Part shown: positions 1 to 34,027 of the stretch, piece by piece
Position numbering within the stretch: position 1 is the first letter of the stretch
How the letters are laid out: every line of letters begins with the position of its first letter
Program-made: the position numbers and the translations under genes
The notes under the pieces: generated by a model
Databases searched by the model: none
What the model was told of the DNA's origin: nothing
The model's input: the letters and a program-made list of their open reading frames with translations, nothing else
IMG/VR virus record: IMGVR_UViG_3300005541_000016
Location: 1-34,027 of that record
Source of the DNA: a virus
Strand: one strand, 5' to 3'
Length of the DNA stretch: 34,027 nt

Positions 1-3000
1 CGGCGTCGGCCCGGTCTTGTCGATCACAATGATGCGCGTCGCGAAGTTCGTTCCGTACTTCTGGTATTCCTTCCCGTTCACGCGAATGTTGGCGCGTACG
101 TTGTAGCGCTGGGCTACCTTCTGGAACCAACGCTCGGAATCGCCGCCGATGAGACTCGCGCCGCCGTTCGCGTCATTCGCCCGGCCGCCGCCCAGGATCG
201 CGACTAACCGCCCGCCGGGGGCTAACCGCTGCAGCGCGCTATCGACGTGGTTGTAGCCGTACTTGTTATTGTTCGCCGCTTCGTGCGATTTGATGGCGCT
301 CGCCGAAAACGGCGGGTTCATCAGGATGACTGTGGGCTTGATCGCCAGATCGAGCAGCGAATTGATGATCTCGCCGTCATGCTGCGTGGCCTGGCCGAAG
401 CCCGCAGCTTCGAGCATGGCAACGCGCCGGTCGGCGATCTCGTTGACGTAGACCTTGGCGCCGATGCCCTTCGCCCACATGGCGAGCCCGCCATTGCCGG
501 CCGAGGGTTCGAGCACGACGTCGGCCGGGGAGAGCGCTGCCGCTTTGGCCGCCACGAAAGCCTCGGTGGGCGGCGTCGAGAACTGCTGATTGTCGATCTG
601 TTCCTGGGTGCGCGTGGCTTGCGAGGGAACCAGCGTCATCAACTGCCGCAAGTGCGCGAGCGCCTGGATGGGTGCCATCGCCATCAACGCGCCGGCGCGG
701 GTCTGCGTCCCGTTTGAGCCGGGCAGTTCCGATAGTAGGAACTTGTTAATGCCCGCTTCCAGTGCGTCGAATGCGTCCTTGGGAGTCCATTCGCCCGAGG
801 TGCGCGAGCCGCCGAAGTACTTTTCAGCGAGTTTGTTGAACTCGGTGACATTGCCGAGCGCTTCGCCGTTGCGGAGCTTCTGATAGACCGCTTCGACGAG
901 CGCGGGCGCTCCCCCTCCCCCGGCCGGGGCGGGGGCGGGGGCGGGGGGCGCTGCGAGGCCTAAGCGCTGGGCGACTTTCGCGGCGATGCGGTGGACCTGG
1001 TTGAGGATGGCGTCGACGGGGAAATTGACCGTTTGGGCGACGTCGTCCAGAATATCGCCCACATCGGCGCGCATCTTCTCGGCCCAAGGCTCGAATTCGA
1101 CGTGGCCCGCGAGCATGTGCTCGGCGCCGATCCTCGCGAGATCGATCAGTGTGTCTTTATCGACCGCGCCAGGCTGCGGCGGTCCCGGCGAGAGCGAGAG
1201 CAGCGGGCCATTGCCTTTCGCTGCGTTGCGCTGGGCGATCTTATCGCGCAGCCGTTTGCGGGCAGCGTCGGCTTCATCGGAGGCCGCGTTACGTGGGGCC
1301 GCGGCGGGAGGCGCGGGCTTCGGAGCGGGCGTGGAGCTGATGTGCTGCGCTACGCCTTTACCCTTTGGCGCTATTCGGAGGTGCGTCTCGCCCCCTCCGG
1401 TTACGAAGCGATCAATAACACCGCGCCGCAGTAACTCCTGCAGCGCACCATGAAGCGTCTCACGGCTGAAGGTTGGATCGTGGAGGAACGCATCGCCGGC
1501 CGCGTCTACATCAGAGAGATGCCCGGGCCTCACCAGGTCAAGGACTCTTTCCTCGGCCTTGTTTCTTTCAGGCGGCCGAGGCGCGGGGGGCTCCGGCGCT
1601 TTCTCGATAGGTACAGCGCGGTACTTGTCTTTGTCGAAGCGCCAGTTGGGCGCCTTGTCGGAGGGCTCGACCTTGTAGTCGTCCATCGCCATCCAACGCG
1701 AGCGCAGTTCCTTCGCGGCGTCGGTCGCTTCCTCTTCGGTAGCGAATACCTGAGCATTCGGCGATGACCACTTATTCTCACCGTGAGCCTTGACGATGAA
1801 GTGGAAGCCGGTTTGCGGCGCTGGCGGCGCGGGCGAGGCCTCCTCTTTCGGCTCGCCCAGGATTGCGTGCAATTGCATCCGGACGGCTTGCATCGCCATC
1901 ACGGAAAGATCCGGCCAGAGTCCATCCTTCCCGTCGCCGTGCGTGCCTGGATTGGGCTTGTTGCCGAGCAGGTAGTCCCTGTAGGCTACGGCGTACATGC
2001 GCTTTTCCGTGTTCTTAATACCGCGGACGTAGTCCTCGCTATGGCGCGCCGTGTTGATGGTGACTTTCGGCGCCGGAGGCGCGGGCGGCGCGGGCTCGCT
2101 GAGGGCTGACGGCTGAGAGCTGATAGCTTCCTTCTCCCCGCTCGCCGCCGCGACGGCCGCGTCGATGAGATCGTCCTCCGACATCCCCGCCGCGCCCGCG
2201 AGATCGAGAACCGGCGCGGGCGCGGGGGTTTCGGGCTCGGCAGCCGCGGGCGCGGGTTTGGTCTGGTTCACGGAACGGCTTACGTCGGCCGCTTTGACCG
2301 CGTGCTCGTGGCCGTCGTCGAACCGGACGAGATAGCTTGTCTTGTCCTTGCCGGCGACTTGGGCGCTGATGCCGATGACTTCGCCATACGCGGCGGGTCC
2401 GCCCGAGTGCAGGTTGACCTGGACGCGATCGCCGACGCGGATGGGGGTGGGGGATTCGGGCTTGTTGACGTCCTGGACATCGCGCGACACCGATCCGGCG
2501 GGATACGTTCGGATTTTCTTGTGAACCAGCACGTCGACGAGCCAGCCGCCGTGATCGGGGCCGTTGTCGTAGACCTGGCGCACTTCACCGCGATCCACCG
2601 CGCCGCCGGGACCGCGCACGTAGACCGTCTCGCCCTTCTGGAAGGTAGGCCGGGCCGGCTCGGCCGTCACCCGCTCCTGCTGAACCGTCATTTCGGTGCC
2701 GTCGTCGTCGAAGCGAACGCGGATGCCGTCGCGCGTCTCGGTATTGGCGAACCGCTTCAGGTTCGTCATGGTGACGACTGCGGGTCGCTGCCTGCCATCG
2801 GGCGCGTCAACGATGACTTTCTGACCGACGTGGACGGGCTCGGGGCCGATTTCGGTGGGATTCTCTGCCAGTTGCCACTCGATTGCGCCCATCAGCGTGT
2901 GCCGGTCCGCGCCCTTCATCTGGTCGTAAGGCGCGACGAGGGTAACGCTCAATCCATCGGGGTTGATGGTCGCGACGGTCGGCCGCGATTCCATGCGGTT

Positions 3001-6000
3001 GTCGTAGAAGCGATTGCCATCGCGGACAGGCGCCGGAACCCCAGGCGGCAGCTTCGCCGGTTGGCTGAGAGCTGACGGACCGGGCGTTTGGCCCGCCTGA
3101 GAGCTGACAGCTTGCAGCTTGTCCCTCTTCGCTTCGAGCGCTTCGAGGTTCTTCTGCAGATACGGCTTTTTGCCGCCCGCCATTTCCCGCTTGATAGCCT
3201 CGATCTGCGCGAGCGTGCGGTCGAGCTCGGCCTGGTCGGGGGCCGGAGCGGGCGCGGGGGGTGGAGCTGCTTCGGGCTCAGCTTCGGGTTCAACTTCGGG
3301 CTCGGCCGGCGCGGGCTCGGCTTCGGCTTCGGACTCCGTCTGGAGCAGATACGGCGCGCGCTCCTTCACTTCATCGAGAATGTTCTGCGGTAGCTGTTGG
3401 CCTTCCTTCAGCGCGCGCTCGACGCGAATTGCCCAGTTGGCGCGCGCCAGCTCCGATTGCCCTTCTGTCCTAACCTTGTTGCGCCAGTTGAGCAGGACAG
3501 CCGCTTGCGATCGCTTGGGGCCGCCCTGGTAGAGGTGCAACTCCTTCGTCATCGCATGGAGTTCTTTACCCGGTAACTCGGCGAGCGAATCGATGGTGGC
3601 CGTCGAGAGGCGTTTGCGGATCTCCCACACGCTGAGCGCCCGCGCGATCACGTCGGCCTTTTTGCCCGTCGTCGCGGCGCCGATGAAGCGCGCGAGCACG
3701 CGCAAGTGCGCCGCGGTGAAACGGTCGAGTGATTCCGGCGTCTCTTCGTCCGGATTGATAGCCAGCACCGAACCCTTTTTGACTTGGGTCGCTTCGGGGA
3801 GTAGTTTGAAATCCTTGTAGGGAAGGATCGGGCTGAGAGCTGACGGACCGGGCGTTTGGCCCGCCTGAGAGCTAGAAGCTGGTGTTACTTCACCGGCAGG
3901 ATGCTCGTTCCCGGCGCCGGTTGACAGTGGCCCTTGAGGAGCATGTCCCGCACCTGCGCCAGTATTCGGTCTTTGCTTTCCGCTGAGAGCTTCTGCTTCG
4001 GCAACAAGATGGGCTCGGACTGCGGTGTAGGCGGCTTGTTTGGTGGCTGCAGCATTTTTACCTTCGGCCAGCGCGGACGCGGCGGCTCCGAGCGCATCGG
4101 AAACCGGACCGGACCGTGCTGACAGCTTATCGTAAATCGCGAGCGCCTGCGCCGCCTGCTCGGCCTGCGCGGCATTCTCTTCCGGCTTAATGACGTTTCC
4201 GGTTCCGGCAAGCTGCTGCGCGGCGCCCGAAGTTCCGACTGTGCCGAATAACCGCTTCTCGGCCCCAAGCTGCTTGCGGATGTAATCGGAGATCTCCGCT
4301 TTCTCGGCTATCAGCGAGCGGGTTACTTCTTCCTCGCCGAACAGACTAACCTGTGTTTCGGTTTTCTTCGGCGCGCCGGCTTCGCCCGTCGAGAGGCGGA
4401 TCATCTCCGCAACTTGATCGTTGGTCGGCCGCTTGCCGCGATCCTCCATCTTTTGGATCACGTCGGCGAGGGCGCGTTGATCGGCGTGCTCGGGCAGGCC
4501 TGCGCCAATCACCGCGCCGCGCGAGGCGCTCAGATCGCCCGAGATCACTTGACTGAATAGGTGCGGATCGAGCTTCGAGAGAGCGAGGCCTTCGCTCGCG
4601 ACCTTGCCGGTGAGCGAGACGCCGCGTTTTTTGAGGTCGGCTTCGGTAAATCCGCCATCGCGAAACAGCTTCGCCGCGTCCGTCGAATCGCCGCGGCCTT
4701 CGGCGATATTGACCATCGCCCCTACGGTTCGCGCTTCTTTCGCATCGGGCGCGTCGATATAGCGCGAGGTGATGTTGGGCGTTCCCGTGCGCTCGGCGAG
4801 CGCGAGGCGGTTGTGGCCGTTGACGATATAGGTTTGCCCATCGGCCGGATCGCGCCACACGAGCACCACGCCGGCCATGTTGGGATCCCAATTCTCGACC
4901 GAGCGCAGCTCGGGGCCCGCGCCGCCCTGGCCGACGTTGGCCTTGAACTGGAAGCGGGAAGGATCGACCTTGATCGAGGAAACGGGGAGATCGACGACGG
5001 AGCCGGGCGCGCCCGGGGCGGGGGTTGCAGACTGTGGCTGTTGCGCGACACTCGCGGGCGCGGGCTGTACAGGATTCTGTACATTCTCAGCGGCTTGCGA
5101 ACTCGCGGGGCGCGCGGGAGGTTGGTTTTGGCTGACGGCTGACGGACCGGGCGTTTGGCCCGCCTGAGGGCTGACAGCTTGTGTAAACGCCTCGACCGAC
5201 ATCGGCGCGGGCGAGGTCATGTGGCCTTCGTGGTTCAGCCATGTGTAGACCTGACCATCGGCTACGCGCTTGACTTCATAGGTGCCGTGCGGGGTTTCAA
5301 ACTTCGCGCCGGCTACCACGGAAGGCGTGGAATCGACGTTAGTCTTTTCGGGCGGAATGGGCGCGTTTTTGTCTATCGGGTTTTCGGGAGCGGCGGGCGG
5401 CGCTTCGGTTGGCGCGGGCGCAGGTGGCGGAGCGGAAGGAGGAGAAGGCGGAGGGGTCGCAGCGGGCGCAGGCTCTTCGGCGGGCGGCTCAGGCGGCGGC
5501 AGCTTCGGCGCGTTTGCCTGCTGGCGAGCAGCTTCGGCGCGCGCTTCGGCGGCGCGGGCTGCTTCCTGCGTATTCAGGTTTTCCTGAAGGATGCGTTGGG
5601 CTGTTGCGAGATTCGCAGCTCCGCCGAATTCGCCCTTAGCGTGAAGTCCCGCCATCGTGGCGAGTACTCCTTCCAGGCCTGCCTGCCCCAGCTTCCCTAC
5701 GGCGCCCATGTAATCGCCGTGCTGGTAGAGGTTCCAAGCCTCCGGAGCCGTTGTCAGCGCCGCGTGGCCAGCCTGTGTGGCAGCGAAGTAAGTCGAGATC
5801 GCGGCATTGATGAGCTTGCCGGCCTGCGCCACCGGAACGTACCGACTCGCTGCGAGCCCGGCCACGCCTTCAACCCCACCCGCGAGCGCTAGATTTTCCA
5901 GTTCTCCCGCTGTGGGTGTCCCCGGCATCACCTCGCCGCCCTGATTCTTGAGGAGCGGCGCGAACGATGAACCCCTGCCGGTCGGCGGCTGCTCGATCGC

Positions 6001-6330
6001 CGCGTTGACTCCCGCGGTCTGTTCTGCCTCCGACTGCATCGCAAGTGGAATCGGCGCCGCGGGCACTCCCGGCAATTTCCCGCCGAGTTTCTCGAGCCCG
6101 CGGATCGGCTCCGCTTCCGGCGCTGCGTCTTCGATGCTGCCTCCGAATTTGCCGATAGACGAGAGATCGAGATCGCGCTTCCCTGGCGAGGGCGTCGCTT
6201 CGAGGGTTCCACCGAACTTCGCGAGAGAACTCAGGTCGAGCTGCGCCTGGTGTTTATCGGCGGACGCATCTATAACGGTCCCGCCGAACTTGCCGATGGT
6301 GTCGAGATTTAACGGCTGTTCGTCCGCCAC
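1..6330 (-). CDS. Giant polyvalent ejection-type protein with ParB-like and N6-adenine methyltransferase domains (C-terminus beyond window)
   Basis: One reading frame stays open for 2110 codons from a GTG at 6330 (3 nt after the preceding TAA) to the left edge. Seen in order: N-terminal tandem motif of the type DLSSIGKFGGT (residues ~8-75); alanine-rich hydrophobic stretch (~145-230); Pro/Ala linker; ParB-like nuclease domain (~445-660) with NGHNR at 504-508; low-complexity linkers; paired SH3/KOW-like segments (~1230-1347); winged-helix-like segment (~1590-1650); then a methyltransferase with QQFSTPP, motif I EPSAGNG (1941-1947) and NPPF (2005-2008). This matches the phage polyvalent proteins in which a ParB-like nuclease and methylase precede a strawberry-notch helicase, and it recalls the P1 DarB antirestriction protein. 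The helicase would lie off the left edge (inference). The position after the ejection proteins suggests it is injected. Four repeat-derived peptides lie in frame at about residues 383-400, 816-834, 1072-1090 and 1400-1411. Confidence 0.85.
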   Translation of the reverse strand, partial: MADEQPLNLDTIGKFGGTVIDASADKHQAQLDLSSLAKFGGTLEATPSPGKRDLDLSSIGKFGGSIEDAAPEAEPIRGLEKLGGKLPGVPAAPIPLAMQSEAEQTAGVNAAIEQPPTGRGSSFAPLLKNQGGEVMPGTPTAGELENLALAGGVEGVAGLAASRYVPVAQAGKLINAAISTYFAATQAGHAALTTAPEAWNLYQHGDYMGAVGKLGQAGLEGVLATMAGLHAKGEFGGAANLATAQRILQENLNTQEAARAAEARAEAARQQANAPKLPPPEPPAEEPAPAATPPPSPPSAPPPAPAPTEAPPAAPENPIDKNAPIPPEKTNVDSTPSVVAGAKFETPHGTYEVKRVADGQVYTWLNHEGHMTSPAPMSVEAFTQAVSPQAGQTPGPSAVSQNQPPARPASSQAAENVQNPVQPAPASVAQQPQSATPAPGAPGSVVDLPVSSIKVDPSRFQFKANVGQGGAGPELRSVENWDPNMAGVVLVWRDPADGQTYIVNGHNRLALAERTGTPNITSRYIDAPDAKEARTVGAMVNIAEGRGDSTDAAKLFRDGGFTEADLKKRGVSLTGKVASEGLALSKLDPHLFSQVISGDLSASRGAVIGAGLPEHADQRALADVIQKMEDRGKRPTNDQVAEMIRLSTGEAGAPKKTETQVSLFGEEEVTRSLIAEKAEISDYIRKQLGAEKRLFGTVGTSGAAQQLAGTGNVIKPEENAAQAEQAAQALAIYDKLSARSGPVSDALGAAASALAEGKNAAATKQAAYTAVRAHLVAEAEALSGKQRPNTGAGAGHAPQGPLSTGAGNEHPAGEVTPASSSQAGQTPGPSALSPILPYKDFKLLPEATQVKKGSVLAINPDEETPESLDRFTAAHLRVLARFIGAATTGKKADVIARALSVWEIRKRLSTATIDSLAELPGKELHAMTKELHLYQGGPKRSQAAVLLNWRNKVRTEGQSELARANWAIRVERALKEGQQLPQNILDEVKERAPYLLQTESEAEAEPAPAEPEVEPEAEPEAAPPPAPAPAPDQAELDRTLAQIEAIKREMAGGKKPYLQKNLEALEAKRDKLQAVSSQAGQTPGPSALSQPAKLPPGVPAPVRDGNRFYDNRMESRPTVATINPDGLSVTLVAPYDQMKGADRHTLMGAIEWQLAENPTEIGPEPVHVGQKVIVDAPDGRQRPAVVTMTNLKRFANTETRDGIRVRFDDDGTEMTVQQERVTAEPARPTFQKGETVYVRGPGGAVDRGEVRQVYDNGPDHGGWLVDVLVHKKIRTYPAGSVSRDVQDVNKPESPTPIRVGDRVQVNLHSGGPAAYGEVIGISAQVAGKDKTSYLVRFDDGHEHAVKAADVSRSVNQTKPAPAAAEPETPAPAPVLDLAGAAGMSEDDLIDAAVAAASGEKEAISSQPSALSEPAPPAPPAPKVTINTARHSEDYVRGIKNTEKRMYAVAYRDYLLGNKPNPGTHGDGKDGLWPDLSVMAMQAVRMQLHAILGEPKEEASPAPPAPQTGFHFIVKAHGENKWSSPNAQVFATEEEATDAAKELRSRWMAMDDYKVEPSDKAPNWRFDKDKYRAVPIEKAPEPPAPRPPERNKAEERVLDLVRPGHLSDVDAAGDAFLHDPTFSRETLHGALQELLRRGVIDRFVTGGGETHLRIAPKGKGVAQHISSTPAPKPAPPAAAPRNAASDEADAARKRLRDKIAQRNAAKGNGPLLSLSPGPPQPGAVDKDTLIDLARIGAEHMLAGHVEFEPWAEKMRADVGDILDDVAQTVNFPVDAILNQVHRIAAKVAQRLGLAAPPAPAPAPAGGGGAPALVEAVYQKLRNGEALGNVTEFNKLAEKYFGGSRTSGEWTPKDAFDALEAGINKFLLSELPGSNGTQTRAGALMAMAPIQALAHLRQLMTLVPSQATRTQEQIDNQQFSTPPTEAFVAAKAAALSPADVVLEPSAGNGGLAMWAKGIGAKVYVNEIADRRVAMLEAAGFGQATQHDGEIINSLLDLAIKPTVILMNPPFSASAIKSHEAANNNKYGYNHVDSALQRLAPGGRLVAILGGGRANDANGGASLIGGDSERWFQKVAQRYNVRANIRVNGKEYQKYGTNFATRIIVIDKTGPTP
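2098..2129. repeat. Heptad repeat inside coding sequence
   Basis: Four GCTGANN units ending AGCTT. Read on the minus strand it encodes AISSQPSALS in frame inside the giant protein. Confidence 0.9.
3063..3113. repeat. Heptad repeat with GGGCGTTTGGCCC hairpin inside coding sequence
   Basis: Heptads flank the perfect stem-loop CGGGC-GTTTG-GCCCG. On the minus strand it encodes AVSSQAGQTPGPSALS in frame. It is nearly identical to the copies at 3831 and 5131. Confidence 0.93.
3831..3880. repeat. Heptad repeat with GGGCGTTTGGCCC hairpin inside coding sequence
   Basis: Same element as at 3063. It encodes SSSQAGQTPGPSALS in frame on the minus strand. The right end has diverged (AGCTAGAAGCT instead of AGCTGACAGCTT). 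Confidence 0.92.
5131..5180. repeat. Heptad repeat with GGGCGTTTGGCCC hairpin inside coding sequence
   Basis: Third copy of the same hairpin-containing element in the giant gene. It encodes AVSPQAGQTPGPSAVS in frame on the minus strand. Confidence 0.93.
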
Positions 6331-6333
6331 TGT

Positions 6334-7983
6334 TTACTTGGTGATGAGAGTGCGCCCTTGCGAGTTGAGCCACGCCTGCGCCTGCCCACGGTCTTTGAAG
6401 TGGGCGACCTTGCCGTTGCCTAAATCGATGCGGACCTCGCCCGTGGACTTTGCTCCGCCTGCAGGCGCGGCTGGCGCTGCCACGGGCGCGGGCTTAGCTG
6501 ATAGCTGAGGGCTGACGGCTGATGGCTGCCCTGCAGGTTTCGGCGCCACGGTCGGCGCGGCGGGGGGCGCGGGCGCGGCTGCCGCGTCGGCGGTGGCTTT
6601 GTGATCGAGGTACAGCACGCCATCCTGCTTGTGCCAGATCGAGCCATCCGGCCCCTTCGTGGTTTCGCCTTCTTTGGTGGCCTTGGTCGTGGCTGGGTCG
6701 GGCGGCTGGACGCCATATAGCTTGGCTTTGCGAACCTGGAGGCTTTGCAGTTGAGCGGTCGCGCCGTCATACCGCGCCTGATAGGGCTTAGTGGCGTCGG
6801 GAATGTCGGGCAGCGCTTGCACCTGTCCGCTCTTGTCGACGAAGGTCTTATTGCTCAGCGTCTCGCCCAACTCGTAGCGCTTCTCGTGGAGCGCCTGCTC
6901 CTGGGCGTCGATCTTGTCGGCTTCGCGCTGATCGAAGCGGCCTTGGACGCCACGCTGGCCGCCGGTCCCGCCCGCTGCTGCCTGCTGCTTGGCGAGTTCG
7001 AGCCGCGCGGCTGCGGTATTGGCCTGCTGACCCATGATGCCGATGCGCGCGTTCTGATACTTGAGCGTATTCTCGCGCAGCGCTTTGGTGTTTTCGTACG
7101 TCGCGCGCTGCTCGCTCGTCATGCCCATCTTGTCGAGGTCGTTCGGATCGAGATCCTCGGAGTATGCGGGCAGGATGCCCCTGATGCTTTCGGGTTGCCG
7201 CGCTACCACGCCGTTGTAAGCGGCTTCTCCCTGCGGGAGCGCGATCCTGAGCGATTGCGCGGCGTTGGCGAGTTGCTTCCGCTCGAGATCGGCGTTCATG
7301 CCCTGCATCTCGGCTTCGCTCTTGGTCTTCTCGGTGTCGGCGCGCGTCGCCTGGGTATCGGCTTCCTGCTGGCGGATATTGTTCTGCCGGAGCTCGTTCG
7401 CTTCCTTGGCGATCTGTTCGCCCGTCCGCAGGCTGGCGATATGCAGCTTGAAAGCGTCGTCGCCCGGATAGACGGGGTGAGCTTGCGCGAAGTTGGCCTC
7501 TTCCGGATCGAACTTTTGCACTTGCGCGAGATACCCGGCCCAGTGCGCGGGATCGTTTTTCTCCTCGTCAGGTAAACCCATATAAGCCTGGGCCTGGCCG
7601 CCGAGGATATTGTGCGATTTTTCCGTGTTTGAAAGCTGTTCGCCTGTGCCCTTCGCTTTCTCTGCAACCAGTTGCGCGCGCTTCATTGCGAAGTCGTTCA
7701 ACATGCCCGGCGCCGCCCCGTATTTCGCGCCAAGTTGCAGCGTCTTGTCCGGATCGCCCTGCGCCTCGACGTACGCGCGCTGCATCGCGGCCTGTGATTG
7801 CATCGCGATCTGCGCCTGCCGGTTGGCCATGTCCTGGGCCTGGATCTGCTCGGCCGTCAACTGCTGGTTCTGCAGCATCGCCTGCGCGGTGAGCCCGTTG
7901 TGTTCGCCCGCCTGGAACGCCTGCGCGAAGTTCTCGTTGTGCGGCGCGTTCACCTGCATGGGAATGCTTCCGTAGCCGCCCAT
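6334..7983 (-). CDS. Internal virion / DNA-ejection protein (P22 gp20-like position)
   Basis: 549 residues. The protein is rich in Gln, Ala and Glu with long helical, coiled-coil-like stretches (residues ~30-390) and no enzyme motif that I recognise. A Pro/Ala linker (~455-510) is followed by a small C-terminal segment reading VRIDLGNGKVAHFKDRGQAQAWL. Part of the linker (PSAVSPQLSA) is encoded by a heptad repeat. The ATG lies 1 nt after the TAA of the upstream gene (TAA-C-ATG) and the next gene starts 3 nt after its stop, so the genes are probably translationally coupled. By position after a gp7-like gene and by composition it resembles the ejection proteins of P22-like phages; direct sequence similarity to gp20 was not tested. 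Confidence 0.75.
   Translation of the reverse strand: MGGYGSIPMQVNAPHNENFAQAFQAGEHNGLTAQAMLQNQQLTAEQIQAQDMANRQAQIAMQSQAAMQRAYVEAQGDPDKTLQLGAKYGAAPGMLNDFAMKRAQLVAEKAKGTGEQLSNTEKSHNILGGQAQAYMGLPDEEKNDPAHWAGYLAQVQKFDPEEANFAQAHPVYPGDDAFKLHIASLRTGEQIAKEANELRQNNIRQQEADTQATRADTEKTKSEAEMQGMNADLERKQLANAAQSLRIALPQGEAAYNGVVARQPESIRGILPAYSEDLDPNDLDKMGMTSEQRATYENTKALRENTLKYQNARIGIMGQQANTAAARLELAKQQAAAGGTGGQRGVQGRFDQREADKIDAQEQALHEKRYELGETLSNKTFVDKSGQVQALPDIPDATKPYQARYDGATAQLQSLQVRKAKLYGVQPPDPATTKATKEGETTKGPDGSIWHKQDGVLYLDHKATADAAAAPAPPAAPTVAPKPAGQPSAVSPQLSAKPAPVAAPAAPAGGAKSTGEVRIDLGNGKVAHFKDRGQAQAWLNSQGRTLITK
6496..6527. repeat. Heptad repeat inside coding sequence
   Basis: AGCTGAT/AGCTGAG/GGCTGAC/GGCTGAT units, read in frame on the minus strand as PSAVSPQLSA near the C-terminus of the 6334-7983 protein. 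Confidence 0.88.
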
Positions 7984-7984
7984 G

Positions 7985-9301
7985 TTAGTAGCCCGCCGGC
8001 GAACTGTAATTCGAATAATTCATGTTGGGGTTGTAGAAGCCGGGGTTGAAGAAGGGGTTGCCGCCGCCTGCTGGCGCGCCCGGCGTCGGCCCCACGCTCG
8101 ACACCACGGGAACGTTGCCATTGGGCGTCATAGGATAGCCCGTGCCTAATGCGCCGCTGCCTTGGGGCACTTGCACCTGAGGACCGAACAGGCTCGGACC
8201 GCTCATGTTGGGCGTCACGCCCGGGCCGGCGTAGGTTCCCGAAACCGATGGATACTGCAACGTCCCATTCGGCAGAGTCGTCGGCATGCCATACCCGCCG
8301 CCGCCGTACCCACCACCTCCAGGCATGCCATACCCGCCGCCGTAGGGATTCAACCCCTGGCTCATGGCGTACTGCTGGCCGGCCACCTGGCCCACGCCGT
8401 TCAACGCGCCCGTCCATGCGTTCGCTGACGCTGCCTGACCTGAAGCCAATCCGCCCTGCCCCTGCATGTAGTAGTTGAGTCCGGCCTGCGTTCCCTGCAA
8501 TCCGAGATTCGCGTTGAATTCGGCTCCGCTCAGGCCCATATTGGCGACCTGGCTCGCCGCGCTCATCGTGTTGCCCGACGCGATGTTGCCGTAATTCTGG
8601 GCGGCCGCATCGGACATGCCGGTCGAAGTCAGTCCGATCCCCGCCATGGTGGAGAGATCCTGGAACTGGTTGTTGCGGTTGGTCTGGAACGATTGCAGCG
8701 CGTTGTTATAAGCGTTCTGGTAATAGGTAGAGGCCAAACCCTGCGAATACTGCGAGAGCGCTTTACCGGTGCCTCCGGAGGCGAGCGAGCCCGAGGCCGC
8801 GGCGCTTCTGGCGATGGCCTGGTTCCCCTGGTCCATCTGGAACTCGAGGCCCGGCGTCGCCATCGCCTGGGCCTCAGTAGGCGCTTGAAATTGAGTAGTG
8901 AGCGAGCCGCCCGGCGCGATCGCGTTCGAGAAGGCGTTGATGCCCGCCTTGCCGGCTGTTAGGTAGGGGTTGAGATTCGCTTGCTCGTTCTGGTTGACGC
9001 CGTAGAGGATATCGTTGGCTTGATTCTTGCCGGCGTCGATGCCCCCCTGGCCGATCTGTGTCGCTCCCGAGACGAAGCCTTGCTGTGTCTTGGTGACATC
9101 CTGGATCTGCTGGTTCGCCGTATTGCCGGCGTTCGCCAGCGTTTTGCCCGCGCTCTTCGCTCCATTCGAGCCGATGAGTCCGCCGATAAGACTGCCGCCG
9201 ATGCCGATGGCCGCCGAGATGGGATCGTAGCGCCGGCGGTCGCGGTCTTGCGGGTAGGGATCGCCGATCGGCCCGAATTCGAGTAGCTGGTTGCGCGTCA
9301 T
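7985..9301 (-). CDS. gp7-like DNA-transfer / ejection protein
   Basis: 438 residues. A short charged N-terminus is followed by a Gly-rich hydrophobic segment (IGIGGSLIGGLIGSNGAK, ~31-48) that could contact membrane. Next come Gln/Asn/Ala-rich helices (~50-300) and a Gly/Tyr/Pro-rich low-complexity tail (GGGYGGGGYG, ~315-438). This layout, with a hydrophobic AIG-GG-N start and a GLxFQMDQGNQAIARSAAASGS-type middle, is common in podovirus internal proteins annotated as DNA transfer proteins. It is the second gene of the minus-strand ejection operon, with 1-nt spacers (TAA-C-ATG) on both sides. It probably enters the host envelope with the 6334-7983 product during genome delivery (inference). Confidence 0.78.
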   Translation of the reverse strand: MTRNQLLEFGPIGDPYPQDRDRRRYDPISAAIGIGGSLIGGLIGSNGAKSAGKTLANAGNTANQQIQDVTKTQQGFVSGATQIGQGGIDAGKNQANDILYGVNQNEQANLNPYLTAGKAGINAFSNAIAPGGSLTTQFQAPTEAQAMATPGLEFQMDQGNQAIARSAAASGSLASGGTGKALSQYSQGLASTYYQNAYNNALQSFQTNRNNQFQDLSTMAGIGLTSTGMSDAAAQNYGNIASGNTMSAASQVANMGLSGAEFNANLGLQGTQAGLNYYMQGQGGLASGQAASANAWTGALNGVGQVAGQQYAMSQGLNPYGGGYGMPGGGGYGGGGYGMPTTLPNGTLQYPSVSGTYAGPGVTPNMSGPSLFGPQVQVPQGSGALGTGYPMTPNGNVPVVSSVGPTPGAPAGGGNPFFNPGFYNPNMNYSNYSSPAGY

Positions 9302-9302
9302 G

Positions 9303-9773
9303 TTAGGGCCTCTCGACGGCGGTGACGATCAGGTCGAAGGGCTTGCCCCGCCGGATGCCGTGGCCGGCCAGCAAGTCTCGCTTCTGAAATCCCGTGGCGA
9401 GCGCGAGCTTGAGAGCGAGGCGGTTGTACGACGGTACCGGCCCGACCAGCGTCCGCAGATTCGTCGCCGTCCAGACCCAGGCGAGAAACCCGAGGACGAT
9501 CCGCTCCGTTCGCCCCCAATGGCTTGGGGCCACGCAGACGTGGACTTCCGCGGCGCCGTCGCCGCGCGGGCAAAGCAGAAACAAAGCGACGGGTGTATCG
9601 GCCGCCCACACCAGTATCCAGAGATCGCTCGGCGAGATCTCGACCTGCAGATCGCCGAGCGCGGGCGCGTCGTCGTTGACCATGCGCCTCCAGCATTTCT
9701 CGTTCGTGAGTAGTGACTGAATCGCGGAAGTATCGTGGGTGAACTCAAAGCGGAAGGCGGGAGAGGGAGACAT
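9303..9773 (-). CDS. GNAT-fold protein, P22 gp14/DUF2824-like position
   Basis: 156 residues. The C-terminal half has the GNAT signature: a VHVCVAPSHWG strand-loop, a hydrophobic helix (LGFLAWVWTAT), then SYNRLALKLALATGFQKRDLL, the usual acetyltransferase end in which Asn-Arg precede a helix and a GF turn. P22-like phages carry a GNAT-like head-assembly protein between the neck genes and the ejection genes, which is where this gene sits. Whether it acetylates anything is unknown; the acyl-CoA pyrophosphate loop is not obvious, so it may be structural. The ATG at 9773 is 24 nt from the start of the divergent 9798 gene. The stop abuts the next ATG (TAA-C-ATG). Confidence 0.7.
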   Translation of the reverse strand: MSPSPAFRFEFTHDTSAIQSLLTNEKCWRRMVNDDAPALGDLQVEISPSDLWILVWAADTPVALFLLCPRGDGAAEVHVCVAPSHWGRTERIVLGFLAWVWTATNLRTLVGPVPSYNRLALKLALATGFQKRDLLAGHGIRRGKPFDLIVTAVERP

Positions 9774-9797
9774 CGGGGTGGGTGTTACGCTTGGGAG

Positions 9798-10061
9798 GTG
9801 CAGTATCGAGCTAATCCGGTGACGGTGGAAGCGTGGGAAATAGTCGGCCTCCGCTGGATCGACAGCTCACGGGGCGACATGGATCTCGAACTGTCTGACG
9901 GCGCGAAGGTTGTCGCGACCGCCGAGATGACGGCTCGCTATACGCCTGTTCTTGGCGACTACTGGGTAAGGCAGGAAGACGACTACTGCTACGTCAATCC
10001 GAAGAACGTCTTCGAGAGAAAGTACAGTCCGCTTGTCGCGCGGCTGAAAGCTGATAGCTGA
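9798..10061 (+). CDS. Small phage protein of the QYRxxPVxVEAW family
   Basis: 87 residues from the GTG at 9798, chosen because QYRANPVTVEAW begins there as in the widespread phage family that starts M(K/Q)(Y/F)RKKPVVIEA. The C-terminal half (VLGDYWVRQEDDYCYVNPKNVFERKY) fits the family pattern of GDW(I/V) followed by a lysine/proline and VFExxY. Function is unknown. GGAG lies directly before the GTG. An upstream in-frame GTG at 9735 would overlap the divergent GNAT gene and is less likely. The last residues (LKADS) and the stop codon come from a heptad repeat, and the stop overlaps the next start (TGATG). Confidence 0.75.
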   Translation: MQYRANPVTVEAWEIVGLRWIDSSRGDMDLELSDGAKVVATAEMTARYTPVLGDYWVRQEDDYCYVNPKNVFERKYSPLVARLKADS

Positions 10062-10074
10062 TGGCTGATAGCTT
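10042..10074. repeat. Heptad repeat supplying a stop and a start codon
   Basis: GGCTGAAAGCTGATAGCTGA then TGGCTGATAGCTT. It contains the TGA of the 9798 gene and the ATG of the 10061 gene, overlapping as TGATG. Confidence 0.9.
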
Positions 10075-10381
10075 TCCCCGCCGCTTCTTTCTCGCGTCGC
10101 TCGCCGCGTCGGTCGCGACGGCCGCGGTGGACGTTGAGAAGCTGCTGTGGATTCCCGGCGCGAAGACGATCTCGATACCGGCGCCGCCGCGATTCAATTC
10201 GGGGGTGGCGATTGCGCGCAACGGCGAGCGGCTTGCTGCGTTCGATTACGAGGCCAGCCTCTACAGAGCCCAAGCGGAAGCGCTTCGCGCGCTCAATGCG
10301 ATGATCGATACGTGGAACTCGGAGGCAATGACGCGCTCGCGAGCTACGCATCGCGTTTCGCGCGTCTTGGCTGACGGCTGA
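10061..10381 (+). CDS. Small protein with twin-arginine-type signal, MADSF start
   Basis: 106 residues. The N-terminus reads MADSFPRRFFLASLAASVATAA: a twin-arginine motif (PRRFFLA) followed by a hydrophobic alanine-rich stretch, consistent with a Tat signal or membrane anchor. Next comes LLWIPGAKTISIP, shared with the next gene (LLWKPGKKLISIP), so the two are paralogues. The first five codons are encoded by the heptad repeat. The C-terminus (LADG and stop) is also repeat-derived. The start overlaps the previous stop as TGATG, suggesting coupling. Short Tat-signal proteins with an LLWxPGxKxIxIP motif occur in phage genomes, but their function is unknown to me. Confidence 0.7.
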   Translation: MADSFPRRFFLASLAASVATAAVDVEKLLWIPGAKTISIPAPPRFNSGVAIARNGERLAAFDYEASLYRAQAEALRALNAMIDTWNSEAMTRSRATHRVSRVLADG

Positions 10382-10401
10382 GAGCTGATGGCTGATAGCT
10401 T
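10369..10401. repeat. Heptad repeat supplying a stop and a start codon
   Basis: GGCTGACGGCTGAGAGCTGA then TGGCTGATAGCTT. It holds the stop of the 10061 gene and the ATG (10388) of the next MADSF gene. Confidence 0.9.
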
Positions 10402-10846
10402 TTCCCGCCGCTCGTTTCTCGCCGCGTTCGCCGCCGGGCTCGTGCTCGATCCGGAAAGATTGCTCTGGAAGCCGGGAAAGAAGCTAATCTCGATCCCTAA
10501 GCCTTCACTGGATATCAGCGAGCGCGAATGGATCACGGTCCACGAGATTTGGGTGCGCTACCAAGGCCAGGTGCTTTACTACCTCGAGGGCGAGCTTATT
10601 CAGATTTGGCCGGAAGCGTTGGCGCCGGTGTCCTTCGTCGCGCCTAACTTTGACCATCCGTGGGGGCGGCTGGTGGAGCGGGAGGAGGCGCGGAATCGTT
10701 ACTCGGCGGAGCCGGCTGCAGCATCTCCATTGGTATCGGTTGCAGCACCACAGCCAAGGATCGCTTCCGCCGCTTCCCGAAATCCACCATTACGTCCGCG
10801 TCACTCGGAATACTACGTTTCTCCTCGGGCAAGGGAAGGCGCTTGA
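10388..10846 (+). CDS. Small protein with twin-arginine signal, second MADSF paralogue
   Basis: 152 residues. MADSFSRRSFLAAFAAG is a good Tat motif (SRRSFLA). It is followed by ERLLWKPGKKLISIPKP, matching the upstream paralogue, and then a segment rich in aromatics (IWVRYQGQVLYYLEGELIQIWPE). From about residue 92 onward the frame is antisense to the gene at 10644-10931, and the composition becomes Ala/Pro/Arg-rich, so the C-terminal third may be run-on rather than a folded domain. The start codon and the first residues come from the heptad repeat, which also separates it from the 10061 gene by 6 nt. Confidence 0.62.
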   Translation: MADSFSRRSFLAAFAAGLVLDPERLLWKPGKKLISIPKPSLDISEREWITVHEIWVRYQGQVLYYLEGELIQIWPEALAPVSFVAPNFDHPWGRLVEREEARNRYSAEPAAASPLVSVAAPQPRIASAASRNPPLRPRHSEYYVSPRAREGA

Positions 10847-10931
10847 CAACGCCCGTGAAGGTGGCTGAGCCGCCCTCGTGGAATAGCGAGGGTACGGTGA
10901 TCGAGATGGTGTCGCCGATTTTGAGAGTCAT
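10644..10931 (-). CDS. Hypothetical small beta-rich protein with Pro/Ala tail
   Basis: 95 residues. LKIGDTISITVPSLF and ATFTGVVKRLPLP look like strands of a small SH3-like barrel, continued by DADVMVDFGKRRKRSLAVVLQPIPMEML. The last ~25 residues are Pro/Ala-rich and disordered. It converges with and overlaps the 10388-10846 frame by about 200 nt. The minus-strand reading looks more protein-like in the shared region. The ATG at 10931 abuts a degenerate heptad array. Function is not recognised. Confidence 0.6.
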   Translation of the reverse strand: MTLKIGDTISITVPSLFHEGGSATFTGVVKRLPLPEEKRSIPSDADVMVDFGKRRKRSLAVVLQPIPMEMLQPAPPSNDSAPPPAPPAAPTDGQS

Positions 10932-10956
10932 CAGTCGTCAGTTCTCAGTTGTCAGT
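10928..10956. repeat. Degenerate heptad array
   Basis: TCAGTCG/TCAGTTC/TCAGTTG/TCAGTGG: same 7-bp period as the main family, but with TCAGT replacing TCAGC. Lies between the minus start at 10931 and the plus start at 10976. Confidence 0.7.
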
Positions 10957-10975
10957 GGCGCGTTAGACTTGATCG

Positions 10976-11203
10976 ATGGCGTACTGCAAAACTGTTAGCC
11001 TTCCTGATGGCGGAATGGCCATCGTCAGATTCTCGGGCAAGCGCCCTCGTTGCTCAGTCTGCGGCCGGTTAAGCTCCAAACTCTGCGATTTTCGCCTCAG
11101 CGAGGGAAAGACCTGCAACCGGCATCTATGCGCGAAATGCGCGGTTTCTGGCGGCGTCGATGTCGATTATTGCCCTACGCACTCGTCGGCGGCGCCGGCG
11201 TAG
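10976..11203 (+). CDS. Small zinc-binding phage protein
   Basis: 75 residues with an orderly Cys/His ladder: CSVC, then LCDF, TCNRHLCAKCA and DVDYCPTH. This suits a double zinc knuckle or treble-clef fold. Similar short proteins (SLPDGGxAIV, then CSVCGR, CDFxL, CxxxLCxxCA, YCPxH) are frequent in phages of high-GC bacteria; their function is unknown. ATG at 10976. The gene stands alone on the plus strand between repeats and the Acb2-like gene. Confidence 0.75.
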   Translation: MAYCKTVSLPDGGMAIVRFSGKRPRCSVCGRLSSKLCDFRLSEGKTCNRHLCAKCAVSGGVDVDYCPTHSSAAPA

Positions 11204-11390
11204 AGCGTTGGTCCCATGTGGACTCTTTGTAGTGTGACAGGCTTGCCGCGTCCTGCCGTGGCGTCCCCTTTGTGTTCGCGTTCGATTGTGCATTCCTAGC
11301 CCGTGGCATCGGCGCACTCTCTATAGCAAGGCTCGCCCACTTCATGCGGCCTTCTCCCGTGACGCTCCCCGTCCGTTCGATAATTACATC

Positions 11391-11642
11391 ATGCCCGATT
11401 TCACGCGCGCGACCGAACTCACCAACGAAGTAAAGCTCGAAATCCAAACGGCGTTTACTTATATTCCGTGGGATGATGAGCAGACCGCCAAGGGCGTCAA
11501 GATCCGCGAAGCCCTCGCGCATGCTGTTGAGGTGATCGTCGCCAATGCGCCGCCGTGTCCGGACCGCAGCGCGGCTATTCGCAAGCTCAGAGAAGCGAGA
11601 ATGGATGCGAACAGCGCCATAAGCCACAAGGGCCGCTACTAA
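11391..11642 (+). CDS. Acb2/Tad1-like hairpin protein, candidate cyclic-nucleotide sponge
   Basis: 83 residues. Start taken at the ATG at 11391 (PDFTRATELTNEVK) because the family pattern begins there. The pattern is two helices: a first one leading to FTYIPWDDEQTAKGVKIREAL, and a second after PPCPDRS (54-60) reading AIRKLREARMDANSAIS (62-78). This corresponds to the F-Y-x-P, iR-a-l, PPs-x-R-A-l-x-kL-x-A-x-M-x-ANaaI pattern of the Acb2/Tad1 hairpin domain. Acb2 binds cyclic di- and trinucleotides and blocks CBASS signalling. The homology call is from pattern memory; binding residues were not verified. The gene is a single plus-strand cassette between zinc-protein and tail genes, a usual setting for anti-defence morons. 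Confidence 0.65.
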   Translation: MPDFTRATELTNEVKLEIQTAFTYIPWDDEQTAKGVKIREALAHAVEVIVANAPPCPDRSAAIRKLREARMDANSAISHKGRY

Positions 11643-11667
11643 CGAGTTAAGCGCGCCGCGCTTCCTT

Positions 11668-11722
11668 GGAGGCTCCGGAATCAAACCGAGAGCGCGTACC
11701 GCAAAGCTCGGCAGGCCGGAGC
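11668..11722 (-). ncRNA. Structured 3' element, copy B
   Basis: On the minus strand it starts 7 nt after the stop codon of the gp10-like gene. Ends GCTCCGG and CCGGAGC can pair, and an inner GAGC/GCTC helix is possible. The right end is followed by CTCC as in the other copies (17297, 20005, 31863). The function is not known to me; a 3'-UTR or terminator role is inferred only from position. Confidence 0.65.
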
Positions 11723-11729
11723 GACAACA

Positions 11730-13637
11730 TCATTGCCCGAGTGTTGCGTCATATCCTGCTGCTATCAGAGCAATAGGAGCAATGTCGGTTATTGTAATTC
11801 GGAACACCCTACCCTTGAACTTACTTCCACCCAATCGTGGAAACACCAATCGTGCAAACGTCGCATAATCGGTCTTTCGAGGTAAGTGTGTGTTACTCCA
11901 CGTCACCCCGCCATCGTCCGACCAATCCAAGACCGGTTGCAGATTGAGCGAATCCGCGTCCGATCCCGCGGCTACCTGCGCATCGATCCAGAACCGGTGG
12001 AAGAAAATGCGCTGAATGCCTGACGAGATGTACGGGCACGCCCGGATCCGCTTGATGAACGTACTCGCCGGCGACACGGTGGCATCGCTCAGATTGTCGA
12101 GCGACATCGTATACACGTTGCCGTTCTGCCAGTCGCCCACGAAGAGAGTCGGCGGGAGAGGCAGCGACACCGCGCCATGCGGCGCGAGAGCCACGTAGGC
12201 GAGCGACGCGGCGCGATGCCGGTTGAGGTTCACTCCGTCGAACCAGGCGCGCTCGTGCCAGAATCCTGTCGTCGAATCGAACGCCCACGTCGCGTTGGCC
12301 GTGGGGAACGACACCACCCAGGTATGATGGCCCTGCTCGAAATACGAATACGCGACGGCATCTTGGATCACGGCGTACTTGCGCCAGGCGGCTTCGACGG
12401 CGTGCGTCGAGACCCGTGTCGGCTGGAAGCCTCGCGCCCACATGGCGAACGCGCCGCCATGTCCAGCGTCGGCTGCGATCCACATGACGCCGTTATTCAG
12501 CCGTCGAACCGAGCTCGGCGCCTGGCAGCCGTAGTGCATGAACGCCCCGGGCACGCGCTGAAACGGACTCAGCGCCGCGCCGGTATCCTGCCAGATCTCG
12601 GTCGATTCTTCGTCACCGAAGATCCAAAGCTCTTCGTGGTCGGCGAACACACGGGCGATCGCGTCAGGGTAGCCTTCCTTGGCCGCAACGTCGATCGCGT
12701 CCCACTTGGCCCCGCCCAAGGGTAAAAGGTTCGACCAGTAGAAGAGGTTGGTCGATGGCTTCGAGACGATGAAATAGCCGTCGAGAAATGTGCCGGAGAA
12801 TGCAGTGACAGGGCCGAGCGCCTCGCTCGCGAGACCGCCCTTCGAGCCTATCGCGCCTAATGAGCCCGAGCTGGTGAACGCGTTGCCGTATTGGTCGACG
12901 GCGGTGATATTGGTCGATTGGGGCGTGAACCCGGCTCCGCCGTTGATCGTCAGGCTGCGCCCTACATCCGTCTGGTCGAATGGGATGGCTTTGCTCCAGA
13001 CGGTCTGGACGGACCCTTGGGTATAAGCGACGGGGGATACGCTGTTCGGCAGGGAAGCCGCTGTTAACGCCAGGGTATTCTCGTCGTATACATTAGCCAC
13101 GGTGTAGCCCGTGCCGTTGACGGTGATGGCGCCTCCGATCATCCCCGCGTTGAATTTATCGCCCGAGGCCCAGAAGACGAACACGGGGGAGATCGTCGAA
13201 ACCGTGCCCGCGTAGCCGATGGAAAGATCGCTATAGGTAATCGGCGTGAACTGCGCCGCTACCGTGCCAGCGCCGTTGTCGTAATAGAACTGCCCCGCCG
13301 AGATAATGCCCAACTGGGTACCGTTCGCGAGGATCGTAACCGGAAGGCCATCGTTGCCGATATTGCCGCGGTTGAAGGACGTGCCATCGGCGAAGACTTC
13401 GTAGAGGGAAGACCCCGATGCGACGAAAAGCCGGTTCTCGCCGGCGAACATCCCGCGTATGGGGCCGCCGCCTAATGTGATGAAGCCCGCCAGTCCCGGC
13501 GTGCCAAGCAGCGCCCCGATGTTCTTGCCCTTGCCGGACTGGTCTAGCTCCGGAAATAGGTTCATCGACGTTTGAGCGTCGAGCAACAAACTTGAGGCCC
13601 TATAGCTCCCACCAATAAATCCTTCGAGGCTAGGCAT
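11730..13637 (-). CDS. P22 gp10-like tail accessory / packaged-DNA stabilisation protein
   Basis: 635 residues. The N-terminus (GSYRASSLLLDAQTSMNLFPE ... LLGTPGLAGFITLGGGPIRGMF) is typical of the family: a set of parameters entering a multi-bladed beta-structure, with RGMFAGENRLFVASGSSLYEV repeated in style along the chain (WIFGDEESTEIWQDTGA, WIAADAGHGGAFAMWARGF). P22 gp10 has the same start pattern and LSPFQRVPGAFMHYGC-type middle. It forms the neck under gp4 and seals packaged DNA. Its place after the gp4-like genes supports the call. Its ATG is 8 nt from the divergent start at 13646. The stop is followed by structured element B. Confidence 0.88.
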   Translation of the reverse strand: MPSLEGFIGGSYRASSLLLDAQTSMNLFPELDQSGKGKNIGALLGTPGLAGFITLGGGPIRGMFAGENRLFVASGSSLYEVFADGTSFNRGNIGNDGLPVTILANGTQLGIISAGQFYYDNGAGTVAAQFTPITYSDLSIGYAGTVSTISPVFVFWASGDKFNAGMIGGAITVNGTGYTVANVYDENTLALTAASLPNSVSPVAYTQGSVQTVWSKAIPFDQTDVGRSLTINGGAGFTPQSTNITAVDQYGNAFTSSGSLGAIGSKGGLASEALGPVTAFSGTFLDGYFIVSKPSTNLFYWSNLLPLGGAKWDAIDVAAKEGYPDAIARVFADHEELWIFGDEESTEIWQDTGAALSPFQRVPGAFMHYGCQAPSSVRRLNNGVMWIAADAGHGGAFAMWARGFQPTRVSTHAVEAAWRKYAVIQDAVAYSYFEQGHHTWVVSFPTANATWAFDSTTGFWHERAWFDGVNLNRHRAASLAYVALAPHGAVSLPLPPTLFVGDWQNGNVYTMSLDNLSDATVSPASTFIKRIRACPYISSGIQRIFFHRFWIDAQVAAGSDADSLNLQPVLDWSDDGGVTWSNTHLPRKTDYATFARLVFPRLGGSKFKGRVFRITITDIAPIALIAAGYDATLGQ

Positions 13638-13645
13638 GTGAGAAA

Positions 13646-13891
13646 GTGAAAGCGATGTGCAAGCTTTGCGACGCTAACAACGGCGAGATGTTGAGTTGCC
13701 AGGATTGCGGACGGCTCATCTGTTTCGATGAATCGCCGGACCCGGTCGATGTCATCGACCGCGCATACGTGACCGCATCGGGCGATCTATACTGCACGCG
13801 CTGCGGCAGGAAGCACGATGCGGCGGAAGAAGAAGAGCGGGAGGACGACTTCTATGAGCCGCCCTACGATCAATATGAAGACGCGGGCTGA
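13646..13891 (+). CDS. Small zinc-ribbon protein with acidic tail
   Basis: 81 residues. CKLC (5-8) and CQDCGR (18-23) followed by CTRCGR form two Cys pairs that could bind zinc. The tail is strongly acidic (EEEEREDDFYEPPYDQYED). GTG at 13646 or ATG at 13655 (three residues later) are both possible; the ATG has a GAAAG-rich leader. The gene begins 8 nt from the start of the divergent gp10-like gene and ends in a heptad fragment (GGCTGATAGC). Function unknown. Confidence 0.68.
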   Translation: MKAMCKLCDANNGEMLSCQDCGRLICFDESPDPVDVIDRAYVTASGDLYCTRCGRKHDAAEEEEREDDFYEPPYDQYEDAG

Positions 13892-13897
13892 TAGCAA

Positions 13898-14152
13898 ATG
13901 ACATCTGAGCAACTACACCAAAAGATCCTCGATGAGAACGGCTATATCGTGGTGGCTTATTTTGAGGAGTTGCCTTTAGGCCATGTTATTCCGGTATTAA
14001 ATAACGACGACTGCCGGCTAAATCATCCCACGGTCGTTTCAGGGCTGACCACATGGGAAGACTACGACAGGCAGGCCCGAAAGTATTGGCAACAAGAGAT
14101 CCCGAATCCAGGGGAAAAAGATCTTGTCTTTCACAAAGTCGTGGCGGAATGA
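13898..14152 (+). CDS. Hypothetical small acidic protein
   Basis: 84 residues starting at ATG 13898, 6 nt after the previous stop. The sequence alternates short strands and helices (GYIVVAYFEELPLGHVIPVL ... TTWEDYDRQARKYWQQEI). No family is recognised. Codon use is slightly more A/T-rich than its neighbours, which may mark recent acquisition. It converges on the gp4-like gene across a heptad repeat. Confidence 0.62.
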   Translation: MTSEQLHQKILDENGYIVVAYFEELPLGHVIPVLNNDDCRLNHPTVVSGLTTWEDYDRQARKYWQQEIPNPGEKDLVFHKVVAE

Positions 14153-14159
14153 AGACGCG

Positions 14160-14191
14160 AGCTGAAAGCTGAAAGCTGAGAGCTGACAGCT
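14160..14191. repeat. Heptad repeat between convergent genes
   Basis: AGCTGAAAGCTGAAAGCTGAGAGCTGACAGCT. The minus-strand gp4-like gene takes its TAG stop from the junction CCC-TAG-CTGTC. Confidence 0.9.
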
Positions 14192-14918
14192 AGGGCTTCG
14201 CGTTATTCTGAATCCCCGCCACCGGCTGTCCAGCCCCTTCCGCCTGCCCTTCCTGCGCCGCGCCGGGATACGGGGGCGCGTTGGTCCCGCGGATCGCCGC
14301 GAGCGCCTGCATCGCGTTCATCGCAAGCTCGGGACTGGCCGTTCGGCCGTACCAGGGCGCGAGCAAGATAGCGAGATTGAGCTGCAGCGCGAGCAGATAG
14401 CCCGGCGCCATGTCGAAATTAGAGTTCGTGGCCAGCAATTGCGGCAGCTTTTCCCATGTCCAGAGAGTGATGTAGCCCTGACTGCCGCCGATGGTATTGG
14501 GCGTAGGCCAGATCTTGAGGGCGCCGGTCGGGTACTCGTCGTCGTACCATAGCAGCTCGACGATGTTGGCGATCCGGTTGATGTCGGTGATTTTGCTGTA
14601 CTCTTCGGCCGACGCGAGGTGCATCGGGAATTGGAACGAAGGGATTCCGGGGGTTTGGTATACGGCCGCCTTGATCGCGACCGGACGCACCACGCCGAGC
14701 GTTCCGCCGGGACCGAGCGTATAGAGGCCGGCGGCCGGCGTCAGCGCATAGAGGTTCGAGGTGATGACGAAGACATTGAGCCGTGTCGTCGACCAGGAAT
14801 CGAGCAGCGCGTTCAACTGCGTAAAGCCCCGCGCTAAATCGTCGGAGTTGATGGTTTCGCCGGGGGCTACTTCGTTCAGCGCTTCAAGCGCGGCTTGGAT
14901 GACATCGGAGGCAAGCAT
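14190..14918 (-). CDS. P22 gp4-like head-closure / tail accessory protein, copy 2
   Basis: 242 residues. The N-terminal helices LASDVIQAALEALNEVAPGETI and LARGFTQLNALLDSWSTTRL match the P22 gp4 family start (helix, gap, then D-x-x-x-x-L-x-x-M/LxxxW). The C-terminal helix (PGYLLALQLNLAILLAPWYGRTASPELAMNAMQAL) matches the gp4 pattern that precedes helix-rich tails. The middle (~65-160) is a longer beta-rich insert that P22 gp4 lacks. It is paralogous to the 15955-16707 gene, sharing M-L-x-S-D-x-I and the LLWxxxYPTGALKIWP/NGLVTLWPIP strand. It probably binds the portal and gp10-like protein. The stop is made by the adjacent heptad repeat. Confidence 0.82.
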   Translation of the reverse strand: MLASDVIQAALEALNEVAPGETINSDDLARGFTQLNALLDSWSTTRLNVFVITSNLYALTPAAGLYTLGPGGTLGVVRPVAIKAAVYQTPGIPSFQFPMHLASAEEYSKITDINRIANIVELLWYDDEYPTGALKIWPTPNTIGGSQGYITLWTWEKLPQLLATNSNFDMAPGYLLALQLNLAILLAPWYGRTASPELAMNAMQALAAIRGTNAPPYPGAAQEGQAEGAGQPVAGIQNNAKP

Positions 14919-14940
14919 GGGAAATGGGGGAGGGTGAGGA

Positions 14941-15032
14941 AAGCTGTTCAGCCGTCAGCCGTCAGCTATCAGCCGTCAGCCTCCGGACGCGCGAAAACGC
15001 GGCTGAAAGCTGAGAGCTGATAGCTGAGAGCT
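14941..15032. repeat. Long palindromic heptad element
   Basis: AAGCT, then TCAGC heptads, a CGCGCGAAAACGCG centre, then GCTGA heptads ending AGCT. The whole element can fold as a long imperfect hairpin. The minus gene at 15031 ends at TAG made by the junction. Confidence 0.9.
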
Positions 15033-15564
15033 ATTTCTTGTTGCTCTTCTTCTCTTCCGGCGCTTCCGCCGGCTTCGCGTTCAGTTGCGCTTCGAGCGCG
15101 GCGCACTTGTCGGCGAGTTCTTTGTTCGCCGCCTCGAACGCGGTGAGCTTTGCATGCAACGCCACGACCAGGTCGGCGTGCTCATTGGTAGCTATGGAGT
15201 GATCCTCCCGCTGTGCCTTGTGCTCGGCTTCGAGCGCTCCCAGCGCATCCTTCGTGGCATTGTGCTCGGCCTCGAGCGCCGTATTCTCCGAGAGCAATCG
15301 CTGCCAGGCGGCGCCGAACTTGGCTTCGAGCCGGTCGCAGTTAGGGCAGGTGTCGAGTTTCTTCTCGGGCTCGGGAAAGGGCTGGCGCGACCAGCCTTGC
15401 GTTTCGAGCAGGGCTTGGTGCTCCGCGTCGTTGGCGACGCAGTTGCGGCCGTTGCTATTATGCATGCCGGCCGGATACTCCTGATAATCGTAGTGAGGTG
15501 TGACTTTGTTCTTACCCGGAACTGGCGGGTAGGAGTAGACTTCGAGAGGTGGTTGAAGAGACAT
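15031..15564 (-). CDS. Coiled-coil protein between the two gp4-like genes
   Basis: 177 residues. The N-terminal ~60 residues contain HYDYQEYPAGMHNSNGRNCVANDAEHQALLETQGW, like the short phage proteins with YPxxLYHPDGxxxVVxDAEEExAL-GW. A CPNCDRLE motif follows, then a continuous coiled coil (~75-165) rich in Leu/Glu/Ala heptads and a Lys-rich end. A coiled coil among neck genes could be a needle- or plug-like virion part, but this is inference from position. The ATG at 15564 lies 24 nt from a divergent start, with TAACACC upstream. Confidence 0.68.
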   Translation of the reverse strand: MSLQPPLEVYSYPPVPGKNKVTPHYDYQEYPAGMHNSNGRNCVANDAEHQALLETQGWSRQPFPEPEKKLDTCPNCDRLEAKFGAAWQRLLSENTALEAEHNATKDALGALEAEHKAQREDHSIATNEHADLVVALHAKLTAFEAANKELADKCAALEAQLNAKPAEAPEEKKSNKK

Positions 15565-15588
15565 AAAAGTGTTTTTGAGGTGTTACCG

Positions 15589-15930
15589 ATGAGTCATACG
15601 CCAGGACCGTGGGGCGAAGTTCTTGTCTGTTCAGATGGCGTTTATCGTGTGCCGCTGAAGTGTGACGGGCTAAGGCCGATCATCGCCTCAGTGACGTCGG
15701 AACCATACGCAGGGCAGACCCTGCTTGAGACGCGCCTCGCCGACGCTCTACTGATCGCCGCCGCGCCGGAGTTGCTGAAGGCGCTCAAGGCCGCGAAGGA
15801 CGCGCTTATCAGCTATCAATACGGCAACTCAAGTCCCGAGCTTGCCGAGGAAATCGTGACGTACGCGGTCGCGGTGATAGCTAGAGCGGAACCTGGAATC
15901 GGTCTCAACGCGCAGCCAGCAAGGAGCTGA
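15589..15930 (+). CDS. Small phage protein of the HTPGPW family
   Basis: 113 residues from the ATG at 15589, preceded by GAGGTG at an SD-like distance. HTPGPW at the start and ADALLIAAAPELLKALKAAKDAL in the second half are the two hallmarks of a very widespread phage family of unknown function. No catalytic motif. Divergent from the coiled-coil gene with 24 nt between the start codons, and convergent with the gp4-like gene at 15955. Confidence 0.82.
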   Translation: MSHTPGPWGEVLVCSDGVYRVPLKCDGLRPIIASVTSEPYAGQTLLETRLADALLIAAAPELLKALKAAKDALISYQYGNSSPELAEEIVTYAVAVIARAEPGIGLNAQPARS

Positions 15931-15954
15931 CACCAACAGGACAGACCCAAACCC

Positions 15955-16707
15955 CTAAGGGTTGTTATACGTATTGGAAATTGGGTTGTATCTTCCGCCT
16001 CGTGATCCGGCTCCGCCCATGTTCGATTGTTCTACTTGCATGTACAGAACCTGCGCATTCATGGTCTTGACTTTCATCAAGGCTCGCGCCGCGTTATCGA
16101 TTGACCAGGCGCTGATCTGGGCCCGCCGTGGATACCGCGCGGCCAGCCTGACCGCCAATCCGTACTCGATGGCTTCCTGGTAAGCAGGCGGCAGATTCAC
16201 CGCCAGCGTCACATTCGCGAAGGACGGCACGCTCGCCCAGGTGTAAATCGCCACTGTTCCGACTTGCGAGGTGTCGGTGGGAATCGGCCATAGGGTAACG
16301 AGGCCGTTCGGCACAGTCCCCTGATAGTGCATCGTGGTCGGAATGGAGGATGTCAGTTCTTTCGGCGTGACCGCGGCCCATTCCTGATCGCTCAAAACGC
16401 GGAAAGGCTCTTCCACATTCGGCAATACCGACGTGAAGATATACCCGGCTCTTTCAATCCGGATCGGCCGCTGCGCGGGCCAGGTTGCGCTTATCGGACC
16501 TATCGAATACACCTGCTGATTGGCGAAGACCGGGAATAGCGAGCGCAGCTCCGCGTAGATGGTGAGCCGCTCGGCCTGCCAGGTATCGGTCATCGAGTTG
16601 AGCACGGCCAGGCCGTCCGAGGTATCGGGATTCGAGGGGCCGCGCTGGGGCGCGAGGAGGATGCCGGCGATGCGGAAGCCCGCGTAGATCAGATCGGAGA
16701 CTAACAT
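15955..16707 (-). CDS. P22 gp4-like head-closure / tail accessory protein, copy 1
   Basis: 250 residues. Start set at the ATG at 16707 (LVSDLIYAGFRIAGILLAP), where the family homology begins, rather than at an upstream start that would run 46 residues into the divergent gene. SDGLAVLNSMTDTWQAERLTIY is the gp4 N-terminal helix pair. A beta-rich middle with IRIERAGYI and VTLWPIPTD follows. The C-terminal helix PPAYQEAIEYGLAVRLAARYP and a Gly/Asn-rich tail close it. It is paralogous to the 14190 gene. Two gp4-like proteins may form two stacked rings, or one may be specialised (inference). Confidence 0.85.
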   Translation of the reverse strand: MLVSDLIYAGFRIAGILLAPQRGPSNPDTSDGLAVLNSMTDTWQAERLTIYAELRSLFPVFANQQVYSIGPISATWPAQRPIRIERAGYIFTSVLPNVEEPFRVLSDQEWAAVTPKELTSSIPTTMHYQGTVPNGLVTLWPIPTDTSQVGTVAIYTWASVPSFANVTLAVNLPPAYQEAIEYGLAVRLAARYPRRAQISAWSIDNAARALMKVKTMNAQVLYMQVEQSNMGGAGSRGGRYNPISNTYNNP

Positions 16708-16743
16708 GGAGGGAGGGGTAAGATGGAGGGAGGGGTAAGATTG
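16708..16743 (+). repeat. 17-bp direct tandem duplication
   Basis: ATGGAGGGAGGGGTAAG occurs twice in a row in the gap between the divergent starts at 16707 and 16748 (the first copy overlaps the start codon). It gives the plus-strand gene a purine-rich, SD-like leader. Confidence 0.85.
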
Positions 16744-16747
16744 GGGA

Positions 16748-17047
16748 ATGGCGAAGCGCGAAGTGCTATTAACCGCGCCCGGTTTCGCGGGCAGAACCGC
16801 CGACGTCGTCTCGCCGGAGCAAGCGGAAGACTCCGATATGGTCATCTGTCCGTACGCTGGCGAGATACGGGAGCACCGGAAAGCCTATACCGTGTTTACC
16901 GAGTGCGCGAAGTGCCGCTCTCCCATCGGCTATCGAAACGATGCGCCGTCTAAGCCGCCCAAGCTCTGCCGCAACTGCGCGTTCCGTATGGTCCGCGAGC
17001 ATCGAGGGGGCTACGACCTGGTGTGCGGGCCACCTGAACGCATTTAG
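16748..17047 (+). CDS. Small zinc-ribbon protein
   Basis: 99 residues. CAKCRSPIGYR and LCRNCAFRMV form a C-x2-C / C-x2-C zinc ribbon at about residues 58-80. The N-terminal half is variable, and the C-terminus is basic (REHRGGYDLVCGPPERI). Start at ATG 16748 behind a purine-rich duplicated leader (GGAGGGAGGGG). Divergent from the gp4-like gene. Function unknown; the zinc ribbon could bind DNA, RNA or protein. Confidence 0.7.
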   Translation: MAKREVLLTAPGFAGRTADVVSPEQAEDSDMVICPYAGEIREHRKAYTVFTECAKCRSPIGYRNDAPSKPPKLCRNCAFRMVREHRGGYDLVCGPPERI

Positions 17048-17083
17048 GGTGGGAGCTAAATTTAGGCGAGCGGCTAATGGCTG

Positions 17084-17287
17084 CTAATTCTGCTGAGCGC
17101 GCACGCCCATGGTGATGTTCTTCGCCAGCTTTATGAGCGGGTTCGGGTAACTCCAGCATTCGCCGGATTCGAGCAGAAAGCACACCCAGAGCAGATCCGC
17201 CTGCGGCCCGTAGTCGATGACCGCGAACGCGATCGCCGCGCCCTTCGGTGTATCGAGATAGAGAACCTGCCGCAGTTCGGTGAGCAT
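17084..17287 (-). CDS. Small phage protein, LTELRQVLYLDTPKG family
   Basis: 67 residues. LTELRQVLYLDTPKGAAIAFAVIDYGPQADLLWVCFLLESGECWSYPN looks like one small beta-sheet domain and resembles short conserved phage proteins that often sit near virion genes (memory of the pattern; function unknown). It lies 9 nt downstream of structured element C on the same strand, so transcripts reading into it would carry that element in the leader. Confidence 0.7.
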   Translation of the reverse strand: MLTELRQVLYLDTPKGAAIAFAVIDYGPQADLLWVCFLLESGECWSYPNPLIKLAKNITMGVRAQQN

Positions 17288-17296
17288 CTGGTCTTT

Positions 17297-17354
17297 GGAG
17301 GCTCCTGGACGCCAACCGTGTGGGCCTTACGTCAAAGCTCAGCAGAACAGGAGC
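17297..17354 (-). ncRNA. Structured 3' element, copy C, with compensatory change
   Basis: Starts 4 nt after the TGA of the 17359-17496 ORF. The ends read GCTCCTG and CAGGAGC, where the other copies have GCTCCGG and CCGGAGC: a G-C pair changed to a U-A pair on both sides, which supports real base pairing. Shares TCTGCTGA and CGGTTGG with the other copies. Confidence 0.7.
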
Positions 17355-17358
17355 AACT

Positions 17359-17496
17359 TCAAGATTGAGTTAGACTGGAGTCCTGCATGTGACGTTTCCT
17401 CCGAGCGCGCGATGCGAACTCCGTAGAGCAGGTCTTCTCAGCGGTAAGAATGTTCGCGCGCTCGTCTAACTTGATAATCTTGTTTGCATGCCCCAT
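17359..17496 (-). CDS. Very small basic ORF preceding structured element C
   Basis: 45 residues beginning GHANKIIKLDERANILTAEK and ending in a basic segment (SRARRKRHMQD). The support is weak but concrete: it starts at ATG and ends 4 nt before element C, and the other three copies of that element all follow gene stops. No family recognised. Confidence 0.4.
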   Translation of the reverse strand: MGHANKIIKLDERANILTAEKTCSTEFASRARRKRHMQDSSLTQS

Positions 17497-17599
17497 CGAC
17501 GAAGACAGAACACCTACCGTCCGCGGCGAAGAGTGCGCCATCGGATCGCGCAGGCGAGGATGGCGGATACCGAGCAAGCGGCCGAGCGGGAGTACGAGC

Positions 17600-17830
17600 C
17601 TAGTGGCCCGAGCTGTGCCCCGACCCATCACCGTGGAGCTTTCGATTCGCCTTCGCGTCAATCCGCGCCTCCGTCGACGCGCTGATAACGCCCTTGTGCT
17701 CCATTTCGGCCGCACGTCCCTTCGCCTTAGCGGCGTGGGAGGCGTCATTTATCGGATACTTCCGTTCTGCAGGGAGCGCGAATTGCGATGAGTCAAGCGC
17801 GTTACGCGCGGCTGCGTTGAGTTTTGCCAC
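17600..17830 (-). CDS. Small phage protein with FALPxxRKYPINDASHA motif
   Basis: 76 residues from GTG 17830, which lies 2 nt after the stop of the 17833 gene (TAA-TC-GTG); an upstream GTG at 17899 would overlap that gene by 67 nt. The sequence ARNALDSSQFALPAERKYPINDASHAAKAKGRAAE matches a motif common in phage proteins (SSxFALPxxRxYPIxDxxHAxxAxxR), seen alone or fused to larger virion proteins. The C-terminus GDGSGHSSGH resembles the ends of the next two minus genes upstream. Function unknown. Confidence 0.75.
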   Translation of the reverse strand: MAKLNAAARNALDSSQFALPAERKYPINDASHAAKAKGRAAEMEHKGVISASTEARIDAKANRKLHGDGSGHSSGH

Positions 17831-17832
17831 GA

Positions 17833-18096
17833 TTAGTGCCCCGTCCAGTGCCCGTCGCCGTCGCTCGATGAGACGGTGGGCTTCATCTTTGCCCGCCACG
17901 TCGAATGGACATAGGAGGATTCGCCCAAGCTGGCGCGAGCGTCTTTCACCATAGCGTCGAGGTTGCCGTCTTTCGAATTCGGCGCCGACTGCGGGAGGCC
18001 AGCGGGCGAGGGACTGTCAGTATCCCCGTAGCCTTGCTTTTTGAGAAGTCTGCGCGCCTCAATTTGCGCGTCAATGGGATCGTTGTTATCGGGCAT
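17833..18096 (-). CDS. Small hypothetical protein with GDGHWTGH tail
   Basis: 87 residues, starting at ATG 18096 (PDNNDPIDAQIEARRLLKKQGYG). Mainly polar and probably partly disordered (Pro/Ser-rich 27-45), ending SSDGDGHWTGH. The tail is shared in kind with the genes on both sides (17600 and 18296). Its stop is 2 nt from the next GTG, indicating coupling. Confidence 0.65.
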   Translation of the reverse strand: MPDNNDPIDAQIEARRLLKKQGYGDTDSPSPAGLPQSAPNSKDGNLDAMVKDARASLGESSYVHSTWRAKMKPTVSSSDGDGHWTGH

Positions 18097-18116
18097 CGTA
18101 GTTTAACCTTGTAGTT

Positions 18117-18219
18117 GCGGGGTGGAGGAACGGAAGACTCGCCGGCGCTAACGGACGCCGGTGTCGTCGTGGGTGCGCGCGCGCCGCGATGGCGTGCCGG
18201 TTCGAGTCCGGCCCCCGCT
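18117..18219 (+). tRNA. Class II tRNA-like sequence, atypical (possible tRNA-Leu relic)
   Basis: GCGGGG pairs with CCCCGC at the ends. GAG/CTC forms a D-stem around GAACGGAAGA, and GCCGG-TTCGAGT-CCGGC is a textbook T-arm. A long GC-rich variable arm makes it class II, and the acceptor and D-arm resemble bacterial tRNA-Leu (GCGGGGGTGGCGGAA). Oddities: the acceptor stem is 6 bp, the anticodon arm spans 20 nt (CCGGCG-CTAACGGA-CGCCGG, with an 8-nt loop), and no CCA is encoded. It may be a decayed tRNA, an attachment-site relic or an unusual functional tRNA. The anticodon cannot be assigned safely. Confidence 0.5.
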
Positions 18220-18226
18220 AATCGAA

Positions 18227-18280
18227 AAGCTTTCAGCTATCAGCTATCAGGCGGGCCAAACGCCCGATCTTTCAGCTCGC
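18227..18280. repeat. Heptad repeat with GGGCCAAACGCCC hairpin
   Basis: AAAGCT, TCAGC heptads, then GCGGGCCAAACGCCC, the reverse complement of the hairpin found in the three elements inside the giant gene, here intergenic after the tRNA-like sequence. Confidence 0.9.
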
Positions 18281-18295
18281 GTTTTGCTTGGGTAT

Positions 18296-18475
18296 TTATC
18301 GCCCACTCCAATGTCCGTCGCCATCACCCGCGCTCGGCGTCTTCGCCTTATCGCGCACATGCTCGGGCAGCGATTTGAAATCCGTCGCCGCGCGCCATTC
18401 CTTCTTCTGCGCCTCGGAAAGCGGGCTGTTCTTCGACTCCATGTAGCGCTGCTGCGCGCGAGATGCGTAGGGCAT
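18296..18475 (-). CDS. Small phage protein starting PYASRAQQRYMES
   Basis: 59 residues from ATG 18475. PYASRAQQRYMESK is the conserved opening of a short, very common phage protein family; the next part (SEAQKKEWRAATDFKSLPEHVRDK) fits its usual KSLPERV segment. The C-terminus GDGDGHWSGR repeats the glycine/histidine tail of the two following genes. Function unknown, often near portal or head genes. Its start is 14 nt from the divergent GTG at 18490. Confidence 0.78.
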   Translation of the reverse strand: MPYASRAQQRYMESKNSPLSEAQKKEWRAATDFKSLPEHVRDKAKTPSAGDGDGHWSGR

Positions 18476-18489
18476 GAGAGGATCGAGTT

Positions 18490-18765
18490 GTGGAGATTGC
18501 GGACGATGACTGGGTTTTCGGCTTCGATCACCCGCATAGCATAGGCTCGGCGCATACGGTTCCGTGCGAACAATGCAAAGAAGCGCCGGAGGAGAGGGGT
18601 TATCTCTTCGGGCCCGATGGAAAGCTATTGGTCGGGACCGCGATGCTGATCGTGGCCGAGGCTACCGAGATCGACTGGCGAGATTGCCTTCTGCGGCGCG
18701 GAAGCAGGTTCGCGTACCTGCTGCCAAGTCATTCTGCCTACTTCTACTTCGTGAGGCCCGATTAG
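18490..18765 (+). CDS. Hypothetical small protein with a CEQC motif
   Basis: 91 residues. GTG start at 18490, divergent from the 18475 gene. CEQCKEAPEERG is followed by a beta-rich segment (GTAMLIVAEATEIDWRDCLL, RFAYLLPSHSAYFYFV). The single Cys pair may be half of a metal site. No family recognised. It is followed 30 nt later by the 18796 gene on the same strand. Confidence 0.6.
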   Translation: MEIADDDWVFGFDHPHSIGSAHTVPCEQCKEAPEERGYLFGPDGKLLVGTAMLIVAEATEIDWRDCLLRRGSRFAYLLPSHSAYFYFVRPD

Positions 18766-18795
18766 AGTGCTATTTGAGCGGGTAATCGTCAACTG

Positions 18796-19080
18796 ATGCC
18801 GAACAAGTTACTGACGCGCGACGAGTTTGTTGAGGAGGTATCGAAGCCGTTCCTGCGCGCGATCGTCACCGATCTGCTGCGCCACCCTCCGAAACCGGGG
18901 GAGGTCTTCGTAATCCAGCCGCTATTCGGAGATACTGCGGGGGCACTACTGAGCGCACCCGAAGATCCCGCCAGATATAAGGCCTGGATTGACGGGTTTT
19001 ACGACGGTCTCGAAAAGCTGGGTGGCCCGACTCCAGGCTTTGACGTGCCGCCACGTCCGAGGCTGACGGCTGAAAGCTGA
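18796..19080 (+). CDS. Hypothetical small protein, C-terminus made by repeat
   Basis: 94 residues from ATG 18796. The fold looks helical (TRDEFVEEVSKPFLRAIVTDLLRHP), followed by a beta/turn segment and the helix KAWIDGFYDGLEKLG. No motif recognised. The last residues (LTAES) and the TGA are encoded by a heptad repeat that separates it from the convergent gene at 19084. Confidence 0.6.
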   Translation: MPNKLLTRDEFVEEVSKPFLRAIVTDLLRHPPKPGEVFVIQPLFGDTAGALLSAPEDPARYKAWIDGFYDGLEKLGGPTPGFDVPPRPRLTAES

Positions 19081-19085
19081 GAGCT
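19061..19085. repeat. Heptad repeat between convergent genes
   Basis: GGCTGACGGCTGAAAGCTGAGAGCT. It holds the stop of the plus gene (TGA), and its left-facing edge makes the TAG of the minus gene at 19084. Confidence 0.9.
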
Positions 19086-19335
19086 AATTCGTTTTCGCGT
19101 TACACGCGATCTCGTCGATGGCCCGCGCGTCGTGCGCCATCGCGTTCGAGACCGTGGGGTTGCCTTCCATGACGCCGACGAAGCCGCCGGGCTGCCAGCA
19201 GCCGAGTGAGACAGTTCCCGCGCCCACCGCCATACAGTTTGTCGCGTCGATCAGAACGGCGTGGCAGCGCAGGCAGCGCTGGATAAGCCCATCGGGCTCG
19301 GCGGCGATGTGGACGGTCGTAAAGCTATCAGCCAT
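19084..19335 (-). CDS. Small protein with MADSF start and Cys-rich centre
   Basis: 83 residues. The start MADSF is encoded by a heptad repeat (CTGATGGCTGATAGCTTT), as in the two Tat-signal genes at 10061 and 10388, but no twin arginine follows. QRCLRCHAVLIDATNC has a C-x2-C-H pattern and a further Cys (C46), perhaps a metal site. The C-terminal part (MEGNPTVSNAMAHDARAIDEIACN) is helical. The stop TAG is formed at a repeat junction. No family recognised. Confidence 0.55.
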   Translation of the reverse strand: MADSFTTVHIAAEPDGLIQRCLRCHAVLIDATNCMAVGAGTVSLGCWQPGGFVGVMEGNPTVSNAMAHDARAIDEIACNAKTN

Positions 19336-19348
19336 CAGCTATCAGCTT
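19322..19348. repeat. Heptad repeat supplying a start codon
   Basis: AAGCTATCAGCCATCAGCTATCAGCTT. Reverse-read it gives AGCTGATGGCTGATAGCTT and contains the ATG of the 19084-19335 gene. Confidence 0.9.
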
Positions 19349-19355
19349 AGCGTAG

Positions 19356-19736
19356 CTACATCCTGTCATAACTTATGAGGATTACGTCTCCTGTTTGCGA
19401 ACCGTCGACCCAAATTTCATGGATCTTGATACCGCAGCGGTCCTGGCCTTGCGGCTGCGTTTTGTTGTACGCGCCGGCGGCCTGGCCCGCGCTCGGGCTA
19501 CCGATCTCCAGGCTGAGGTCGTTCGCGTTCGTCGCGAGCGGCCCGGCGACTCGGCCTATGGCGATGCCATCGAGGATGTAGCCGAGGCCCGTCGAGCCAT
19601 CCTTCATCTGAATGGAGAGCTGCCACGCAAACACTTGGTCGGCGGTCGTTGGGGCGCGCGTGGCGAAGGAAACTTCGGTGGCGAGGTTAACCGGCGTGCC
19701 GGCGGCGACGGTGACTCTGAAATTGTGCTGGCTCAT
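19356..19736 (-). CDS. Small virion-type beta protein
   Basis: 126 residues. Predominantly beta-strand pattern (FRVTVAAGTPVNLATEVSFATR, VFAWQLSIQMKDGSTGLGYILDGIA, DRCGIKIHEIWVDGSQTGDVILISY). This two-motif layout, with a strand pair early and a DGSQTGDVILISYD end, resembles small phage head or baseplate-type proteins. It lies downstream of the coat and the secreted-type gene on the minus strand, so a structural role is likely but not shown. Confidence 0.65.
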   Translation of the reverse strand: MSQHNFRVTVAAGTPVNLATEVSFATRAPTTADQVFAWQLSIQMKDGSTGLGYILDGIAIGRVAGPLATNANDLSLEIGSPSAGQAAGAYNKTQPQGQDRCGIKIHEIWVDGSQTGDVILISYDRM

Positions 19737-19749
19737 GGTGTTTGTTCGA

Positions 19750-19782
19750 GGCTGAAAGCTGAGAGCTGATAGCTGATAGCTT
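19750..19782. repeat. Heptad repeat followed by T-run
   Basis: GGCTGAAAGCTGAGAGCTGATAGCTGATAGCTT followed by TTTTTCAAAAAA. Upstream of the 19736 start on the minus strand. Confidence 0.88.
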
Positions 19783-19869
19783 TTTTCAAAAAAGTGAGGA
19801 CGCGCGTTTGGGGATAGCGCGCCCTCGAGGGTTTTTACTGCGGGGAGTTGTGCTGCGGGGATCGTTGAG

Positions 19870-19996
19870 AAGCTGTCAGCTCTCAGCTATCAGCCTTCAG
19901 CTCGCGCCTACCCGCGAGCCGCGCTTAGCGCCCTTCGGGCAAGAACGGGCGGCTTCGTGACGCGGCTGAGGACTGATAGCTGAGAACTGACAACTT
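19870..19996. repeat. Composite palindromic heptad element
   Basis: TCAGC heptads from 19870, a GC-rich core with small hairpins (CGGGTAGGCGCGAG and GCCCTTCGGGC-like), then GCTGA heptads ending GACAACTT. Fills much of the 19737-20082 gap. Confidence 0.82.
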
Positions 19997-20004
19997 GTTT
20001 CCCT

Positions 20005-20061
20005 GGAGGCTCCGGGCCGCCAACCGGGTGAATCGTTCCACCGCGATCAGCAGACCGGAGC
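20005..20061 (-). ncRNA. Structured 3' element, copy A
   Basis: On the minus strand it begins 21 nt after the stop of the secreted-type gene. The outer helix is GCTCCGG/CCGGAGC, with TCTGCTGATC, then GGTG...CACC as an inner helix and CGGTTGG. Closest to copy D at 31863. Confidence 0.72.
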
Positions 20062-20082
20062 AAGCCCCAAGGAACAAACCCA

Positions 20083-21231
20083 TTACAAAGGGACGGTTGT
20101 ATAGAAAACGTGCACTCCCAACAGATTCGTAATCGTCGCCGCTGATGGAGTGGCCGCCCCCTGCAAAGACAGGGTGAACAGATACTTTGTCAAATCGGCG
20201 AGGATGAACGGGGTGCTAGGTGTGAACGCGATCGTATAAAACGCGCCGGCGGTTGTGATCGCGGTATTCGCCGAAGCGATCACCGGAGTCACGACCAGCG
20301 TTCCCGCATCCGCCCGTACCGGGGTAACGGTCGAGGCGGTTTCAGAGGCTCCGGGAGCGGGCAGGACAATCTTCGAAAAGACGATCGAGCCGTTGTAGGT
20401 GCCGGAAGCAAGTGTGTTGACTTGGGTTCCCAAAGCCGTGGTCTGGACTCCGTAGTCCGCGACGATCTTGGAAATCCAGACACCCCTGCCAGTCGAAGTG
20501 CGGAAGGGCACTTTGATGTCGCAGGTGTAGGTCATCGTGTTGGTTGTCGCCGAGGAGGTGGTGGCGACTTGCATCGCGTACACGTTCGACGCGCCCGTCA
20601 CGGTAATGCCGAGCGTGCCGGCGTGGTCGGAGACCGAGGGAGCGCACGCCGCCGGATCGAGGTCGAACTCATTGTCCGTGAAGGTGTACATATCGATCGG
20701 AATCTGTTTGGTCCAGATGCCGGCGTTGACCTGGCCCGTTGCCGGGCAAGTCCAGATGGTCCCCGTGTCCACCGAAATGAAGGGGAGAACGGTAAGCGCG
20801 GTCGACGTGCAGCCGCCGGTAGGATCGTACTTTTTGAAATACGAGCCCCCGCCGACATACACGGTGGCGCCGCTCAGGTGCGAGACGGCTGCCGTGCCCA
20901 TTGCGCCGCGCTCGACGGGAACCTTATAGATGGTTCCCACCGTGATGGGCGCGCTGTTCACGAGCATGACTTCCCTGTCCACCATGAGGTAGGTCTCGGG
21001 CGGCCCCAATTGGGGATCGCCGATGCCCCCCAGCGGGAAGGGCTGCAGGTTGCCGGTGATGTTGGTCGAGGCGTTGACGTAGACCGGGCCGGTAGGCGTG
21101 GAGGTGGCGTTGATCGCGCCGGGAACGGCCGCGGCAAGCGTGGTCGTGGTGATTGCGGCCTGGCCGAAGACGAGCTGCGCGCTGGCCGCCAGGAGAAGCG
21201 AGAGGGAGAAACTGCGGATGAATTTATTCAT
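20083..21231 (-). CDS. Secreted-type beta-rich protein downstream of the coat gene
   Basis: 382 residues from ATG 21231, chosen because AGGAA lies at SD distance and the N-terminus is then a classical Sec signal: MNKFIRSFSLSLLLAASAQ followed by LVFGQAA, with cleavage plausible after FG or GQA. An upstream in-frame ATG at 21258 would bury it. The mature part is Thr/Ala/Val-rich and beta-like (TTTTLAAAVPGAINATSTPTG, VPVERGAMGTAAVSHLSGATVYVG). The ERGxxGTxAxxHxxGxxV segment is common in phage virion surface proteins. Phage structural proteins rarely carry Sec signals, so it may be a decoration protein with a misleading hydrophobic start or a truly exported accessory. Structured element A follows its stop. 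Confidence 0.72.
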   Translation of the reverse strand: MNKFIRSFSLSLLLAASAQLVFGQAAITTTTLAAAVPGAINATSTPTGPVYVNASTNITGNLQPFPLGGIGDPQLGPPETYLMVDREVMLVNSAPITVGTIYKVPVERGAMGTAAVSHLSGATVYVGGGSYFKKYDPTGGCTSTALTVLPFISVDTGTIWTCPATGQVNAGIWTKQIPIDMYTFTDNEFDLDPAACAPSVSDHAGTLGITVTGASNVYAMQVATTSSATTNTMTYTCDIKVPFRTSTGRGVWISKIVADYGVQTTALGTQVNTLASGTYNGSIVFSKIVLPAPGASETASTVTPVRADAGTLVVTPVIASANTAITTAGAFYTIAFTPSTPFILADLTKYLFTLSLQGAATPSAATITNLLGVHVFYTTVPL

Positions 21232-21256
21232 GGATTTGATTTCCTGTTCAGCGAAC

Positions 21257-21350
21257 AAGCTGTCAGCTATCAGCCGTCAGCCGTCAGCTCGCGTTGAACG
21301 CGAGGCGCGGCCGTTTAAGCTGAGAGCTGAAAGCTGATAGCTGAGAGCTT
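21257..21350. repeat. Long palindromic heptad element
   Basis: AAGCTGTCAGC heptads, centre CTCGCGTTGAACGCGAG (perfect stem), then GCTGA heptads ending AGCTT. Lies between the coat stop and the secreted-type gene start, both on the minus strand. Confidence 0.92.
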
Positions 21351-21352
21351 TC

Positions 21353-23610
21353 TTAGGCGCTCGCCACCCGGCAGAGGAACTCGGGGCGAACTAGTTTCCA
21401 TCCACCAAGCACGTCCACGCGAACCAGCTTCTGGTTGCCGCGGATGTCGTACCCTCGGATGAGTCGGCAACTGAGCCCGATCTCCTTGTTGTAGACTTCC
21501 TCGGACCATTCCATTCCACCCGGTTTTTCGAGGCGAACCACAACCAGAGTCATGGCATCCCGATGGAAGACCATGTTCTGAGCGGAGCTGACGCCGGAGA
21601 TGTTGGCGAAGGCAGTCGAGGCGGTGTTGTATACCTTGATGCCGTTGCCGTTCGGAGGCGCGTTTACGACAGTCTGAAATTGCGACGTGGTGTCGTAGTT
21701 GATGTCCGGCGCGATGGGAATCGAAGCCGTTCCGTCCGAGGCCGAGAGCACATTGGCCGTGACGACGACAGTCCGGAGCGTGCCGGTGTCGCGCCAGGAA
21801 ACGGGATTGACCCCGTTCATTCCGACGACGGAGATGATATCTCCCTCGTTGAGGACCTGGATTCCAGCGGTCGCTGTCCAGCCGGAGCTGAGCAGCGTGG
21901 AGCCCGACTGGTTCGCGCCGTTCACGACGGGCGTGCCGTTCACCAGGCCGATCAGTTGCCGGGCGATGTTCTGATCCATCGAGAACTTCAGGCCGACCGC
22001 TTGGCCCATCTTGCCGGTCATGTACTGATCGCCGATCGTTTTTGCCGGATTGAAATAATTCGGTCCAAATCCAAGCAGAGACGCTTCGTCGTCCGGTGAG
22101 ACAACGGAACTCATCAGGCTATGCACCTGCGGGGTCGCGGTCTTGGCGAGCGCGACTTTGGCGGCGGTGTAGTTACTGAGGTTGTTGGCGAGCGTGCCGG
22201 CGGTTCCGGCAAGGTTGTAGGCGCCGCGCATGAGGTCGCAGCCTTCGCCGTCGATCATGTTGGCGATGATGCTCGAGCAGGGCTCGATGTACCGCTCGCC
22301 GAATCGCTCGACGGTCATGGTCAGATCCTGATCGGAGAACAGGAGATCCTGTCCCCACAAACGGTTGACCACGATGGGCACGACGGTCTCGCGCACATCT
22401 TCGGGCTTCATCGCGTCGCCGACGCGGCCACGAAGCCGGACGGGCACGCGCGCCGAGAAGGTATCGGTTGTATTCCGCTCAGTTCGTTACGCTGAGCGCG
22501 TCTGCCGTCAGTTGAGCAGCGCGGAAAGTCCGAAGTGTTTCTCGGCCCACGCTACTGAAGGCAGAACAGCTACGGGTTTCCCCGCAGCCTCGACCATATC
22601 ATGGCCCCTGAACGGGGCCTCGGGCACTTCGCCGCACTTGCGGCTACTCGCTTGCGCGATGGCCTGTGAACCTTCTTGATGGGGGCAGACGCCGCCGTTG
22701 CGGGATCTGCCGAAGTTACAGTTCGAGCAGAGAATGCGATACCCAGGAGGGAAGTTGTTTTTAACGAGCCAACGGTACATCCAGTTGTGGCCCATTTCGG
22801 TTCTCTGTTTGTAACTGCGTATTTCCTTGATGTGATCTACAGTCAGGAACTTCATCTCAGTCTCACCACAGCATTCGCACTCTCGCCCGTAATGATCGAA
22901 AACGAGTTGCACGTACGTGTGATGTCTGGCTTTTTCTTTTGCCAGTGACCGTTCGTAAAACGCCGGGTCCACCGCGCAGCGCTCTCTATAACGCTTCATG
23001 GTGTATTCTGAGTTGCACATTTTGCAAGTGTTCAAAAGGCGACCCGCGCTTTTTGTGAAGAGTGTGGTGCTCTTCTCCTGCCCGCAAACCCTGCAAGTCT
23101 TGATGGTAGGTTCCATCTCGACCCGAGGGAGCGCCGCACGTTTGCGATACCGCGCCATGGCGTAGGCAGAAGCGCACGCCTTGCAGGTATTCAGAAGGCC
23201 TTTGATGTTACCGTTACCCTTCCGGCCATCCACGTATGTGGCGAATAAGCTCAAAGGCTTTTCCTGCTCACATACCCTGCAAGTTTTGACTGTTGATTCC
23301 ACTTCGAAATACTATCAAGCTTGGCTGCTGATTGTCTATATATCCGCACACTTTTTATTAGCATTCGCGCCCGCCAGTTACGGCCACGCTGTAGCAGTGC
23401 GGCTTTAAGAGTTCCCAGCAATTAACCCGATTTGCAAATGGAGATTGCTCTCCACTGGGGCTATATGAGTACTAACCCTACCTTCTCATTCTCTATAGCA
23501 AACTTGTCCGAAAATTCCCGGTTGACATATTTAAATAATGTCAAGTTATTTTCGAGACGAAGCAAAGTTTCGTGGTCGATGGCCACGGGATTGAGTAACT
23601 CGTTAGACAT
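21353..23610 (-). CDS. P22-like major coat protein, split by an intron
   Basis: Exon 1 23610-23475 (45 codons + 1 nt) and exon 2 22464-21353; joined length 415 residues. Exon 1 starts at ATG 23610 and carries the P22-coat-family N-terminus (SNELLNPVAIDHETLLRLEN, then LFKYVNREFSDKFAIENEKVG). Exon 2 continues YTFSARVPVRLRGRVGDAM, so the junction reads KVG-Y-TFSARVPVR, matching the family pattern K-(I/V)-G-x-T-(I/F)-x-(V/A)-R-x-P. Later parts fit too: LTMTVERFGERYIEP, a beta insert near 230-300 resembling the P22 I-domain, and DIRGNQKLVRVDVLGGWKLVRPEF. Exon 2 read alone from a GTG would lack the whole N-arm. The coat follows the scaffold as in P22. Confidence 0.87.
22465..23474 (-). mobile_element. 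Group I-type intron with HNH endonuclease ORF
   Basis: 1010 nt inserted in coat codon 46. The exon 1 end ...GTAGGGT pairs with intron GCCC (GGGU with G, terminal U-G pair), and the intron ends in G (...ACAACCG). Both are group I rules and both restore the coat frame exactly. Inside: AATTGCTGGGAACTC and CAATCAGCAGCCAAGC lie ~110 nt apart, and TGCTG pairs with CAGCA as in P4; CGGG (23430 region) may pair with CCCG before GTTCA as P3. The 3' part has GCTGCGGG-GAAA-CCCGTAGC and CTCAG...CTGAG hairpins. I did not assign P7 with certainty. Confidence 0.82.
22508..23302 (-). CDS. Intron-encoded HNH endonuclease with duplicated zinc modules
   Basis: 264 residues, GTG start at 23302. Two related N-terminal modules, each with paired Cys: C8/C11 with C40/C43, and C70/C73 with C93/C96 (TCRVCxQEK, then LLNTCKxC, then a (K/A)RYR(K/E)R end). 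Then the HNH domain: CECCG (142-146), VDHI with D156-H157, and CSNCNFGRS (192-200), giving the His-Asn-His/zinc layout. The last ~50 residues overlap intron core sequence, so the active protein may effectively end near residue 210. The role is probably homing into an intronless coat gene. Confidence 0.88.
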   Translation of the reverse strand: MESTVKTCRVCEQEKPLSLFATYVDGRKGNGNIKGLLNTCKACASAYAMARYRKRAALPRVEMEPTIKTCRVCGQEKSTTLFTKSAGRLLNTCKMCNSEYTMKRYRERCAVDPAFYERSLAKEKARHHTYVQLVFDHYGRECECCGETEMKFLTVDHIKEIRSYKQRTEMGHNWMYRWLVKNNFPPGYRILCSNCNFGRSRNGGVCPHQEGSQAIAQASSRKCGEVPEAPFRGHDMVEAAGKPVAVLPSVAWAEKHFGLSALLN

Positions 23611-23688
23611 TGAGGTGTGAGAGAGGAGCGCCGCGCGGCACGAGCCGCGGGCGCGCTGGAACTCGCTTCCAGCCGGGTTAAGCGGATC

Positions 23689-23774
23689 AAAGCTCTCAGC
23701 TCTCAGCTCTCAGCTTTCAGCCCAAACCCGCGCGTTAACGCGAGCTGATAGCTGATAGCTGACGGCTGATAGCC
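23689..23774. repeat. Long palindromic heptad element
   Basis: AAAGCTCTCAGC heptads, centre CGCGCGTTAACGCG, then GCTGA heptads. Lies between the scaffold stop (minus) and coat exon 1. The scaffold TAG is near its right edge. Confidence 0.92.
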
Positions 23775-25009
23775 TATAGTCCTCGCATCTTGCGGTAGTT
23801 CTCGCCGCCCAGATCGCGTAACGCGGCTCGATTGGCATCGCTATCAACTGCGAGCGAGGCCACGGTGCGCGTGGTAGCGGCTGTGCGGGCGCCTACCGAA
23901 GGCGGAGGAGTGGGCTTGGGCGTCACTGGGGGTTTAGGGGCGGGAGGAGGAGGCGCCGCTTGGCGCGCAGGGCGCGGCTGGGGCGCGGGCGGCGGCTCGG
24001 GATCGAGATCCGGATCGATATCCGGATCTTCGACGGCGGCGGGCAGAAGCGCGGTGATGCGGTCGAGCTCGTTCGACAACGCGGTGTACGTTGCGCGGAC
24101 TTGGCGGTCGGAAGGCTTCGCCGGCAATTTTACCAATCCGATGAGCTTTTGCTCGTCTGCCGGATGGGTAATCAGCCAGTGGGCGATCAGCGCGCCTTGG
24201 TCGCGGTCGCGTACAGCGGTCACGATGAGCGGCGGAACGACGACGCCGGGGCGGGGCGTGGACATGACTGTGTCGAAGTCGGCTACCGATTTACGGGCGA
24301 TGGCAACGGATGCCTGCCAGCCCTCCTCTTCGACCGCCTTGTTCGTTTCGAGCTGTTGTCTCGCTTCCTCGGCTAACGTCCGCTGCGTCTCCGCGGCGGT
24401 CGTCTCGCTCGCGATGCGCTTTTGGCGCTCGGATGCGCGCTGTTCGTTGCGGTAACCGACTGCCCCCAACGCGGCAAGATATAGCTCGTACGAAGCATAT
24501 TTCGAGTCGTCGTATTCGGGAATCGGTTCATCTTCGCTGACAACGGGCGCGTCGACTGCGGCCGGAGCGGGTTCGGAGCGAGGCTGGCCGGCCTTGGCTC
24601 GTAGTTCCGCAAGCTCGCGATCTTTGGCTTCGTTGTCGGTTTTGATTCGCGCAATTTCAGCGTCGCGCTTCTGGATCTGCCGCTTGTGCCGGCTCAGGGG
24701 CTGCGCCGGGGCGGGTGTCTCCTGTACTGGGATCGCCGGGTCCAAATCGGCGTCGGTTTCGCTCGCATCGGCGGCTGCCTCGACAACGGGCGGCGCAACA
24801 TCGATGGCTGGCGTGGATGAAATGGTTGGATCGACCTGGGGCTCGGCGGGAATCGTCCCGTCCTGCTGCTGCTCGGTGGGTTGGTCGGTGAGCTCTTCGG
24901 TTACGGTGTAGCCAAGCGATTCGGCTACAACCCGGAGCTGGTCGGGGGTCTGACTCTTACTTGTGAGCACAACATCCGAGCTGCGCTCTTGGCGTTCTTG
25001 GTCGGTCAT
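23774..25009 (-). CDS. Scaffold-like protein
   Basis: 411 residues lying between portal and coat, where P22 carries its scaffold (gene 8). Composition fits: acidic, Pro/Ala/Glu-rich N-terminal third; a coiled-coil segment (LSRHKRQIQKRDAEIARIKT to ELRAKAG, ~115-160); helical region with QKRIASETTAAETQRTLAEEA; a compact part (TVMSTPRPGVVVPPLIVTAV ... GALIAHWLITHPADEQKLIG, ~240-305) common to scaffold-type proteins of this phage group; a Pro-rich linker; and a short C-terminal end (ANRAALRDLGGENYRKMRGL) that could be the coat-binding helix. Scaffolds leave the procapsid on maturation. TAACACC lies upstream of the ATG. Confidence 0.78.
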   Translation of the reverse strand: MTDQERQERSSDVVLTSKSQTPDQLRVVAESLGYTVTEELTDQPTEQQQDGTIPAEPQVDPTISSTPAIDVAPPVVEAAADASETDADLDPAIPVQETPAPAQPLSRHKRQIQKRDAEIARIKTDNEAKDRELAELRAKAGQPRSEPAPAAVDAPVVSEDEPIPEYDDSKYASYELYLAALGAVGYRNEQRASERQKRIASETTAAETQRTLAEEARQQLETNKAVEEEGWQASVAIARKSVADFDTVMSTPRPGVVVPPLIVTAVRDRDQGALIAHWLITHPADEQKLIGLVKLPAKPSDRQVRATYTALSNELDRITALLPAAVEDPDIDPDLDPEPPPAPQPRPARQAAPPPPAPKPPVTPKPTPPPSVGARTAATTRTVASLAVDSDANRAALRDLGGENYRKMRGL

Positions 25010-25125
25010 AAAAGAGGGTGTTGGGTGTTACCGTTCAAATACCTGAAAGGATGGTTGGCCCGTTTTGCGGCTCTGTGTTGGTCAGGCGCAAGCGTTGATT
25101 GCACGGGTCCCGCAAGGTTTTTCGC

Positions 25126-25158
25126 GGCTGAAAGCTGACGGCTGAAAGCTGATAGCTT
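25126..25158. repeat. Heptad repeat upstream of a plus gene
   Basis: GGCTGAAAGCTGACGGCTGAAAGCTGATAGCTT, ending 7 nt before the ATG at 25166. The 25010-25165 gap otherwise shows no gene. Confidence 0.9.
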
Positions 25159-25165
25159 AGTTACT

Positions 25166-25633
25166 ATGCAATCTGTCTATACATCAGCGCTCGCCAGTTT
25201 CAAGGCCGCGCGCATCAGTGTGGCCGCCGACCTTGCCCAATGCGACATGGAGATCGCCCGCCTCGAAAAGCTCATCGCCGCGCCGCCGGGGCTGCCGAAG
25301 GACGCGGGCGTTATCCGCGAGAGCATGAAGACGACGACATTCGTCACCAAGCCCGAGCGCCGCTCAACGCATCGCGCGAGGGGCGCCGCGAAACCCGCGA
25401 CCAAGAAGCCCGTCCAATCCGCCACAGCGGCTGCGCCGGCTCCCGCAACGCCGCCGCCCGCCAAGAAGCCCATGAGCGCCGCGCGGAAGAGGGCGCTCAG
25501 TATTTCGGCCAAGAAGCGCTGGGCGCGCGAGTCGGAGCGCAAGAAGATGTCGGCTACCCAATCGGCGCGCTGGGCCGCGAAGCACGCGGGAGAGAAGCGC
25601 TCGGCGCACGCGGGGCATCGGGCGGCGCGTTGA
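25166..25633 (+). CDS. Basic Lys/Ala-rich small protein
   Basis: 155 residues. N-terminal helix (~1-45, ARISVAADLAQCDMEIARLEKLI) followed by a basic Pro/Ala/Lys-rich linker. Then two ARKRALSISAKKRWARESER / SATQSARWAAKHAGEK units that look like the short SxxxRxxISxxxKxRWA motif seen in DNA-associated phage and NUMOD-bearing proteins. It may bind nucleic acid (inference). Its stop is directly followed by a long palindromic heptad element. Confidence 0.62.
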   Translation: MQSVYTSALASFKAARISVAADLAQCDMEIARLEKLIAAPPGLPKDAGVIRESMKTTTFVTKPERRSTHRARGAAKPATKKPVQSATAAAPAPATPPPAKKPMSAARKRALSISAKKRWARESERKKMSATQSARWAAKHAGEKRSAHAGHRAAR

Positions 25634-25765
25634 AGCTGTCAGCTCTCAGCTATCAGCTATCAGCTATCAGCTCCCAGCCGCGTCAGGCGATAGCCGCTCC
25701 CTGCCCGAGAGGGGCGGCGGTCCTCGCTCGGGTTGGCCCGGCTGGGGGCTGACGGCTGATAGCTT
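25632..25765. repeat. Long palindromic heptad element
   Basis: AAGCTGTCAGC heptads (six units), a GC-rich centre containing CCCGAGAGGGGCGG and CGCTCGGG, then GCTGACGGCTGATAGCTT. Separates plus genes 25166 and 25775. Confidence 0.9.
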
Positions 25766-25774
25766 CCTATCCCT

Positions 25775-26089
25775 TTGATACCCGACAATCCACTGCTCGA
25801 ATTCACGCATTCTGTGGATCGCTACGCGCTCGCCCTCACGAGCCAGATCGACAATCTGACGCAGGAGTGGTTCGCCCGTGAGCGCCAAGCCCGCGAGGGC
25901 AGTTACAGCCACGTCCAGATCGAGCAGTTACGAGACAACTGGATCAAGGGCGTCTATACCGCCTGCCGCGATGCGATGGCGATACAGGGTAAGGCGCTCG
26001 ACGAGATGACCAAGCTCGCGATGCGCGCGGAGCGTGCGAGGCCGTCGCCGCCGTTCTATATCGAGAGGCCGAAGCCGGCTGAAGGCTGA
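25775..26089 (+). CDS. Hypothetical helical small protein
   Basis: 104 residues. Start is uncertain: TTG at 25775, 9 nt after a repeat. Nearly all helical (HSVDRYALALTSQIDNLTQEWF, EQLRDNWIKGVYTACRDAMA, KALDEMTKLAMRAE), ending with Pro-rich residues and a repeat-derived PAEG. Helical content and position beside the portal might suggest a small head accessory, but it is on the opposite strand. No family recognised. Confidence 0.58.
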   Translation: MIPDNPLLEFTHSVDRYALALTSQIDNLTQEWFARERQAREGSYSHVQIEQLRDNWIKGVYTACRDAMAIQGKALDEMTKLAMRAERARPSPPFYIERPKPAEG

Positions 26090-26109
26090 TAGCTGACGGC
26101 TGACAGCTT
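26077..26109. repeat. Heptad repeat between convergent genes
   Basis: GGCTGAAGGCTGATAGCTGACGGCTGACAGCTT between the 25775 gene (stop inside) and the portal (stop just right). Confidence 0.9.
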
Positions 26110-26110
26110 C

Positions 26111-28393
26111 TTATGGCCCCGCCGGCGCGGGCTGATTTGCCTGCATTTCCTGCTCGTGCTGTTGCTGGAGTTGAGCCAACTGAGCCTCATGCTGCTGTTG
26201 CAGTTGTTGCAACTGCTGCTGATGCTGTTGGTCCTGCTGCTGCTGCTGCTGTTCGTGCTGTTGCTGCTGACTCAACGATTGCGCATCCTGCTCGATAGTC
26301 ATCTGGTCATGCAGCAGGTCCGCGCGCAGATTCAGTTGATGCTCGACCCCGCCGTAGTTCAGCTCCGCCAGCTTGTTCATGCTCGCGCTCTTCGACAGCG
26401 CCAGCGCGGCCTCGATCTTCGCCTGATTGGTTTGTGTCGCGATGCGCTCGCGCGATTCCAATTCGAGGATCTTGGCCTTGAGTGTCTGTTCGAGCGCCAT
26501 GCCGGTTGCCATGAGATGCTGGATCACCTGCTGATCCTGGGCAAGTTTCTGTTGGATCTGGGGCGGAATCGGCGGCTGTCCTTCCTGGCCGTCCTGAATA
26601 TCCGGCGGGCGTAAGCGGTCCGCGATCTCATCGCCGCCGGGGATATCGAGAGCCTTCACTACCAAATCCAGGCAGCGCATCATCGGCTGCGGTACGCTCT
26701 GCAGTAATCCTTGCATCGCCTGCGCGCCCTCGGCTCTGCGCGACGCATAGCTCGGGCCGGTGCCGATCGTGACATCGTAGCGGTCCGCGCCGATGTGATC
26801 GCGGCCGATTCTGAATATGGTTTGAACGCCCTTGTCGAGAAACTGGGAGTTGATCTGGACACTGCGCACCGAGCCATCGGGATCGTAGATGGTGAGCGCC
26901 CGCGCCTCGGAGTAAATATGGGGAATCAGGTCGATCTTGATCCGCGCGTCGTGGCGCTTCGAGCGGCGTAGGTTATCGACGTAGTTGTAGTGCGCGTTGT
27001 CGCCTTCGCGCTGTTGGGCGAGGATGGCGCGTCCGGACATCTCGGGGCCGGGCTTGCCGAGATTGGGATCCCACGTCGCTTGCGTCCCTTTGACGTCGTT
27101 GGCGGCATGCGCGATGGCTTCGGTGATACCGACCAGGCCGGGTTGCTCCGAGTTGATGCGCTTCGGCTCGGGAAGTAAATCGCCCGCGAGGTTCTTAACC
27201 TTGTATTCGAGGTAGGCGAGCGATTTTCTATTGGCGTCGGCCCATTTGAATTCATGCCCTTCGATCGAGCCTTCCGCTACCAGCCACTGCGAGATAGGAG
27301 CCAGGCCGATCGACTCAGCTTCCTTACTGCGCATGTAGTCGTACTGAAGGTTGGCGTCCATCGACGCCTCGATCTGGCCGCGCAACTGGCGCTTTTCATC
27401 GACGATGATTTCGCGCCCGAGAATCGGCGTGAACGGGATCCACTTGCCGGGCCAGTCCCACTGCTCCAGGATTTCCGTGCCCGTGAGCAATGCGCCCTTG
27501 ACCTTGCGCCGGTCTACTTTGCGGGTCGCGATGACGTTGACGCCCGGGGGAACTTGATCGAGCGGTACGGCGGATCCGTCCGCGAGCTGCGCGAGCGTGC
27601 CCCGCTCCGTCTCGACCCACCAGTACTCCGCGACACGAATCGACTGTCCGCGAGGGAACCACTGCTGCGGTTTATCGCCGACGCCGGCGAACGCGATGGA
27701 CGTAGCCGCCGCGTTGGGGTACAAATCGCCGAAGGTGTGCTCTTCCAAATCTTCGGTGGCGAACAGATACCGCATGTCCGAGTAGTCGAACTGCTCGCTC
27801 GCCGGATCCGGATAGATCGAGAAAGGATTGGCAACTCTGCGGTCGACGATCTTCTGCAGGAAGCTGTCGTCGTTTTCGTATTCGAAGCTGGTTTTCTTCC
27901 AGCCGCGCCCGATCTTGAGCGCGTGCTCGTAGGCGGTCATCCAACACGTTTGGCCGTCGGAATCCTGCTCGATGTTGCGGAGTAAGCCCTGCAATACTTC
28001 GGCTGTGTCCTTGTCCGCTTTTCCCCCGACCGGGCTAATCTTGGCCTCGGGCGGATTCTGCCGCATGTCGTTGATCGACTGATCGAGCGACGGGCCGATT
28101 AAATCAAAAGTGAGACAGGGCCTGCCTTTGCGCTCGTCCTTTTCGTTGCCCTTCCAGTGCTGTAATCCATCGACGAAGTTGAGCTGCTCGCGGGATTTCT
28201 CTCTCCATCGCGAGTCCCAGGTTTCCGCTCGCTGGAATCGTAAGTGGGCTTCGCGCAGTAAGGCTTTCTCGGGATCTTCTCCTGGGTCCGGTTTGTGCGC
28301 GACGATACGGCTCTCTCGTATAGGTGGGAGGCCTTTACCGATTTGGACATGAGGCGCGCCTGTGGGATCGCCGGTGGGAAGATAGGGAGTCAT
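26111..28393 (-). CDS. P22-like portal protein
   Basis: 760 residues, close to P22 gp1 (725). The N-terminal part (RFQRAETWDSRWREKSREQLNFVDG, RPCLTFDLIGPSLDQSINDMRQNPPEAKI, then KTSFEYENDDSF, IVDRRVANPFSIYPDP, MRYLFATEDLEEHTFGDLYP) is the P22 portal family clip-wing region. The stem follows with FTPILGREIIVDEKRQLRGQI and ATWDPNLGKPGPEMSGRAILAQQREGDNAHYNYVDNLRRS. The last ~110 residues are a Gln-rich helix (QQQQHEQQQQQQ...), which would form a long barrel like the P22 core. The portal is the dodecameric DNA channel and packaging motor dock. Terminase should lie to the right of the window. Confidence 0.93.
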   Translation of the reverse strand: MTPYLPTGDPTGAPHVQIGKGLPPIRESRIVAHKPDPGEDPEKALLREAHLRFQRAETWDSRWREKSREQLNFVDGLQHWKGNEKDERKGRPCLTFDLIGPSLDQSINDMRQNPPEAKISPVGGKADKDTAEVLQGLLRNIEQDSDGQTCWMTAYEHALKIGRGWKKTSFEYENDDSFLQKIVDRRVANPFSIYPDPASEQFDYSDMRYLFATEDLEEHTFGDLYPNAAATSIAFAGVGDKPQQWFPRGQSIRVAEYWWVETERGTLAQLADGSAVPLDQVPPGVNVIATRKVDRRKVKGALLTGTEILEQWDWPGKWIPFTPILGREIIVDEKRQLRGQIEASMDANLQYDYMRSKEAESIGLAPISQWLVAEGSIEGHEFKWADANRKSLAYLEYKVKNLAGDLLPEPKRINSEQPGLVGITEAIAHAANDVKGTQATWDPNLGKPGPEMSGRAILAQQREGDNAHYNYVDNLRRSKRHDARIKIDLIPHIYSEARALTIYDPDGSVRSVQINSQFLDKGVQTIFRIGRDHIGADRYDVTIGTGPSYASRRAEGAQAMQGLLQSVPQPMMRCLDLVVKALDIPGGDEIADRLRPPDIQDGQEGQPPIPPQIQQKLAQDQQVIQHLMATGMALEQTLKAKILELESRERIATQTNQAKIEAALALSKSASMNKLAELNYGGVEHQLNLRADLLHDQMTIEQDAQSLSQQQQHEQQQQQQDQQHQQQLQQLQQQHEAQLAQLQQQHEQEMQANQPAPAGP

Positions 28394-28399
28394 TTGAAG

Positions 28400-28432
28400 A
28401 AGCTGTCAGCCGTCAGCTATCAGCTATCAGCC
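28400..28432. repeat. Heptad repeat between minus genes
   Basis: AAGCTGTCAGCCGTCAGCTATCAGCTATCAGC followed by GCGTTTCGCGC; lies between the portal start and the 28427 gene stop. Confidence 0.9.
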
Positions 28433-28621
28433 GCGTTTCGCGCTGGGATTGGGCGTCCACAACACGCCCGAGACGGCATAGCGCGTTCCCGGCGGCGGTC
28501 CGCTGCGGTCGTAACGCACGCTGATACCGACTGGCGGGGTCATCGGGTTGTCGCCCTCGTAGTGGCAGCTATCCCCGTCCTGGCAGGGACAAAGCGGGTC
28601 GCCGTATTTGCAATCGGGCAT
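28427..28621 (-). CDS. Small Cys-rich phage protein (CxYGDPLCPCQDGD)
   Basis: 64 residues. CKYGDPLCPCQDGDSCHYEG is the conserved head of a small phage family; four Cys and a His probably bind zinc. The tail (GISVRYDRSGPPPGTRY) is variable. The first gene to the right of the portal on the minus strand, its start is 9 nt from the divergent GTG at 28631. Function unknown. Confidence 0.75.
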   Translation of the reverse strand: MPDCKYGDPLCPCQDGDSCHYEGDNPMTPPVGISVRYDRSGPPPGTRYAVSGVLWTPNPSAKRG

Positions 28622-28630
28622 AATCGAGGT

Positions 28631-28903
28631 GTGACTCGTCGCGGATTATTTGGCTTGCTGCGTGGCGCGGGCGCTGCTGCCGCTCTTCCCGGCGCTCCGA
28701 TGCTGGCTGTCGTGCAGGCTAACTATTGCGCGTGCGGCGGCGCGCTGATGGGAGATCGCGACGAGAACGACGAGGTAATCGTCTGGTGTACAATCCCGCG
28801 ATGCAGGTGGTTCCGCATCCCGCACAAACGCGCGATGGTCGCGCTCAAGCCTGTTGATCATCCACCGATCACCGACGACTGGAGGCCGTACTCGCGCGGC
28901 TGA
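28631..28903 (+). CDS. Small protein with twin-arginine signal and Cys pairs
   Basis: 90 residues from GTG 28631, placed directly behind GAGGT. TRRGLFGLLRGAGAAAALPGAPML is a Tat-type start. Then CACGGALMGDRDENDEVIVWCTIPRCRWF has C-x-C and C-x4-C pairs, possibly a zinc or disulfide site. This is the third Tat-signal small protein in the window, related in start pattern to those at 10061 and 10388 but not in the rest. The stop is repeat-derived (CGGCTGA). Confidence 0.66.
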   Translation: MTRRGLFGLLRGAGAAAALPGAPMLAVVQANYCACGGALMGDRDENDEVIVWCTIPRCRWFRIPHKRAMVALKPVDHPPITDDWRPYSRG

Positions 28904-28930
28904 AAGCTGAGAGCTGAAAGCTGATAGCTT
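28898..28930. repeat. Heptad repeat between plus genes
   Basis: GGCTGAAAGCTGAGAGCTGAAAGCTGATAGCTT, with the stop of the 28631 gene in its first unit and the next GTG 8 nt beyond it. Confidence 0.9.
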
Positions 28931-28938
28931 ATTGGTTA

Positions 28939-29145
28939 GTGAGCCGCACCCTCGACCGCGCCGACTTAGACCGATCGGTCTGCGCACATCCCGGTTGCAC
29001 CGAGGATCACGTCCTGTACCTGGTTTGCCGGACTCACGGCTCTCGGGTGAGGGCGCGCTACGAGAAAGCGACGGGCGACGTCGTCGTCGAGTGCGCGGCC
29101 TGTAAGTCCGAGCTGGCGCGAATCCTGGTAGGATACCGGCAATGA
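28939..29145 (+). CDS. Small zinc-binding phage protein (HPGCxxxH)
   Basis: 68 residues, GTG at 28939. CAHPGCTEDHVLYLVCRTHGS and VVECAACKSELARI give a Cys/His set typical of a small phage zinc protein whose members read HPGC-x-H-x5-LYL-x-C-H, then V-x-C-x-x-C. Overlaps the next start by 4 nt (ATGA), so coupled. Function unknown. Confidence 0.72.
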   Translation: MSRTLDRADLDRSVCAHPGCTEDHVLYLVCRTHGSRVRARYEKATGDVVVECAACKSELARILVGYRQ

Positions 29146-29429
29146 CCCGCGACTACAAACCCGGCATGACGCTCAACCCGGGCGAGGGGTTTGAGCTCGA
29201 TGCCGGCGCTATCTTGCCGCCCGATGTTGCGGAGTTGGTCCGGCGCGGGCAATTGAAACTGGAAACCAGGCAGGGCCCGCAAGTCGAATACGCTCCGGGG
29301 AAGTATCGTATCGAGGTTCTGATTCTGCTCGACGGCCGACCGTTCGGAACTTTCGGAGTCAGCTACGAGTTTCCCAGCCGTTGGCAGCTATTTAAGTTGT
29401 GGCTGAAAAAGCTGAAAGCTGATAGCTGA
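29142..29429 (+). CDS. Hypothetical small protein, C-terminus made by repeat
   Basis: 95 residues. ATG overlaps the previous stop. The chain is beta-rich (GMTLNPGEGFELDAGAILPP, KYRIEVLILLDGRPFGTFGVSYEF) and ends KKLKADS, encoded by a heptad repeat whose TGA closes the frame. No family recognised. Confidence 0.62.
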   Translation: MTRDYKPGMTLNPGEGFELDAGAILPPDVAELVRRGQLKLETRQGPQVEYAPGKYRIEVLILLDGRPFGTFGVSYEFPSRWQLFKLWLKKLKADS

Positions 29430-29442
29430 TAGCTGACAGCTT
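29410..29442. repeat. Heptad repeat between convergent genes
   Basis: AGCTGAAAGCTGATAGCTGATAGCTGACAGCTT. Holds the plus stop; the minus gene at 29443 stops with TAG right at its edge. Confidence 0.9.
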
Positions 29443-29691
29443 CTAAACGCCCTTCAGCTTATTCGCATCAAACTTGAATTGACGCGACGCCCGCGCGATG
29501 TGCCTGAGTAACCCGTCCTGATTGGGGAATACGAACCGCTTGGGCGAGTTCACGCCGGGCTCGACGCCGCCCGAGAAGTGCTCGACGATCGCGCCGTTCT
29601 TGGCGGGCGTTAGCTTGAGCTTGGGCAGCGCGGTTTTGCCGAGCGCGGGGAGGCGGAGGGCGCTCGGCATGGCGGGGATGGAGTTGGACAT
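29443..29691 (-). CDS. Hypothetical small phage protein
   Basis: 82 residues: a low-complexity Pro/Ala/Leu N-terminus, then a basic ordered part (VEHFSGGVEPGVNSPKRFVFPNQDGLLRHIARASRQFKFDANKLKGV). ATG 29691 lies next to the stop of the 29692 gene, so the two are coupled. No known family. Confidence 0.6.
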   Translation of the reverse strand: MSNSIPAMPSALRLPALGKTALPKLKLTPAKNGAIVEHFSGGVEPGVNSPKRFVFPNQDGLLRHIARASRQFKFDANKLKGV

Positions 29692-30006
29692 TTAGGGAAG
29701 TGGGACTATGCCTAACGCAACCTCGACGAGGCCGACCGCGTAGTCGTCGAGATTGTCGATTCCGAAATCCTTCTCACCGAAGCCGTTGCTGCGTAGCGCG
29801 TTTCGGCAGGCCATCATTCCCCCGTAATGATGCCTTACCCACCATTCCGGGTCGCTGCGCGCTTCGTTCTTGATCGTTTCCGCTACGTCGGAGGGGAACC
29901 AAGAGATGAGGAATGTAACAGCCGCGAACGCCTTCTGGCGGTCTAACTTGGTTACGTTGTCAGAGTGGAACTTGCGCCAATCGGTGGGCAGGTCTGGCAT
30001 AGTCAT
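29692..30006 (-). CDS. Small helical protein resembling DUF6794
   Basis: 104 residues. The second half (WVRHHYGGMMACRNALRSNGFG ... DDYAVGLVEVALG) fits the pattern of DUF6794, which has an H(F/Y)G-x-x-x-R-N motif and a terminal helix near an acidic residue. Function unknown. Its start is 15 nt from the divergent GTG at 30022. Confidence 0.62.
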   Translation of the reverse strand: MTMPDLPTDWRKFHSDNVTKLDRQKAFAAVTFLISWFPSDVAETIKNEARSDPEWWVRHHYGGMMACRNALRSNGFGEKDFGIDNLDDYAVGLVEVALGIVPLP

Positions 30007-30021
30007 AGAGAATGGGCTGAA

Positions 30022-30201
30022 GTGGCTTTCACCTACACATGCGCGCAGTGCGGTGGGACCTTCGAGTCCGATCGATCGCCCGGAGAGGCGGACGCGGAAG
30101 CGAAGCGCTTATTCGGCGCCGACGTTCTAGTAAAGGACTGTGACGTAATCTGCGACGTCTGCTTTAAGGCGATCTTCGGCGAGACGCCGTCGATTCATTA
30201 G
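30022..30201 (+). CDS. Small zinc-binding phage protein (CxxCGGTFxS)
   Basis: 59 residues from GTG 30022, chosen because AFTYTCAQCGGTFES starts as in a widespread phage family (xYxCxxCGGTF, Glu-rich middle, then VCDxCF). The second pair is DVICDVCFKAI. Four Cys make a plausible zinc site. Function unknown. Convergent with the 30241 gene across a heptad repeat. Confidence 0.74.
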   Translation: MAFTYTCAQCGGTFESDRSPGEADAEAKRLFGADVLVKDCDVICDVCFKAIFGETPSIH

Positions 30202-30205
30202 CGCG

Positions 30206-30238
30206 AGCTGACAGCTGACGGCTGACAGCTGACAGCTT
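30206..30238. repeat. Heptad repeat between convergent genes
   Basis: AGCTGACAGCTGACGGCTGACAGCTGACAGCTT between the plus gene ending at 30201 and the minus gene ending at 30241. Confidence 0.9.
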
Positions 30239-30240
30239 TC

Positions 30241-30483
30241 TTACCCGTGGAAAGCCGTTGCGATCGCGCGAGGGTATCGGCGGTAGACGGTACACCGCCG
30301 GGCATCGAGGCACAGCGGCTCGAGGACGGCGCGGAAGGCCCCAAACCGGTTCCACTTCCCGCTGATGGCGTTGCCGACGTGGAGCGTGTCGGCTACGCGG
30401 TCGAAGACGTCGCCGTAGATGATGTGGCCCCACTCATCGACGAAGCGGACGGTATCCCCGAGCCCGAAGTCGGGAGTTTCCAA
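30241..30483 (-). CDS. Hypothetical small protein, TTG start
   Basis: 80 residues. Start TTG at 30483 directly abuts the TAG of the 30484 gene, suggesting coupled translation. FGLGDTVRFVDEWGHIIYGDVFDR looks like an SH3/KOW-like barrel; the C-terminus is basic (DARRCTVYRRYPRAIATAFHG). No family recognised. Confidence 0.58.
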   Translation of the reverse strand: METPDFGLGDTVRFVDEWGHIIYGDVFDRVADTLHVGNAISGKWNRFGAFRAVLEPLCLDARRCTVYRRYPRAIATAFHG

Positions 30484-30798
30484 CTACGCCGCCTGCGCTT
30501 CGTCGCCGTCGTCGTCGTTGGCGGCGGGGGCTGCCTTGCCCTTTGCGGCTGTCTTGGGGAACCAGTCGGCCGTCTGCTGCGCGATGTGCGCGCCGAGGCC
30601 TGCAGCGGAGGTATGCACCATCGGCTGCGGGTCGGGCATATCGTACGGCTGCGTTCCGGCGGGCGGGTGCATGAAGGTCTTGGTGGTCGCGCCGTTGCCC
30701 GCGCCTTCGATCATGATGTGCCGTACTTTACCGGCCATCGCTTTCGCTTCCTTGCTCGGTTTGCGCTTGCTCGCGCGCATCGTGACTTCTTTGGACAT
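30484..30798 (-). CDS. Hypothetical small protein, basic N-terminus
   Basis: 104 residues. A basic N-terminal segment (RASKRKPSKEAKAMAGKVRH) is followed by a Gly/Thr/Pro-rich middle and an acidic/Ala tail (NDDDGDEAQAA). AAGGAA lies upstream at SD distance. Probably a small phage protein of unknown role, in one transcription unit with 30241. Confidence 0.6.
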   Translation of the reverse strand: MSKEVTMRASKRKPSKEAKAMAGKVRHIMIEGAGNGATTKTFMHPPAGTQPYDMPDPQPMVHTSAAGLGAHIAQQTADWFPKTAAKGKAAPAANDDDGDEAQAA

Positions 30799-30818
30799 TT
30801 GTGTGGGGTTCCTTGGGG

Positions 30819-30902
30819 AAAGCCGTCAGCTATCAGCTATCAGCCGTCAGCTCCGGACGCGCCCAACGCGGCTGAAAGCTGATAGCTGATAGCTGACAGC
30901 TT
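30819..30902. repeat. Long palindromic heptad element
   Basis: AAGCCGTCAGC heptads, centre CTCCGGACGCGCCCAACGCGG, then GCTGA heptads ending AGCTT. Between the divergent starts at 30798 and 30924. Confidence 0.92.
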
Positions 30903-30923
30903 GTTTGGCGCTAAGCTTGAGGT

Positions 30924-31859
30924 GTGTTGTGGTTCAAAAAGCAGAAGGAGGCCGCCGTGGCCAACGTCGGACTGGTAAGTGAAATGGAGCAGTTACAAGA
31001 AAAGCGAGAGGCTATGATGGCCCTGGTTATGGCGAAGACGGCGCCGTTCCTAAGCTCTGAGCGATCGGCCGCCGCGTACCGCGAGATCAACGCGATGCCG
31101 GATAAATGGGCGAATTCACTGAACGAAGTATTCGCGGTTCACAACGGCGTCCGCATGCCGCTCATGCAGGCTGACTTCCAGTCGTGGGCTTGCGTCTGCG
31201 GAACCTTCGTCAGACTCGGTGTTCCCTTTTGTCCCGGCTGCCACATGAGCATCCAGTGGCAATCCGTCGCAGATCCCAGGCTCGCCCCTGCCCCGGTCCC
31301 CGCGCCGGCGCCGCAGGCCGCCGCGCTCGCCGTCGAGGAGCCCAGTGACGAGGACCGCTTCGCCATGGAGTACGCGCAACTGGCAACCAAGCTCGGCGTG
31401 GCCGCGCGGCCCAAAATGCGCGATCTGCGCCTGCGGAACCTGCTCGCTGAAGAGGGGATCAGCGTGTATCCGCTTGAAGCGGTCGAGCGGTACATGCGGT
31501 CGATCACGCCGCCGAATAAGGCTTGGGTATGGATGCCAGTGCGAGCGTGCGACGTAACTCCCGACGGTGGCAACCAGCACTACCTAGTGTGGGGCGTGTC
31601 GCGGGAGAATTGGCGCACCTTCAATATAATAGGCAAGGAGTTCCTAGGCGCGCAGTACTCGAAGCCCCTGCCCCTGCCCGTGCTCCAAACGATGGGCAAT
31701 CTCGTCGAGCGCATGCCCGAGGGGTTGGTGTTTCTGGTAACGGACATCATCGATGTGCCGAAACCGGATCCATTCCTCGCTGTGCGGCTCAAAGACTCAA
31801 CCGAGTTGTTTGTTATTGAGCGCTGGGACGAGCCAGCCTTTCGGTCAACAACTCTTTAG
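30924..31859 (+). CDS. Hypothetical two-part protein with zinc motif
   Basis: 311 residues, the largest plus-strand gene. Start GTG 30924 (or TTG 30927) behind TTGAGGT. The N-terminal helical part (~10-75) is followed by a zinc motif (CVCGTFVRLGVPFCPGCH, ~89-106), a Pro/Ala linker (~115-140), and a C-terminal part (~145-310) with mixed alpha/beta character (YLVWGVSRENWRTFNIIGKEF, MPEGLVFLVTDIIDVPKPDPFLAVRL). I do not recognise the family. Structured element D follows the stop by 3 nt, and a heptad palindrome precedes the gene, so it looks like a self-contained cassette. Confidence 0.75.
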   Translation: MLWFKKQKEAAVANVGLVSEMEQLQEKREAMMALVMAKTAPFLSSERSAAAYREINAMPDKWANSLNEVFAVHNGVRMPLMQADFQSWACVCGTFVRLGVPFCPGCHMSIQWQSVADPRLAPAPVPAPAPQAAALAVEEPSDEDRFAMEYAQLATKLGVAARPKMRDLRLRNLLAEEGISVYPLEAVERYMRSITPPNKAWVWMPVRACDVTPDGGNQHYLVWGVSRENWRTFNIIGKEFLGAQYSKPLPLPVLQTMGNLVERMPEGLVFLVTDIIDVPKPDPFLAVRLKDSTELFVIERWDEPAFRSTTL

Positions 31860-31862
31860 GCT

Positions 31863-31917
31863 GCTCCGGTCTGCTGATCTCGGTGGAAGGCGCTCACGGT
31901 TGGTTGCCGGAGCCTCC
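31863..31917 (+). ncRNA. Structured 3' element, copy D
   Basis: On the plus strand, 3 nt after the stop of the 30924 gene: GCTCCGG ... CCGGAGC outer helix, TCTGCTGATC, GGTGGAA, CGGTTGG, then CTCC. Near-identical to copy A over much of its length, despite lying on the opposite strand and behind a different gene. Confidence 0.74.
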
Positions 31918-32070
31918 ACAAGATCGCCGCCGCCGCGCGTCCTGCACGATGTAGCTTCCCTGCGCCGGATTCGTTTCGTAGTCCTGAAGCGGCGTCCACA
32001 CTTCCTCGCCGTCCGCGTAGCGCACGAGCGCGCAGAGGATCTCAGCAGTGGAATGGGATGTAATCGGCAA
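31894..32070 (-). CDS. Possible small ORF overlapping element D
   Basis: 58 residues if started at TTG 32070. CALVRYADGEEVWTPLQDYETNPAQGSYIVQDARRRR reads like protein, but the start is uncertain and the end runs into structured element D on the other strand. It overlaps the end of the 32042 gene by ~29 nt. Confidence 0.35.
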   Translation of the reverse strand: MPITSHSTAEILCALVRYADGEEVWTPLQDYETNPAQGSYIVQDARRRRSCGGSGNQP

Positions 32071-32254
32071 ACACAACCTCGCGCCTGAATCCGCGCCAAC
32101 CGAACGCGAAGCCGTTCCAGAGACAGTGGTTCGGCATGTAGTAGCCTTCATGCGCCACGATGAACCAGAACAGCGGCGTCAGTATTGAGAGCGTGTTGCC
32201 GTCGAAGCTGATGAACCACTTGCGGCCCACGGTTCGGAGGTCGTATCGCCTCAT
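32042..32254 (-). CDS. Hypothetical small aromatic-rich protein
   Basis: 70 residues from ATG 32254. RRYDLRTVGRKWFISFDGNTLSILTPLFWFIVAHEGYYMPNHCLWNGFAFGWRG is unusually rich in aromatics; one hydrophobic segment (ILTPLFWFIVAHEG) is too short and polar-ended for a clear membrane span. An upstream ATG in frame (32317) lies inside a heptad repeat and is less likely. No family recognised. Confidence 0.58.
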   Translation of the reverse strand: MRRYDLRTVGRKWFISFDGNTLSILTPLFWFIVAHEGYYMPNHCLWNGFAFGWRGFRREVVFADYIPFHC

Positions 32255-32266
32255 CGGATGGGGCGG

Positions 32267-32305
32267 ACTGAGCGCTAATAGCTGACGGCTGAGAGCTGAC
32301 AGCTT
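32267..32305. repeat. Heptad repeat between minus genes
   Basis: ACTGAGCGCTAATAGCTGACGGCTGAGAGCTGACAGCTT, next to the GroES-like gene stop. Confidence 0.88.
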
Positions 32306-32313
32306 TGTTTGTC

Positions 32314-33006
32314 TCAAAGTATAGCCATAACCGCGTGTTCTCTGACGCTCATGTACTTCTTATTCTCGACGTCGAACGCGCACGCCGACATCTCGTTGAA
32401 CAGAACGCGATCGCCAATCTCGCACGGGATCGGCATGCGCCGCCCGCGATGATCTCGCGCGCCGGGGCCCACCGCGATCACGCGCCCGCGGTTCACCGGT
32501 TCCCTGGCTCCGTCCGGAATCCACATAGAGCCGGAATGCGTGGGTGGATCGAGCGGCTCGAGTAATACGCGATCGCCGAGCACGCGGGGCACGTTCGGCC
32601 AGAGCGGCGATAGCACCGCTTCGATGGCCTGCTCTTCGTAGAGGACGTGGCAGAGCTTCCACTTCTCGTCGATCTCGAACTCGGCCGAGCGCGTCTTGGT
32701 GGGCCAGTAGAGGACGCGCGAGCCAACCGTTACGGTGAGGGGAATCCAGAAGCGATTCGTCCAGGGATTGTAGCGGAAACGTTCGCCGGTGAAGGTGTCG
32801 TTTACCGGATCATAATCCTCGTTATACAGGCCCGAGTACCGCGTCGATTCGCCCGGACCGCAGGCGCGCACCACGCCCTCGGCGGGGACGAGCGAGTCAT
32901 CCTTGCGATTTTCGGGCAGGAACACAACGGCGTGGCGCTGGTCGCGTAGCACGGGCTGGATGACGACGCGATCCTGGAGCGGGTGGAAGCGGGAGAGGAG
33001 ACTCAT
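32314..33006 (-). CDS. Tandem GroES-like co-chaperonin
   Basis: 230 residues with two GroES domains in one chain. Domain 1 (~8-132): PLQDRVVIQPV, a mobile-loop-like HAVVFLPEN, GVVRACGPG, then a 35-residue insert (53-87), and WIPLTVTVGSRVLYW...EEQAIEAVL. Domain 2 (~141-230): VLGDRVLLEPLDPPTHSGSMWIPD, RGRVIAVGPG, PCEIGDRVLFNE, YMSVREHAVMAIL, close to the classical GroES order. Hydrophobic tripeptides VFL and MWI sit where GroES binds GroEL. Phages use own co-chaperonins (such as T4 gp31) to fold large coats; the tandem layout resembles chloroplast Cpn20. No GroEL is seen here, so it would work with the host GroEL. Confidence 0.83.
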   Translation of the reverse strand: MSLLSRFHPLQDRVVIQPVLRDQRHAVVFLPENRKDDSLVPAEGVVRACGPGESTRYSGLYNEDYDPVNDTFTGERFRYNPWTNRFWIPLTVTVGSRVLYWPTKTRSAEFEIDEKWKLCHVLYEEQAIEAVLSPLWPNVPRVLGDRVLLEPLDPPTHSGSMWIPDGAREPVNRGRVIAVGPGARDHRGRRMPIPCEIGDRVLFNEMSACAFDVENKKYMSVREHAVMAIL

Positions 33007-33013
33007 AAGTAAG

Positions 33014-33106
33014 AAGCTATCAGCCGTCAGCTATCAGCTTTCAGCTTCGCGAAACGCGCAAGGGTCTTTGGCTGACGGCTGAGAGCTGAGAGCTGACAGC
33101 TTTTTT
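33014..33106. repeat. Long palindromic heptad element with T-run
   Basis: AAGCTATCAGC heptads, centre TTCGCGAAACGCGCAAG, then GCTGA heptads ending AGCTTTTTT. It could act as a terminator on the plus strand (inference). Confidence 0.9.
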
Positions 33107-33365
33107 AGCCGCAGAGCATATCGCAGTAGATGGCCGCGGCTCGCATCGGCGTGTAGCTTTGCACTAATCCGACCAGCAGCCATTCGCCCCGGACGCAGCC
33201 CTCCCAGAAGCCATGAAATCCCCGCAAGCTTCCGATTCTCATCTTCGGCTTGCCCCACGGTCCATAGCGCTCGACAGGCCAGCGGTCCGCGAGGCTGAGC
33301 GTATTCCGCGCTTGCCCGCGGAGCTGCGCAAGGTCGACGCGGGCGTTAATCGCGAGCAGGCTCAT
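33105..33365 (-). CDS. Hypothetical small protein, paralogue-like start
   Basis: 86 residues from ATG 33365, overlapping the preceding stop (ATGA). SLLAINARVDLAQLRGQARNTL parallels the start of the upstream gene (SVFAMMHVNARVDPEQINKRML). The rest (WPVERYGPWGKPKMRIGSLRGFHGFWEGCVRGEWLLVGLVQSYTP) is unusually Trp/Gly-rich. Function unknown. Confidence 0.6.
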   Translation of the reverse strand: MSLLAINARVDLAQLRGQARNTLSLADRWPVERYGPWGKPKMRIGSLRGFHGFWEGCVRGEWLLVGLVQSYTPMRAAAIYCDMLCG

Positions 33366-33565
33366 ACCTTCACGTAGGTCTGAATCGCGGGGAACGAGCC
33401 CGGCGGATCCACTTCGCGAACGCCCGTCGTGGGCAGAGCTTTGTGGTCTCGCTCGAAACACTCGCGAGCGGACACTCCGCGTCCCATCGCAGTGAGCAGC
33501 ATTCGTTTGTTGATCTGCTCGGGGTCCACGCGGGCGTTGACGTGCATCATCGCGAATACGCTCAT
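33362..33565 (-). CDS. Hypothetical small protein, coupled to 33105
   Basis: 67 residues. VNARVDPEQINKRMLLTAMGRGVSARECFERDHKALPTTG ... PAIQTYVKV. It shares an N-terminal NARVD motif with the downstream gene, suggesting a tandem duplication and divergence. Stop and next start overlap as ATGA. Confidence 0.58.
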   Translation of the reverse strand: MSVFAMMHVNARVDPEQINKRMLLTAMGRGVSARECFERDHKALPTTGVREVDPPGSFPAIQTYVKV

Positions 33566-33594
33566 ACCGGAATTCTGCGCTGCTTCATACGCGA

Positions 33595-33627
33595 GGCTGA
33601 AAGCTGAGAGCTGATAGCTGAGAGCTT
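33595..33627. repeat. Heptad repeat
   Basis: GGCTGAAAGCTGAGAGCTGATAGCTGAGAGCTT between minus genes 33362-33565 and 33626. Confidence 0.9.
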
Positions 33628-34027
33628 ACTGAAACCAGTCTCGCACTCTGCGCCACCACGAGATATGCGGCCGCCGCAGCTTCATCGCGCGCAGCGTCCA
33701 GATCCCGCCCGTGCAATCCCACACGTTGCCCGAGGGCAAGGTGATCCACGGCAATACGTATTGCTGGGTCGCCACGCACGTCGGGACAGGCGGGTTCCAG
33801 GGATGGTAATAATAGGCCGGACCGGTCCACACGAGCGAGCCCGCGACGTGCGATTGCGTGTAGGTGCCCTGGCAGCCGCGCCGCGCGTTGACGGTACGGC
33901 CTGCTACCCAATCCACGCACATAGCCTCTTGCTCGGTGAGCAAGATCCAATCGTTCGATTCGATGACCGGCGGCGAGCCGATGCCGCCCGAGGGTACGGG
34001 CAGATTGGTGTTCAGGACATTCGCCGT
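33626..34027 (-). CDS. Hypothetical protein, N-terminus beyond window
   Basis: 134 codons open to the right edge, so the true start is off the window. The visible part contains VPSGGIGSPPVIESNDWILLTEQEAM, CVDWVAGRTV, TQSHVAGSLVWTGPAYYYHPWNPPVPTCVATQQYVLPWITLPSGNVWDCTGG, rich in Trp/Pro/Thr, and ends in a basic WWRRVRDWFQ. It looks like an extended beta virion-type or surface protein; no family recognised. Confidence 0.6.
   Translation of the reverse strand, partial: TANVLNTNLPVPSGGIGSPPVIESNDWILLTEQEAMCVDWVAGRTVNARRGCQGTYTQSHVAGSLVWTGPAYYYHPWNPPVPTCVATQQYVLPWITLPSGNVWDCTGGIWTLRAMKLRRPHISWWRRVRDWFQ

Follow-up and report, generated by a model that had tools for sequence, protein, structure and literature searches.

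Gene order around the giant open frame

The window, by which we mean the whole stretch of DNA analysed, is an entire virus record of 34,027 bases. At its left end lies a giant polyvalent protein gene on the minus strand (1..6330), a single stop-free open frame that starts with GTG at 6330 and runs to base 1, where it is cut by the contig edge. The open end coincides with the edge of the record, so that 2110 codons are visible and the 3′ end lies past the edge, in keeping with the original prediction of a protein of at least 2110 residues. Relatives of this protein are up to several thousand residues long.

Immediately upstream on the same strand is a gp20-like ejection gene encoding 549 aa (6334..7983), which has no family match and was assigned by its position; a relative of it precedes the giant in contig L010 (29%, E 8e-14). 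It is preceded by a gp7-like ejection gene encoding 438 aa (7985..9301, minus strand; PHROG 598 'DNA ejection', E 6e-15) and a GNAT-like cassette gene (9303..9773, minus strand) with weak GNAT matches in Pfam and PHROG. These four genes are separated by 1–3 nt, and the gp20-like gene stops 3 nt ahead of the giant, which bears out the earlier claim that the giant directly follows gp7/gp20-like ejection genes to which it is coupled. The late genes further include head closure Hc3 (11730..13637, minus strand; PHROG 578, E 3e-83), the major capsid protein (21353-22447), and the true portal gene (26111..28393, minus strand; PHROG 156, E 2e-113). The giant thus adjoins late virion genes (gp20-like, gp7-like, GNAT, and Hc3) and carries a ParB core and an adenine methylase in one frame of more than 2110 aa, two features of phage-type polyvalent proteins.

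The same order of Hc3, GNAT, ejection genes, and giant is found in JC1, a Bcep22-like podovirus, and the annotations of Parlo, ZX1, Skulduggery, and Y3 show a similar order of GNAT, two to three genes, and giant, with the GNAT gene of all five phages in the same place as in the window. In JC1, the giant gp69 is a DarB-like protein of 4515 aa for which 51 unique peptides were obtained from purified virions, and two other products of that cassette, gp64 and gp68, were also detected in virions (PMC9144972). That a podovirus should eject so large a protein, described earlier as notable, is not new, being already known from Bcep22-like phages.

Tandem peptide repeats at the N-terminus

At about residues 6–90 (6061..6315, minus strand), the giant carries tandem peptide tags of the form LxLDxxxxKFGGxx in three clear copies (LNLDTIGKFGGTV, LDLSSLAKFGGTL, and LDLSSIGKFGGSI) and a weak fourth (GLEKLGGKLP). 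The self-similarity of the N-terminus reaches a z of 8.5 relative to shuffles of the same 100 residues, and the repeats are absent elsewhere in the six-frame translation of the window. Relatives have other repeated peptides at the same place: NDLDxLLADVP (L009 and L023), DLGGGWTVA (L026), IPPGxxVESTP (L013 and L031), DIFDQYA (L024), SDxPxGAQVxHxP (L039), RQYNLNDFN (L070), and VTLDFSKAQP (L016). Some motifs recur between relatives, with VTLDFxKAxx found in L016, L041, and L054 and DIFDQxA in L024 and L030.

The frequency of such repeats was compared between two classes of ORFs bearing the ParB core described in the next section. Cassette giants were defined, by a rule set once the first N-termini had been inspected, as core-bearing ORFs with a close same-strand upstream ORF of at least 300 aa. 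Tandem N-terminal repeats were detected in 18 of 35 cassette giants at z≥3 and in 21 of 35 at z≥2, compared with 1/35 of the other core-bearing ORFs, many of which are portal- or MuF-like by eye and among which L066, L085, and L097 (split, distant, or short upstream ORF) were placed by hand. Interior windows of the same giants (2/289 at z≥3) and other ORFs of the same loci (13/392) served as controls. In a hold-out scan of 26 new non-redundant ORFs, for which the rule was fixed beforehand, repeats at z≥2 were found in 6 of 12 cassette giants and 2 of 14 others, a contrast that is borderline between the two classes (p=0.058) and clearer relative to other ORFs (p=0.0007). The two positives in the other class are proteins of 1916 and 3055 aa that miss the rule, their upstream ORFs being 52 and 257 aa long.

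The first 30 residues of P1 DarB are a capsid-targeting sequence that is sufficient for the entry of a reporter into the head (PMC9024508). The tags sit at the same place, and they are absent where the core seems to be fused to a portal; a core apparently fused to the portal would not need a tag. By this analogy, the N-terminal repeats are candidate loading tags for entry into the virion. No paper describing tandem N-terminal tags was found in a literature search of partial coverage, and a term search of the main text of PMC5512222 returned no mention of them. Should the repeats prove to be loading tags, computation can find them in uncultured phages and so make the question of which proteins are injected testable from sequence.

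The repeats could also have arisen by neutral local duplication in a disordered linker, an explanation to which we give considerable weight while still holding it short of probable. Seventeen of the 35 cassette giants fall under z 3, the hold-out contrast is borderline, and P1 DarB, examined as a positive control because its targeting function is proven, shows no tandem repeat at its N-terminus (z −0.9). Neutral duplication does not, however, readily account for interior windows of the same giants that are nearly repeat-free, for portal- and MuF-type core-bearing ORFs that lack repeats, or for motifs that are shared between relatives.

A ParB-like core recognized by its fold

The ParB core, residues 436–790 (3961..5025, minus strand), comprises a ParB/Srx nucleotide domain, an HTH domain, and a helical tail, as delineated by alignment, an AlphaFold2 (AF2) model, Foldseek and VIA comparisons, and a match to PHROG 21. 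The label of PHROG 21, 'portal', was rejected for the giant in spite of an E of 5e-71, because the match covers only the C-terminal third of the profile, some ORFs (L052, L062, L065, and L069) resemble portal and ParB-core fusions by eye, and the true portal gene lies elsewhere in the window. The profile contains a ParB core at positions 998–1331, an annotation trap by which stand-alone ParB giants are named portal.

The core has no match to a ParB family in Pfam or NCBIfam, and phmmer and hmmsearch comparisons with PDB sequences gave nothing useful for it or for the methylase, so that a fold comparison was needed. The AF2 model of the core, built from seven sequences, has a pLDDT of 80 and a pTM of 0.72. 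It matches ParB, Noc, and KorB with a Foldseek E of 2e-5 and VIA Z of 9–11 across the nucleotide and HTH domains, although the placement of the domains differs from that in the solved structures, with an rmsd of about 12 over both domains in the top matches. The DNA-binding domain of Noc alone fits on residues 111–218 of the model with a Z of 6.0 and an rmsd of 3.9. The model therefore shows a ParB/Srx nucleotide domain followed by an HTH, the arrangement of the ParB/Noc/KorB fold. The NGHNR motif on which a ParB-like domain had originally been proposed is part of an NGHxR that is invariant in the seven-way alignment, and together with the fold match it upholds that proposal. In common with the ParB/Noc/KorB CTPase clamps, the core has predicted nucleotide and HTH DNA-binding domains; in contrast to them, it is embedded in a giant virion-type protein, and its similarity to them lies below detection by Pfam or PDB-sequence searches. 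On the fold of the model, a role in DNA binding or CTP binding is predicted.

Alternatively, as has been suggested for DdrB-like ParB domains, the ParB core may attack host DNA or nucleotides as a nuclease or NTPase rather than tether the protein to phage DNA. Nuclease and NTPase activities are reported for the ParB/Srx superfamily (PMC5512222), and the invariant NGHxR would suit such an enzyme. Nevertheless, we regard this alternative as rather unlikely, since the model includes the ParB HTH, which points to sequence recognition, and Pfam ddrB-ParB has no match at E≤1 in any of the seven members. By its model, this part of the giant resembles a complete ParB and not a DNase domain of the DdrB type.

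What stays constant across the family is residues 447–745, with identities of 75% to L009 and 45–58% to five others. The core was found in 168 viral stretches (80 kept) and in two acidobacterial MAGs (Ca. Sulfotelmatobacter and Acidobacteria bacterium). T7-like cyanophages of the P-SCSP1 group and the uncultured phage S31-C1 have it within a large protein after the tail-tube genes, and gp43 of the Salisaeta phage SSIP-1, annotated as structural and named DNA methyltransferase in RefSeq, carries part of the same domain (E 8e-5).

Methylase module and predicted helicase

Behind the core, residues 790–1800 are largely without assigned domains. A tentative SAP-like motif lies at residues 868–899 (3634..3729, minus strand; Pfam SAP, E 3.5e-4, under the curated cut-off), followed by three tentative SH3/Tudor-like blocks at about residues 1230–1415 (2086..2643, minus strand) and a tentative winged-helix-like segment at about residues 1589–1651 (1378..1566, minus strand). 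A single-sequence model of residues 1219–1664 contains, at a low confidence (pLDDT 48), three blocks rich in beta strands and an HHH-EE pattern, and the Pfam matches DUF1918 (E 0.015) and Tudor_3 (E 0.03) are both under the cut-off. The SH3-like and winged-helix segments of the original prediction are thus only suggestive. No metallopeptidase domain was seen in the visible part of the giant.

The visible part of the protein ends with an LPD36-like helical region and a DarB-type adenine-N6 methylase at residues 1812–2110 (1..897, minus strand). The methylase matches PHROG DNA-methyltransferase families with E of 1e-12 to 3e-11, in agreement with its earlier recognition by the EPSAGNG and NPPF motifs, and has a QFSTPP motif ahead of them. 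The LPD36-like region was assigned by motif alone, from a GGS motif before the methylase. An LPD36-like region, a TP motif, and an NPP(Y/F) methylase are the elements of the DarB-like dyad, and all of them are conserved in contig L016. Its identity to the giant is 71% along 301 residues (70.6% when whole proteins are compared), a stretch that covers the region and the methylase and ends exactly where the visible protein ends. BLAST gave no direct match between the methylase of the window and P1 DarB.

Past the methylase, L016 continues with AAA_34 (E 2.1e-86) and Helicase_C_4 (E 1.3e-73), which together make up a Strawberry-notch helicase. The helicase expected beyond the edge has accordingly been located in the nearest methylase relative, and for the phage of the window it stays a prediction. 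L016 has no match to the ParB core, indicating that modules are shuffled in this family; in view of this frequent swapping, a Strawberry-notch helicase just past the contig edge is strongly predicted for the phage itself.

Domains exchanged around the constant core

Complete relatives were gathered by searching first with the whole protein and afterwards with the ParB and the methylase portions of it. The domains preceding the constant ParB core differ between them, and in L016 they replace the core. 2H phosphoesterases were recognized by both HxT motifs in the three that were read (L009, L015, and L016) and by Pfam in L036, L044, L048, L056, and L101. Other domains before the core are histidine phosphatase (L010 and L029), RelA/SpoT (L037 and L101, both below the Pfam cut-off), zeta toxin (L046 and L054), FtsK gamma (L030, weak in L036), and LPD22, a Pfam domain named for polyvalent proteins (L041 and L054). 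RadC (L046) and FtsK gamma (L024) are found behind the core. The pre-core region of the window has no Pfam match.

Some of the 2H domains in these predicted injected giants weakly match the anti-CBASS protein Acb1. The position ahead of the core, where 2H/Acb1-like and other domains are exchanged, may be a place to look for counter-defence enzymes.

Relation to known polyvalent proteins and proposed role

The DarB-type methylase-helicase dyad, its protection in cis, and DdrB-like ParB domains have been described for phage polyvalent proteins by Iyer et al. (PMC5512222). The giant shares with these proteins its very large multidomain build, its place by late virion genes, an LPD36-like region with an adenine methylase, and a ParB domain, and its relatives share with them the SWI2/SNF2-type helicase (in the nearest relative), 2H, RelA/SpoT, and LPD22. 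It differs from them in that its ParB is ParB/Noc-like with an HTH and unmatched by ddrB-ParB, and in the lack of a metallopeptidase in the visible part. The giant is therefore a new member of the polyvalent class that has a variant ParB core and a tag feature noticed here for the first time in this analysis. P1 DarB (251 kDa, PMC9024508) is likewise a methylase and helicase giant, with its targeting sequence at the N-terminus, but it has no match to the ParB core. The methylase of Parlo is related to that of the window (E 2e-12), whereas the giants of Parlo and ZX1 have, by eye, a lytic-transglycosylase-like start where the window has tag repeats, and no ParB core of this kind was matched in the DarB-like giants of JC1 and the Parlo type.

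We propose, as the probable reading, that the giant is a phage-type polyvalent protein that takes the position of P22 gp16 as a podovirus's third ejection protein, being loaded by its tags, injected, and tethered by its ParB core so that a methylase-helicase protects the DNA. The N-terminal tag repeats would bring copies of the giant into the procapsid; these would leave with the DNA by way of the tail and go to work in the cell without delay. There the ParB core, with its nucleotide domain and HTH, would keep the giant on the incoming DNA, while the LPD36-methylase and the expected Strawberry-notch motor would travel along it and methylate adenines ahead of restriction, as proposed for P1 DarB. 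Everything found fits the original prediction of an ejected polyvalent ParB and methylase protein, possibly antirestrictive, with a helicase past the edge. Injected giants are how some phages beat defences before any phage gene is read, and a ParB core would account for the action in cis of DarB-type protection.

That the giant is mainly structural, part of a conduit for DNA ejection like P22 gp16 or T7 gp16 with enzyme domains as secondary or decayed passengers, would suit its third ejection-gene position, the core-bearing large proteins after the tail-tube genes of T7-like cyanophages, and the core being the sole part kept in most relatives, but we consider it improbable because the methylase has intact motifs and shows 71% conservation to L016, the 2H relatives retain both HxT motifs, and the swapped domains are enzymes and not structural.

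Beyond the proposal of an injected, ParB-tethered methylase-helicase, podoviruses might in general load giant multi-enzyme proteins via lineage-specific tandem N-terminal address peptides, with varied payloads and a constant ParB clamp on their own DNA, a broader idea that we advance tentatively. If true, it would amount to a modular protein-delivery system with methylase-helicase, 2H/Acb1-like anti-CBASS-type phosphoesterase, RelA/SpoT, and zeta payloads.

Heptad arrays and the host

The window is rich in heptad arrays of the form (GCTGANN)n, with 55 three-unit matches compared with 0.00 expected. In the class of Ca. Sulfotelmatobacter, four-unit arrays occur in 18/61 sampled genomes, with up to 122 in 5.9 Mb, and a reversed-pattern control is near zero. 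On these indirect grounds, the host is likely a member of the Acidobacteriota, because both genome matches of the ParB core are acidobacterial MAGs and heptad arrays are common in the sampled genomes of the class of Ca. Sulfotelmatobacter. No arrays were found among the phage relatives examined for them. The viral contig IMGVR_UViG_3300045936_000120 (34160 bp; L147 and L191) has the same arrays at high density, with 32 four-unit matches in two stretches, although none of its proteins matched the window in the parts compared.

In the window, 33 arrays of (GCTGANN)2-5 are spread over 2098-33622, often as inverted pairs, at nearly every gene joint (for example 14948-15028, 21263-21345, and 33020-33097). 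The 27 four-unit matches in 34 kb compare with at most 122 in the 5.9 Mb acidobacterial genome, a density about 40 times lower in acidobacteria. Most of the arrays (28/33) lie outside a gene set covering 66% of the window, and several end 2–8 nt past a stop codon. The arrays are possibly terminators or recombination joints; the terminator scan allows loops of up to 8 only, so that long heptad hairpins are not scored by it.

Copies at 3061-3114, 3829-3882, 5128-5181 (with a further, inverted copy at 18234-18278), 2098-2124, and 6497-6523 are in frame and fall in linkers of the giant and gp20-like genes, on either side of the ParB core. The linker peptide SSQAGQTPGPSALS or a close form of it occurs three times in one frame, with DNA 89–94% identical. 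We take the in-frame copies to be repeats at the DNA level that the proteins tolerate as linkers where domains join.

Other genes in the window

A small gene on the opposite strand (10388-10846, plus strand) has a twin-arginine-like start (SFSRRSFLAAFAAG) and, over a short stretch, an 81% match to the gene that L010/L011 carry there, likewise on the opposite strand. Two genes of one late region (14190-14918 and 15955-16845, minus strand) both match PHROG 12985 (E about 1e-31 each), an apparent duplication. The major capsid gene adjoins an HNH/endonuclease VII-like gene (22508-23302, minus strand) whose start is internally duplicated (KTCRVCEQEK / KTCRVCGQEK). A 230-aa protein encoded at 32314-33006 (minus strand) carries a GroES-like domain at its C-terminal end (PHROG 3188, E 7e-16).
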